Shown here: piece by piece, positions 1 through 64,000 of the stretch
Position numbering within the stretch: position 1 is the first letter of the stretch
Layout: every line of letters begins with the position of its first letter
NCBI GenBank assembly: GCA_003116875.1
Contig: BCKT01000004.1
Coordinates: 1,546,891 to 1,610,890, forward strand
Length of the DNA: 64,000 bases
Source: Takashimella koratensis
Lineage: Eukaryota; Basidiomycota; Tremellomycetes; Trichosporonales; Tetragoniomycetaceae
Reading direction: 5' to 3'
Notes under the pieces: model-generated
What the model saw: the letters and a program-made list of their open reading frames with translations, nothing else
Databases searched by the model: none
Told to the model about the DNA's origin: nothing
Program-made: the position numbers and the translations under genes

Positions 1-1354
1 CTGTGTGGTCGGTCAGCCCAATGTCGAGAGGGATCATGTTGAGGTTGATGTAGAGACTACCGCGTGCTGACTAGCTCTTCCGCGTCTGTTCTTCACCACG
101 ACCGCCCTTTGCCGCCGCCCTCGACGTCACAGCCGACCCGACTCAGCCGGCCACTGCCCTCAACGCTATCCCTAAAGCCGTACTCCTCCGCGCCAAAGGT
201 GAGTCCACATCTTCCTTCATCCCAGTTGCTTCTGGTCGGCGAACCCGCGGCACAGGGCATGCTGACGCGCTCGTTGTCTCTTGATTGCTCTGTGATACCT
301 TTACTCCGCGATGTACGAACATAGGCCTTGCTATTTTCACAATCATCAAAGCTGGTTTCGTGTTCTCGGGCAAGGCCGGGTCCGGTATCGTCATTGCGCG
401 TTTGCCTGATGGGAGCTGGTCTGCGCCGAGCTGCATCGCGACGGGCGGTGAGTCAAGTCATGCCCCTTCCTTACCCTTCCCCTTCTGCCCTTTTCACCCG
501 CAATCATCTACTCTTTGCAACCGTCTCGCTGACGTGTAATCCTGTAACTCCAAAGGCATCGGATGGGGTCTCCAGATCGGTGCCGACTTGACTGAAGTCG
601 TCATTGTCCTCAACTCGGACGAAGCGGTTCGCGCTTTCTCCCGCGGCGGTAACATCACTCTCGGCGGTGGCGTCTCTGCGGCGGCTGGACCGATCGGGAC
701 AGGTGGGCAGATCGCAGCGTCCTTGGCCAACCCAGCGCCAATGTTCAGCTACAGCCGGTCGAAGGGTGAGTCCAATCTCGGATTAGAATGAGCTATGAGC
801 TGGTATGAGGGCATGTGGCGTACGACATTTTCGAGGCTTGTCAAGAAGGGACAAAAGCTGACACTTGTTTGCGACTCAGGTCTTTTCGCCGGCTTGACGC
901 TTGACGGCACCATCCTCGTGGAGCGTAAAGACGCCAACCGCGATTTCTACGGGAGTGCCATCTCTTCCACAGACATTCTCACGTGAGTGAGACTAGTTCA
1001 ACGCGTCGAGCAATCAACGTGTGCTGGTTTCTTCAGGCAAGACGGACTGCGCTGATGGTGTGGCTGACGTTCTTAGTGGTCGTGTTCCCGCTCCGGAGAT
1101 CGCGTCGCCGATGTACGACATCATCGAAGGTGAGTGGAAGTGGAGAATCACTCTGCCCATTGCACAATACTGACTTTCTTGCAGCCGCCGAGGGAATTGA
1201 CGAGACCGGTCTGCCAGCTGAGGGTTACGTCCCCACTGCCGAGGGTCAACACATGCCCGTCCCCGTTGACGGCTACTCCACTGGCTCCTCGCAGGCGCCG
1301 GGATCCGGCCAGACATTGGGAGGCAAGACAGTCTTTGACGCCAGTGGTCACTGA
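1..1354 (+). CDS. Ysc84/SH3YL1-type lipid- and actin-binding protein, 5' end missing
   Basis: The reading frame is rebuilt from exons about 60-198, 325-447, 556-765, 880-982, 1077-1129 and 1185-1354, ending in TGA at 1352-1354. The order of motifs (IPKAVLLRAKG, GLAIFTIIKAGF, GSGIVIARLPDGSWSAPS, IGADLTEVVIVLN, then GGNITLGGGVSAAAGPIG and a DGTILVERKDAN stretch) is that of the Ysc84 (DUF500) domain. Proteins of this family bind phosphoinositide membranes and actin at endocytic sites. The C-terminal tail after the domain is short, Gly/Ser/Pro-rich, and shows no SH3 domain, unlike yeast Ysc84. The start codon and first exon or exons lie at or beyond the left edge. The left border of the 60-198 exon is uncertain because a CTGAC at about 67 and CACAG at about 131 could be an intron end. 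Confidence 0.88.
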
Positions 1355-1641
1355 ACTCCCGCATACCGAGAGTGCACGGGGTGGGGGTATTTTCTCATTC
1401 TCTGGATAAGTTGTGAATTCATTAGGCTTCTATTATGACTTGACTCGGATGGAGGAGAAACGATTCTCATATGCTGATGAACGACGAATGGCCTTGTTGT
1501 GCCACATTTGACGCGAGGGGTACTGGCTCCCGGGCGGAGTGACGAATTACCTCTTCATCCTTTCGCCTCCGCCTTCGAATGCTCCTGGGTGGAGAGGAGC
1601 GGGCGCAGACTCACCCGTTCCCCCCCCCCCCACAACGAGCA
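1355..1641. promoter_or_regulatory. Intergenic region with promoter of the first family-I gene
   Basis: This holds the 3' flank of the Ysc84-type gene and the promoter of the next gene. A GGAGTGAC..TTCATCCTTTC block at about 1535-1564 recurs upstream of the next family members. A run of 12 C (1620-1631) sits 10 bases before the chosen ATG. Confidence 0.5.
1535..1566 (+). repeat. Copied promoter block, copy 1 of 3
   Basis: GCGGAGTGACGAATTAC is followed by CTCTTCATCCTTTCGCC. The same block, slightly diverged, lies at 2906-2940 and 4285-4316. It starts about 107 bases before the ATG of the gene at 1642. Confidence 0.6.
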
Positions 1642-2669
1642 ATGCGTCCTAATTCCTCAACCTCACTGTCACTCAAGTCCATTTCTGATAAACTCTCAGC
1701 AGAATTGCAATCAGACATGGTCGGCTCAGCGGCACAGCCCCCCGCGTCCGAAACCGAGTTCGGGCCCCTCAAACGCCAAACCACTTCGGTCTCTCTCTTG
1801 TCAAATCAGTCCAAGATCTCATCCATACCCAGTATGGTCACTGACGTCCCTGACATTCCCAACGACCCTGGAGCAGTCAACTGGGATCAAGCAATGGGAC
1901 AGGTTGTGTCATCTGTAGAGATCATGAAACGTGCGGGGTTTTCGATTTCCGATCATGTCGAGTACATGAGAGTCATGACTGCAGGAATCAACATCGTCAC
2001 CGACAGCCAGTTGTCTGATGAGGAGGACTTTGGCCCTTCACTCCGCAGTGGAATGTCGTTCGTGCCGCTCAAGGTCGACGGCTCTACTCGAGACAAGGCG
2101 ACCCGTCAATTCGACGAAGGCAAGAAGGTTCTCCAGAATGAATGGCCTGATTACATCGGTGTCCAGAAGGTCATCGACACCCTGTCGTCGAAACCCGAAA
2201 GCGAGGATGTTGGTACGCATTCGGGGACGAGTCAATCCGCCGATTCACCGTCTAACAATCCGCCGGCTCGAGAACCTCCTGTCTCCGATTGTGACTGCTT
2301 GTTCGGGAATCACGGTTTCATCACGGGACAACTCACGAGGTAAGCACGACCGTAGTTCCCGCAGGATGTGAGGCAAATGGAGCCAACCCCCATGGGATGC
2401 GGATTTCAATGTGGATGGCTGGGCGGGATGAAACCTTGACTTTGATGTGAGATAAACCTGACATTTTGGTGAACAGCGCAGATCACCAATTGCTTCTTGA
2501 AGCGTGGGGGAAAGGGAGTCAGAGTTCTGGAGAAGCAAACACGGAAGGATTGGAATTCCTCAAAGCTTTCCTCAAGCGAGAGAAGCCAAAGCGAGATTAT
2601 GGACCGCGTATCGCCGACTACGAAGAGACCCCGGACGAGGAGGACCCCGAAACGGAGGAGAATATGTGA
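1642..2669 (+). CDS. Unknown small protein, family I copy 1
   Basis: Two exons, 1642-2339 and 2477-2669, are joined by a 137-base intron in phase 2. The open frame extends upstream to 1579, but ATG 1642 follows the copied promoter and poly-C run, so I prefer it. I recognise no domain. The protein has a Ser-rich N-terminus, a helical middle (about residues 85-170) with FDEGKKVLQ, a Ser/Pro-rich linker, then HGFITG just before the intron and GLEFLKAFL in the last exon. The next gene (3071-3952) shares this plan: FQQGKLLLDQ, HGFFTG and SLEDAFNPFI at matching places, with the intron in the same place and phase. There is no signal peptide or membrane span. The ending is strongly acidic (ETPDEEDPETEEN). 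The function is unknown. Confidence 0.7.
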
Positions 2670-2905
2670 CGCTGCAGAGCTCTGCGGAAGGGATGGAAGG
2701 GAGTTGTCCAAATCCATAGCCCCTCGGTGAGAGAAAAGGAGAGGGGGAGGAAAGATTCAAGGTGTTCATACATCCCATTTGCTCATCATGCCAAAAATGA
2801 GAAGATGTTCATTTTGTCTCTGTTTGGATGGCGTTTTTTCACACGAGTGCGGTGCTCTGCTACTTGCGACACAAAGTTGTTCTCACTTTCGGTGTCTGAG
2901 GTGGA

Positions 2906-2940
2906 GTGGAGTGACAAAAAGCCCGTTCATCCTTTCTCCC
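2906..2940 (+). repeat. Copied promoter block, copy 2 of 3
   Basis: GTGGAGTGACAAAAAGCCC is followed by GTTCATCCTTTCTCCC. It matches the blocks at 1535 and 4285 and lies about 160 bases before the ATG at 3071. Confidence 0.6.
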
Positions 2941-3070
2941 AAGCCTTCGGGTTTTCTCTGCTTTCTATGTGCTGAGACATGAAAGAGTAGACTCCACAGC
3001 GCACAAACATGTCTTACTCTTCAACCTTACAGTTGTCCACTCAACGCCCTTCTTTGCCCAATTCTCCATA

Positions 3071-3952
3071 ATGGCTGAATCCAACATGAACCTTTTCCGG
3101 CTGCAGCTGGAACACTCCGAGGTGGACTGGCACGACGGGTGTTGGCCAGACGCGCGCAACAAACCCCCACGTCCTGTCGAATCTCCCACCGTCCTTCCCG
3201 AGCTTGAACCAGATATTACGGGACGCGTGACTATAGACGATGCATTCCGACTCGTCAAATGGTCAGTTGGAACCATGGACCGCATGAATGTCAAATCTGG
3301 ATACTGTGAAGATAACTACCTCACCATGGCGCGCGGAATCATGATTGGCATCAATACCAACGAGCCGGAGTCGCCTCGGACTCAGGAGATCACCTCGACT
3401 TCCGACGGGAAAAGGTGGTTTAGCCCACTCAGAGAACTGGAAGCTGAGAAGCGAGAAATTGCGGACAAGCATTTTCAGCAAGGCAAGCTATTGCTCGACC
3501 AAGTGTTCAAGCCTCCAGTGACTGGGACCGCGACTTCACGGCCCTCGTCGCCAGACCACATGAGTGGGTCAGAAGATACGGCAATGGCGAAGAAATCCAC
3601 CGATCCCACAACGACAGGTCTTGCGGACACTTGGGCTTCGGACATCCGTATTGCGTATAAGATTCACGGCTTCTTCACCGGCGAAGACACCGAGTGAATG
3701 TGTGGACTGTTACTACGATTTACCTATGATCCGCTTTATGTTTTTGTCACCAATTCAAACTAATACAAGTGGATCCGAAGGGACGACTTGCAGTTTATCT
3801 TGGACCCCGATCTCCATGATCCCTCAGCATCTTCACTAGAAGATGCTTTCAATCCATTCATTGCCGAGGATGACGAGGTCACGAGCGACGAAGGTCTCAC
3901 TCAGGACCCCGAACAGAGTTTGTGGGAGCAGACGGGCTGGGCGGAGGGATAG
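3071..3952 (+). CDS. Unknown small protein, family I copy 2
   Basis: The start is ATG 3071 (MAESNMN). Exon 1 runs 3071-3693. The frame meets a TGA right after the GT donor at 3694, so an unspliced reading would stop there. Splicing 3694-3780 (87 bases, phase 2) adds an acidic last exon, 3781-3952, ending in TAG. That exon matches the last exon of the neighbour at 1642 in place, phase and pattern (DDLQFILDP against DHQLLLEAW), which supports the splice. The middle (AFRLVKWSVGTMDRMN, then FSPLRELEAEKREIADKHFQQGK) is predicted helical. I recognise no domain, signal peptide or membrane segment. The gene is a tandem duplicate of the one at 1642 with its promoter copied as well. The function is unknown. 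Confidence 0.7.
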
Positions 3953-4284
3953 GAAATGCGATTGGCAGCGGAAAACGTGAGGGAATGAAAAAGAGCGAGA
4001 CAGCACCGTGTGAAGGGGAACTTGAGAGGGGATGGGAAGGTCTGGGCGGGAAACATGTATGCGTTGTACCTACATCTGCTTCTAAACATCCTGAGATCAC
4101 TGTGCTACGGCTGTTAAGCGGTCAATAAGTCTGATCACCTTGGAGCTATTGAGTCGCCTTAACATCATTTGATGCAGTGAGCAGAGTCGTTTAGGTAGCA
4201 GACAATACGGCCCCCACTGATATCAACAAGAAATTTTGTTTTGCCACAATTCAACGCGCCTGCGTCTTGAGGTCTATTGTAAAG

Positions 4285-4316
4285 CGGAGTGACAAAACTC
4301 CTCCTCATCCGTTCTT
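4285..4316 (+). repeat. Copied promoter block, copy 3 of 3
   Basis: GCGGAGTGACAAAACTCC is followed by TCCTCATCCGTTCTTT. It lies about 150 bases before the ATG at 4436, which now leads into a broken frame. Confidence 0.6.
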
Positions 4317-4435
4317 TGAAGCGTCAATGGGTCAGTCAGACTTGCTTGACGTGCAGCATATTCATGTTGCTAATCCTCACTGTCACCCACTCAGCAACCT
4401 TTTTACACCCATTCTTTCTCCACACACACACTACA

Positions 4436-4700
4436 ATGACTGAACCCAACATCAATGAGATTATGGCCAAAGGGCAGGAAGACGTGCATAGTTAAGTCTG
4501 AGCAGACTGGAATCCGCTCGGCCGTCTGGTGTCTTTTCCTACCAGACGTCGTATAAATACGGAGGCAGCTTACCGCGTCGGCTAAAGGTCTTAGCGAAGA
4601 AGCCTAAGAAGCCGATTCATGACAGCTTTGCCTGCCTGGCTCGTTCGATCCGAGCCGGGGCCGAGAGAATCGAAAATAAGGATATAGCCAACTCCACTGA
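4436..4700 (+). pseudogene. Decayed third family-I copy
   Basis: The ATG at 4436 opens with MTEPNINEIM, close to MAESNMN of the gene at 3071, and has the same promoter block upstream. The frame stops at TAA 4493 and again at TGA 4499. A second frame from about 4571 to 4692 then reads KPIHDSFACLARSIRAGAER, resembling VTIDDAFRLVKWSVGTMDRM of the copy at 3071, and ends in TAA. Nothing recognisable follows. I see this as a 5' remnant broken by stops and at least one frameshift. A short translated leader peptide cannot be excluded. Confidence 0.6.
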
Positions 4701-6436
4701 CGCAGTATGGGAATAATTCAAAGCTGCATTTCAAGTTTATTCAACCGGAAAGCGGCGCCGGAAGCCTGGCTCTCTGACCTTGCAGGAGCGCAGGGTTTTT
4801 GTTGTGGCGTCGTCGAGGTTTTTTTTTCTCCTTCGGGTGGCGTTTCCCCAGGGCCTGCAGAGTTCAAGGATCGCCATGGGAGAAATGCGTCATAGGCATT
4901 TTGACCCAATTCTCACCTTTTCGAATGCCCAAATCCTGGCACTCGAACCTTATTCCAGGGATACTTGTAGGGCTCAGGACCTGGGTTTGCCAGCTGCCCG
5001 TCTCCAGGTGTCTCTCCGTGCTTTGCGGTGAACAGGACTCGGAGGGTTGACGACGACGACGAAGATGCCAGCACTCGACGTCACAGCTTTAGCGGCACTG
5101 ACGAGAGACCAAAACACAGCGCACTGGATTGGCTGGTTCCTCGGTGTGTCTCTCGCTTCCGGGTCGAAGAGACCGTTGATTCGTCCCGAGAACGCTCTGT
5201 CCCCAAACCTCAAGCCCCAATGTACCTGAAAGTCTGGAAGACATGCTCTACCCGGGGTTGCGAATGATGGGCATGATGCATGCGTGTCGCTGGGAGCTGA
5301 AGCCAGCCATCCGGTGCGATTCCCACGAGCCAACCTTAAGATCGACAGAGAACAGGCTCAGCTCCAAGTCGCGAGGTGCATTTCCCACCTTTTCTCTTTC
5401 GTTCGTTCTGCTTTTTTCGTCTCTTCCCATCCCACTTTTAAAGAACGACGACTATCCCACCTCTCGGACGGCTTGTTCGCCGTCTTGTGTCATATTACCC
5501 AACCGCTCCGACCGGGAGCACTAGGTCGGTCGGGTGAAGGCTCAAATCGCCTGGTTCCGCGATCGACGACCCGGGCCTTGGGCAAGGTGCGCAACCCTGG
5601 GTTTACCAAACGACCTGGCGTTTTCTCGCCTGTGATCATCCGCGCCCCCGTGCCGTAAGCCCAACTTCACCGCCCATCGTCTCCACCCTTTTCCCTCTCA
5701 CCTCCCACCCTTGACCCCACCCCCGCGAGTGTTTTATTCCCCTATTCCCTCCCTTCCTCGCCCCTTGCAATCCCACCCCCTCCTGCCCCTGTCGCTCCAT
5801 ATCATATACCCAAGGAAACACCACAAGTAAACCAGGCTAGCGTCGTTTAGTGCGAGCTTCGTTTGTTCAGACTTGTGTCATAGACATTCATCTCTATCAC
5901 CAACAAGCTTACACCAACGTATTCATTCATCTGGAGCTACCTCTTTTTCTCTTCTCTTTTTCATTCATTCATCACCTATTGTACACTCGTTCGAGTAGGA
6001 GGGCCAGCTTGCTCGTTTGCTCGCCTCTGGTTTCTGGATCCGGATCGTTAGCGTACAACGCCATTGTCTCTTAGCTTCGGTCGAACGCTGGAACAGCTGC
6101 CGGATCTCGCGAGACACGAACCGAGGATCACCGTCGCCCTCGCCGTCACCAAAAGGTCAAACATCAGGCCAACAAAACATCACTCGAGGACCGACACGCC
6201 GACGCATACCTCTCCTCTTGCTTCTTGTCCTTTGTCTGTTCCCATCATTACCACCATCACCAGCACCATCATTCACGTCATGACCCCATAGTCGCTTTGT
6301 GTTTGGACTCCTTCCGCTTCGGCATCAACATCGTCACCCGCATCAACCGCATCGCATCGCATCGACATTGCCCCACCACCCCTTCCTTCTCTCCAACTTT
6401 CTTTCAACTTTCACGCATACACTCCATCCCTAAGCC
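4701..6436. other. 1.7-kb region without a supported gene; long leader of the next gene
   Basis: From 4701 to about 5390 I find no reading frame with coding character, and overlapping short ORFs disagree. From about 5390 to 6436 the plus strand is markedly pyrimidine-rich (CTTTCTCTTTCG, CCCACCTCCC and similar runs). That is typical of a fungal promoter and 5' leader and points to transcription of the 767-residue gene at 6437. An intron in the leader is possible. Confidence 0.4.
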
Positions 6437-8740
6437 ATGGCTCAACATACCCCCTCACCCAAGGCCGCACGAGCCACGTCAACCCCGTCGTCGCCTACCT
6501 CGCACTCCATCGACAGCGGCGCTGAATCCGGCACTTCACGACGTGGCTCCAACCCCGACCCAGCTGTTGTCTCGTACCACCAAACCTTGTCGTCCCACAT
6601 GGCTTCATTACTCCGCTCCGTCTCCATCTCCCCTACCTCCTCTTCTACCCGACTTGGCGGCAGCGTGACTGCTCACTCCTACCCTGCGCCGTTCAACGCC
6701 CCTTCTTCGTCGTCACGGATCCCGGCACATAACCCCAACCGTCGGCAATCGGCTCCGTCGACTTCAGCAGCAGCAGCCGCCGCCGCCGCTGCGTCGTCGC
6801 GTGATCCCCTGGCCCACCGAGCAAGCGAGGGGGGCTTGGCGGATATCCGACACGAGGAGCCTATCGTGGTCAGCCCAGACGCTTCATTTGTCGCATCCAG
6901 CAGCGTCACTTTCTCCCGCTCTATCCCAGCGTCTAGATCTGCGTCCGGATCAGGGTCAAGGTCTCGTTCCAGCACCACGACCAAGTCCAACAGCAAATAC
7001 CAGGCGACAATGTCCGGTTACATGAGCTCTTCGCTCACCGAGGAGAAAGAGGAACACCACACGGCGCCAACGAGTGTGTCGCCATCTGAGCCCGAGGAGA
7101 AAGACGACGAGTTTCAACTTCATCCCTCTGATGTGGACCACAAAGACGTCGACAACGCAGACCAGGACGATATGGACCAGCCTCAAGAGTGGACTGCCCG
7201 GCCTCTCAACTGCCACGAAATGCCTTCTCCCCTTCCCCCCCTCACCCACGAGTCCAACGCCTCCCGTGCCCACCACAAAGACGAATCCCCTTCAGCCGAC
7301 GCGACGCCCGCTGCGCCAAAGATTGATCCACGCCCACTGGCGGCATCCCCGTCGTCGATTGATCAGCGGTCCGGGGAGCAACTGCGCGACGAAGAGCACC
7401 AGCGGGCGTGGGAGACCGAGGGGAAGCGGATCTGGCTCGCGATCCCCCAGGGTTTCTCTCTCCGCTTGGGCGACGGCACGAAGCGGGCCAAGCAGTCACC
7501 CGTCGTCGGTACTCACTCGGCCTCGATGGACTCACGCGTCGCCTTGGGACAGGAGCAGACCGCCCCTCGCCTCGACAGCGGGTCTGTCTCGCCCACGTCG
7601 CTCGGGCGGATCGGGAGTGGGTTCGGCCTCGGCCTCCACTTTGCCAGCGCGGACGGCATGCACGCCGAGCAATACGAGATGCACAAGGACCGAGTCGTGT
7701 TGGACGAGGCCCCTCTTCGGCGACAGAGCGAGAGTGACGCCGTCGACCTCCCGAGTATCCGCTCAAGCCTGGAGCTCGCGAATCCCAGCTCTGTGGGTGG
7801 AGCCACGAGCCGCGCATTCAACGCGTCAACTACCACCACGTCGGTGATCGGCGCGTCGAGAGGTCTGTCTCGGCCTCAGTCCACGCGCGAGCTGCGGGGG
7901 AAGGCAAACGAGGCGGCCGTGGCGGAAGCAGTGGCGAACATGGCCTTGACCGATGTGGTGGGGCTCAGCCACTCCCGCTCCGCTGATGCGCCTATGGGTG
8001 GCGCGATGGTTGTGCTTATGTCGACAGAAGCGGACGCGGCGACGGCAGACGGTTCGTCGATTGCCGGTCAGCGCAGGTCGGAACGCGGTACCCGTGAAGG
8101 CACGCACCGCGATCCCGAGGCCCTCGAGCGGTCGTACCTCGCCCGGAAGGAGGAGCGTCACCGCCGCCGTGAGGCCGAGCTTCGTAAACGCGTTGAGCGC
8201 TGGTTGAGCGCCATAGAGCCCCTTGATGGATCACCACTCTTACCGCCCGAGATCCCACCCCACATCCCGTCCCCATCCACAGCTACGGCTCTCCTCCGCG
8301 CATCTCCGCTGTCATTCACCCAGTCGTTCCACCTCCACCCACACCTTCAGTCCGCGACATCGAGCGGCGCGCAGACAGTCGTGTCTACTCCTATTGCCGG
8401 ATTCGGCTCAAGCGTGGCGACCGCTGGAACTACGACCATTTCCTCTACCGCGACTTCTTCCTCCGCGACAGCCAGCGGACACAAACCTCTCGGCCCTCTC
8501 ACGGCAGGCGATATCGTCCTCCCCTTCACCTCTCCGATCGAGGCCGCGTCACGCGCCACCACACGCACCCAAGACCACCTCGACGTCGACCTCGCCGTCA
8601 AACTCCGCGCTCTCGAGTCGCTCACGGGCAAACCCGAGTTAGAACAGTGGGCGGCGAGAATGTCGGCAGTCAAGCAATATGTGCCCCTCAAACAGCCCAT
8701 CTTACTTACCAACCAAGGCGACCTCGACAGTGGATTCTGA
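6437..8740 (+). CDS. Long Ser/Thr-rich protein of unknown function, intronless
   Basis: A single open frame of 767 codons starts at ATG 6437 in the context AAGCCATGG. The N-terminal half is low complexity: Ser/Pro/Thr stretches, an Ala run at about residues 114-121, and Arg/Ser repeats near residue 175. Acidic Asp/Glu-rich patches follow at about 215-250. Ordered-looking parts are a short QRAWETEGKRIWLAIPQGFS segment (about residue 325), a basic helix LARKEERHRRREAELRKRVE (about 560-580) and the last 60 residues (AVKLRALESLTGKPELEQWA). There is no signal peptide, membrane span or recognised domain. It looks like a largely disordered regulatory or scaffold protein, but I cannot assign a function. 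Several long ORFs overlap it in other frames and are shadows of its GC-rich codons. Confidence 0.75.
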   Translation: MAQHTPSPKAARATSTPSSPTSHSIDSGAESGTSRRGSNPDPAVVSYHQTLSSHMASLLRSVSISPTSSSTRLGGSVTAHSYPAPFNAPSSSSRIPAHNPNRRQSAPSTSAAAAAAAAASSRDPLAHRASEGGLADIRHEEPIVVSPDASFVASSSVTFSRSIPASRSASGSGSRSRSSTTTKSNSKYQATMSGYMSSSLTEEKEEHHTAPTSVSPSEPEEKDDEFQLHPSDVDHKDVDNADQDDMDQPQEWTARPLNCHEMPSPLPPLTHESNASRAHHKDESPSADATPAAPKIDPRPLAASPSSIDQRSGEQLRDEEHQRAWETEGKRIWLAIPQGFSLRLGDGTKRAKQSPVVGTHSASMDSRVALGQEQTAPRLDSGSVSPTSLGRIGSGFGLGLHFASADGMHAEQYEMHKDRVVLDEAPLRRQSESDAVDLPSIRSSLELANPSSVGGATSRAFNASTTTTSVIGASRGLSRPQSTRELRGKANEAAVAEAVANMALTDVVGLSHSRSADAPMGGAMVVLMSTEADAATADGSSIAGQRRSERGTREGTHRDPEALERSYLARKEERHRRREAELRKRVERWLSAIEPLDGSPLLPPEIPPHIPSPSTATALLRASPLSFTQSFHLHPHLQSATSSGAQTVVSTPIAGFGSSVATAGTTTISSTATSSSATASGHKPLGPLTAGDIVLPFTSPIEAASRATTRTQDHLDVDLAVKLRALESLTGKPELEQWAARMSAVKQYVPLKQPILLTNQGDLDSGF

Positions 8741-9946
8741 CCCGGCCTGGGCGCAAGTGGATTGGGAGTGCGACGTGTGACGGGAAGAGCGCGCAGTGGA
8801 CTTCGGGCTTGCTCGAATGTCTGTCAGTTTCTTCTTTGTAAAACGAGATTATCCATCCTGCTGTATAGAAGAAGTGAGAGTCGGCGACTTACAGAGACAC
8901 GGGACTTTCTTCGTTAGCGTCTTCCTTCGGCTAAGTTCTGGCCCATCCATGCTTCCCGTACTGCAGGCGCCTGTACACCCCAAACCCAGTATCGCATACT
9001 ACTTGTATTCCATCAACCTGTGTCACATTACTCTAGCTACCCCCTGTCATAGCGTACCCTCATAGCCTCATATACTACTACTACCTACCCACCTTGGCGT
9101 CAGAGAAAGCAGCGATACCACTTGCTCTCGCCTCCTCTCAATCCAAATGCATGGATCGTTGTACCTTCTCTCTGCGTCCGGGGAACGCGCTTGTTCTCGC
9201 GCTTGTCCCCCATTTCCCAGTGTCCGAGTCTTCCGTTTTGCTCACCCGCTCATTTGTTCCGTGTCTCTGAACTAGTCTGTCTCTCCGGTCAATCTTGCTT
9301 GATCTCGTGGGCCTTTCGTAGTACACTTGTGCAGGCTGGATTACACCGACGCCGGTGTTCACCACGGCCGGGTCTTGTACCGCGCGGACGGATTCCTCGG
9401 TCTTTCTCAACGCACCGTGTCCACGACGGCGACCAGAATAGCCTGCCCCTGTCCTTCTGACTTTGTAAGTCGTTTGTTTCGCCTAACCAAGTCACCGTGT
9501 CACCGATCCACCGGGTCTAGCCCTGCTCACACCCTCAACATCCCACACCCACCGATGAATGTTCCCGCAGTCACATGTCCGCACAGTCTCGCCGCTCCAC
9601 AAGACCTATTGGCAGTCTCCGAACATTTTCCGAGCTTCTCGTGGTGTCATCTCAGATCGGACATTGCCGCCACAGCCGTATTTAAAGCGAGAGAACACGA
9701 GTTTGCCCCACCCCTCACCCTCCACCCCCACCCACCTCCACTTCCCCCACTCCACCGGACCGCTGTTGCGCGATTGTGATAAGAACTGTCGATATTTCAG
9801 CTTCTGAACGGCCCGTTGTGCTATTGATCTGTCTCGTTAGATCCTGTGTCTCTTTACACGGTCTTGGCGCGTAAACATATATCCATCTCCCATTTGGCCA
9901 CTATCTCCACTTCTCCTCCATTAGATCACTAGCCACAGTCGTAACC
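8741..9946. promoter_or_regulatory. 1.2-kb intergenic region
   Basis: This holds the 3' flank of the Ser/Thr-rich gene and the promoter of the dioxygenase gene. A TATTTAAAG at about 9679-9687 and the pyrimidine-rich stretch at 9715-9760 are plausible promoter parts. Short ORFs here show no family features, and I support no gene. Confidence 0.35.
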
Positions 9947-11500
9947 ATGTCGACGACAACAACCGTCACCTCGACGAAGACGACCACATGGGGCCCGCTT
10001 AAATACCCAGCGGCGATCACGCTCAACGGTTCTCTCAAGCTCCGTGCCGCTTCAGCCCCAGAAGGCAAGACTTTCCTCGCCACTACCTCTTTCCCCGAGC
10101 TCGACGAGAAGGGGTACACCGTTGTACCCCATGTCCTTAGCGAAGAGCGTGCCGCGTACTACGTTAATGAGATGTACACCTGGCTCGAGTCGTTTGGGAC
10201 TGGGTTCAAGGCATCTGATCGATCCACTTGGCACGTCAAGAACATGCCCAAGTTTGACAAGTACGTCCATCATCTAGCGTGGAGAGTGATGATGTGTCGA
10301 AAGAGTAATGAGAGACTGATAAGTCTTACCAGGGGCGGTCTGTATCATAGATTTGGAGCAGGCCATGAGCAGTTCACATGGGATATCAGAAGCGAACCGG
10401 CGGTCGTCGATGTGTTTGCCAAGATCTGGGGCACGAACGAGCTCATCGTATCTTATGGTGCGTTTCGAATCACTCACCGCTATCCCCCATTCTCTCCTGA
10501 AGTGCTGCGTGCCCTTCTACCACCGAGCTTCCTGTGACTGGGAGGCGTCGCTGACATTGACTGCCACTCTACAACCCCTTGTCGTCTGTGTCGACGACAG
10601 ACTCGGTCAACGTGTCGCTCCCGTTCCCTCCTGAGGAGCTCGAGGACGGGCGAGGAATGCCCTGGCCGCACTGCGACCAGTCTCCTGCGCGTCGATTCCG
10701 ACACTGTATCCAGGGTATCGTCAACCTTGTGAGTGGCCACGGTGATATCCTCATTTGCTCTCAAGAGCTGACATCTGCCTCTCCGTCTCTGCCTCTGCGC
10801 CATTGTGGGCCACTTTGCCGTTCCATCCCCCAGTTTGAGAACGGACCCAACGATGGCGGCTTGATGGTCCTTAACGGTTCCCTCCCTCTCTTTGAGACTT
10901 TCTTCTCCACCCACCCCGAACTGGAACCGACCGACGGATGGCCAGACATTGACTGGTTCGGACACGCCTCGGAACACCTTCAATGGTTCTACGACCGAGG
11001 GTGTACTTGGAAGAAAGTTGAAGCGGGACCCGGAGACGTTATTCTGTGGGATAGTAGGACGATTCATTATGGAGACGCTGCAAGAGGAAATAGGCCAAGA
11101 GTAGCTACTTGTAAGTGTTCAAGGAGAACTTAGCAGAAAGAAGTTGGATCTGAACGCTTCAAACCCCCCGACAGATGTTTGTTACAAGCCCGCAAAAGAT
11201 ATGACGCCTGATAAACTTGCTTCGAAGAAAGAATGCTTTGAGAACGCATGGGGCACTGTGAGTTTCTACTGCTTCCGGAACGCACTTTACAGCTTTGTAG
11301 CCTGTGGTTCCTTCGTCGAGTGTTTGGACATTCCTGACATGTTCTCCTCGCCGATGCAGTCCCACGACCCGCTTGACTTCCGTATCGTCAATGCCAAGTC
11401 CCGTAATTGGCCAATGGACGAAGGCGAGCCGACTCGACCGCGCGCCGAACCTATCCTCTCTCACCGGGCAAAACAACTCGCCGGTCTTGTTCCGTACTAG
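9947..11500 (+). CDS. Phytanoyl-CoA dioxygenase (PhyH) superfamily protein
   Basis: Six exons (9947-10260, 10333-10457, 10601-10728, 10834-11110, 11175-11257, 11360-11500) give an unbroken 355-residue frame. Features of Fe(II)/2-oxoglutarate-dependent PhyH enzymes are visible. FPELDEKGYTVVPHVLSEE opens the fold. WPHCDQ supplies the His-x-Asp metal pair. GPGDVILWDSRTIHYG supplies the distal His, followed by RPRVAT with the Arg expected to hold 2-oxoglutarate. No signal peptide or clear peroxisomal C-terminal SKL is present; the protein ends in GLVPY. The substrate cannot be told from sequence, and many fungal members are uncharacterised. It converges on the minus-strand gene ending at 11877. 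Confidence 0.85.
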
Positions 11501-11876
11501 CCATCTCCACTTAACCAGCCTTGAGTAGCGCGTCGTGCGTGATTGTGAGGCTGAGAGGGGGAATGCACAGTCGAGACTTGCGGATACAGTCGATTCTGTC
11601 AGAGGCAGTCGGGCGATCAGATGAGTGTGTCTCGCCGAAATGAGATGAATGTAGAGGTTGTACTGTAACATGATCTGATGGATTGTCTGTTTTTGTGATG
11701 GTTTGCTTTTATCTTACGCACGGATCAAGTAGGGTTGGTAGACAACGAGGAAGGAATGTACAGTACAACATGGATTGTGGAAAAGATGAAGGAATGCTAC
11801 GTAGAGCAGAACAGTGAACACAACCTAATCAACAACGACAACCTCGACTTTCCTCCTCCCTCGCCATCGAAGCATC
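11501..11876. terminator. Convergent 3' region
   Basis: These 376 bases lie between two convergent stop codons (11500 plus strand, 11877 minus strand). They must hold both polyadenylation regions. I see no coding frame. Confidence 0.4.
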
Positions 11877-14520
11877 CTACGCTGCGCTGATCGCGTAGAG
11901 CCCGGCCGCGGTGAGCGCCTCGATGGCAGCTGCCTCGACTCCATCGACCACACTCCCCATCCCACTCACTGCACCCACTACCCCTACTCCACCAGAGACC
12001 TTCTTATTCCTCCCTACCCAAAACTCACCCTGCACCGGCAACCCTTTAATCTCCAACTCACTTTCCACTCCTCTAATCTCAATTACTGTATCCGCACTTC
12101 CTGCGATCCCTGCCGTCGCTCCGCCTCGGAAGACGACTTTTCCGATAAAGTCGCCAAGAACTGAATCGCGCCCGGGGAGAACGATGAGATCGATATCAAC
12201 GAACGGAGCGCGGACAAGCAGCGCGTGAGGAGATGTCTCCGGGTCTGGAGAAGGGTGGGTGATCGCGGCGATGGGAAGGGGAGGGTTGATTCGGCCAAAA
12301 GCACAGGCAGGGAACTCGTCATCGTCACCGTCGTCGCCATCGTCACCGTCACCGGGGGTGTCCTGGGGCTTGTCCGGACGAGGGCGACCCCATGGCCATC
12401 CGTTGACGTGGGCAGAACCGTGTATGTTGGTCTTCATTGTCGCCGTGGAACGGCCCTGAGAGTGGCTATGCGATCCCAAGGTTGCCTCGTTCTCAGACCC
12501 CGGCGCGGGTCCGTCAAAGATTAACACATCAGGCCGGACAGCGGTGATATTGAGCTGCACGCTCGCCATTTCCTTTGGAAGCTCGACAATAGCCACGACC
12601 TCCCCTGACATCTTAATCACCCCACCAGCTTCGGCAAGGCGCATGTTCTCAATCGAGACGGATTTTACAACCTTGGGTCGTGGGTAAGGAGCCGGGAACT
12701 CGAGGCTGACTTCGAGTGACGCCAGGGACGCCAGCAGCCAGTCGGGCGGAGCGGCATCGCCAAATGACGAGGGAGATGTCGTTGTGGGAGGTGATGGCAC
12801 TGACGGGGTGGTGGATGTAGGTGCCGGCGCAGGTGGGGAGAGAGTGCCGCCTCGCACGATGATGGGGTTCGGCTCGCCGTGGAGGTATCGCTGAAGGAAC
12901 AACGACAGCGCATCCGAACTCTGCCCGATCCCAGCGTCGATAGTCCCGTTCACACCGAGGCTAATGTTCTTCCCTGCCCCAATGACGACGGGCTCAGTAG
13001 CCACGTGAGCAATAGGAACAAGCCGTGTACTGTGGGTCGTCGAGGACGTGGTGTTGTCAGCCACCGTGTTATTCTCGACGTTGTCGGCGGGGAGGGCGAT
13101 AGAGAACGGGAGGCGGAAAGGGAGACTAGCGCCGGCTAGAGAAGGGACGAAGTTGGGGACGGTAGCATGTGCGATAAGGCGGAGAATCGGTGAGACTGAC
13201 GATCCGCCGTCGTTTTGTGAGGGTTCGGTAGTGGTCGAATTGGGACTGGGAACAGTAGAGGACGAGTCCGAGGTGGAGAACGAGTAGTAGTCGAGCTGAA
13301 GCAACGACGAGAGGTTGAGTGGGTGGCCCGGTCGCGGGAGGTTGGGCAGCGCGGGGACTAGGCGGTGGGAGGAAGGGGAAGGAGGTCGGTGTCAGTTCAG
13401 GCTTATGCTGAACGGTTTGGGAACTGTGGATTGATTGATTGATGGAGAAGGAGAGGCGAAGCGGGAGCGAGAGAGAACATTAACAGCCGCCACAGGCGAG
13501 CCAGGGACAAAGAGAATCAAGATGAGGGGAGAGAGGGAAGTCAAAATAAACGAGGGAGAGTAATTAGGATAAGAGAGAAGGTAGAACTGTCAAAACCCGA
13601 AACTCACCTGCCACGTTGAGGTCGAGCGAGAGGTGGTCACGTTGACCTGCGGCCCAGCTCCATCCCGGCACTCCCGCAGCCACCTGGTGCACGTCTACCA
13701 CGACGTTGGCGGATCCGACATCCCACGCTCGCTTGAGAAAGTCTGTCACGTCGGTGAAGTTGGTCACGGGGTGGACGAGAACAAGAACGTTGACTGGTTC
13801 GAGCCATGCTGGGGCTCTTCGGCTGGGAGATCGAGCCCCGGAAGTGTTGAAAGTCAATTGAGGGACGTTCTGGACGAGAGGGATGAGGAGAGGTTCGAGG
13901 AGCGAGACGCGGACGAGGGGATCAGATGGACCGTGCGAGGCGGAAACAAGGATAGGGTCGGAGATCTCGACTTTGACTTTGTGGGTGGGCAAGTAATTCA
14001 ACAAGGTTCGGGCGGTCCATAGCCTTAGTCGTTCCCACCACTCTGCGCCACCGCCTCGGACTCCTGCCTCCGCTGCGTGGGATCGATCGGCAGCGCTCAG
14101 CCGGCCTACAGCAAGGGCAGAGTCGACGTCGATGCCTGCTCGGACAGTGAGGTTCAGTACAACTCCGCTGTCCGAGAGGTTCAGGAGAGATATGTGGTCG
14201 GGGACAGTTGAATAGGCAAACGAAGATGCGAGTGCGTTGGTGGATGATTCGGACTCGGAAGGGCGGAAAGAGGTGAGTAGGAGAGCGAGGAGGAGGAGGA
14301 AGGCGAAGAGCAAGGAGAAGAAGGTGATTAAGGCCGAGTAGAGGTAGGTGAGGTAGTGTCGTCGAGATGAAGAGGGATAAGGGGAAGCGGAGAGAGACGG
14401 AGAAGACGGGAGGAGGGCGGTGCGTTCGGTTGGCTCGGATGGGGAACCGGGGGAAGAAGGGGAAGGCGAAAGCGGAGAGGGGTCGACGGCTTTCCGCTTG
14501 CCCTTGGATCGAGAGGACAT
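11877..14520 (-). CDS. Single-pass membrane protein, Tag1-like (DUF3712/LEA-2-like) candidate
   Basis: Two exons, 14520-13608 and 13357-11877, are joined by a 250-base intron in phase 1 and give 797 residues. The start MSSRSKGKRK is followed by a Ser/Pro-rich cytosolic tail containing ERTALLP, a possible sorting motif. One strong membrane segment follows (YLYSALITFFSLLFAFLLLL, about residues 54-80). The rest is a long non-cytosolic region of beta-type repeats with patterns such as DSGVVLNLTVRAGIDVDS, ISLGVNGTIDAGI and MAEAGGVIKMSGEV. This plan (short N-tail, one span, repeated LEA-2/Ig-like units) fits fungal DUF3712 and vacuolar Tag1-type proteins. Tag1 of yeast senses autophagy duration. 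The family call is from pattern only; membrane topology is the firmer part. Confidence 0.6.
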
Positions 14521-14729
14521 GGTGGTGTAGACACGAGGGGATGGTGAGTGGTGAGTGGTGGCAAAGATGAGCAAGTGGGAGAAAGGGAGAAAGGAGGAGA
14601 TGGATGGGCCGGAGCCATGGGGATCCCGACTCCCGACGACGAAAGCTGCACCAATCCGGTAATTTATTCATTCCATTTCCTATTTCACATTTCATATCTC
14701 GACTCTCCCAACAGCAACAGATACAACAG
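14521..14729. promoter_or_regulatory. Short divergent promoter
   Basis: Only 209 bases separate the ATG of the minus-strand membrane protein gene (14520) from the ATG of the PfkB gene (14730). Regulatory sequence is probably shared. Confidence 0.45.
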
Positions 14730-16763
14730 ATGGCACTCTACCAGCCTCGACCAGAGGCGCTCAAGGGCAAGGGCCGCGTCACGACCCTCGGTGAGCACCG
14801 AGTCTACGCCGAGCCCCTCATCCCACGAACAGTGGCCTGCGTCTTTGGTGTTCAGCTGCATGGCCGCGGAGAGGGCTGCGCATTTAGTGGCTGTTGGGTG
14901 TCGGCGGGGGACGAGTAGGTCGCGTGCTGATTATTGATGCCTTGTGTTTCGAACCTCCGGGGTACAGGTATGTTCATCATTGACCATTTCGAGGTCAAGG
15001 ATGAGAGTGGCAACTCGGTGCTCACGGACGACGAGGTGGTGAGTGCATGTCACAGTCAATGGGGAAGGGGAAGAGAAACGACCAAGGATGGGCCGGGTCG
15101 ACTGGAGAGAGTCGGTAGGCTGGTGTGGTGATGATTCGCCGCTGATGTCTTGCAGATGGGTGGAGGAGGGATATATGGTGGGTGCGGGGAAGAAACAGGT
15201 TAGGAAGGTACTAATCGCTTTGGTTTGGCAGCGATGACAGCTGCTCGGATAGTAAGTCATTAAAAGTCCCATAAGCCGTGCTCGTTGACTCCAGTGGGAT
15301 CTGATCACTTTCACCTGACTGCAAAGCTCAAATATACGATTGGCTGACACACTTTCCTCTTCTCAGTTCCTCCCTCCAAGCTACGTCGGCCTGCTCGTGG
15401 ACAAGGGTACCGATTTCCCGGGCATATTCGCGGACCAGCTTGAGGCATTGGGAGACGGGATGGTTTGGTTTCGACCAAGAGACGGGAAGACGACCCGAGC
15501 AGTGAATATCTACTCTGGTCGAGTGATAGGGTAAGTTCAGGCCCCCTTCCACTTTTTCAATGCTATCGCCTGTCTCTGGAGCAAAATCTCAGATCGCTGA
15601 CTCCACCATCTTCTCGTGTATTGCTTACCATACATAGCGAAGGCCACCAGACATTCAAATACACTTCCCCTCAACTCCACATCACGCCAAAAGACTACGT
15701 CCTCCCTCCTAGCCCTTTCTCCCAGCCTGCACCGGAATGGATGCACGTCGTGTGCGATACTACCCGGGCAGAAGTGATTGTGGCCGAGGCGACGGCGATC
15801 ATGGAGGGTACGATGGGTGAGGGAGCGGGAAGAGGGTGGAATGGGCGCATGGTGTGGGAGCCGCTTATCAGGGTGAGTCACGAGTGAGCGCAGCGAGGTC
15901 GTGGCCTTTCGATCAGGAAGTAAAGAGAGAGCGGTTGAGATTGGTATTTCGAGAGGAAGTAGACGACGGGAAGTGTGCTGATGGTTTTGTCTTAGAGGAT
16001 CGAGCCCGGTACGACAGGCAAATACGTCGAGCTTGCGAGGAACTTTGAGATCTTTAGGTACATCCCGACTCTTATCTCACCAAGTTGTCGAACAAATCCC
16101 TCACTAAGCTCCCCTCTCCTCTTGTGTCCAGCCCCAACCTCCTCGAGATGCAGACTATTCTCGAACTCGAGCCGACGGGGGAGACGAATCACTCTGACGT
16201 TGAATTTGCTGCCCAACGATTCCGCGCTCTCCTCCTTGCCCCATCTACTTCATCGAACACCAGCACCCGTACGAGCGGTCCAGGACCCGTGAGCCCCCGA
16301 GTGCCCGCGATCGTGGTCCGTGCAGGCCCCATGGGATCTTATACACTCTCAGATGACTGGTCGGGATGGGTACCGGCGTACTGGAGGTCGGAAGATATAG
16401 GCCACGTCGTGGATGTCACAGGAGGAGGGAACGCGTTCCTAGGTGGTTTGTTAGCGGGTTTGCTAATCGCAAACGGTGATTTGAAAGCAGGTGAGTCCAC
16501 GTGTGATTATTCGGTATAGTAAATGCGGTAGGAAGGAGGAATCAGACAAAGGCGCTAACGAGTGCGCCTCGCTTTTGTCGCTTTGACTTGTAGCGTCGAT
16601 CTACGCTGCAGCTGGGGCGAGCTTTGCTATCGAGCAGCGAGGCCTGCCGAGGTTGGCTATGATAGAGAACGGGGAGAGCTGGAACGGGGACTCGCCGTGG
16701 CGGAGGGTTTCTGAGCTCGCGCAGAGGGTAGACGCGATGGAGTTGGCCAGCGCCAAGGCTTGA
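14730..16763 (+). CDS. MAK32: PfkB-family carbohydrate kinase-like protein, Mak32 type
   Basis: Nine exons (14730-14790, 14968-15038, 15156-15177, 15232-15251, 15367-15530, 15638-15872, 15996-16057, 16132-16490, 16594-16763) keep frame throughout and give 387 residues. Two are micro-exons of 22 and 20 bases. Family marks are TLGMFIIDHFEV at the start, GGGGIYA, then VVDVTGGGNAFLGGLLAGLL, the equivalent of PfkB signature 2, followed by an AGASFAIEQRG helix. In active PfkB kinases signature 2 reads D-T-x-G-A-G-D. Here the last Asp, the catalytic base, is Asn, as I recall for yeast Mak32, needed for maintenance of L-A double-stranded RNA. So it may not be an active sugar kinase. The fold assignment is firm, the role is not. 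Confidence 0.82.
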
Positions 16764-17284
16764 TTTAGGTGTACTTGATAGAAGCATGGTAGTGAAGATG
16801 AGAGGTAGGTTAGAACGCAGATTGCGATCTTGTACCCATCGTTGTTCATAGACGCTCGTCGGGAGATCTGGGCATTGGTCTTGGTCCCCACCAGTGGATA
16901 GATTATTTGTGCATACTAGGCATGTGAAGAGGGCCCTAAGGCAGCACGCTGCCGTCATCTCGCTCGCAAGTGAATTAGAGCAAGAAATCTGGTTCAGGTT
17001 CACATGGCACGCAGGTATATTTGAGGAAGAGGGGAGGTTCGAGAGTCAACGAGGCAAGGAGAAAGAAAGTAGCGAAGCGAAGTGAGACTGGGAAGTTGAA
17101 GATGGGCGCAAGGATCAAATCCGACTGAGATTAAGTCGGAGACGTAGGAGAGGAGAGGGATTTGAAAGAGTGTGGGGTAGACAGAAATAAAAAGGAAGAA
17201 GAACTATTGAGCCCAAAGGTTTGTTTGCCTGGTTTACAGCTGAACAGGGTTTGGATTTGGTCGACAACAAAGTGAAGGATAAGC
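16764..17284. terminator. Convergent 3' region between PfkB and H2A.Z genes
   Basis: These 521 bases lie between convergent stop codons. I see no gene. The sequence is A/G-rich on the plus strand at 17020-17210. Confidence 0.4.
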
Positions 17285-18481
17285 TTAGGCGGTCGCGGTG
17301 GGGACAGCGGCGACCTTCTTGGGCGCTCCGCCGGCCTTGGTAACGAGCGACTGTGGCGTGTGAGCTGGATCTTTTGAGTAGGGGAAAGAGGAAAGATTAG
17401 CTCACCTTGTGGATGTGCGGGAGGACACCACCGCCAGCGATGGTGGCGCGGATAAGGAGATCAAGCTCCTCGTCACCGCGGATAGCGAGCTGGAGGTGAC
17501 GAGGGGTGATACGCTTCACTCGCAGGTCCTTGGCGGCGTTACCTAGGTAATGTCAGCGTGGTCCAGATCCAGATCCGGAGTGGGAAGGGAGAGGTAGGGA
17601 CGAAGACGAAAGATGGCGGGAAAGGGAAGAGGTGAATAAGAAGTGAAGATGTGGAAAGAAGGGGAGAAACAAAAGCGAGCGGAAGAGTAAGCCAAAACTC
17701 ACCGGCAAGCTCGAGGACCTCGGCAGTGAGGTACTCCATGATAGCGGCAACGTAAACAGCGGCCTTGGCGCCGACACGAACGTTGTTGGCGTTCTTGTTC
17801 CTCAAGAACCTGTAGGGGGTCAGTTTGATCTTACATTGGTCTGATATCCATCTGCGCGATGAGGGACAGGACCATGTGTCCGGTCCTGACTCTTGAGAGC
17901 CTTTTCTCAACGTGATCCACCAAGCACCCTCCGTTCTCCAAATCCTAAAAGCCGATTCTCTCTTCCCCTTTGTCCTTCCTCTCTTCTCCCTTCCGATGCT
18001 GGTCTCACGCGCAGTGGTGACAGACGAAGACGGGTCGCGCGCAACTACTAACCTGTGGATACGGCCGACGGGGAACTAAGATATGTGTCAGCTCGAAGAC
18101 AAGGACAAAGAGGATGGATGCAACGTGGGGACACAAGAGAGATGGATGGAAGGTGGGGAAGGAGGCGGTCATCGCAGCCACCCTCCGGCACGCAAACAGC
18201 AGACATCCCAGAAGTGGAAAGAGGGGCGAGGACATGCGACCAGTGATCAAAAGGAGCATGGATGGATATGTTGACGTGCGAGCAGGCTTTGAAAGACGAT
18301 CGATCGAGACGAAAGATGAAAGATGAAAGATGAAAGATGAAGAACCAGACACGATATCGACTCGGCAAGTGGCGCGACATACCTGGAGACCAGCCTTGGA
18401 AGACCTGGTAGTGAGGACCTTGGCCTCGGAGGAGCTCTTGGCGCCGCTCTTGCCCTTGCCGCCGGTAGTCTTGGATGACAT
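17285..18481 (-). CDS. HTZ1: Histone variant H2A.Z
   Basis: Five exons (18481-18383, 18075-18053, 17809-17703, 17542-17406, 17350-17285) give 143 residues. The N-tail is Lys/Gly/Ser-rich ([17 protein letters not shown]), with lysines open to acetylation. The fold follows: [59 protein letters not shown], then [20 protein letters not shown] and [10 protein letters not shown]. The [22 protein letters not shown] and [20 protein letters not shown] segments mark H2A.Z, not canonical H2A. The C-terminal SQ(E/D) of fungal H2A is absent. It would be placed by SWR1-type remodelling at promoter nucleosomes. Exon 2 is only 23 bases. The 307-base first intron contains GAAAGAT repeats at 18311-18338. Confidence 0.95.
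18311..18338. repeat. GAAAGAT tandem repeat in H2A.Z intron 1
   Basis: Four head-to-tail copies of the 7-base unit GAAAGAT lie inside the first, longest intron of the H2A.Z gene. They are probably a simple slippage repeat. Confidence 0.75.
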
Positions 18482-18994
18482 TGTAGGTGTGGATGGATGT
18501 GTGTAGGGTGAAGATATAGGTGGATGTAAGAGAGAGAGAGAGAGAGAGGGAGGTGAATCGAGGTGAAAGGTGGATGGATGCTACGGTTTGTTTACGCGTA
18601 AAGGAAAGAACCAGGAGCGGGAGCAAATCACTCGTCACGTGATCGCTGCTCGGGCGGTGTAAGTGGGGGGAGGGGATATACCGCGTCTTCTCCCACGTGG
18701 CTTTCGTACCTTTGCTCGCCTGCAACAAAAAGTGAACACCATCACCACCAACAACCACGACTAGGACCAACATCCCATCTCATCCTCGAACCCCAACTCT
18801 TAGCCTCACTTCACATCCTCGCTTTACGCATTAGCTCAACCTCCTCACCAGGCGTCACGATACCCAGGGCATAGATTCTGCGGCTCGGCACGACCCTTTC
18901 GTTTCCCGAGTCGCGTTTCCTCGCGCCACCTCTCCCTCCTTCCTCCTGACTCCCTCAACCCCCAATCCTCTCGAATCCTTCTTCCCCGGGCACC
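18482..18994. promoter_or_regulatory. Divergent promoter, H2A.Z and nucleoporin
   Basis: These 513 bases separate the ATGs of two divergent genes. A run of GA dinucleotides lies at about 18529-18548 beside the H2A.Z start. CACGTG (E-box-like) occurs at about 18636-18641, and a CCACGTGG palindrome at about 18694-18701. Both could bind a bHLH factor. Confidence 0.5.
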
Positions 18995-21900
18995 ATGTCG
19001 ACGCTTCCGCTATCAGCATGGAACGCGGGTATCTTTGTCGAGCTGCAACACCTTCTCTCCCGCGTCGCGTCGCAGCCTACCACTTCGGTCGTCCGCAGGC
19101 TCTATGCGAAGCTTGACGAGGCGCAACCATGGATCCTCACCCTCACTGCATTGCCTGGTCCCAACGACGAGGACAAGCAGTTCATCGCCAACAGTGCGTC
19201 CCTTCCCACTTTGCCCCTTTCATATCTCAATCCCACATATTCACGTGAAACAACACCCTTGTGCCCCTTGCTGACACCTAATAGGCCCAATAACATCGCC
19301 CGATGGATCCGAGGTTCGGATAACAGACGAGTTGCTGGCCACTACCAACGCCATTTCCGATTCTCTCGAGCTGTCACAACTCTTTTCCGCCGTTCTCGCC
19401 CTTCAAGCCATCCAACAACGCTCTCGCTACCCTTCTCGCTCCGACGCCGAGATCGCCGTTTACCTCTTACACGAGTCTCTCCAAACCTTGCTTGACTTTC
19501 TCCGCGAACTGCTCCGGTTGACGCTGATCGAGGCTGATGCGGGAGAACCATTCGACCAGCTTCGAGTCTGGGTCGTGGGGCTGCTCGATACCCGGACATC
19601 CCTTGGACGCGGGCAGGGTGAAGGATACCTCGTCGACCAAATTATCAGCCAGCTTGATGCAGTCCAGGGCAAACTCGCTGCTCTCACCCGCTTGCCAGTG
19701 ACAGGCCCCCAGTTTGAGTTCGTCGAATTTCGCGTCACAGCGCTTAGAGCGGCACAGAACCGGATGGCGGGGATGCTCGCGACGATCGCGACGGCGGGGC
19801 TGCTCAAGATCTCGCAGGTCGTTAAGCTCGTCAAGTGGTTGAAGAAATGCGAACGCCCAGATGGGATTGCAGCAGCGGTCTTGGCAGCGTTCTTCGCAGC
19901 GACTCGGCCGCTTGACTCGCTCGATGACAAGGACAGCAGGCTCGAGGTGGGTACACGGCGCTTATGGGATAGAGGAATAATTAGCTGACCCTCGAATAGA
20001 CGGTGGAAGAGTACATTCGGCATTCGAAATTCCTCATTGTCGTCTCCAACTTGATAGTGAGTGAATCAGCGGTCCATGTCATCAATCCATGTCACTAACG
20101 CAACCTCAGTTTGGCGAGACATGGACAATTGCGCCATTGAAGGAATCTGCTAAACTCCAATGGTCCCTGTTCTACCTCTCGGCGCTTCGAAACGAGTCAT
20201 CCCTGTTACAGACCATCGGACTCGACGCGGACGGGGCGGAGCGGAATATCCAGGACGCGGTATCCGGTGGCGTCTTCCAATTCCTCTCTGGCCTCGTCTC
20301 GAGTATACGCCGTGAGCGCGGGCTGGACGAGCGAGACGAGACGATGGAGGCTGCCGAGGATCCGCTTGTCAAGCTCGCTTCCAAGTCGGATCCCGATAAT
20401 GACGACGCCCTCTTCACCAACTTTGAGGAACTCGTGCATTGGCTCGCGTCTAAACGGCACTTCCTCCGCAACTTGAAGAACAAGGAGGAAGACGTCAGTC
20501 TCCGTCGATCACAGGCGACCGCACCTCCCGCCAACTTTCAAGCTTTCCTCTCCCTCGTTGCAGTCGTGTACAAGAGCTTGCCGGCCGACAGCGCCCAGCA
20601 CCTATGGGACGAGTCGTCGTTCACTTCGGTCATCCTCGACGGTCGTTCGACATTCCCGCCCCCCGCGTTCTGGGACATGATTACCGCCATCTCTCACGGT
20701 CCCAAGTGCGCTGCTAAAGCATACGAGAAGCTTCAGAACACGCGACTGTCCTGGGTCTCGCTGTTTAAATTCTACCAACACTACTGCGATATCATGCCCC
20801 ACTTGTTCGACCCTATCAAGTCGCGACAGACCTCACTCGAGCCTATGCCAGAGGACGAGTACGTCGTGCTCCTCGGATGGACAAAGCTCCTCACTGCTGT
20901 CGTCCATGGATCCGCGGTCGCTCGGGGCGCGCTATTGCAAGCGAAACCACACCCTTTGCAGCTCTTGTTCGATTTTATCAACTGCGACATTCCGACCGAC
21001 CTTAAAGCGGCCGTACTCGACGCTGTTACTGCTTTTTGCGAACACCGATCCGACTCGGCGGACGAGGATGTCGTTGCCAAGGCGGTCGAAGCATACGAGC
21101 GTATCTCTTTCGCCGATCCGACCCTCGAAGTCCGGGTAGCCTCGGGAACTCGTGTCTCCCAGCCGATCGGTTGGATTCAGCGTATGGAATTCGCAGAGCA
21201 AGAAGCAGGCCTTTATCCGTTAACCCAGGCGTACATCTCGTTCCTCACCGCTCTTATCCCAGCCGCAGGGGTCGCACCGAAGCCTCGACTCAACAACGCT
21301 CTTCGCCGCGGGGCAACGTACATCCTCGACCGCGTTCTCCTCACTCAGTCAGTTCGACGGTACGCTCGCGAGGCCGAGCGGTGGAGCGTGCTCGATTCTG
21401 TCCTCAAGTTCATCGAGCGCGCACTGGTCACTTTTGACCTTGGTGAACTCCAAGCAGCGGGAGCGACGAGGGCGATCGGCGGAATCGCATCGTCACTTGC
21501 GGACGAACCCGGTTTCCTCGTCCTCCTTCGGCTGTTAAGCGAGCCTGCCGTTCTCGCGCCGCTCGCGGCTGTCGTCGACTATCCGGGCAACACTTCCCTC
21601 CTTCGCGTGTTGCGAATCTACTACCGCATTCTCGATGTCCAGCTCGTCTTCAGCGACGTACTCCTCCTCGCTCTCTCTGACCCTTCGCGCGTGCCCAACC
21701 AGTCTCAGCCATTCCGGCGCCCGTTGGGCTTCCAGTCCCTCGACCACTACCTCCTCAACCACCACTTGTCCAACGTCACTTCCATCGCCCTGAGCGTGGG
21801 GAACGACAACCCGTCTACCTCCCTCGTCGCTGTCAAGATCGTACATGCGCTCGCGCAGTCGCCCTTGTTCGCGGGAACGGACATGTTCCGAGGCGAATAC

Positions 21901-24900
21901 GCGCGCGCGATGAACCGACTCGCGGGGATCATCGACGCCTCAGACGAGTCAATCCGGATCGCCCAGGGCTTCTGCGCACGGCTCGAGGGAGAAGGGGACG
22001 ATCTTTCTGCCGAGGAATTGAAGAGCGTCGAGAACGCGGTTTTGCGTGGAGAGGAGAGTGAAGAGGCATTGCCTATTGTGATCCGACACGCCATTGTCGA
22101 TCTCTTGATCGATGGAACAGCCGATGCTTCGGGACCTAATATCGCTCATTTCCTACTCGGTTTCGACTTTCGTGCTCGAGAGTTGGGGATGCAAGATCCC
22201 CGCGCGCCAAGCTCTCGCCTTTCGTGTCTCCGCATTATCCTTGCGCACCTCGACGACGCCGACTCGTCTTCCGCATCTACGCTCGTGCTCGTTCACCCGA
22301 CGCTGGCGGCCAAGTGCGCTCAACTCGTATACCAACTCTTCTCCAGCCCGACCGTTGGTGGTCCAACGATGTCGTATGCCGAATCCTTTGCGGGCTTTTC
22401 CGCTCGCCAGCTGTCCGTCTTACCTCGCACATGCCCCTATGCGACCCGTGAACCTACCGGGACAGCGACGACGCACACAGACCAAGTCGAGACGACGGTT
22501 GAGATCCTTACCGCCTACCTTGATTTCCAGAAATGGATCCTCTCCTGCGTCGCGCTGGAAACTTTTGCGTCAGACGGACACGGTGCTTCGGCAGAGTACG
22601 TCGCGGCCGCATTGTTCCGGGGTTCGAGCGAGGACGAGGACCTGGACGAGCCTCAGGGCCAACGACCGCCTCTACTCATTGACCTCCTCTCGTCCATCGA
22701 CGTGCAGTGGACCGAGTCTGACCTGGACGCGACCCAGAACCGGGTACTGGAATATTACTCTGGTTTCCCATTCGATCAGTTCAAACGCCCCGACGCGGAT
22801 TGGTATGACCTCGACGCGCTGACCCGTGCCGCGGTCTCGTTCCGTAAACAGCTAGAGAAACAGGGGGCCGTCTCGGGTCCCTCGATCGACGCCATGGTCG
22901 CTGAACAAGGGTATATCACTAAACGACTCAGCTTGAAGAACCACGAGACCGAGATTGCGATCGCCAAAGGGGGTTTCTTGACAGCTTGGAACGAAGCACT
23001 CAAAGTCGCTATTGCCATGTTGTTCCATAACCACCATATCGAGGAGAGCAAGCAGGATGTGTTCCTCTTTGATCTCTTGGATGCGATCCTCGACCGAGCG
23101 GGAGGGGACGAACTCGCCCCTGGAGTCTTGGAGATCCTGTGCGAGGCGACACTGGTGGCAATGACGACGGTGGTCACTGTCCTCTCTGATGGCGTGGAGA
23201 CTTCGAGTCTACCTATTGAACGACTCTCTTCTACTCTGCTCAAGATCATCGACGCCTCTGTTCGACCAGGAACGACCGAATCAGCGAGGGGAAACCTCTA
23301 CGCTTCGATCAGCCAATACTTGCACCTCCTCCCCCTCTCTTCCCCAATCGACGACACTGCGTCCCTCACGTCTTCTTCTTCGACCCTTCCCGCGCCAACC
23401 ACGCTACACCGCGCGACCCTGGCAGCTCTTGGGGCGAGGAGGGACAGGTTTGTCGCGATTCTGTGTAGGGACGCAATGGACGTTAGGGATGTCTGGAAGA
23501 CAGAGTGTTTTGCGTTACTCGGTGGGATCGTAGGACTTGTGACTGGTGGAGCAGGTGGGGATAGGAGCGTATTGAACCCCTTGACTCAGGGAGGTTTTTT
23601 GCCCCAGTTTGTGAGGACGATCAAGGATGGCGAGATGGCGTTGCAAGAGTGTCTTGGTCCCGAACCAGGTGAGTTGAGACTTTGGGTTCTGATTATGCTG
23701 GATGCGTTACACCTATCGCCGATCCTTCAAATGGTCCATCTCTGACGACCAAATTTTGCCTCTCCTCATCACTTTAGAATCCCTCCACGCTTACTGGGTA
23801 TACGAAACCAAATGTTCTTTCCTCGTCGCTCTCGCTGCGACACGGAAAGGCGCTGAAGAGCTCGTGGACGCTGGGATCTTCGAGACTTTTGCGACTTGCT
23901 CATTCATCACTGTTCAGCCCTTGACGGAAGGGGTGGTTGCGGACCCAGCAGCACACGAGGTGGTTGAGAGGCAGCATAAGGCCCTTGCGTGTGCTCTACA
24001 GTTGCTCGTTAGGGTCTTGTCGAGTTTGCATCGGTCGCCACGATCAGGAGCGGGTCATGTGAGTGTCGTTTGACGCAGGAAGTATAGACGCAGGAAGTAT
24101 AGATTGGAGGGAGGTTGGTGGTTGTGAATTGTGACTGCGAGGATAGGAGCCTAGACCGAGAGGTGAAGATAAGGGGGGAGGGAGAGATTCAGCAGAGGCC
24201 AAGATGTGGCACTGACATAATATCCAGGCTCTGAGCTTCCTCAACGCGCACAAAGAATCGCTACTCGTTCTCTTGCAAGAGAACCAGCACAACGTCTCGG
24301 TCACGGGTGTCACGGAATGTGCACTTATCATCTCGCTCTTGGGAATGGTCGTTCACAAGGTCCCCGTTGAAGACCAGGTGAGTTCAATTACGGTTAGAAA
24401 GTTCATCTGCGGCGAGGGAGAGACGAGAAAGCGCAGAAGGAGTGTTCTACGACGAACGTTGGAGAGACAGAGACTGATGGTGTTTGTGTTATCTTTACGA
24501 TATTGTAGAGATCGGCAACTGGATTCGGAGCGTTCCACCTTGCTATCGTATCCCTCGCGGCGAGGTACTTTGAGCGCGACGTATGGACCGAGTCAATCGT
24601 GGGTCAGAACGACGATGCTGAGCGTGAGTCCCGACATTTTTCGTCCATGTCCGGAGAGGCGCAGGGTCCGATCAAGTGTGATTGTTCAATGCTGATCCCG
24701 TTGCTCTCCTCGAACAGTCGAGAACAAAGTCCTCGAGCTCAACCAGGTGATCTTGGCGTACTTGTGCACGACGACGGCAGGGCTCAAGGCCGGAGACGGA
24801 GCACCAGTGTTCGTCACTGGTGTTGCTAGGGCGAACAGTGCGGCGAAATACCTCGGTAAGTTCGAACCATGGATACGAGCCGAGACCGCTTCTTCTCCTT

Positions 24901-25851
24901 GCGCGAATGAAACGAAACCCCAGACAACGAAAGGTTTTTGAAGAATGCGACGCTGACGATTGCCATTCTTGATACAGCTACCGCCCCTTCTCTCCCAACT
25001 ACCGTCACCTTACTTTCTGAACTGCTCGAGATCGTCCAATCCTTGTCCAACAACTACGAAGATATCCTTGACAAAGTCGCAGATGGACAAGCGTTGACGG
25101 AGGACGAAGTGGCTAGGGTTCCGGTGAACAGCGCAGGAGAGGTTGATGTTAGCCCCGAAGGTCTGAGAGCTGGGTTCACGGGGAAGAGTAAGATGGTGTT
25201 TAGTGAGTTCTTGAGCTGGTTGTTAAAAAAGAAGGAAGACAGAGAAAGAGAAAGCTGACGACCACGATTTAGATATGATCGAGTCGTTGTTGCTTCTGGT
25301 GAGTTTGGTGTCCTATCGCCCGTTCCAACTCCCTTTTGGACGAATCAATGTCCCCCATCGCATGCAGACATCTCAACGCCACTCTCCCTCTCTTCTTTCC
25401 GAAACACTGGCGCTGACTCCCGCCTTTTGCAGATCTGGCGCCACCTCCTATTCTACGCCAACGACACCCGAACTGCTTCTGAGCCCGTCCGACCCGACAC
25501 CCTGTCTTTATCCTTCTCCACTGCCGACTCAAGCCGGCTGGGCGCGTCGGGGTCGGGAACGGGACTGAGCGGGTCAAGAAACCAGGCGGCCGCGGTGAGG
25601 GTGTTGGAGAGGACGGCGGCGGCGTTGAGAGGGGTTTTGAGTAGAGCGGACGAGTTGGAAATGGTAAGTTCACCCGGAAGGTGGACAAAGCCTGCCCGAG
25701 AGAATTGCTGTGTTTGAATAGAATAAAGCTGACGTGTTCGGGACAGAGTGTTGACCTCGTTAGTAAGACGGACGCGTACCATGGGATGTTGGTAAGGAGG
25801 CTGAAAGAGCTCTGTGCGGGTCTCAGCGGGGTGGACATGGACGACGAGTAA
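18995..25851 (+). CDS. NUP192: Inner-ring nucleoporin of the Nup192/Nup205 family
   Basis: Twelve exons (18995-19193, 19285-19946, 20000-20056, 20110-23668, 23778-24058, 24228-24377, 24509-24623, 24718-24855, 24924-25202, 25273-25298, 25433-25663, 25747-25851) give an unbroken frame of 1,933 residues. This is in the size range of Nup192/205. It is almost wholly alpha-helical, with no FG repeats or membrane segment. FGETWTIAPLKESAKLQWSL, followed by LFYLSALRNE, is a recognisable Nup192/205 segment. GFLPQFVRTIKDGEMALQEC and the C-terminal ALRGVLSRADELEM helices also fit. Such proteins scaffold the inner ring of the nuclear pore. Nup188 is the main alternative; the N-terminal pattern and length favour Nup192/205. 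Confidence 0.85.
24077..24106. repeat. Short direct repeat in an intron
   Basis: ACGCAGGAAGTATAG occurs twice head to tail inside the intron at 24059-24227 of the nucleoporin gene. Confidence 0.6.
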
Positions 25852-26664
25852 TGTAGCCAAGTGGGCGGAGGAGTGTGCGCGCGTGGATGCTGGTATGAAG
25901 CGCGCTAAAATGTGTAAGAGCAGAGGTTGGAAGATAAGTTGGGTGGAATTAAGAAGGAATCTATGCGTTTGGGACGTGTCGAAGAGAGCATAGGAGTGGG
26001 AAGTAGGTCATTAGGTTTAGTTCTGGTCAAAGCATGGATGAATCACGAATTGGACTTAAGAAACAAAGTGGAATTCGGGCGTTATACACGGCCGGAACAC
26101 GCATATGATTTACCTGGCATCTTTGTGGTTGGATGAGGCCGAGAAAGTGTGTAGAATAGAATGCCAAGTTGACCAAGTAACGACGAGATGAGAAGAGATG
26201 AGCCAGCCAAGGTATAAGGAAATGTAAGGAGGGTATCTTGGGCGCTCGTGTGACCTTTTCGCCGAGGCAACCAGGTCGCGCCGAGCAAGGGATGACGGGA
26301 ACGGAGGGCAACGAAGGGTGATAGCGGGCAACGGAGGGGTTGTCGGGAGTAGATCTGACCGGGGGCGGAAGGTAAAGGAAGTCCCGGACTCACCTTTGGA
26401 TACTTACTCCGCGTCATAGAGTGCACAACCTTTGTTCCCCACCTCCTCGGTGCTCGGCCGTTTCGCCTCCCCAGCACTCTACCTCAAATCGGGGGACGAG
26501 GAGGTGGTGTAGATGCTTCAAGTAAAGAGAGTTGGTTTTAGCTACTGCGCATCTGGGCTTGAAAGCGACCAAGCCGAACGACCCGTGAGCAAAAGGGCAA
26601 GTGAACGAGCCAGAAGGGCCGACTGTGCTCTGAGATTGAGAGTTACGCAAGAGTACGGACAACT
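25852..26664. promoter_or_regulatory. Intergenic region before the first VTT gene
   Basis: About 810 bases hold the 3' flank of the nucleoporin gene and the promoter of the next gene. I see no coding frame with support. Confidence 0.35.
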
Positions 26665-28610
26665 ATGGCGAGACGGAAGGGAACGGAGAAGTCCGTTAAA
26701 GCGAGGGCCAACACAAATGTTGAGCGACCCCCGCCGCCTGCTCGGGAGAAGAAACGAGGCGGATGCTTTAAACGCAGAGGAAGCGGTGATATCGAGAAAG
26801 TAGCTCAGGCGACCCCTGATGACCCGTATCCTACCCCCGAATGGCCAGAGGGATGGGATGAACAGGCGGCAGCGGATGAGGCGGCGTTCAAAGCGAAGAG
26901 TAGGGAAGAAATGTTCAGTTGGAGAACTTATATCAAGAAAGAATGGTGGTGTGAGTTCTACCGAGCTGTGTTTTGGATCCGGCAATGGGATGGGAATGGG
27001 ACTGGGAGTAGGCCTGGAGAGGGTGCTCAGGATGGGAGGGGAGAACGAAAGCAGTAGAGGCTAGCTTATGGATGGAGAGGCCAGAGACGAGACGAAGACG
27101 AAAGACAGCTGACACAAGACTTTACCTCCAGGGGCGTACATCATCCTTATCGTGATCACGGTCCTCGTGGTTCTCATGGGGGTATACGATCAAGAGATCA
27201 TTGCATGGCTCATGCCGGCCGCAACGTGGTTAAAAGAGTGAGTGTGACCCGGGAGAGGGGGTGATAAACTGTTCTTAAGTCAATGAGGCTGACGCGACTC
27301 TAAGTCTACCAGCGGGCTGGGTTATCCCCATCGGTACGTTCGGGTCACTCTGTTCTTCCCATCGTCTCCCCTGACCCCCTTCTGCGTCTTGACGACGATC
27401 ACACAATGCCCCATCCCCAGGAGACCACTCACCTACCCCACTGGCACAAGCCAACTAGGCGAGCTGACCCATCCCAGTCATCCTCTTCGTGGTCTCATTC
27501 CCGCCCTTGTTCGGACACGAGATCATCTCGGTACTCTGTGGTGTCGTCTTCGGGATCGGAATCGGAATCGCCATCGTCGCTGCCGGCACCTTTCTCGGAG
27601 AGGTAAGGTTGTAATCCTTTTCTTCTTCGTCTCCAAGCTGACTGATTGCCTTACTGCCTTACTAATGACTCCCATCACACGCTATTGGCACCTGCCCGAA
27701 TCAGATCGGCAACTTTTACGCGTTCAAATACCGCGCCATCTTCATTCGCCTATACGAGAGATGCTGCTGCTGTTTCCGCAACAAGGCCAAACACGCAGAG
27801 AAGATGGAGCGGAAGAAGGAAGAAGAGGAGAGGAAGAGGAAAGAGGACTTGACGTATGGGCTCAACAATGAGGCTCTGGAAGAGGTCATCAAGACCGGAG
27901 GGTTCTTTGTGGTCTTCGTGGTCCGCCTTAGTGCAATCCCCGGGTGAGTAAGCAGGGGTAGGGCCTACGAGGAAGAGAAAGCCGGGTCGGTTGGATGGAT
28001 GTTGGGCTGATATAACTACAGACACTTCTCGACCGCCGTCTTCGCATCATGTGGGATGAGTATCTGGATCTTCATGCTCGCTGCGCTCCTATCCTTGCCC
28101 AAGCAGGTGAGTCCATCGCTGTTCGCTGCTATAGAGATGGAACGACAACATAGCCATACACTAACACTCTTGCGCCCTGTGTCGTCTGCTATACCCCGAC
28201 TCCAACTCTCGTCCAGCTCGTCATCGTGTACGTCGGTGTCGCTATGGTCAACGCTGGCGGGATCAAGTCCCCTACCCAGACCATCATCTCCGACAGTGTC
28301 GTTGCTGTTGGTACACGTGAGTCTGATTCCCCCTCTCAAAGTACACCCGACGGATCGTGGGGTCACTTGGCTGACGCCGTGGAATTGTGTCCACCTGTGG
28401 GCCCTAGTCATTACGATTTTGTCCATGTGGTACGTTATGGGCAAGATGCGCAAGGCTCGGATTAGTATCTGGAGGAAGCGATATATGGCGAAGCGACATG
28501 CCTTGGGGTTAGAGGAGAAGTTGGGCCAGGTAGAGGAAGGGAGCATGCAAGAGGTGCCATGGCCAGTGCCGGTGCCAGCGACTGTGCAAGAGCAAGGACT
28601 TGCTATGTGA
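26665..28610 (+). CDS. VTT-domain (Tvp38/TMEM64/DedA-like) membrane protein, copy 1
   Basis: Eight exons (26665-26950, 27132-27237, 27305-27333, 27478-27602, 27705-27943, 28022-28106, 28217-28316, 28408-28610) give 390 residues. After a basic N-tail comes a span, AYIILIVITVLVVLMGVYDQ. The VTT core follows: ILFVVSFPPLFGHEIISVLC, GIVAAGTFLGEIGNFYAFKY-like text, RLSAIPGHFSTAVFASCGM, WIFMLAALLSLPKQLVIVYV and a last span ITILSMWYVMGK. The FPP..GHE and RLSAIPGHF motifs are typical of fungal Tvp38-type Golgi/ER proteins, some of which scramble lipids. A CCCC cluster plus a charged EKMERKKEEEERKRK insertion in the central loop is missing from the paralogue at 29291. That paralogue follows in tandem. 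Confidence 0.85.
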
Positions 28611-29290
28611 ACCGGATGGATGAGTATAGATGGCGATGTAATGTTGATAGAGTGTAGAAGGACGTGACGACCAGTCGGGCAGATGCCACAATGCATGACT
28701 TTGGCTCGAGTGCTGCGGATGCTGTAGGCTGCTGGGGATCTGCGCTGTCTGCTTGACTCTGGGCCCAGCCTTTGCGCCACTGGCCACTACTGCCTACTCC
28801 GCTGACCGGTTAGAAATAGCCCCGCTCTTGGCGGTGTTCCTGAATCCATGAGCTACCGCTACCTCCTACCCCGCGTGTGATGCACCACCATAGGATCATG
28901 CATAGCACAACACCGCCTTGGCCCAACCCATCCATCTATCCATCCACCGTCTCTCGTCTCTTGACTACCACCCATCCCATCCTCCGTCGTCAACACCGAC
29001 CAGTCGTGAGAACAAGATCACAGCGCAGAACTTTCACAACGCCGACATTCTCTCTCCGCCTTGTCCTCACGCGAGCGAACCACCCGGCGTCACGATCCAG
29101 ATCCCATCTCCACCTCTTCGCATTCTATTTGTTTACCTAACCCCACCCACCGTACCAGTCAACCGACACCTCGACCTTGTCAGATTTGACCACTCGGCCC
29201 TCAGCCACGTCTTAGCTGAACCTCGCCGGTACCCTCCAGGTCCATCTCGTTCACCTGACCACCCCTCACGCGTCACTAACCGCACCCACG
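28611..29290. promoter_or_regulatory. Spacer between tandem VTT genes
   Basis: These 680 bases hold the 3' flank of copy 1 and a pyrimidine-rich promoter for copy 2 (about 28920-29270). I see no gene here. Confidence 0.4.
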
Positions 29291-31679
29291 ATGGCATACA
29301 ACAACGGCGGTAGCGGCAGTCGGCCGCCCATCTCCCACCCATACCCTCCCTCGTACCATACCACCTCCCCATCTCGATCGCAACCACAAATCGCGTACCC
29401 GGGCTACTCAGCTCCTTCCCAATCATCGTACGGCGGGGGCTACACCTCTCAACAACTCCCTTCTAACCACCCGTTCAACGCAGGACCCGATTCATACGCC
29501 TACGACCCACAACCACCACAGCAAGGTGTTCCACCCTCCCAGAGCCAGGGTCAATCACGACCCATTCGTGGCCGCACTTACTCAGACGTCCCGTTGACCG
29601 CTGCCCCTGGTGGACCTACGGGAGGGAGCAGCGTGTATCCGAAGGGAGAGTACCCAGAGGGATGGACGAAAGAGGACGAACTAGCAGAGCAAGAGTTTCT
29701 CGCGCAGGGAATGTTCAACTGGAACGAGATGCGCAGCTGGCGATATTGGATTAGGAAAGAATGGTGGCGTGAGTACACAGGTCAAGGTTGGCAGGGTGGA
29801 GTACAGGAGGCATAGTATCGGGACGTGCAGAAAGAAAGAAGGTTCATGCTCAAACGCAGTGCTGATCCCCCCCAAACAGTCTATTACCTGATTTTCATTG
29901 TCATCTCGGTCTTGGTCATTCTCATGGTACTGTACCATGACCAGATTGTCAACTGGCTCAAGCCTGTTGCCACATGGATGAAGAAGTGAGTCTGCTATGT
30001 TGTTTCGATGTACATAGCTGACCCTGCTCAGTCTTCCCGCCGGCTGGCTCATTCCAATCGGTAAGCTGGTTCAAACTCCCTCAATGGCTCCCCACGTGTT
30101 GCTGACATGCTTTACAGCTGTACTCTTCGTCATTTCTTTTCCTCCTCTATTCGGACACGAGGTGAGATATGCTTTGAGACAACCAAACGTAGCTTCACAA
30201 TTAACTTTTGCAGATCGTGGCGGTGCTGTGTGGTGTCGTGTGGGGCCTTTGGGTCGGCTTCGGTATCGTAGCCGCTGGTACCTTTATCGGCGAGGTAAGT
30301 CGTGCTGAGTACTCTACACACAGAGTGGAATAACCAAGCTCACCCTTCACATTTCACCAGGTTGGCAACTTCTACGCATTCAAGTACTGTCTTCGAAGCC
30401 ACGCGGAGAAGCTTGAGAAGAAGAATACCAACTACGCGACGCTTGCGCACGTCGTTCGTGAAGGCGGGTTCTTCATTATCTTTGTCGTCCGTCTTAGTGC
30501 TATCCCCGGGTGAGTCCGGCGCCCCGGTAGCAAATCCCCAATAGATGAGTGGGTAAACATACTGATTGGGATGCAGTCACTTCACAACTGCAGTCTTCGC
30601 AACATGTGGAATGAACATCTGGATCTTCATGCTAGCCGCGCTCTTAACACTTCCGAAACAGGTGAGACAGCTCCGCGATCTCTTCCGCTGGAGCTGTTCG
30701 AATCTTTGCTAATGGGCGTTACTCCTACGTTCAGTTGATCACTGTATATCTCGGTGTTATTCTCGAGGCATCAGGGACGGGAACCAAGACGACCAAGGAC
30801 CGAATCATCTCTGATACGGTGCTCGCAGTCGGTTTCTGTGAGTAACACAACTTCTAGTAGCGAAGGCAGCATTTAAGCATATGTGCTGAAACCCTATCCC
30901 TGCCTCTAGTGATCACCATTGCCGCAGCTTGGTACATCTATCGCCAGATGAACAAGGCGCGCGTCGCCGTGTGGAGGAAACAGCGGTACGTCCTCGCCAG
31001 TGTTCCACCATTACACTCTCACACTCTGTGGTGATATTGTCACCACAACTGATCCCATTTTTGAGCAGGATGCAGCTCGCGTCTCGAGGCGTTAGTCTGG
31101 ACCCCGTGACCAACCGCATGACCTTTGCGGGGAGCAAGAACGACCTGGAGGCTGGTGAAGATGACGCGGCCAGTCCGATGTTACCTCCCAGTGGTTCCAA
31201 CTACAACGAATCGTATCAGACTCCCTACGACCCTAGGTGAATGAACCTCCATCTTCCCTGCGTCACCATCGTAGGGTTATCTGGGCTGCTTGGAGTCATA
31301 TTTTGTGTGGATCAACTAACGCTGCTGGCTCGTTGATTATAGGGAGGAGAACAGATACGACGAGTCCGATATTGGTCAACGACAGAACTACTCCAATTAC
31401 GCTGCATCCTCCAGCCCCCGACCTGGGGTTATCGATTTCAGCCAACCACAACAATCGCAAGGATACTCGTCTCAATCACAACAGCAGGCGTATTTTCCTC
31501 AAGCCCATCCTACTAGCTCTGGCTCGGGGGTGCACAGGAGTCAGACGTCGGCGACGGCATATTCGACAGGTCCCTTGTCGCCAACAGGTCAGGCGTCGTT
31601 CCCTGTCCCTGCGCCGGCACACCAGGGATCGGGTTACTCGGGGTACAACGCACAAGGAGGAGGGTACGGACAGCGGTGA
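29291..31679 (+). CDS. VTT-domain (Tvp38/TMEM64/DedA-like) membrane protein, copy 2
   Basis: Eleven exons (29291-29768, 29880-29985, 30032-30060, 30118-30161, 30214-30294, 30361-30509, 30577-30661, 30735-30837, 30910-30985, 31069-31236, 31343-31679) give 551 residues. The core matches the upstream copy closely: EYPEGWTKEDEL, RKEWW at the first splice, LPAGWLIPIAVLFVISFPPL, FGHEIVAVLCGVV, RLSAIPGHFTTAVFATCGMN and IFMLAALLTLPKQLITVYL. It differs at both ends. A long Pro/Ser/Gln/Tyr-rich N-tail (about 150 residues) and a Gln/Ser/Gly-rich C-tail probably lie in the cytosol. Copy 1's exon 4 (125 bases) equals exons 4+5 here (44+81), so one intron was gained or lost after duplication. A Golgi or ER location is inferred from the family. 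Confidence 0.87.
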
Positions 31680-32105
31680 GCGGTGTGCAGTGGCGATGAC
31701 GGGACAAAGGTGGAATGGTGGAGTGACTGCCGGTGCTGGAACACTGGAGAGAGGTGGGAGGAAGCAGCAAGAAAAAAGAATGTATGAACACACGATGATC
31801 GTCTGTCGTGAGTAAAATCTCGTGGACCAGCGTGGATGATAAACCGCTGTCTTTGTCATTGAAGTGAGAAGAAAGAAAACCGAGGAACAATTCTCATCTA
31901 CAGTATATATATGCAATATCTGATATATGTACAACTCGAGGTCTTGTCCCTATACGACAAGAAGCACTCTGATATTGTCCTTGACATGATCGCCCTGAGC
32001 CCCAAGCACAAAAGTCCAGAACGCAGACGGTGAAGAAAGACATGCAAAGGCATGAAAGGGCTGGGCGAATGTGATTGGAATGTCCGTGAGTTGAATGGTC
32101 GTTTG
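31680..32105. terminator. Convergent 3' region, VTT copy 2 and transporter
   Basis: These 426 bases lie between convergent stop codons. I see nothing else here. Confidence 0.35.
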
Positions 32106-34826
32106 TTAGTCGTTGGATTCGTCAAGGAATCCGAACAGGCGATAGACGGCGATCGCGGCCCCAAACGTCGCCGCGGCCTGGTGAGTGAGCAATCATCAGC
32201 ACATGTCGCGGACCGGTTCTTTGTGGCGCCTAGGGGAATACTCACGATCAATGCGAAAGGCCAGACAAGGAAGGGGTCTTGGAAGATCGGGATGAAGATG
32301 AGGATCAAAGCCGATGAGAGGGCTTGGGTAAATAGGAACAGTGAATTGACAATCGCTTTTAGGCCCGCTAAGAGGTCACATAGGTCAGAACGAGAGCCTT
32401 GGATTTTGTGGATGGGTGGAAGGGTTCATGTTCTGCTCAGTATTCACGTGGAGAGAGGGTGTATGCGATTTCCATAGCGCTCACGACAGCAAAGGATTCG
32501 CTGACTCCTGCCAACACAGGAGTGACGAGAACCAACCACGCGCTCTGCCAATGTGTCAACTTGGGTAGTACCACAACTATTACGATGGTAGCTTACAATT
32601 GGTGACACGCCAGTGCCCACTTCACAAGTCGTCGCGCTATATCCACACGGCGAGGTTCGATACACCTGAAGCATTAGATCAGCTATCGGTACTCCATATC
32701 TATGAAGAAACAGCTGAAATCCACTCACGGCGGATTGGAGGAGCGCACACCATACCATCGCCAAAGCGGACATTGTGAATCCTACGCAGATGCGCTTGAT
32801 AGGTCCAAAGTGGATCTTGCGCGCTCGGAGTGCCGGGTAGACGTATCGATTGAGAATGGGGATCTGTTGGGTGTTAGTAGGTCATTGGATCTGCATAGGA
32901 GACACCTACAGATATGACGATAGCGAGTGGGTTGCTGGTGGAGTGTGGATCAACTTAGGAGATAATGACCTCAGTGTCGAGCTTTAGTACTCACGCTTTT
33001 TCGATAAAGTCATTAGGTATGCCCTGTGTCAAGGTCAGCTGTGATTTCTCTCACCATACATCAGGTCGGTCAGCTCACATTCGTCGTCATCGACCCGGCC
33101 AGACTGGTCATGAGCGGATCCAACCCCCCATCCGCGATATTATAGATGACAAAGAACAGGAACAGCTTGCAGATCGACAAGACGGTATCCGCCTCTTCTT
33201 TACTCAGATACCGTCCTCCATGTCCTCCCTGAGTTCCTTGTGCTCCTTGCGCTCCTTGCGCTCCTTGTGGGGTTTCGGATTTACGCCCGACTGAGGACCG
33301 GAGTACACGATATAGATCGACGGTGGTTGATGAAGATGGAGGAGGGGAAGGGACGAGGTATGGGTGAACCCAGTAGAGGATTGGAGGCATGACGAGGAAG
33401 ATGACCTGTAAGGTGTTAGGACGACTCGGGGAAGGCAAGGGGGTTGACTTACGCCGGGAATCAAGTATGCGAGCCAGAAACCAACATACTGGGATAAAGT
33501 GAGCTGGGGTCCTAGCTGGACGGAAAAGCCAAACTAGCTCACCTTTTCTGCGAACGTTGAGGCGACGGCAAAGAAAGCGCCTAGGTTGATACAGTGAAAG
33601 TATGCCGACATGATCTTCTGGATGGTAGCTGCCAACCCATTTGGTCAGCTTGATACCTTGGTTTGAAACCTTGGCAACACAACCCCTCGGCGCCGTCTTC
33701 AACGCTGTACATACCTTCTCGCTCTACAATGACCGTCTCTCCCGTCGGCAAGGTCGACACGTAGTCTTCAGTCGGCGTGTACTGCTCCGCCATGAGCGGG
33801 GCGATATTGGTCTTTATCAACCCTGTCGAAGCGTTTCAGCTCGAGCCCTACGAGACAAGAGGACGAGCGGGAAGACGTACCGGTAGCTCCACCGAGAGAG
33901 ACGAGCGCGATAAGGAAGGGTACAAACGCCGTCCCACTTTGCAACAACGACGGAAGCGCAGCTGCGGTTGATCGATCGTGAGCTACATATTCGAACAAGT
34001 CAAGCAGCTTCGGTAGGCCCTGGACGTACCGTAAACTGTCAAGACGTGGGCAGCGCCCGCGATCCCGGTGCCCACTGCGATGGTCTTGAACTTGCCCCAG
34101 ACCATATCTGCCAACAAACCGCCTACCTGGGATCATCAGCTCATGCCCCAGGTTCTGCACTGCCCCTTTCACGTTCCCGCACCTCTTCCTTTCCGCCTTG
34201 ACCTAACTATTCCCACCTCCGCTCGTCACTTCCATGCCTCCACGTCTGCTAGTCTCCGGTCCACTCCAGCTCAGACCACTCCTGCTCGCACTCACCAGCG
34301 GCGTCGTATACGCTAACAGCTTGAATACCACCGACAAGCTCGTCGACCACTGCAGCCCCATCCCCAATGCCCCGGGTGTACTCTCCGACCCCTTCGCAGG
34401 TGCGCCTGCCCCGTTCCCTCCTGCCGGCAATGGCCGCTGGATGAAGTTTGTGAACACTCCTCCGACACCATAGTACGATGCGCGCTCGGCGAGCTCGACG
34501 AGGGCGATAGCGTAGGTTGTTAGTGGGACGAAACCGGGAACGCGGCGCAGGGTAGTCCGTTGTCCTGCAGAGGGACGGGGACCAGGGAGTTCTTTGCTAC
34601 GCTCGAGCGCGTTGGGATAGGGATCTCCGTCGCCTAGAGCAGAAACAAAGGAGGCATCAGTGTCGGTATGTGGGGACGAGGATAGCCAGGAGAGCAGCTT
34701 ACCGTCGACGTGATCGTCCAAGTCGTCGTGGAGACCAGGGAGCTGAGATGGGATAAGCTCGTAAGCTGCCGAATCAGCGTCAGGCGTATGTGCATCAAAC
34801 CCCCGTCGAACGCGGTTCGGCCACAT
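32106..34826 (-). CDS. PTR2: Proton-coupled oligopeptide transporter (POT/PTR2 family)
   Basis: Starts at ATG 34826 (MWPNRVRR) and ends at TAA 32106-32108. About 13 exons; the first eight are 34826-34703, 34633-34296, 34126-34030, 33982-33881, 33822-33715, 33628-33543, 33488-33453 and 33405-33079, all in phase. IALVELAERASYYG is the POT signature in helix 1, followed by NFIQRPLPAGGNGAGAP, common in fungal PTR2 homologues. Then VGGLLADMVWGKFKTIAVGT, a GLIKTNIAPLMAEQY stretch (the second POT signature region), FFAVASTFAEK, and paired C-terminal spans down to YRLFGFLDESND. It would import di- and tripeptides with protons at the plasma membrane. A GAQ-type repeat lies in a loop (33227-33272). Confidence 0.9.
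33227..33272. repeat. Nine-base tandem repeat coding a Gly-Ala-Gln loop
   Basis: Imperfect copies of CTCCTTGCG (minus strand CGCAAGGAG) encode GAQGAQGAQGTQGG between transmembrane segments of the peptide transporter. The array is in frame and could vary in copy number. Confidence 0.7.
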
Positions 34827-35202
34827 CGTCGCGGAGCAAGAAGGGAGAGATATGAGGGGGTAAGGGGGCGAGAGGGTGAGGTTGAAATAGCTAGTTGAGG
34901 AGAGTGGACATGGTAGAGGGCGGTGGATGGATGATGGTGGAAGAGGCAACGGTTAAATGGACGGACGAGTCCGAAATATTCAGGTCGCGGAGCGTGACTG
35001 ATTTTGTTATGTTTTTGGTTGGGTTGCCCATCATCAGCCAGGCTCTTGCTCGCCGCTCTAACCCGCGTCGGTGACTGAACTAGACAGATATGCATCTCGT
35101 CGGATCATGACAGGGCATTGCCAAAGTATCAAGCATATCAAGCGACTTCAACTTGTGTCAAGTGTACGGAAGCAAGCATGGTTCCCCTTGGCAGCCGGCC
35201 TA
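34827..35202. promoter_or_regulatory. Transporter promoter and 3' flank of the first island gene
   Basis: About 376 bases hold the upstream region of the peptide transporter (minus strand) and the 3' flank of the gene beyond a likely island boundary at 35.2 kb. I see no gene. Confidence 0.35.
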
Positions 35203-35932
35203 TCACTCGCCCTTCGAGTCTAGAGTGGAAGTCGGGCCGGGAATCATCAACATCCTTGCGAGGCCGTTCAACTTTGTATACCCGTCTGTGACCTCCTCCA
35301 CACGAGTCTCAGTAGTGGGCTTGTTCAAGATCTGGCTTTCTCCCAAAGTAATGGACGATTTCGCATTCGATATGACAGACATTGTCATCGTTTGACTGAA
35401 ATCGTCGGTCTCTTCCTCTTTCTCGTCTTCTCCACGGGACTTGGGAAGGAGGCCATTGTCCTCTATCCCCAGTAGCGTTTGAAGAGACGAGCACCCGGCC
35501 TCTATGGAATAGATGACAGCCAAAGCTAGCCTGTAGGCTCAGTAAGTAGTCTACATGCAATAAAACTCACTCGTCTGCGGTGACACTACTTCCTCGGTGG
35601 CCCGCAAAAGCCTTGATGGGGGCAAGGTAAGTATCAAACAACTCGTTATGTATTTCGCTGGTAGCGAACGCGGGAAACACCTCTCCGAGGAGAGCTGTAG
35701 CGGTCACAGTGAGTGGAAGCAGATCCCAATCCAACACTGAGCCTTCCTTCAATGCCTTGAGAAACTCCACGTGTGTGCGCCATTGATTGAGGGCAGTCGA
35801 CTCCACCTTGCTTTGCTTTTCGAACTGTTCCGTAACAAAGTCCAACGTTTGCGTCCCAACCACTGCGGGAATGGTCGAAGCGCGCTCTTCGGAGACTTGC
35901 GCAGCGTCTTTGTTGGTTTCGACCATGTTCAT
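35203..35932 (-). CDS. Unknown small protein, family II copy A
   Basis: Exons 35932-35571 and 35530-35203 are joined by a 40-base phase-2 intron and give 229 residues (start MNMVETNKD; an internal Met two codons on is possible). It is a paralogue of the gene at 36604-37351: VSEERASTIPAVVGTQTLDF here against ISEVRTETIPEVVGKQTLSL there. After the intron LALAVIYSIEAGCSSLQTLL matches LAREVHLSLDEAALSLEMRL. Both end with a conserved tail (TDGYTKLNGLARMLMIPGP against VEAYARLKGATRSLIMFNSP). It is mostly helical, with no signal peptide, membrane span or known domain. Function unknown. Confidence 0.72.
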
Positions 35933-36390
35933 CTTGGTTGAATTGTATAAACGCTGAGAGGTTCAAATTTGTTTGTTCAAGGTTGTCGTGGTAAGGAGTG
36001 GATAAGATGGGAATGGGAAAACCGATCACTTACTCTATTTGTAGGAAAGAATACACAGCCTGTGGGTACCGGGCTCTCTCTCTCTCAGTCTGTGCCCACG
36101 CCCCATGAGTTGATCCGCCCCACTACCACTAGGCAGGTCTCAAAGGGGCGTTCGCTTGGCATGGTTTTACGGGTTTCAAGGAGATAAAAACGCTAATAAC
36201 CTTTGTCCTGATAGTGTTTCACTGTGGTGTACATGGACGGGTTTTACGCACCTCTCATGCCATGCGTCATGACGGGACCCCATTCGACATCAGTGAGAGA
36301 ACAAAGGGACTGTTTTGGAGGAGACAAGGCGCTACAGCTTCTCCAGCACTGTTTGACCCACTTCACAAGTTTCAATGTGGTTTCGCTATC

Positions 36391-36432
36391 TCTCGATGCA
36401 AAAAGGAGGAGAAAGAAAGGAAGGATTTATCG
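36391..36432 (-). repeat. Copied upstream block, family II copy A
   Basis: TCTCGATGCAAAAAGGAGGA and the following A/G-rich bases to TTTAT lie about 460 bases upstream of the ATG at 35932. The equivalent block at 37771-37810 lies about 420 bases upstream of copy B. Confidence 0.55.
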
Positions 36433-36603
36433 TCGCACATTGTCAACCCAGGCCTTTGACGAGTCTTAGTAATGCTGACAAGGGCTCGCAGAACAGATCA
36501 CAATGTCAGTCATAGAAAAAGATTCATTCCTAAAGATCTCGCTACTTGTCGCTCATTCTTAGCTCTCCGTAAAGTCAGGATTCGATCCTCGGTCATTAAA
36601 CCC

Positions 36604-37351
36604 CTAGAGAGGAGCAGCGGGCGAATTGAACATGATCAACGACCTTGTCGCTCCTTTCAGTCGCGCATAAGCCTCCACGGTCGACTCGGCACGAGACTTG
36701 CTATTAGATTGGATCAACGAGTCCATCGTGAAGCTTCGGTTTAGCCCGGACGATCTGGATGCCAGTGTTGTCACCGAACCTGCCAGAGGGTCATCTTCGA
36801 ATCCTTCTTCAAACAAGGCCCGAGTACGGAGACCTCTGTCATCTAGGCGATCTTCAGGAAGAAGATCCTCGCCCTGGACTGGCAAGCGCATTTCCAGGGA
36901 CAAAGCTGCTTCATCCAGTGACAGGTGCACCTCCCTCGCGAGTCTTTACCATCAGCACGCTGCGTATACCAGTTCGTACTCACGTGGAATCAGAGGCGGT
37001 ACGACCGCGGGATATCTGGAGGGCTTTGACGGGCTTAAGGTAAGCTTCTGTAAACGCCACATCCAGGCCCTCAGGAGTCCAGTAAATCGAAAAGGTAGTT
37101 TGCAGCAAAGTCTTCACGTTGCCTATCAATACTTCCCACTCCTGTTCCGTCCCTCCTACGATCTCATGCTCCTTCATCTGCTCCAGAGTATCCACGTATG
37201 CTCTCCACTCCCAAAGCTCGGCCGTCTCTGTTAGTCCTTGTCTTTTGAACTCTTCCTCCACCAGACTCAGCGTCTGTTTGCCAACGACCTCAGGGATCGT
37301 CTCTGTTCGCACTTCCGAAATTTGTACAGCTTGATCTCGGGCTTGACTCAT
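36604..37351 (-). CDS. Unknown small protein, family II copy B
   Basis: Exons 37351-36984 and 36943-36604 are joined by a 40-base phase-2 intron, the same length, place and phase as in copy A, and give 235 residues. The ATG at 37351 (MSQARDQ) is chosen because it aligns with copy A. The frame stays open upstream to 37456 and would add a hydrophobic stretch (VIPSLVAVLFLAIIVLF) that could anchor the protein in a membrane. No domain is recognised. The N-terminal half has a WEWRAYVDTLEQMKEHE helix matching NQWRTHVEFLKALKEGS of copy A. The function is unknown. Confidence 0.72.
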
Positions 37352-38465
37352 ATTGGCTTGTCTGTGTTTTTGGCTAAATTCGACCTTCTTTGAGAAAAGG
37401 ACAATAATAGCAAGGAAAAGAACGGCGACGAGGGAGGGTATGACTAGGCAAGGCATTCTGAAGGTCTCTGCCTACTCTCTCCGACTCCTACCGCTCGTTG
37501 GGACGGCAACATATCCGAAAGCCTTCGTTCGGCTTGTTTCGAGGAGCTCAAAATGCTGGTGGCACCTTTGTCCTCCTCTTCTGCCGCGGGCTCGCATGGC
37601 GAGGCAGCTCTCACTAGCTCCACCCTTGTCGCCCCAGGCAGCAAGTAGAAAGGAAGGTTGTGTGGAACAAAGGGTGTTTCCCCATCATCGTACACTGGGA
37701 GCAAGATTTCGGTTTCGAGCTATGCGACTGGTCTCCCTTTACGCTTTGCACACATTCTACTCCGCTTTCGTCTCTCGTTGCAAAAAGGAAGGAAAAAGAA
37801 CGGGTTTTATACGTCTAGTTTGACGGCAAGAGGATGATGCGAAGACAGGACGATATGTGACTTGGGAAGAGGCTAATCGGCGTACTTCTCCCTCAACGCT
37901 CGTCCCATCGTCAGTGAGGCTGAAGAATGGCAGTGGTGAAGCTAGACGAACGGAGAAGGGAATTCAAGACCACCTTCTCGACTGCGGTTCGAGCCGTCGT
38001 GTATTGAGCTGACAGCTGAATAAGCTGATCGAAAGAGAAACGAGATTGTCTTCCATATATACAAAACATTTCAGGATTTATATGATTGAAGGAATAGTCA
38101 TTCTGTCAACTGGCCAAGCTGGGAGATTGGTGAATCGTCTTCGTGGATCAGGTAAATGAGTATAATCGAACATGGTGGTCGTGTATATGTATCATAGCGC
38201 CCGTTACCTCGTTAGCTCGATAACGAACTACGCTAAGACATGAGACGAAGAGCGTATATGTATATACTGCACGACTCGTGAACAGATAGACGCCTCTTCG
38301 TCGAATGAATATCTTGTCATTCTTAGTATCTTAACGAGTACCGCAACCTATCAGAGGGAACCGCTATTCTACCGCTACCACAATATGTACAGTAGTATGA
38401 CAAACGGTCCTTTCAGCATCAGGCTGCGTGTCAACTAGACAAGGTCTTCCCACACCTGGTCCCGC
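37352..38465. promoter_or_regulatory. Family II copy B promoter and spacer
   Basis: This holds the copied upstream block at 37771-37810 and an AT-richer stretch at 38050-38420. I see no convincing gene. Short ORFs here do not match any of the island families. Confidence 0.35.
37771..37812 (-). repeat. Copied upstream block, family II copy B
   Basis: TCTCTCGTTGCAAAAAGGAA, then an A/G-rich stretch to TTTTAT, matches the block at 36391-36432. It is evidence that the promoter was duplicated with the gene. Confidence 0.55.
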
Positions 38466-39316
38466 TTACATTCCCCCTATCAGGGACAATGCCTCTTCAA
38501 TGCCAATCGGGTCAAAATTCGCAGTCTCGTCTGTTTCCATGAAGGGCCACCTCACTTCCTCTTGTGCATGCGCGTCTTCCTGATACAGGCTCGATGAAGT
38601 CGGTAGTGGAATGGCGCTCTGTCGAAGTGATGCACACTTGAGACCACTAGAGCAGGATACAGGAGCGACTGGCAGGAGGGCGGAAATGAAATGCAGCTCA
38701 CTATACATTTCGAAAATCTTTTGAAGATTCGACGGACTTTCTCCAGACAAGTCAGATCGGTCGGAAAGAGGTATTCCCCCTCGAATGTTGTCGTAAAAGG
38801 TCAATCCAGTTTGAAGAGCGGTAGCTACCCTATTCACAGTATCAGCTTGTTGTCGGTCAAACGACAATGTACTTACGCTTGTTGACTTCCGTTTCGAAGA
38901 AGCAAACGATCAAACGGGTGGTCGTAGACGTGACCAACTGTCGTTGCTAGGAGTGTGGTGTCTGTCCCGCCCGATGCACAAATCAAAGCTTTCAAGCGAA
39001 GCATTTCGGTTTGAAGTTGATTCGATTTGCCTTTATCAGTGCTATCTCTACCTTCGGACGAAGACCTGCGGTGTTGGAGAACGCTGTCGACAAGATTGCT
39101 ACCCTCTGTCCTACAGTGGTGACACAGCGTGTTGAAGGAGTTTTCGAGACGTAGTTTCGTCTCATGTGCGACCAATCCTTCCAATGTCCATACGTATGGA
39201 GTGGGTGTCTCTAGAACAAACTGGTCAATTGAAGGGGAGGAAGATTCCGAAGAGAGAGGAGGGTGGAGGGCGTTTTGAGAGAGGAACGTTGGGGTGAGTG
39301 GAATTTCAAGGCTCAT
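38466..39316 (-). CDS. Unknown small protein, family III copy 1
   Basis: Exons 39316-38877 and 38829-38466 are joined by a 47-base phase-2 intron and give 267 residues. The N-terminus (MSLEIPLTPTF) is Ser/Pro-rich. Then comes LEGLVAHETKLRLENSFNTL, EGSNLVDSVLQ and LICASGGTD ahead of the intron, and ATALQTGLTFYDN just after it. The genes at 39761 and 40544 repeat these marks (LEDQVVLETKKRLENSGLTL, GSDLVDIVLE, LSSGGSA, ESLQTALSFYQ). No known domain, signal peptide or membrane span is seen. The function is unknown. Confidence 0.7.
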
Positions 39317-39760
39317 CGTGGGCGAAGGGCTCAGAGAGAGGAGAGGGCGGCGGAAATTTGATTATTGGGGGAATGACGAAATATGAGCTGTCTCGCTTAT
39401 GTACAAATACGTGCAAGGGACTCATGGCTGGTGGGACAGAAATGTTCCCATGGGATGTGCATGCCAAGCTCCTGACTTTCACAACCTTTCAACATTGACC
39501 TTCCCTTTCATCTAACCTTTGACATGTGCGACCCTTTGAGCACTGCGGACCGATGAAGCGGAGTTGAAGCTGACCGTAAAGCGGAGAGAAGCGGAAAGTC
39601 CGTATACCCCAAACAAGTGCAGTGGTGATGGATGTGAGCAAGGGACGGGGTATGTGAATCTGCCTCGGTGCACTTTGTACACTCCAGCTTGTGTTCAGGC
39701 GGTTTCATTCCCATAAACGAAGGCCGTACTCGTATATTCCAGACAGAAGAAAACTACACA

Positions 39761-40480
39761 CTACTGGATAAGTAATAGTGCAGGAGTCAACTGAAAAAAG
39801 ATCCTCATAGCGGTTTCCATGCTGTCGCTGCCTTGGATGAGCTCCTTTAGCTGTTCATCCAGAACGACATTATCTATTGTCGCCATCAATTCGTCGCTGA
39901 TAGCCGACCGCCATTTCTGAGCTGACGAGCCGATGTTTGATTCTTTCACACATGTAGACTCACATAGGAAAGTCCCCGATGGAATTTTCAGGCTCGTCGC
40001 GGCTGTCCCGAGCTGACTGTAAAATGCCTTGATGGAATCGCTTTCAGATAACCCCTCCAAAGTGACTGATCTTATAGAAAGCCTCGGTTCCTTCTGGTAG
40101 AATGACAGGGCAGTCTGAAGACTCTCTGACACGCTAAGTGTCTTTAGCTTAGAGTTTGGAGTTTTGGGAGTACATTGCACTCACGTCTGGTGGTTGCTTC
40201 CGCTCTTGCACTTTGTGCGGAACGTGTGGAAGTAAAACAGTCCTACAGTTGCCGGCAAAGGTAGAGCGGAACCTCCTGAGGATAACATCATGTGGTACAG
40301 ACGTGTCATGTCATCGTTGAGAGGGGTTCCAGGTTGCTTGCTCTTCTCAAGGACGATATCAACGAGATCACTTCCCTGTTTTCTACAACAGCAGCACAAT
40401 GTGAGGCCAGAATTTTCTAGCCGTTTTTTGGTTTCGAGGACGACCTGATCTTCCAAGCTCCAGCGTTGGAGGGGGGTCAT
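39761..40480 (-). CDS. Unknown small protein, family III copy 2, 5' end unclear
   Basis: Exons 40480-40195 and 40133-39761 with a 61-base phase-2 intron are supported by alignment to copy 1. The acceptor TTAG before C-GTG-TCA is the one that restores the frame. The first exon contains WSLEDQVVLETKKRLENSG, a CCCC cluster and GSDLVDIVLEK; exon 2 begins VSESLQTALSFYQ. ATG 40480 gives 219 residues but a shorter N-terminus than copy 1. The same frame remains open upstream to a TGA at 40544-40546 that is also the stop of the next gene. So either the start is truly 40480 with a promoter inside the neighbour, or the two are one interrupted gene. Confidence 0.6.
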
Positions 40481-40543
40481 CTTCCGACAGATTTCGCTCG
40501 AGCTGTGGGGTGATCGACGAATGCAGGCTTTCGAGATTGTTCT

Positions 40544-41144
40544 TCAACCGCTCGTACGGTGCTGAATAACAGTGAGAGGCTCCATTTGCTCCAAATTGTT
40601 TTCATTGTCGTGACGAGGCGTACGTTGGGATGTGCCCATGCTGGTAGATCGGGAGTCAAGTTGTTCGCCAGTTGAATCGACGGCTGATTGCAGGACATCA
40701 GATATGCACCGGAGCTGCCTACAAGAGTCAGCGTGAAAATGTCATCCGCCCTGGATCTTACTCGTCAAGATCGCTTTGGTAAGTGCATAACTGCTCCACC
40801 AAGCACTGATAAGTCAAGGCGGTTTTATGCGCGGTGCTGTATGTCGGTTGACCTCCGGACCGTTCAAAAATGTCGTTCAGGCCAACTAGAGTCGATTGCG
40901 ATCTCGATTCGGACTGACTGGCCGCGGACTCTGCCTCGAGGTCGTGCAGCAAGGTGTCGATCAACGAAAGTCCTTTCGTCCTCTGATCAGTTGGGAGGAA
41001 GTTGTTTTCGTTTTCAATCCACCATTTACAGCTATGAAGCACAAGACGTGATAGAGTTTGTCTGCCTTCTGAGTTGGCTTGGGCGTTGGGGACTGATACG
41101 GGCTCAGTCGTGTTGTCCTCTGGACGGGGGTCGCTCTCGGTCAT
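40544..41144 (-). CDS. Unknown small protein, family III copy 3
   Basis: Exons 41144-40762 and 40718-40544 are joined by a 43-base phase-2 intron and give 185 residues. The ATG at 41144 (MTESDPRPED) is preferred; ATG 41171 would add nine. The middle aligns with copies 1 and 2: LSRLVLHSCKWWIENENNF, GLSLIDTLLHDLEAES, IFERSGGQPT, then after the intron QLRCISDVLQSAV. It is the most diverged of the three. It stops 64 bases before the ATG of copy 2, in the same frame. No known domain is seen. Confidence 0.62.
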
Positions 41145-41284
41145 GGTAGTTTTTGGACGAACGTATTGCAATGGGAGGAGGATGTTTGAATGTGGAGGAA
41201 CAGAGTATTCTCAACTAGTCATTTGTCACGACTCACAGTCAACCTGGACAAGTGAACACTAGCAAGAAGGACTCGATTTCAGCT

Positions 41285-41401
41285 TTAAGCGCCGCTTGAA
41301 AACCTTTGCCAGTCCTTGCACCACGCGTGAACGTGAGATCCGGCCGTTTGTGAGACTGCGATAAGGACAAAGGCGAGAGCAGTGGCGATGAGAAAGGTCA
41401 T
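41285..41401 (-). CDS. Possible 38-residue secreted peptide
   Basis: ATG 41401 to TAA 41285 encodes a short protein whose first 20 residues (MTFLIATALAFVLIAVSQTA) look like a signal peptide, followed by an 18-residue tail with one Cys and two Trp. It lies on the same strand, 140 bases upstream of the family III copy 3 start. A small ORF like this can arise by chance; it could also be a lost 5' exon. I rate it as weak. Confidence 0.25.
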   Translation of the reverse strand: MTFLIATALAFVLIAVSQTAGSHVHAWCKDWQRFSSGA

Positions 41402-41708
41402 CCTTTGAACTCTACCCCGTGCACTCGTCCAGTACGTGAAAGGATCCTAGCGGAGGCCAAAAAAGCTCCCTACCTTTCTCTCAGGAGTCTCGATACAGTA
41501 CACGAGCTATCCGAGCTCTTGACCAAACCGTGTTACGTACAGGTATTTGTCTGGCGCCGAGAGGAGGCCCGAGATTTATCTGAGGCAATCGTGACGGCGA
41601 TCAACCCGGCATGGAGAATAACAGCAGAAGTATGCATCGCTACTTGGCCCATCTCATCGATTAGATTCTCACGTCAAGGATTTAATTGCTTTTCAAGCCC
41701 CAGTCCGG

Positions 41709-42828
41709 CTAAAACAGAGGAAAATCTCCTTCCGCGCGTTCCAGGTCTATATCGTCGATCTGCTCTTTGCGATGATGATTTCTACCCCGAATCGTGTCAT
41801 GGTCGTCGTCGACAGGAACGACCAGCCCCTCAGGATGAGGTGGAAGGAAGAACTGGTCGGCAGGAGAAATTTGTATCATTGTATCTTCCAGGTCTTGATA
41901 CATCCCTTCCAGTAATATCATACCTTTGTCTCATTCAAAGATCGGAGTACCGGATTCCACGAGCTGCGTCAACTCAGGATAGGCAAAATCCTGGGCAATG
42001 AGCGTGCCGTCTGGACGCGTTCCGGTCGAGCGTCCCTCATTCTGGAGTAACTTATGAACGTGCTTAAACTGCCGCAACATCTCCTCATCACGCCAGCTGA
42101 GGAGGCGTTAATCGGAGCAGACACTCACATCACCTACCTTAGTTCCTTGTACCTTTCCCTCAGTACTACGCAGCCGACGCTTTGCCAGTGCAGGGTCGCA
42201 AGTGCCGTGTCACTTTCGGACGCGTAGCCTTTTGCACCACTGGCATTACTGAAAATTTGGTCTAAGGAGGTATGTCGCTGGCTCACTCCGGCGTCCTCAT
42301 CCCCAGCCTTGGAGGCGGAGTCGCCCATTTCCAAAGATCGCAGGCTGAATACGGACTGAGACATAGCAAGGTCATCAGCATCCACACCATTCCCTCCGCC
42401 ACCCGCAGATACAGGGGAAGTGGAAGTGGCATCGACCATTGTGTCTCCTGCCGAAGTAAGGACCGCTCTGCCGAGCCTTTCGATTCGTCGCTGGTGGGGT
42501 CCGGAATGACATTCTCCGAAGGTGAACGAAGAGACCGGTAGAGTCTAGATAGATGATGATGCGCCGCCAAAAAGGACTTTGGATCAATATCGGTTTGCAG
42601 ACGGCTTCTGAGATACTGCCAAGATTTGGAGATCACGACTTCCTGCATATTGATGGGAGCTAGATGATCCAAGTGGGATGTCTCAGAGCCACCCATTGAT
42701 GAGGGGACATACACAGAGCCAAACTCGCTTTCTGCTCCACCGAAGATATTCCTGGAGTCCGGGTAATCCTCCGGGAAGTGGTCCATCCCGCTGAGGTCCA
42801 TGTCTCGGCTTTGTAAGTTGAATGCCAT
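41709..42828 (-). pseudogene. Broken family IV copy (frameshift plus stop)
   Basis: Relative to the intact gene at 44125-45332, the N-terminus (DMDLSGMDHFPEDY, EVVISKSWQYLRSRLQTD) and the later part (VFSLRSLEMGDSASKAGDED, ALATLHWQSVGC) are both present but lie in different frames. The shift falls between about 42465 and 42439. The usual phase-2 intron (42137-42097, 41 bases) is intact. In the last exon a TGA at 41931-41933 replaces the Gly codon after PIFE; translation past it again matches (GMYQDLED, GLVVP) to the TAG at 41709. Two independent lesions make a pseudogene likely. An assembly error could explain one of them. Confidence 0.75.
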
Positions 42829-44124
42829 GGTGAAGTAAGTTTTTGGGTGTCCTTGTCGATGAGGAGACAGTGTGGTGGGCTATCTCTGTTTGATCGAAAA
42901 TAAATGGGTGTGAAACACTGGAAAAATACCTATTTTTGCGGTGGTGAGGGTATGTCCCAATTATATCCCCCAGACCAACTTGACTCATGTCGCGATGACG
43001 AAGGCCAATGCGAAGAACAAAGGTGCGACAAGCATGAAACAAGTTTGCTCAGGCTTACACAAACGGTGTAAAGAGAGCTAGGGGTCGAGTGAAATAGATT
43101 ATTTGGGGCAAACCCCTCCATCCTCCGTCGGGGGATGGCTGCCCGACCATTCACAGTATCATTCAACCCCCTCCTGGCCCCTCCCCCCGGCTGTTCCTTT
43201 GGGGATTGTCTGACAAATGTGAGGTGTTTCAAATCCTGGTGAGTCAAGCTACATGCTCGTCTCAGTATTGTTTTCACTTGAAGGGGGAAATCCAGTGGTG
43301 TCACTGACTGAAATAGACTAAGCTCGCAGGCTCTTCCTGGCTGGAAGCTCCCACTCCTCATGGTGGCCACCTGCATCGCATATTTAGACTGCAGCCCACC
43401 ACAGCTGCCGACAACGGTGGCGGTCAAAATGAGTGGAGGAGTGGTTGAAAGATGTGGTAAAGGAGGGTTCCCCCCTCCACACCGATTGTCGGTTCAAAAC
43501 CAGTCATGTGCTGCCGAATACAAAGGGTCTCCTTCGTTGGCGTAAGAGGTATAGGAAAACTAAGCCGGCAATAATCTCAAAGCAAAGGGGGCTCTTCAAG
43601 ATCCTACCTAATGGGACTAGCTGGGAAAGTGAGGCGTTGATCCTTTGAAAATTTCCTCACAACATGCTGTTTTCCGCTTGCCGAAAAATTGTACAGTAGA
43701 CGAGCTTTGGCCTCTGGTGAACTGCGCTGTTCAAATTCCCCAAGCGCCTGGATAGGCTCCGGCGAGCCAGTCCTGAAGCGGTGAAAGCTCAGTGAACTGC
43801 AAGAGGGCGAAGTTCGGGCGATCCTTTCAGCTGAGTAACTAAATTATTTCGCCTTTCGCCGATCACAATCACACCATTTGGCTCCTTACTTGCGCCCATT
43901 TGCGTTTTTCGCATATTGACATTAGGCTGATGACTATAACAGAGCTCACAATCAGCCTGAGCATGTTTTCCATACAATCGAAATGCACGGAGAAAACTGA
44001 GTGACCAAGACCAATGCAGAGGGAACTCCATTCATCGGATGAAACACCCACTGTCATTCGAGAGTACTAAATTCAGGAGAAAGCAGGATTCTGGCGCATT
44101 ACTGAAGGTGGGATAACCGTTAAC
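42829..44124. other. 1.3-kb spacer inside the island
   Basis: This is the upstream region of the broken copy and the 3' flank of the next. I found no frame matching any island family and no other gene. Confidence 0.3.
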
Positions 44125-45332
44125 TCAAAACAAAGAAGGAAGTCCGCCTCCTTCGTCCAGCGCAAGATCACCATCGTTATTTTCCGGCTTCCCTTCCTCG
44201 ATACCCAGGACAGTGCGCTCCTCCTCAGGATCAAAGGGAACAACCAGTCCATGAGCGGGTTGGGGCTTTGAGAACAAAGGTGCGACAAATGTCGGCAGCA
44301 CTGTGTCCTCCAGGTCTTGATAAAGCTGTTCTAGACGTTTCATGCCCTCTACCCCTTCAAAAATAGGAATTCCGGTCTCGACTTGGCTCGTCAACTCAGG
44401 GTAGTCAAAGTCTTGAGTCATGTTGCTTCCGTCAGGTCGCGTTCGATTGGCCCTTTTCTCTTGTTCGAGTGACTCATGAACGTCCCTGAATTGATTCAAA
44501 GTCGTCCAATCTCGGCCGCTAAGAACGTCAGGTACAACGTTAGAGAGCATACCTACCTTGGCTCGTGATAATCTTGCAACGACATACAGCCCACATTTTG
44601 CCAATGCAGAGTTGCCCGAGCTATGTCAGCCTTAGATGTGTATGCCACTGGACCACTGGCAGTACTGAAAACAGCATCCAATGCCGCCATTCGCTGGTGA
44701 CCAGCGATATCCTCATCCCCCGATTTAGAGGCAGAGTCACCAACTTGGAGTGATCTCAAGCTGACTTGTGACATCGAGAGGGAAAGATTGTCAGGATCCA
44801 CCTCGTCGTCGGTGCTCATCGCAGAAGGAGAGGAAGTAAAGCTTGTGTCGGCTAGCCTATCACCTGTAGAAGTATTGGACAAAATCCCCGAGGGTGTAAA
44901 GCTATTGGTCGGAATTGAGCCGGCTCTAGTTAGACTCTCGACGAGTCCTTTCCCTTTGGAGCCCAATGATCGACTTGCTGAACCTTCAGATACGTTGTCG
45001 TACGGATCATTGTCTTGAGGAAGACGTTCCGGAGTAGGGACTTTCCGCTGGTAGAGAGCCCAAAGGTGGTGGTGTCCAGTCGCGAGGGAGTTCTCCCCAA
45101 ATGAAAGCGCCAGCTGCGTTTTGAGATACTCCCAAGCTTTGGAAAAAACCAGCGCCTTGATGTTGGTCGGCCTGACCTCATCCAAGTAAAAGATTTCAGA
45201 GCATTCCATAGATGAGGGAACTCTTGCAGACCCGAACTCACTCTCACCCTCAAAGCAATGCTGGAGCCCCTGGGGTACTACTCGGAAGCGCTCCATGCCT
45301 TGGAGATCCTGGTCTTGAGAGCTGGAGGTCAT
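44125..45332 (-). CDS. Unknown protein, family IV copy G
   Basis: Exons 45332-44557 and 44518-44125 are joined by a 38-base phase-2 intron and give 389 residues. The ATG at 45332 (MTSSSQDQDLQG) aligns with the start of the broken paralogue at 42828. Modules in order: SEFGSARVPSSM, ALVFSKAWEYLKTQ, a long Ser/Thr-rich linker, MSQVSLRSLQVGDSASKSGD, ARATLHWQNVGC. After the intron come GRDWTTLNQFRDVHESLEQ, then PIFEGVEGMKRLEQLYQDLE and an acidic tail. The SKA..Y helix, the RD right after the intron and the F-EG-x3-L-x2-LY-x-DLE helix recur throughout family IV. No signal peptide or known domain is seen. Confidence 0.74.
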
Positions 45333-46239
45333 GGTGCAATTGTGTTTGATAACGTTGGTTGTGGTGTTGTTGAAGAGACATTGTGTTTCGGCTGTCACTG
45401 TTTATCTACGTGCACTTGCAGGCTGCAATGTGGAGGATTAGACAAAAGAGGGCAATACTGGAAACACGGCTGAGTTTCCCACCCATCCCACTCTACTAAA
45501 CCTCACGGTGGGGAAGACATATGGGGGACTTCCATGTACAGTGGCGTGGGGATACGATGTCTGACCAAACTCGCCGTCGCCGGCAACCCCACACACTGCA
45601 AGATCAAAGGACGAGATCGGAGAAGGGATTGTGCGCAATGCCCTTCTTTTGTATAGCGGGTCGGAGATACTTCGTTCTTCCTTTGGGGGTTCTCTGTCGC
45701 CGGACAACCGGTGATGTTGAAAATGTGGATTTGAGAATTTCCTTTCAACGCGACGTTGCGAAGGCAGCTAAAGCGCCCAAAAATCCCCAGTGATCTGTAC
45801 TGTAATCGGCAACGTAAATCAGAAAGGGAGTGGGGCGTCTGCGGAAGAGATGGAGAACTAGGAGATCTGTTTTACAGTGGGCGAAGACCACCAGACTGTC
45901 ATTAAGAGAAAATGATTTTCCGATGTGCATCCAAGCCCAGAGGCCTCCATATGTTTGAGTGAATACGAGCAGCTGGAGCTGCTTTGATGACACTCGAAGG
46001 TTGTATAGCCCAGTCAATACAGGTCAGGTAGGAGGCGATCTCTCGCTGGCTGGGGAGATGTGTCTCGATTATCATGACTCGTCGGCTTGTTCGTTTAGTG
46101 ATGAACTCTTTAACCATAGCATCCTCCTACTTAAACGTTATAGCTCGATATCGTGACGGCAACTAGCAGACGTGAGCCCAACACTACCACATCTCTCTGG
46201 CAGTTGAGACGCTTAGGCTAGATCCTAACGGCAGTGCAA
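45333..46239. other. Spacer inside the island
   Basis: About 900 bases hold the promoter of copy G and the 3' flank of copy H. I see no gene. Confidence 0.3.
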
Positions 46240-47143
46240 TCACTGCTGATTGGCTACACGGTATTCGATGTCTAAGTACATCTTGTTCAGCGTATTGAAT
46301 CCCTGACTACCCTCCAAGTCTTTCCCCCCGTTTGCAACTCTTGTCGAGAGCTCATTCAAGTTGAGATGGTTGTTCGCGAGCGGCAACTGCCATCCGTCAT
46401 AGATCTCGTTCAACCAGATAAACTGCTCGATAAGCTCAGTGTCTCGTCGGCTGGAATAGAAGTGGGTTAGCAATTTTGACAAACGCCATCGTCACTTACC
46501 GAGAAGGGTCGACATCAGGATTAGTCTTGTCGTCACTTGTGGCCAGAACGGCACTTTCAACGTTATAGTAGTGAAAGTCGTCAAGCACACGAGAATGGTT
46601 TGTGGCGGTCACCCCGCTTTCAAAAGTCTTTCTCAACTCCTGGAGTCGCTGGTCAGGCGTGCGAGGCTGTTGTCGAGTGATAGAGCGCTCGTTGTGGGCT
46701 TCCCCCAACTCAATGGGTTGGAGACTATCGAGTGATGGGTCTTGAGCCTCACCCTGCTCTGAAAGCACCTGCGAAGCAGCCAGAGACTCTGTCTCGTGCT
46801 GCAGTTGCAGCTCTTCCCATCGAGCCCAGGATGGATGGAGACGAGAGAGTTGATGTGCCGCATTCCAAAGAGTGGTCAAATCTTTATCGACTTCCCATTT
46901 CTCCTGTTTGTAGGCAAGAGCCTTCGATATGATCAGCTCTTTCACAGTCTCGACGGGTGCGTTTTGAAGGCGATGGACAGATGATCCCATCATCGACATA
47001 GCGAGAGAACCAGATCCGAAAGAGCTAATCGTATTGGTTCTGTTGTTTGGGCTGAATAACGTGAAATCGTCTTCAGGTTCAAAGTTATGTCTGCCATTCC
47101 TCTCGGAGTGGTTAATGTTAAAAGGTGAGTTCTGGTCTGACAT
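46240..47143 (-). CDS. Unknown protein, family IV copy H
   Basis: Exons 47143-46500 and 46450-46240 are joined by a 49-base phase-2 intron and give 284 residues. The start is MSDQNSPFN. Order of marks: FEPEDDFTLFSPNNRTNTIS, SMMGSSVHRL, KELIISKALAYKQEKWEVD, AAHQLSRLHPSWARWEE, DFHYYNVESAVLATSDD. After the intron come RRRDTELIEQFIWLNEIYDG and LEGSQGFNTLNKMYLDIEYR. The gene at 48593-49513 is its closest paralogue. The protein is helical and soluble with no known domain; function unknown. Confidence 0.75.
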
Positions 47144-47676
47144 TGCCAAGGTTCTGATGGGTGTCTTCAATTGTCAGATAGTGTTAGTGAGAGGGGAACG
47201 GCGAGCTCGCGTCTACTTATATATCCTTCTTGTCAATGAGGGCCAAGCATGCGGAGGCCTTCTCTCGCTCTCGCCTGTTGAGCACAACCCGGAGCCTAAA
47301 AGAGAAGGAAAAAGGATGCTGTTGAAAAGTCCCCAGCTGCTGCCGAGCCGAGCATAATGGAGCTAGGCAGCTTCAAACATTTATTCAAAGTCAACAGTCG
47401 GACTAAATCAGACCCCGAGCGGTTGGAAAGCAAGGCAACTGAAAGGAGGGGGGTACATCCCAGCAGATTGCTCGCGGGAACAGCGAATAGACGCCGACCA
47501 GCTACAAAGGATCTTGTTGAGCTTTGAGAGCCGACTATCATTAGGAAAGGCGTTGGCTCTTTCCCCCGTCGAACGGCAGCTGGCTTTGCAACACCGTTTC
47601 CGTTCGGGTCATGGATAAACGATGTTTGGATGAAAGTGCACATACTCGGTGGCAAAATCGGCTCAACCAATGTCCG
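47144..47676. other. Spacer inside the island
   Basis: This holds the promoter of copy H and the 3' flank of the truncated copy. An ORF of 124 codons at 47296-47670 on the minus strand matches no family member and is not called. Confidence 0.3.
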
Positions 47677-48270
47677 CTATGATCGTACACTTCTGCATCC
47701 ATTTGGTGCTGCTGACCGCTCGCTTTCAACGCACGTTCTTGTTCTCTTTGCCTCAACACCACCTAAGTAGACCGCCTTGCCTGCCCCTCTCGGGCTGATC
47801 TCCGGCTTGTCTCTCTCAACCGGTGAACAAGTGGATTGCTCGTCCTCACTCTCTCCGCTAGCTTCGATGGTGTGGTTGGCCGTTTTGAACGCAAGGAGCA
47901 AGTCAGAGTACAGCTTTCTCAGCGCATCGAGACCTTCAAGGCACTCGAAGGCGAGGTCCCCTTTCGACGCTTGCGATGTGAAATTGTTGAGTCCTGACAC
48001 ACTGGAATTTCTCGAGCAAGTCGGAATATCCTCACTGTAGTAGTACAGATCGGTGAACGCTTTGAGAAACTGTTTGTCGCGATGTCTGAGCAACCGTCAG
48101 TCAGGTTCACAGCAACAAAGCCCATCAAGCACGTACTGGAGGAATGGATTGTTGGCGATCATGTGAAGTTTCAACGGGCTGGATGTCCATCTCTCGAAGT
48201 TACATACAACCAACAAACATCTCTCTGCTGGGCCTCGACCGCTTGCGCGTCGCCGAGATATCCTCGTCAT
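47677..48270 (-). CDS. N-terminally truncated family IV copy L, possibly a pseudogene
   Basis: A model with exons 48270-48137 and 48085-47677 keeps the family's short phase-2 intron (51 bases) and the downstream RD motif (HRDKQFLKAFTDLYYYS). It also keeps the LECLEGLDALRKLYSDLLLA-type helix. The first exon is only about 44 codons (starts MTRISRR) and ends IANNPFLQ, like ANDTEFLE of the gene at 52445. The N-terminal SKA..Y and HP modules of intact members are absent upstream. The result would be 180 residues. It may be a remnant of a full-length gene whose 5' part was lost, or a short functional derivative. Confidence 0.45.
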
Positions 48271-48592
48271 TCATTGGGGCCCAGCGCTGGCTAGTGTCTC
48301 TATCGTTCCTCTAGCGGTCTTGCCGTTGGGCCACCAGTTCCGGCCTGCGCCACCCAGCAAGGACCGTTCTCGGCATGTCAGGTTCTTCAGCAACAGCTCA
48401 TGTACGAACTGAAAACGACATGTCTAATAATCATACTGCATGCTGCACCGAGCGATTCCGACTTCGGAATTAGTCCTTCTCATTTTCAGATTCGAATCTC
48501 ATCCGTCCGCATATTCTGTCTCTCCCATCACCCAAGTCCTATACATCTCTTGCTAATGTGCCCAAGCGTAGGATAAGAGGATGAAGTCTCAG

Positions 48593-49513
48593 CTACTGAT
48601 GGGATATCAAACGGTATTCCACGTCTGAATAAAGGACCCTAAGCTTTTCCACGCCTTGAGTACCTTGAAAAACAGGTCGTCCAGTGGCCACCAAAGTTGA
48701 TAAGGCATTCAAATCCACCAAGGTAGTCGCAGGTCTCCTGAAATGCCAGTCGTCGAACAGGGCGTTGATCCACACAAACTGTTCCACGATTTCTTGGTCT
48801 CGATGACTGAAAGAGATAGATTGTCACCAACCGTCACGAAAGGTCACTTACCGAGTAGGGTCAGCTTGATCGTTCGCTGTGTCATCGCTGGTACCGAGCA
48901 CGGCGCTCTCAACGTTGAAGTAATGAAAGTCCGTAAGTGTGCGATGAATTTCTTCTTCCAGTGGAGCGCACTCAAAGTTCGTTCGCAAAGCTTTAAGGCG
49001 CTGATCAGCCGTACGCGGTTGAGGCGTTCTAATAGTGCGCTCGTTGCTAGACTCGCCTACTACAATAGGCTGCAAGTTGCTCAAAGACGCCTCTACGGCT
49101 TGATCCGGCTCTGACAGAACACTTGAGTCTGCTTCAAACGCTGCTTCATGTTGACGTGATTGCTCTTCCCATTCGGGCCACGATGGATGGAGCCGTGAAA
49201 GCTGATGACCTGCGTTTTGAAACGCGGTAGAATCCCCATCCGCTGCAAATCTGGCTCGCTTATAATCGAGAGCTTTCGATATGACCATGCCTTTCACAGT
49301 TACGACTGGCGCGGTGAGCAGATTGGTCATCGAGGAGCCCATTATAGACTGAGCTAAGGAGGAACCGGTAGAGCTCATAGTATTCACCCTGTTACCCGGT
49401 CCGAACAACGTGAAGTCACCACCATCTTCAGGTTGAAAATGGCGTCGATCGTTGACATTGTCATTATTCCCTTGGGAACCGTTATTTCCGAGAACAGAGC
49501 TATGGTTCGACAT
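48593..49513 (-). CDS. Unknown protein, family IV copy I
   Basis: Exons 49513-48852 and 48806-48593 are joined by a 45-base phase-2 intron and give 291 residues, starting MSNHSSVLG. It is closest to the gene at 46240: FQPEDGGDFTLFGPGNRVNT, SIMGSSMTNL, GMVISKALDYKRARFAADG, AGHQLSRLHPSWPEWEEQS, DFHYFNVESAVLGTSDD. After the intron come RHRDQEIVEQFVWINALFDD and FQGTQGVEKLRVLYSDVEYR. A run of 17 G lies about 105 bases upstream of the ATG. No known domain is seen. Confidence 0.75.
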
Positions 49514-49616
49514 TGCAAGAGCTCTCCTCGATGCTATTAGATACCAGTAAATGGTGGGAAATGAGGACTCTCCACCTTGAGCCACATACAGTACTTATAG
49601 ATGCTACTGTCGGGGC

Positions 49617-49633
49617 GGGGGGGGGGGGGGGGG
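49617..49633. repeat. Run of 17 G
   Basis: An uninterrupted G tract on the plus strand (C on the coding strand of the gene at 48593-49513), about 105 bases upstream of its ATG. The length may be imprecise because such runs are error-prone in sequencing. Confidence 0.8.
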
Positions 49634-50532
49634 TCAGGAAATGCTATGCCAGGAGAGAGACGAGAGAATCTCGTCTTGTCACTCCGGAGGAAAGGAAAGT
49701 AGAAGGGAAGGTGAAAGCCGCCTCTAAGAGTCGTAGCAGTCCGACTCGCCGAGCAGCCGAACATTTGCACAAAGCAAGAGCACGGAAAGGAAGGTATGAC
49801 ATTTGAATGTGAGGTGGAAACCCCAAGGTCACTGCCTTCCCATAATCGCGGTGAGCAGGGAGCATCACAAAGGATCGCAGTGGGTGGGAGTGAGGACAGG
49901 ATTGAGAGAGGGAGCGATTTTATCACACGTCTCAAACATCGCACACTCGCCTGTAAGCTCTCTGCTAGAAAATGATCGACAAAAGGCGAGAAGGGATGTC
50001 AGGATACAGCATGTCTCGGGCAGTGTGAGGAGAAGTCCCGCTCCCGCTCCCGTACGGAAAGGCTGTGATGGGTATCGCTGGTGGGTCCCTTTGGTAGACC
50101 GTAAATGTAGCTACGATGCAAGTATTGTCGGTTGCAGAATATAAAATTCGATGGGGAGTACCAAGGCTATCACTGGGCCGTATATATACGTCTACAGCCT
50201 CGCCTCAGGTACTCCTATCTCTTGTCGAATGTGGCAGGTCTCAGTCCTTCTTTGGTGGCGTCCACCGTAAAGGTACATAGTTTACGGCCGAGTAGGCCGG
50301 TGTCCGTGACAAAGGCCCTGTGTACAGCGTGGTACATGGAGCGATAAGCTACATAAATTACCCCTAGCTACCCCGAGCAGCATATATGAGGAAGTCAGTA
50401 GACGTCGTCGTCGCATGGGTCCGTAGAGCTTCAGAAACCTAACAAGGGGCGTACTCGCTCAAGGCTTTGGTGTATAAAAGCTTCTCGTAAGATGGTCATG
50501 TCCAATTCCCTATCTCTGCGGTTCGTATTCTG
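49634..50532. other. Spacer inside the island
   Basis: About 900 bases hold the upstream region of copy I and the 3' flank of copy J. I see no gene. Confidence 0.3.
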
Positions 50533-51676
50533 TCAGTGCTTGTTCTTGTCCGCATTTCCTCTCCACCACCCAAACCAGCTGCTTTGCGTCCCCATTTCTT
50601 GCCGCCCTGATTTGTCGATAGCAGTCGCCGAAGGGAGTTGCGCACCCTCGCTTGCTCTGGAAGGTTCGTTGAACGAAAGTCGGGCATTGAGGTCGGAATA
50701 TAGCTCTTTCAGGAGACGTTCGTTCCCCTTGAAGGTAAATTCCCCGCACGACGCTTGTGCAGCAAGATCGTCTAGGTCTCCGAAACGAGAAGTCCCGTAC
50801 TTGGTGGAGTCCTTCAGCTCACATTGGTACAAAATTGCAAACTGTGAGAGGAGTTCCGCGTCGCACCTCCTGTAATATCGTTAGCGGTTTCTCGATTGTC
50901 AACCCCGCATCGCACCGCATACCTGAGAAATTCGGCGCCGGTAAGGCTGTCATGATTGAACTGAGTGCCTTTGACTTGGTCACCGACATAGGGGTTCCAA
51001 ATCACATGTTGTACGCAGAGGGTGTGGAACTCCGAAAGCTCCTTGTCGATATCACTGGCGTCGTCCGGTAGCTCAAACTGACATGCCAACTTGCGAAGAA
51101 GTCTCTCGAGGTCGGTCGGGAAGAGACGTGCGTGGAAGGCACCAGGTTCCTCCCCACAACGCACACGTGGGAGGTTCTGGGTCCATTTCGAGGGGTCTGG
51201 TAGGGATATGTCAGCTTTATGTCATGATGAGAGCATCGGTACATACCTCGCTGCGGATGGAGGATGGAGAGGAGTTGAGATACCCGGTCAAGCTGGCTGG
51301 TTCTGGGACGCTTGGAACGCAAGTACGAGAATGCTTTGGAGATGACGATCTCACAAACAGTGTTCGCGGGGAGGGTCAAGAGCTGTCTGAGAGAGGCGTA
51401 GCCGGTCGCGGGAGCGATAGAACAGCCAGAATCGGAATCTTGAGGGTCCGTGGCAAGAACGCTGACAGCGGTAGATGCTTCATTGGACGTGTGGTTGTCG
51501 AAGACATCAGAATTCGGGGCAGCGATGTTGAGGGCGTTGGTCGCACTGCCTGCGCTTTCGGCAGTGGTGTTGGTGATGACGGATTTCAACCACTGCTCAA
51601 AGTCATCAGTCATGGTATCGTTCGTCAGAGCTGTGCCAATGAAATATAAGTGGTGGTCGTCCGATGGATCGCTCAT
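50533..51676 (-). CDS. Unknown protein, family IV copy J (three exons)
   Basis: Exons 51676-51247, 51196-50923 and 50869-50533 give 346 residues. The first intron (50 bases, phase 1) is unique to this copy. The second (53 bases, phase 2) is the family intron. The start MSDPSDDHH is followed by DDFEQWLKSVITNTTAESA, ATGYASLRQLLTLPANTVCE, IVISKAFSYLRSKRPRTSQL, VSQLLSILHPQR. Exon 2 ends LTGAEFLR and exon 3 opens RRCDAELLSQFAILY, then FKGNERLLKELYSDLNARL. The paralogue at 52445 is closest. The C-terminus is WFGWWRGNADKNKH. No known domain or signal peptide is seen. Confidence 0.72.
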
Positions 51677-52444
51677 GATGCGTGAGATGAAGCCAAGTAT
51701 CGAAGTGTCGAAGAACGAGGGATGAGGAAATGGGCTACGTTTGGTGGTTTGCAGTTAGCCTTCATATACATTCGCCAGGGGAAGAGGGGAAGAGAGGAGG
51801 AGGGAAGGAGGGGAGGAGGGTAAGCGAGGGGAGCAAACGGTGTCTCCGCTCGTCTGTCTTGCTAGAGAGAGATTTTTGAACAAAGGATGAGACTGTGACT
51901 TGGGCAGAGAGGCAGGCAGAAGTCTGACGGCTCGCTTTGCTTGCCTTGAACTCTTTCAGAGCAACGATCGACAGAAAATCTGCAGCCCAAGTCTCGGCCG
52001 ATCAAAGGTGGGCTTGCCCTCTCACACCCTTACTTTACTGCATGTTGCTTAGAGCGTTTTGCATCCCGGAAAGCAGCTTGGCAGTGGCATTGAAAGGAGA
52101 TGCAGTAGAAAGGGGGAGAGGAGCGACTGAGTGCAAGCGTTCGAAGCCGTAGAGCTGAGAAAACGCGAGAAACGGGCGGGCTGGTGGGTGGCAGCGTGGG
52201 CTATGCTCAAGGTAAGCAGGAATTGTCTACCGGTCGAGATGGGTCTGCAACTGTCAACGCTTCCCCTAATTCTCCACTGGTTAGCTATAAAGCTTCAGTC
52301 CACTAATCCTGCAGAACCTATCACCCGATTGCATCGCCTCATCCTCGACTTTCGGGGTATACATATACTTGCCATCTCCATCCTCAACAGCCTGAACCAA
52401 ACCACGTACAACATCCATTCCCTCGAGCCTCGCAGCTACTGCCT
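51677..52444. other. Spacer inside the island
   Basis: This holds the promoter of copy J, with a G/A-rich run at 51781-51835, and the 3' flank of copy K. No gene is supported. Confidence 0.3.
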
Positions 52445-53561
52445 CTATTCGACGACTGCCCCTGTGCCCTGTGGAATGGCTTCCGTGCCTTCGGCATTCG
52501 ATTCGGTGGTGTTGAGGGAAAGATATTTCTTGAGGCTTGAGTACAAACCTTTCAGCCTGTTGAGACCTTCCTCGCCCTGAAAAGTGAGTTGATTCGTGAA
52601 TGTTTTGACAGCTTCGGCCTGAGAGGTTTCAAAGCAAGAAGCAGTCGCCTCGCCCGAGTGTTTCAGAAAGGGATATACATCGACAGATTCTAAGGCCAGT
52701 TGACTGTCGCGGATCCTAAGGGGTGTCAGCAGTATCTTTGAGGATAATCACAAGGATCACGTACTCGAGAAATTCTGTGTCGTTGGCGAGAGTGTTATGG
52801 TCGAACTGAACGACGAGGGTGTTGGCATTGGTTGAGACGTCCAAGAAAGCATATTGCACACACGAAATGTAAAAATTGTCAAGAGCATCAGGCGTGCTCG
52901 AGTCGGGCGATTTGAAGCTCTTTCTCAAGTGAGTGAAAAGCCCATGGAGAGTGTAGGAACAAATTCCGGTCGGGATCGTGAAGTCGCCGTCCACTTGCAC
53001 AGAAGGGAGGTCACGGAGTTTCCCAGATGACTCTGACTCAAACGGGTCTTCGAGGGTGTGGTTGACCTTCCCCGCTGTGAGAGAGCCGATGCCAATTTTC
53101 TCGGCGAGTGACTGGGCCAAGTTGCTCCGCAAAGGGTGGATGAGGGAGAGGAGCTCAGCGACGCGCTGGAGATCGGTGTGATCTTGTGAAACCTTGGACT
53201 TGATGTAAGAAAACGCTTCGAGGATGACAAGCTTGGGCACGGAATCGGCTTCGTCGGTGAGAAGGCTTTCGAAAGAGGTGTAAGGTGACGCGGTTGGATC
53301 AGGGGACATCTTCTCCGAAGCTGTCTTGTCCGAGGAAGAGCGGTGGGAAGCAGCCCAGTTCGAAATCCGCAGGTTGAAAGAGTCGGCAATGGCGGTAAGG
53401 AGATTGTCCGCATTCTCTGCATTTTCGGCCGTGTTCGCAGCCTGGATGGACGACAGCCAATATCTAAAGTGATCCATGCGGCCTGAGGCTGCATTTTTGT
53501 CAGGCTTCTTTCGGTCGTTGTATCCTGACCCAGTGCTGTTGTCGTCTTGCGGCTGGCTCAT
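52445..53561 (-). CDS. Unknown protein, family IV copy K
   Basis: Exons 53561-52765 and 52715-52445 are joined by a 49-base phase-2 intron and give 355 residues. ATG 53561 (MSQPQDDNS) aligns with copy J; the frame is open further upstream but that part is Leu/Cys/Pro-rich and probably leader. Marks: DHFRYWLSSIQAANTAENAE, SFESLLTDEADSVPKLVILE, AFSYIKSK, VAELLSLIHPLR, ALDNFYISCVQYAFLD, LANDTEFLE. After the intron come IRDSQLALESVDVYPF and FQGEEGLNRLKGLYSSLKKY. It lacks the extra phase-1 intron of copy J. The function is unknown. Confidence 0.74.
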
Positions 53562-54721
53562 GGGGAGTGTCGCCGAGGTACCAGGTGGGTGAAAGAGTAA
53601 AATGAGGGGGTGGGGGAAATCTTTACACGTAGCACAGCCCTTCTGTCTGATACAGCAGCAGGGCGGGAGGAGGAGAAGGAGGGACACGAGAGCGAGAAAT
53701 AGGCTGTCTCAAGCTCTCTCGCCATACAAGGGGCTTCGAAATCAACGAGAAAGGATGAAGCAATATTCATCCGGCAGGGGAACAGAGAGCACCAGCGCTC
53801 AGCACTGAAATGTCCTCAATGTGACGACTTCCTGACGGGTAGCTAGCCAAGTTCCGGCCGATGAAAGGTGTGTTTGGTCTAGAATCCTCCTTCCCTGCAA
53901 GCGCTAGATCTCTCATGTAAAGCTCTCTCACTCGCGACTCGTTGCTTGGCCGTGGCTGTGAAAGGTAGTGCAACGCAGGTGAGGACAAGTGTGCACAAGG
54001 TGAGGGGTGGGGGGGAGGGGGGGTTAATCTTACATGTACACCGGGAAACTGAGGGAAATAGAGGAAGAGGGGGGAGGGCGTAGGATGAGCGAGGTTTGGA
54101 GGAGCTAGACCGCTGTGCAGCAAGTGCAGAAAGTCCATGCTCGCGAAGGCTTCTGGAGCTTGAGCGCGACAGTCATTTTCCCGAAGTATGAAACGCCAGA
54201 TAATTGTTGAGGGGCCACAGAAGGCGCCTGGAGTCTCTACTGCAGTAGGGTCAAATGCCGAAATCTGCATCTGCCACTCATATGGCCAAAAGAGGTGTAG
54301 CGCACGGAGGATGGTGCAGAGGTGTAAACCGTTGAAATGAAAGGACAAAACTAGTCGAAGTGGTCGAAGAAAGCTGCAAAGACAAGATAAGGGGATGAAA
54401 AGAAAGGCGCAGACGCAGAGGCGCCGAGTGTTGCAGGCTTATTCAGACCGATCCACATTCGACTTCTGCTCTCCTGCCTCTGTCCTTCATGCTCTGCTTT
54501 GAAAGCTTTGGTGTTAAAGTCCAATGACTAAACCACATGATAACATTTGACGCAGGGTGAACTAGCTAGCTAGCTGGCTGCACGCGCGAGATGGATGACA
54601 ATTATAGGGTACCCGGAAACGTGGTCTCAAGGACGATCAGGCAGGTCTAAGTGCGCTCATGCTGTGCGCTTTTTGGAACAGGTCTTGGGAGCTTATAGTT
54701 TCTAATAGGGTGGGAAGCTGT
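53562..54721. other. 1.16-kb spacer, right edge of the island
   Basis: This holds the promoter of copy K and the 3' flank of the phosphatase gene. A 193-codon minus-strand ORF (53767-54348) has a Pro/His-rich, low-complexity middle and no homology to the island genes, so I do not call it. An AGCTAGCTAGCTAGC palindrome lies near 54561-54576. Confidence 0.3.
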
Positions 54722-56487
54722 CTAGGCCTGGAGAGCGAGTGTTTTGGCGAGCGGGGCACCGTAGCAGACCTATGTCATGTCAGCACCATGCAATTCAATC
54801 TGATTATCCCGCCCAAAGTCCACTCACGTCGTCCCACTCGCTAGGCACCTGCCTAGCATAGCTCTGCGCCTCGAGGAACGCATCAAGGGTACACAAACCC
54901 TTCTCGATTCCCTCCTCTCCACACCCGGCAAAGTCGAGCCGGAGGACCGCGTCGTTGACGATTACGCGAACGTACTTGACGCCTTGGGGGTTGACGAGTC
55001 GCTCAAAGACGTATCGGCCCGCGAAGGGGACGAGCTTGGAGACGACGAATTTGTGTGCGGGGATGGAAGTGGTGGGAGGTTGAGTCGGGAGGTCGGTCTC
55101 CCATTGAAGCCCGAGAGCAGGGAGGATCGGGGCCATGTTGTTGTCGTGGGAGAAGTCTGAGTATGGTGAGCAGATCTACATATAGTGGGGTAGGCCATGG
55201 GGGTGAGAGCATGCGAAAGAATGAGAGATACAAGGAGGAAAATGAGAATGAAAGAAGTCGGAACTCACCAATGTAAAAGGTCTTATTGAGAGGGAAGGTG
55301 GAGGAAGACTTGTCCAGAGTGGAGTTGGTGCCGGATCCCTCGAGGACGGCGGAGCCGTTAAGACGAGCGATGATCTCGTTGACGAGACCGACACCGAGGA
55401 CACGGCCGTACTGGCTTCCCCAAGACTCGTCGCTATAATCATCAGCTCATTTCTACGCACGGGATGGGCGGTGACCTACTAGAACTTCTGAACGTCATAG
55501 TAGTACTCGTTCTGAGCAAACTCGGCCTCAGTGAATGCGTTGCACCATGGGGACTGAACCCAGTCCTGGGCCTGGAGCGAGTCGAAAGAGCAGAGCGAGA
55601 GGTAGTCGGTGATAGCTGTGCTAGTGGAGGAGATGTTCACGCCCAACGCAGCGTTCAGGCGCTTTGCGATTGGTGCACCAAAGACTTTGAGCCAAGACGC
55701 CTCGGCCTTGCTCCCGACTGACGAAATGTTCTCGTACGTGGTGCAAGAGGAGATATCCAGTGTATCGTTCGCTCCACCGATGATGACGTTGACGCTAGGT
55801 TTGGTCGCGTTGAGGTTGTAAGATTGTCCGAGGAAACCTTGGAGGAAGTACTGGCCCGATTCGACAACACGAGCGTCGCTGTCCGCGCGGACAAAGTACG
55901 AGCTCGCGAGTTGGGCGTATTCCTTGGCGTACCTCTGACCCATGTACCACAGCTCCCTACGACCAAAGTTGGTCAGAGCGTCGGCGGTCACGTTCTTGCC
56001 GTAGCTGTAACCCTTGACGAAAGACAGTGTGGGGTCGGTTGATCCGGTAACGTTCGCGAGGAGCGCGAGGGAAGTCTGAATCTTTGCGAGAGCGTTGGCA
56101 GTCGGGTTTCGCGCACCGTGGCGAGAGATGATTTGGACTTGGTCAAGAGTCCAGCCGGTGGGGACGTCACGGCAGATAGAGGAGTTCTGGGAGAGGAAGG
56201 GAGAGTAAGGACCGAGAGAAGAGAGCTTGGCGTAGGTCGTTTGGGTAAGAGCGGCGGCGGTGTCGGGCTCGGAGATGGGTGACTTGCAGGCGGATTCCCA
56301 GCGGGGCTCAAGGCGGTCCCTGGAAATGGTCGGGAAAGTAAGTGTTCATTATGGTCTGGGAAAAGAAATAGGAAGTATGCGGCCAGGGTGAGGGGGGAGG
56401 GAGAGGAAGAGGTACTTACGCGGTGGGAGCGGCCTGGGCCGGGATAGCCAAGGCGGCGACGATAGCAAGGAGAGTAGCGAATTGCAT
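54722..56487 (-). CDS. Secreted histidine acid phosphatase (phytase-like)
   Basis: Five exons (56487-56420, 56319-55480, 55432-55269, 55156-54828, 54769-54722) give 482 residues. The first 20 (MQFATLLAIVAALAIPAQAA) form a signal peptide, and exon 1 ends just after it. QIISRHGARNPT carries the RHGxRxP nucleophile motif of branch-2 histidine phosphatases. FSHDNNMAPILPALG supplies the proton-donor HD. Several N-x-S/T sites suggest glycosylation, and Cys residues (ACKSP, SICRD, SSCTTY, CSFDS, PWCNA, FAGC, LCTLD, VCYGA) suggest disulfides. It would release phosphate from organic esters outside the cell. Whether inositol hexakisphosphate is the substrate cannot be told. A TATA-like TTATATAGG lies about 57 bases upstream of the ATG. 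Confidence 0.92.
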
Positions 56488-58082
56488 GGCGGTGGAGAGA
56501 TCAGTGGGAGAGTACGGGGAAAGAAGCTGAGCAAAGTGAGTGGGGTTATATAGGTCGCCCATACAGACCCCGTACGGCATTCATCAACAGCAAAGTCATG
56601 GATCAAGGCCCACATGAGTGTGGGAGGAGAGACCGAGCAGTGAGTGACGACTGAACAAAAGTAAAGAAAAGTCACCGACAAAGAGGACGACGACATGATC
56701 GAAGCATTTCTCAGCCGGTGCCTAATTCACCTCCACCCTACATCTGCCCTCTCTCCTCCTTCATTGGTTCCCGCCCGGAGCACGATGTATCCGGGCAGAC
56801 GAGCAAGAACGTGCACTGACTCTTGAGTGACGGTAAGGTCAGGAGGTCGGCGAATCAAAGAGCGTCATGGGGACTTTGTGGGTGGGATTAGACGCCCAGC
56901 GATATGCAGATGATGCAAGTTAGGAGATAAGTGAGATCGGGCGGCTTTCCAGTTCTACGCCCCCTCCCCCCCCTGAGATCTTAGAATTGTCTCACTCCCT
57001 CACTCTCTCATTTCGTCGACCCTTTTTGCTTGCGGACGATTAGAATCACGAGGTTTCTCCCTTCATTTCATCTCATATTGATCGCCGCAGTCACGACGAG
57101 GCAGCGAAGTGGATACAGCGGGAGGGATGCGAAGGGTTTTGGGGGAAAGTTGGAATGAGATCGGATTCGGATTGGAAAGGAGAATCTTCGGGATCTTAGG
57201 TTGGCTTTTAGTGCTATTTGTGACCCTGATAAGCGTGGGATCGGGGCGTGGAACAAGAGCGAGTGGAAAGAGGAGAGTGATGAACAGAGAGAGACCGAGA
57301 CCCCAGATTTCTCACTGGACAGCTCGAATCTCATGAACGTGCTTTCTCTTTACCTTTTGGATCCGACAAAACGACCGACCCGGTTCATAAAAGTGTGGCA
57401 CTGAATCAAAACGGCCGAGGTTTCGGTGGCACCGTTCGTTAGCCCAGGGTTGGCCACGTTTAGAAGCCCGTCCTGGAGAGGAACCACGAGCAGCTGATCT
57501 GGGACTGGTGACAGCAACGCCACGAGTGCTGTGTAGAATAACGATGCGGGAGTCGACGGTAGATCCAGATTTGGTCGTCGGACATATCGCAAGCTCTCTC
57601 CGACGTGTGAAAGTCGGAACGGGAGAGTTGGTACCCATTGCCTTCTCCACACTCCCACTCGGCAAGCGGCACGACCAACCACGTCATCCCTTCACTTCAT
57701 CGATTCGGCATCACGGTCAGTCGCCACCAAATTCAGTCCGATCCAAGCCAGCGGCAAGCCAGCGACAATCCACGTGACGCGGCAATGTAATCTATGTATG
57801 TACTTTTCCCGCGTGGGGTGACATCTCCAAGGTACGGTGAAAGTAGATAGATATCTGCTGTATTCGTCTGAGAGGTGTTGCAGCAAGCGGAGAATGGGTT
57901 GGAGAAGAGGGTGACATAGAGGGTATGAGAAAACGCGTAAAGGGAGCCGGAGCTGTATTTGGGGAAGAGGCGGAGACGTGTCAAAGCAGAACGAACGAGT
58001 CGTGGACTGGACGGATCGCAAGGAAGATTCGGGATTGGGATGGAGGAGCAAGACACGACAATCGATAGTTCGAGTCTTGAGT
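56488..58082. promoter_or_regulatory. 1.6-kb intergenic region
   Basis: This is the promoter of the phosphatase gene (TATA-like motif at about 56546-56553, minus-strand use) and the 3' flank of the carrier gene. Short ORFs at 57068-57780 have no coding character that I recognise. Confidence 0.35.
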
Positions 58083-59740
58083 TTACTTTGGAATGGCAGC
58101 AATTTCGACGCCGCCGGTAGCGTTGAGCATCTTCTTGATGTCGCCGTAGATGAGGACTGAATTTTTATAGTTAGCATTCTTCGTTCGCGTATATGATTTG
58201 AATAATTCAAGGGAGGAAACAACTCACACTGTCCGGCGGTGAGGGTACCGATCATGAACAACCTGGTGCCCATGCCGGTGAAGAGACCCGAGACACCGAG
58301 CTGGCCGGCCATGGCGAAGAGGCGGGAGGTGATCGACTGGCCCGGGAGACCCTTGGTCTTGTTGATCTTGGAGAGCAAGGTGTCGGCGGGCTGAGAGATG
58401 ACGGCAGCGGCCATACCGGCGATGAGACCAGCGGAAAGGTTAAGACCGGTAGACTGGGCCTGGGAGAGCTCAGACTTCTTCAAGCCGGTGGTCTGGAGGA
58501 TCTTCTCGGCGGCGACCTCGAAGACGGCGAACTTGGCCATGGTGTACGGGACCTGCTTGAGGAGAATGGGACCGAAGCTGGGTAGAACGAGGTGTCAGCT
58601 GACGCACGTGTGTAGCAGTTTGTGACCCAAAGGATGCTATGCCCAAAGGACCCTTTGACAAGGGCGCTAGGGTAGTAGAGTCCTTTGTTGACTCGTACGT
58701 GGGCCAGGCGGTGACAAAAAAATTTGACTCACCCGGCGTAGAAGGCACCGACGCCCTCCTCGCGCAAAATACGAAGGAAAGCGGGGGCGAGACCGGTAGC
58801 GAAAGTGGGCTGGGAGACGAGACGGATACGGGTAGCCTCAAGCGGGCAGAGGACAATGTCGGCGAAGAACTCGGCGATACCCGAGGCACCGAGGTAGACG
58901 GCCTGACGGTTGTTGCGGGCGGTGTCAATGCCGAAGACGTCGATAGCGGTCTTCTTCCAAAACTCGTAACCGCCGAACTTGAAGGCACCCTGAAGAGCGT
59001 AACCGACAACGGTGGGGCCGAGACCGGTAAGGAGAGCACCAGCACCCTCCTTGGCGATGACCTGCCTGAAGCCGCCGATCATACCCTGGTCGTGTTAGCG
59101 AAATGATCAAGTAGTGAATTAGCCGGCGCGAGGCGCTTGGAAAGAAGGGTCGAGGGAGAGGGGGAGAGGGGGAGAGGGGGAGAGGCTCACCTTGTTGTAG
59201 ACCTCGGGCTCGAGCTGGATCCTGGTCTTGACGACATCGACCGGGGTGAGGGCACCGTGGGTGATGGCGCAACCAAGAGCACCGGCGAGGGCGAATCTGT
59301 GAAGGGTTAGCAAAAGTTGAAGACGGTCAGTCTGGTCCCCCCCATCGGTCCTCAACATTGCACGTTGTGCCGGCGCTCGTTGCTGCCCAGAAGCAGTGTC
59401 GAGCACGACCGCGCCGACCTGGTTCTGACAATCCCAAATCCATTCCGCTTGCCGTGGCACGCCACGAACGTGTCCGCCCCACCTCCCAACCTATCAACCT
59501 CAACCACTACCTCCTGTCCTTTCCTGGACACCTGCCCAGCGACTGCTTCAACTGCAACTCGACTCACCGGGCGTAGAGGTCGACACCGGTCGGGGAAGGC
59601 TTGGCGACGGTCTTGACAGCCTCCTTGGCGTCACCGACCTTGAGCTCGACGGCGGACTTGGCCTGGTCGATCTTGTCGGAGACGGCCGGGGCAAAGAAGG
59701 CCTGGGTGGTGTTGAAGAAGGGGGAGGCGCGGTAAGGCAT
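58083..59740 (-). CDS. MIR1: Mitochondrial phosphate carrier
   Basis: Five exons (59740-59568, 59296-59191, 59085-58733, 58577-58228, 58156-58083) give 351 residues. Three mitochondrial carrier repeats are visible: [40 protein letters not shown], and [20 protein letters not shown], each with the P-x-[DE]-x-x-[KR] core. [20 protein letters not shown], followed by [20 protein letters not shown] and FGGYEFWKK, is distinctive of the phosphate carrier. [20 protein letters not shown] closes it. It imports phosphate with protons into the matrix for ATP synthesis. The N-terminal ~55 residues before the first repeat could be a presequence. A GGGGGAGA-type repeat lies in intron 2 (about 59150-59184). 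Confidence 0.95.
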
Positions 59741-60555
59741 GGCTGGTTGGTTGAGAGTGGGGGATGAGGTGGAGTCGAAGATGACTTTTTGGATGTCTAT
59801 GTAAGCGAGCAAGAGGAAAAGAGAAAAGAGGAGAAAGGATAATGGGGGGGAGCAGGGAGCAGGGAGCAGGAGGCAGGCAGGCGGCAGCATCCATAGTGGA
59901 CCACTGAAATGACGCGGAAACGGAAACCCAGCCTGCCAACGGAGGACACCACAACGGACATAAACGCCGAAATGCCGAAACAGCGGACCATACGGAATCA
60001 ATGCTACCCAGGGGGACTGGATAAGGGACACGTGCTCATGACTCAGGCTCATGACCTCAGCACACACTGCTGAGCCTGCATGACATGAACCTGCTGACTC
60101 TTGCCTTTATCGTTATCACCTAGCTATGACCAGATCTTGACTCGGCTGATCAACCTCGCTCCATATTTGCATGCACCATGACAAACACCTCGTCAGTGTC
60201 GGTATGCTTGTAGTCCCGGCGGACCGCCGCGATCTATGTACCCCTTCGTCCCGAGGGCTAGTTGTGCAACGTCCAAGCACCGTAGAAAGAAGACCTTACT
60301 CAGTGCACCGGCCACTGACGCCGCCGGTCATCTGACTCGATTGGACAAGACGCCGAGTAAGATCGAGATGGCATAAAAGACCCATTCATTGCTCACTCTC
60401 TTTGTCTCTTTCAACTACACACTCTCTCCCTTACCCCATCTCACATCCAGCCTCGTTCTCACGCACCACAGACAATCACCTCTATCGTAGCGACACCACA
60501 CGTAAACCCTCACACATCTTCATCCAGCTCCACAACCTCATACCTCCCTTTCGAT
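59741..60555. promoter_or_regulatory. Divergent promoter, phosphate carrier and dehydrogenase
   Basis: These 815 bases separate two divergent ATGs. ATGACTCA, a Gcn4/AP-1-type site, lies at about 60038-60045 amid repeated CTCATGAC and CTGAGCC elements (60034-60100). A G/A-rich repeat (GGGAGCA units) lies at about 59846-59872 near the carrier start. Confidence 0.45.
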
Positions 60556-61506
60556 ATGTCCTACACTTCCACTATCCTGATCACCGGCGGCTCCTCTGGT
60601 CTCGGGTACGACACCGCCCGTCAGATCGCTCTTGCCCGACCGACTGTCCAAGTCGTCGTCGCTGCTCGTACCGGTCCCGACGCCGCGACTCGTCTCAACA
60701 CCACCACCGGCCAATCCAATATCATCGGCCTCAAGCTCGACCTCTCCAGCCAGTCTGGCGTTCGCGCATTCGTTACCGAGTACCTCGCCCTCTCTCTCCC
60801 TCCTATCGAAGCGCTCGTCATGAACGCCGGTCACCAGACTGTCGAGCCTGACCAGAAGTCCGTGGACGGTATCGAGCTCATGTTCGCTACCAACCACGTG
60901 GACCACGCTCTGCTCTTCTACCTCCTCCAAGATCACCTCACGCCCACTGCCCGGATCGTCATCGTCGGTTCGTCCGGACACGACCCGAAGTACAAGCGAT
61001 TCCCTGCGCCCGTCTACACTACAGCTGAGGAGGTCGCGCACCCGCCGACGGGGAAGGAATTCGCGACGATGAACGCCGGTTTCACGCGGTACGGAATGAG
61101 CAAGCTCTGTCAGATCATGTGGGGCTATGCACTCGACCGCCACCTCCGTGTCGCGGGGAAGAAGTGGACCGTCAACTCGTACGACCCCGGAGTTCTCGGC
61201 ACTGGCCTGTACCGCTGGCAGAAAGGCGTTTTCGGTGCGGTCTTTGGCTGGGTTCTTAGCAGCTTTGTCGGACGCGCACTCATTCCCGAGACCTACGAGG
61301 TCGCGTTCTCCGCTACTTCCCTCGCGGCACTCACGATCGACCCCAAGTTTGACGGAACAACCGGCAAGTACTACGGCGTCGTCAATGTCGATGAGAGGCC
61401 CTCGAGCGATGCCAGCTACGACGAGGCACTGCAGGAGGATCTGTACGACTGGACTCTCAAGGCCGTAGCCAAGGGCGACGAGCTTGCATCGTGGTCCCAT
61501 CTATAG
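60556..61506 (+). CDS. Short-chain dehydrogenase/reductase
   Basis: An intronless frame of 316 codons starts at ATG 60556. ILITGGSSGLGYDTARQIAL is the TGxxxGxG dinucleotide site, followed by VVVAARTG. DLSS marks the adenine pocket, MNAG the NNAG-type motif, IVGSSGHD the catalytic Ser region, and TRYGMSKLCQIMWGYAL supplies YxxxK. The Asn of helix 4 fits FATNHVDHALLF. The motif set is that of classical SDRs, closest in style to retinol-dehydrogenase/light-dependent-reductase-like fungal members. The basic residue AARTG after beta-2 suggests NADP(H). The substrate is unknown. A 320-codon antisense ORF covers the same bases and is a shadow. Confidence 0.9.
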   Translation: MSYTSTILITGGSSGLGYDTARQIALARPTVQVVVAARTGPDAATRLNTTTGQSNIIGLKLDLSSQSGVRAFVTEYLALSLPPIEALVMNAGHQTVEPDQKSVDGIELMFATNHVDHALLFYLLQDHLTPTARIVIVGSSGHDPKYKRFPAPVYTTAEEVAHPPTGKEFATMNAGFTRYGMSKLCQIMWGYALDRHLRVAGKKWTVNSYDPGVLGTGLYRWQKGVFGAVFGWVLSSFVGRALIPETYEVAFSATSLAALTIDPKFDGTTGKYYGVVNVDERPSSDASYDEALQEDLYDWTLKAVAKGDELASWSHL

Positions 61507-62447
61507 GCTTGCGCGGCGTGCTTGTATTGCAACACAGGATTATCACTGCTATGCACTTGTGCCCGAAATTGACTGGGCCGATCCCCGTGGCCGACTCCGG
61601 TTTTCTCGCAGTGGTGGTGTGGTGGTGAGCCCGCAAAACTCGGACAAACGCGTCGCTAATGGCCGGAGATCACGTGACCATACTGCCTGCCAAGTTGAAG
61701 CTGGTCCATAGTCGTGAAGAGCGTCGTGGGACCGCAGGACAACTTTGGCGCCATGCATAGGTCTAAGTGCATCCGCCCGAGTCCTAATAACCAGACCAAT
61801 CGACGGTTGGCTGGATGATAGTCGGGCGCGTGGTCAGGATCGGGGTCGAAGTGATTTTGCACAGGACCGCGGGGCAGAGTGGCAACAGGCGTTCCATATG
61901 TAGACTAGATGTGTAGTCACAAATCGAGTGGGTGCCACCAAGAGGTGCATCGGTGCTCAGAGGGGCATGGGGGTCAACGCATAGGTCAACGCATAGGTCA
62001 ACGCATAGGGAGAGGGATTTGCTCACTGACCTTGACTTCGCTGTGCTCACCTCATCGAGGGAGGTGAGAAGGGAAGATGGCTGTGGCAGATGGTGGCGGC
62101 TTGTGAGTGATGCACCCTGCCACCTTCCTTTGGCTGTCATCTTCCTCGCCTCTCCCTTTTGAGCCTGTCTCTGCTCACATCAGCACCCCGACTCTGCCTC
62201 AGCTTCTCACCTTACACGACTCACCTCATCTCTTCCACTTCCACTTCCTCTTTCACCACATCTCTCACCTCTCACCTCTCGCACCCAACCTTCTACGCAC
62301 CGCACCTCACCGCGCTCTCACACCTACTCTTCACCTCGTCTCCCACTCTACTACCCTTCATCGCCATCATCGCCACCACGCCACGACCAGCATCACCAAC
62401 GTCCTCCTTCTAGCCATCCGCACCCTACTCCAATCGCTCACGTCACC
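61507..62447. promoter_or_regulatory. Intergenic region with 12-base tandem repeat
   Basis: About 940 bases. It contains three exact copies of GGTCAACGCATA (61972-62007) and a pyrimidine-rich promoter and leader (62140-62447) for the next gene. No other gene is supported. Confidence 0.4.
61972..62007. repeat. Three copies of a 12-base unit
   Basis: GGTCAACGCATA is repeated head to tail at 61972, 61984 and 61996. It is about 440 bases upstream of the acidic protein gene. It could be a simple minisatellite or a cluster of factor sites. Confidence 0.8.
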
Positions 62448-62690
62448 ATGTCCTCCTCTCCCCCTTCAGACCACCTCCTCACCCCTCCCACCTGGGAGCC
62501 TCGTTCCAGCTCCCGTATTCGCCGCCCCGTCAAGCCGTACGGTAACATGATCGACTCCGACCTCATCCCTGAGCTCATGGCTGAGGCTGTGAAAGCCGGG
62601 TTCAAGATGACTGTGAGGAAGGTGAAGAAGAAGGAAGGGGAAGAGGAGAGAGGGGAGGGAGAGGAGGGGACTGGTGAGTTGACTGAGGAT

Positions 62691-62746
<56 letters not shown>

Positions 62747-64000
62747 ATACGAGGAGAGTGATGGTTCGTTTGAGATGGGTGGGGAGGACGAGAGCCAGGA
62801 TGGAGACGAGCCTGGTGAAGATGACGAGAGCGACGACGAGGTGAGTCTTGCTTAGCTACCGACACTCCGCTCTTCAGCTAGCAACATCCTGACTCGTATC
62901 AGAAACCCAAGAAGAAACGGGGCAAGAAGTCCGCCGCCTCTAAGAAGACCACACCCGAACTGAAGACAAAGGCGGAGCCCAAGTCGAAGTCCAAGACCAC
63001 GCCCAAACCCAAGACCAAACCCACCACAAACACCAAGGACAAGGCGAAGCCTGGCAAGTCGGCGCTCGGGTCCAAATTGGCGGCGATGGTGGTCATACCC
63101 AAAGTAAGTGACACGAGGGCTCAGGATCATAACGACGAGCTCTCCGCTCACTCAGGGTGGTGAACACGTGCTGACCTAAGTCTCAGACTCCCGCCAAGAA
63201 TCCTCTGGTGTGTTCAACAGCTGACGTCGCTGGATTCTTGAAGCTGACGAGAACATTTACAGCTTGCTCGAAAGCTCGCGAAGGAGGAAGAGCACGAGTC
63301 GGAAGAGGAAGACGACGACGTACATGACTCAGAGTACGAAGACAACGAAGACAATAGGTACAAGGACGACCAAGGCAAGGAAGAAGACGACGAAGAGGTG
63401 AGTGCTTGGATGAGTGGTGAGAGCTGATGTTGAAGGAGTCCAAGACCGTGAACGATGCCGAGTCTGAGGAAGAAGATGACAAAGCGGTGAAAGTTAGGGC
63501 AACTGAAACTTCCCTCGACGATGCACTTAATCACGTGTACTCTCAACTGACAAAGCCATCTGCAGAAGCTCCTGCCTCCGATCAACATCCAGCCTGCCAA
63601 GAAGACCTACGGCAAGAACCCTGTCGGATCCAAGTCCGGCGCGATCAAAGGCAAATTCGTCCCTCTCAAGCCGAAGGTGGCAGGCGAATCGACTGATGCG
63701 AAATCGACGATCAAGGGTATCACGAAAGCCGCCACGAAAGTTCCGCCGAAGAAGCCAGTCACGAAGGTCGAGAAGAAAGTCGATGAGGAAGAAGAAGACG
63801 AGACGGTAGCAGTCGACGAAGATGCCAGCGACGATGAAGGCGAGACCAAGGCCAAGCAGGGCGACAAGAAGATCGCGACCAAGGCAAAGACGAAGGAAGA
63901 AGCAATCACGACTACCAAATCGGCCGGTAAGAAAGCTTCGACACAGGTCTCAACCGTACTCACGTCGGTCGATGTCGACTTCGACGTCGATGATGACACC
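62448..64000 (+). CDS. Acidic and lysine-rich, probably nuclear protein, 3' end missing
   Basis: Six exons so far (62448-62840, 62903-63103, 63187-63207, 63263-63397, 63436-63486, 63566 to beyond 64000), all joined in phase 0, encode at least 412 residues. The start MSSSPPSDHL is followed by SSRIRRPVKPYGNMIDSDLI. Then comes a Glu/Asp block (long Glu run at 62692-62745), a Lys/Pro/Thr-rich block (KPKKKRGKKSAASKK, probable nuclear localisation signals) and alternating acidic and Lys-rich parts. Composition resembles nucleolin-like or histone-chaperone-like proteins, but no fold is evident. The first 45 residues are the only ordered-looking part. Phase-0 introns between charged blocks suggest exon-level repeat growth. 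The function is unknown. Confidence 0.72.

What the first reader, a model, noticed from the sequence alone, without database searches (positions are those of the whole stretch)
35203..53561. Island of tandem unknown genes sharing one phase-2 intron
Twelve gene models in a row, all minus strand and none with a known domain, form three tandem paralogue sets. In every one, including the broken and truncated copies, the last intron is very short (about 38-61 bases), in phase 2, and lies ahead of a short last exon. The two intact genes at 1642-3952 have the same layout with longer introns (137 and 87 bases). Sharing the phase this often by chance is unlikely, so the sets may be branches of one fast-evolving superfamily. 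This is the best candidate here for a lineage-specific undescribed system.
Basis: partly seen in the sequence, partly recalled or inferred. Interest (0 to 1): 0.85.

Follow-up and report, generated by a model that had tools for sequence, protein, structure and literature searches.

The report
Tandem array of orphan fungal genes
A yeast-like fungus carries a row of twelve fast-changing genes of unknown function, seven of them clearly one family, for which the searches made found no relatives outside this stretch of the genome; whether all twelve share one origin is not proven.

Summary
The twelve minus-strand gene models (35203-53561) reach no Pfam cut-off, and in 12 of 12 the last intron is in phase 2, 38-53 bases long. 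The two + strand genes at 1642-3951 share the phase, as does a third relative 37 kb left of the window. At least the g7/g8 pair shows selection on protein: it differs at 0.29/0.30/0.63 of codon positions 1/2/3. Seven models (g5-g10, g8b) are one family by sequence; g1/g2, g3/g4a/g4b and u1/u2/u3 form three more sets. Eight protein queries of the host genome found members only at C4:1.509-1.600 Mb. Two protein-collection searches with set A found none, while a flanking Nup192 gene found 49. The phase argument is weaker than stated: paralogues inherit introns, so only three or four events are independent, and a common phase then arises by chance in about 12% or 4% of cases. Support for one superfamily is suggestive for sets A-B (first-helix motif, p about 0.006) and otherwise inconclusive. 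Best reading: a single-locus birth-and-death array of helical orphan proteins in a tremellomycete; function unproven.

The parts
35203..35932 (-). g1, set B; two exons, intron 35570-35531 (40 bases, phase 2)
   Evidence: paralogue of g2, E about 1e-16
36604..37456 (-). g2, set B; start at 37351 or 37456 (the longer form has a hydrophobic N-terminus), intron 36983-36944 (40 bases, phase 2, AAG acceptor)
38466..39316 (-). g3, set C; intron 38876-38830 (47 bases, phase 2)
   Evidence: g3-g4b E 1e-12, g3-g4a E 3.5e-4
39761..40480 (-). g4b, set C; possible start ATG at 40480, intron 40184-40134 (51 bases, phase 2)
40544..41144 (-). g4a, set C (weakest membership); short last exon, intron 40761-40719 (43 bases, phase 2)
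41709..42828 (-). g5, set A, broken copy (frame shift in exon 1, stop in last exon); intron 42137-42097 (41 bases, phase 2 in the local frames)
   Evidence: pieces kept apart
44125..45332 (-). g6, set A; intron 44556-44519 (38 bases, phase 2)
46240..47143 (-). g7, set A; intron 46499-46451 (49 bases, phase 2)
47677..48136 (-). g8b, set A, fragment: last exon plus intron 48136-48086 (51 bases, phase 2 by the last exon's frame); exon 1 mostly lost
48161..48388 (-). old copy of a dispersed repeat next to the lost part of g8b
48593..49513 (-). g8, set A; intron 48851-48807 (45 bases, phase 2)
   Evidence: structure model
50533..51676 (-). g9, set A; introns 51246-51197 (50 bases, phase 1) and 50922-50870 (53 bases, phase 2)
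52445..53561 (-). g10, set A; intron 52764-52716 (49 bases, phase 2; a 61-base alternative keeps the frame)
1642..2669 (+). u1, set D; intron 2340-2476 (137 bases, phase 2)
3071..3951 (+). u2, set D; intron 3694-3780 (87 bases, phase 2, AAG acceptor)
   Evidence: read; u1-u2 E about 4e-4 to 6e-4

Best explanation
A single-locus, birth-and-death array of lineage-specific protein-coding genes in a tremellomycete fungus. Tandem duplication made the copies; they diverged fast, some decayed, and dispersed repeats inserted among them. Shown: gene structures, selection on protein in the closest pair, one family of seven models, two smaller island sets, members found in only one stretch of one contig. 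Inferred from low-confidence models and hydropathy: the proteins are mostly helical and lack membrane segments (except a possible longer form of g2), with a disordered N-terminus. With no known domain found, I infer that they act by binding partners through helical faces rather than by catalysis. Most likely but unproven role: recognition or conflict (self/non-self recognition, defence against a parasite, or a selfish element), because such roles are known to favour tandem, fast-changing arrays with dead copies.
For: Phase-2 last intron in 12 of 12 models. Codon-position differences g7/g8 0.29, 0.30, 0.63, dN 0.38, dS undefined. Set A linked by phmmer and by 300-shuffle pairwise tests. Eight whole-genome protein queries hit only C4:1.509-1.600 Mb, apart from two single matches at E 1.07 and 0.449. 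No relatives in two searches of the protein collection with set A, while the flanking Nup192 gene gave 49, best Cryptotrichosporon argae at 73% identity. Set A helix-1 motif: g2 and g1 rank next after the six set A exons among 471 ORFs, at 11.0 and 10.6 against 10.4 for the next, and 0 of 313 Nup decoy pieces reach 10.6. GC 0.478-0.512 over 36-50 kb against 0.517-0.618 in all other 2-kb blocks of the window. Maximum hydropathy 1.54 over 19 residues in 13 proteins.
Against: No significant profile-profile link between sets. hmmsearch of set A against the seven B, C and D proteins: p 0.02 to 0.73 over three aligners, and no match at all in four of 21 cases. The helix-1 motif fails for sets C and D, and A-B shows no likeness after the intron (p 0.83-0.85). 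Codon-position contrast is weaker in the other four pairs. Models are low confidence, including the last helix before the intron in g8. No expression, population or synteny data. The protein-collection search needs shared exact words and would miss distant relatives; sets B, C and D were not searched there.
Confidence: 0.55

Rival explanations
1. Three or four unrelated orphan families that lie side by side; the common intron phase is coincidence plus inheritance within each set.
For: No significant inter-set profile match in 6 of 6 pairs. With Fusarium core-gene phase ratios (215:172:147 of 534 introns, PMC5677156, passages), three sets share some phase by chance in about 12% of cases and four sets in about 4% (my arithmetic). 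Sets C and D do not match set A's first-helix motif.
Against: Set A helix-1 motif picks g1 and g2 first outside set A. C-D post-intron likeness p 0.01 with one window, 0.05 with the other. Flanking Nup192 has 0 of 10 introns in phase 2 by best score.
Confidence: 0.38
2. A killer meiotic driver family in the manner of the fission yeast wtf genes: multi-exon, clustered, many dead copies, near transposon remnants, with a poison and an antidote from alternative starts.
For: Tandem array with dead copies and a neighbouring dispersed repeat; g2 has an upstream start that would add a hydrophobic segment (KD 3.08 over 19 residues).
Against: Only 2 of 13 models checked (g2, u1) have an upstream in-frame ATG. 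Transcripts and crosses unknown.
Confidence: 0.08
3. Gene-model artefact: open frames in noncoding sequence.
For: No relatives found outside the locus and GC3 of nine models (0.48-0.62) mostly below that of four flanking stretches (0.61-0.72).
Against: Codon-position bias of g7/g8 differences; paralogues keep frame on both sides of the intron; GT-AG borders with usual donor sequences.
Confidence: 0.03

Closest known systems
Lineage-specific gene clusters of Neurospora (PMC10684091, abstract and outline seen)
   Same: Clusters of lineage-restricted genes whose proteins have few or no domains
   Different: There most are near telomeres and cluster with HET-domain genes; this island lies about 360 kb from the nearer contig end, and none of the eight flanking ORFs scanned matched a HET domain (most of those ORFs are partial genes)
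wtf meiotic driver genes of fission yeasts (PMC9562144, passages seen)
   Same: Multi-copy, intron-bearing, pseudogenes among them, a transposon LTR beside copies
   Different: wtf genes make an antidote from a start in exon 1 and a poison from a start in exon 2; nothing here shows two products, members were found at one locus only, and most models have one intron

Membership tests
Any Pfam family | Score at or above the curated cut-off | tested here: not met
   0 of 14 models reach a cut-off: 10, g4b, g8b, u2 and four pieces of g5
One island superfamily (sets A, B, C) | Significant sequence or profile similarity between sets | tested here: inconclusive
   hhalign not significant; helix-1 motif A-B p about 0.006 by 2000 shuffles and next rank among ORFs, but 22 motif tests were made (21 across sets) and g1 and g2 are paralogues
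One island superfamily (sets A, B, C) | Common fold | tested here: inconclusive
   Only set A (g8 with intron read through) and set B exon 1 modelled, pTM 0.33 and 0.45; set C not modelled
One island superfamily (sets A, B, C) | Same phase of the last intron | tested here: met
   Phase 2 in 12 of 12
One island superfamily (sets A, B, C) | Same intron position in a shared alignment | tested here: inconclusive
   No reliable alignment between sets; anchored tests mixed
wtf-like meiotic driver | Poison and antidote from two starts of one gene | tested here: inconclusive
   Upstream in-frame ATG in 2 of 13 models; transcripts unknown
wtf-like meiotic driver | Biased transmission in crosses | not testable with these tools
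   Needs crosses
Known fold in the PDB | Structural match | tested here: inconclusive

The most novel reading that the evidence does not exclude
All four sets (A, B, C and the u genes) are branches of one undescribed helical superfamily confined to this lineage, kept in one chromosomal stretch by tandem turnover, and working as a recognition or poison-antidote system; the common phase-2 intron would be the relic of the founding gene.
Probability: 0.13. Interest if true: 0.75.

Novelty: new member of a known kind. Interest (0 to 1): 0.42.

Why it matters
It shows fungal gene families between birth and loss at one locus, with intact and dead copies side by side. If the sets have one origin, the shared intron would be a marker that outlasts sequence similarity, a useful way to join orphan genes. 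If a conflict role were shown, it would be a new system in basidiomycete yeasts.

Tried and rejected
Pairwise tests with 300 shuffles (78 pairs, 13 proteins): best inter-set pairs g4a-g8b p 0.012, g10-u2 0.031, g6-g2 0.038, as expected among so many pairs. hhalign between sets: best A-B, E 0.12, on helix 1. Intron-anchored scoring in strict register: A-B and A-C below the mean of shifted anchors; A-D, B-C, B-D and C-D above it, ranks 22 of 118, 8 of 119, 21 of 118 and 49 of 118. With slack of two residues only C-D and B-D came near or below 0.05. Set A HMM against the rest with three aligners: g8b found, others not. PDB sequence search with the set A profile: one match, E 0.9. PHROGs: 1 of 5 members matched one unnamed family at E 0.0087, taken as chance. 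Viral-contig scan with g8 exon 1: 8 pattern matches, none confirmed. Foldseek and VIA-align found no convincing fold for the set A model; the set B model was not searched.

Upstream words: in 12 upstream stretches the commonest words, variants of CATCCTTTC, were in 9, 7 and 5 (6-, 7- and 8-mers) against maxima of 7, 5 and 4 in 30 single-base shuffles. TCATCCTTT, chosen after seeing this, has 5 matches in the window (chance mean 0.79, 0 of 100 shuffles reach 5), 4 of them upstream of u1, u2, g9 and g10 on the gene strand.

Papers: four library searches were run; none of the listings names this array, but the family has no name to search by, so this is no proof of absence. The chance figures for phase (12%, 4%) are my arithmetic. 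CTRAY-like branch sites before the acceptors are my reading of the sequence, not a tool result. That conflict roles favour fast-changing tandem arrays is general knowledge.
Full report
Setting. The window lies at C4:1546891-1610890 of a 25.1 Mb, 24-contig genome. A flanking gene, Nup192 (matching stretches from 18995 to 25836), gave 49 proteins, best Cryptotrichosporon argae at 73% identity over residues 1-500 of its largest ORF, then Vanrija albida at 65%; the named ones are tremellomycetes. So the host is probably a tremellomycete yeast near Cryptotrichosporon. Other flanks: a histidine phosphatase, a mitochondrial carrier and a short-chain dehydrogenase (3 of 8 flanking ORFs scanned had a Pfam match at E 0.001).

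Observation. I rebuilt the models from the sequence. The twelve are g1, g2, g3, g4b, g4a, g5, g6, g7, g8b, g8, g9, g10 in order from 35203 to 53561, all on the minus strand. Every last intron is in phase 2, 38-53 bases; g5 only in its local frames (one search printed phase 1 from the first ATG; searches give the local phase) and g8b by its last exon. u1 (1642-2669) and u2 (3071-3951) on the + strand have phase-2 introns of 137 and 87 bases. A third u relative, u3, found 37 kb left of the window (L020), has a 107-base intron in the same phase; it carries an inner stop and a recent insertion of a dispersed repeat. As a local yardstick, 10 introns of Nup192 measure 53-169 bases, five in phase 0, five in phase 1, none in phase 2 by best score. 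That is one gene, and one of its calls had a close phase-2 runner-up.

Are they genes? g7 and g8 (53% identity over 273 codons) differ at 0.29, 0.30 and 0.63 of first, second and third codon positions, the mark of selection on protein. The other four pairs are more diverged (dN 0.64-0.90) with weaker contrast: g9/g10 0.53, 0.39, 0.54; g1/g2 0.51, 0.38, 0.61; g3/g4b 0.48, 0.45, 0.75; g6/g8 0.59, 0.49, 0.69. dS is undefined in three of five pairs and 1.26 and 2.29 in the other two.

How many families? phmmer against 3259 ORFs of a 133.8 kb region and shuffle tests on 78 pairs give set A (g5-g10, g8b), set B (g1, g2), set C (g3, g4b and, at E 3.5e-4, g4a) and set D (u1, u2, u3). Within set A some pairs are not significant alone (g6-g9 p 0.30); g8 joins them. 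Eight queries (g10, g8, g3, g2, u1, g6, g9, u2) against the whole genome found members nowhere else, apart from two single matches at E 1.07 and 0.449. These are six-frame searches of scored candidates and could miss very diverged copies. The protein collection gave no relative of set A: 7998 candidates scored with the alignment at E 0.01, 47 with g8 residues 30-150 at E 10. These searches depend on exact five-residue words, so they exclude close relatives only. Sets B, C and D were not searched there.

One superfamily? Paralogues inherit their introns, so the island offers three independent cases and the u genes a fourth. With the phase ratios of Fusarium core genes (215:172:147; PMC5677156, passages) any common phase arises by chance in about 12% (three sets) or 4% (four) of cases. 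Profile comparison found nothing significant in six of six set pairs. A position-specific matrix from the first conserved helix of set A finds g1 and g2 at one homologous place (p 0.0065 and 0.006 by 2000 shuffles); among 471 ORFs they rank directly after the six set A exons, though the next ORF is close (10.4), and none of 313 Nup decoy pieces reaches 10.6. One search made 22 motif tests, 21 of them across sets, and the two hits are paralogues, so this is suggestive only. Against it, A and B are not alike after the intron (p 0.83-0.85), and the same matrix fails on sets C and D. The last-exon motif of set A reaches g4b at p 0.024 and, at the matching place but not significantly, g3 (p 0.19). 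The stretch after the intron is alike in C and D (p 0.01 or 0.05) and B and D (0.045 or 0.11), depending on window; the other four pairs are not.

Structure. The set A model (g8, 11-row alignment with exon pieces, intron read through) has mean pLDDT 61.3 and pTM 0.33; helices at 55-67, 73-92, 95-108, 112-132, 169-180, 187-206, 225-254, 268-276, 284-303, of which 187-206 is under pLDDT 50. Set B exon 1 (two sequences) has pLDDT 60.8 and pTM 0.45, with elements at 8-72, 79-96, 104-121, 123-126 and 128-151. Both are all-helical; the shared first-helix motif falls in a helix in both (73-92 in g8, within 8-72 in set B). That is all the models bear out; a common fold is neither shown nor excluded. 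No PDB match to the set A model is convincing.

Surroundings. The island is lower in GC (0.478-0.512 over 36-50 kb) than every other 2-kb block (0.517-0.618). A dispersed repeat of about 290 bases has 25 matches, some of them pieces of one copy, in the genome; an old copy lies beside the lost end of g8b, and a young one, about 94% like another copy, interrupts the L020 gene.

Mechanism. Shown: selection on protein in the closest pair, one family of seven, members found at one locus, decay. Inferred: helical proteins that bind partners; a recognition or conflict role is the most likely use for such an array but has no direct support. Comparison: lineage-specific gene clusters in Neurospora (PMC10684091, abstract and outline) and wtf drivers (PMC9562144, passages) share the multi-copy, lineage-restricted or decaying character; the defining features of wtf genes could not be settled here.

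Verdict. Observation confirmed, interpretation partly supported; a respectable but not exceptional orphan array.

Noticed in passing
48161-48388 and L020 1230-1505: A dispersed repeat of about 290 bases, 25 matches in the genome (lower bound, pieces counted apart); an old copy beside g8b, a young copy inside a broken u-type gene.
   Followed up: partly
1555, 2927, 51882, 53750: TCATCCTTT upstream of u1, u2, g9 and g10 on the gene strand; 5 matches in the window against 0.79 expected, the word chosen after a k-mer count. May hint at shared regulation of sets A and D.
   Followed up: partly
37351-37456: In-frame upstream ATG of g2 would add a strongly hydrophobic N-terminus (KD 3.08), absent in g1.
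   Followed up: partly
36389-36414 and 37771-37796: 85% identical 26-base repeat upstream of g1 and g2, perhaps a trace of promoter duplication.
   Followed up: no
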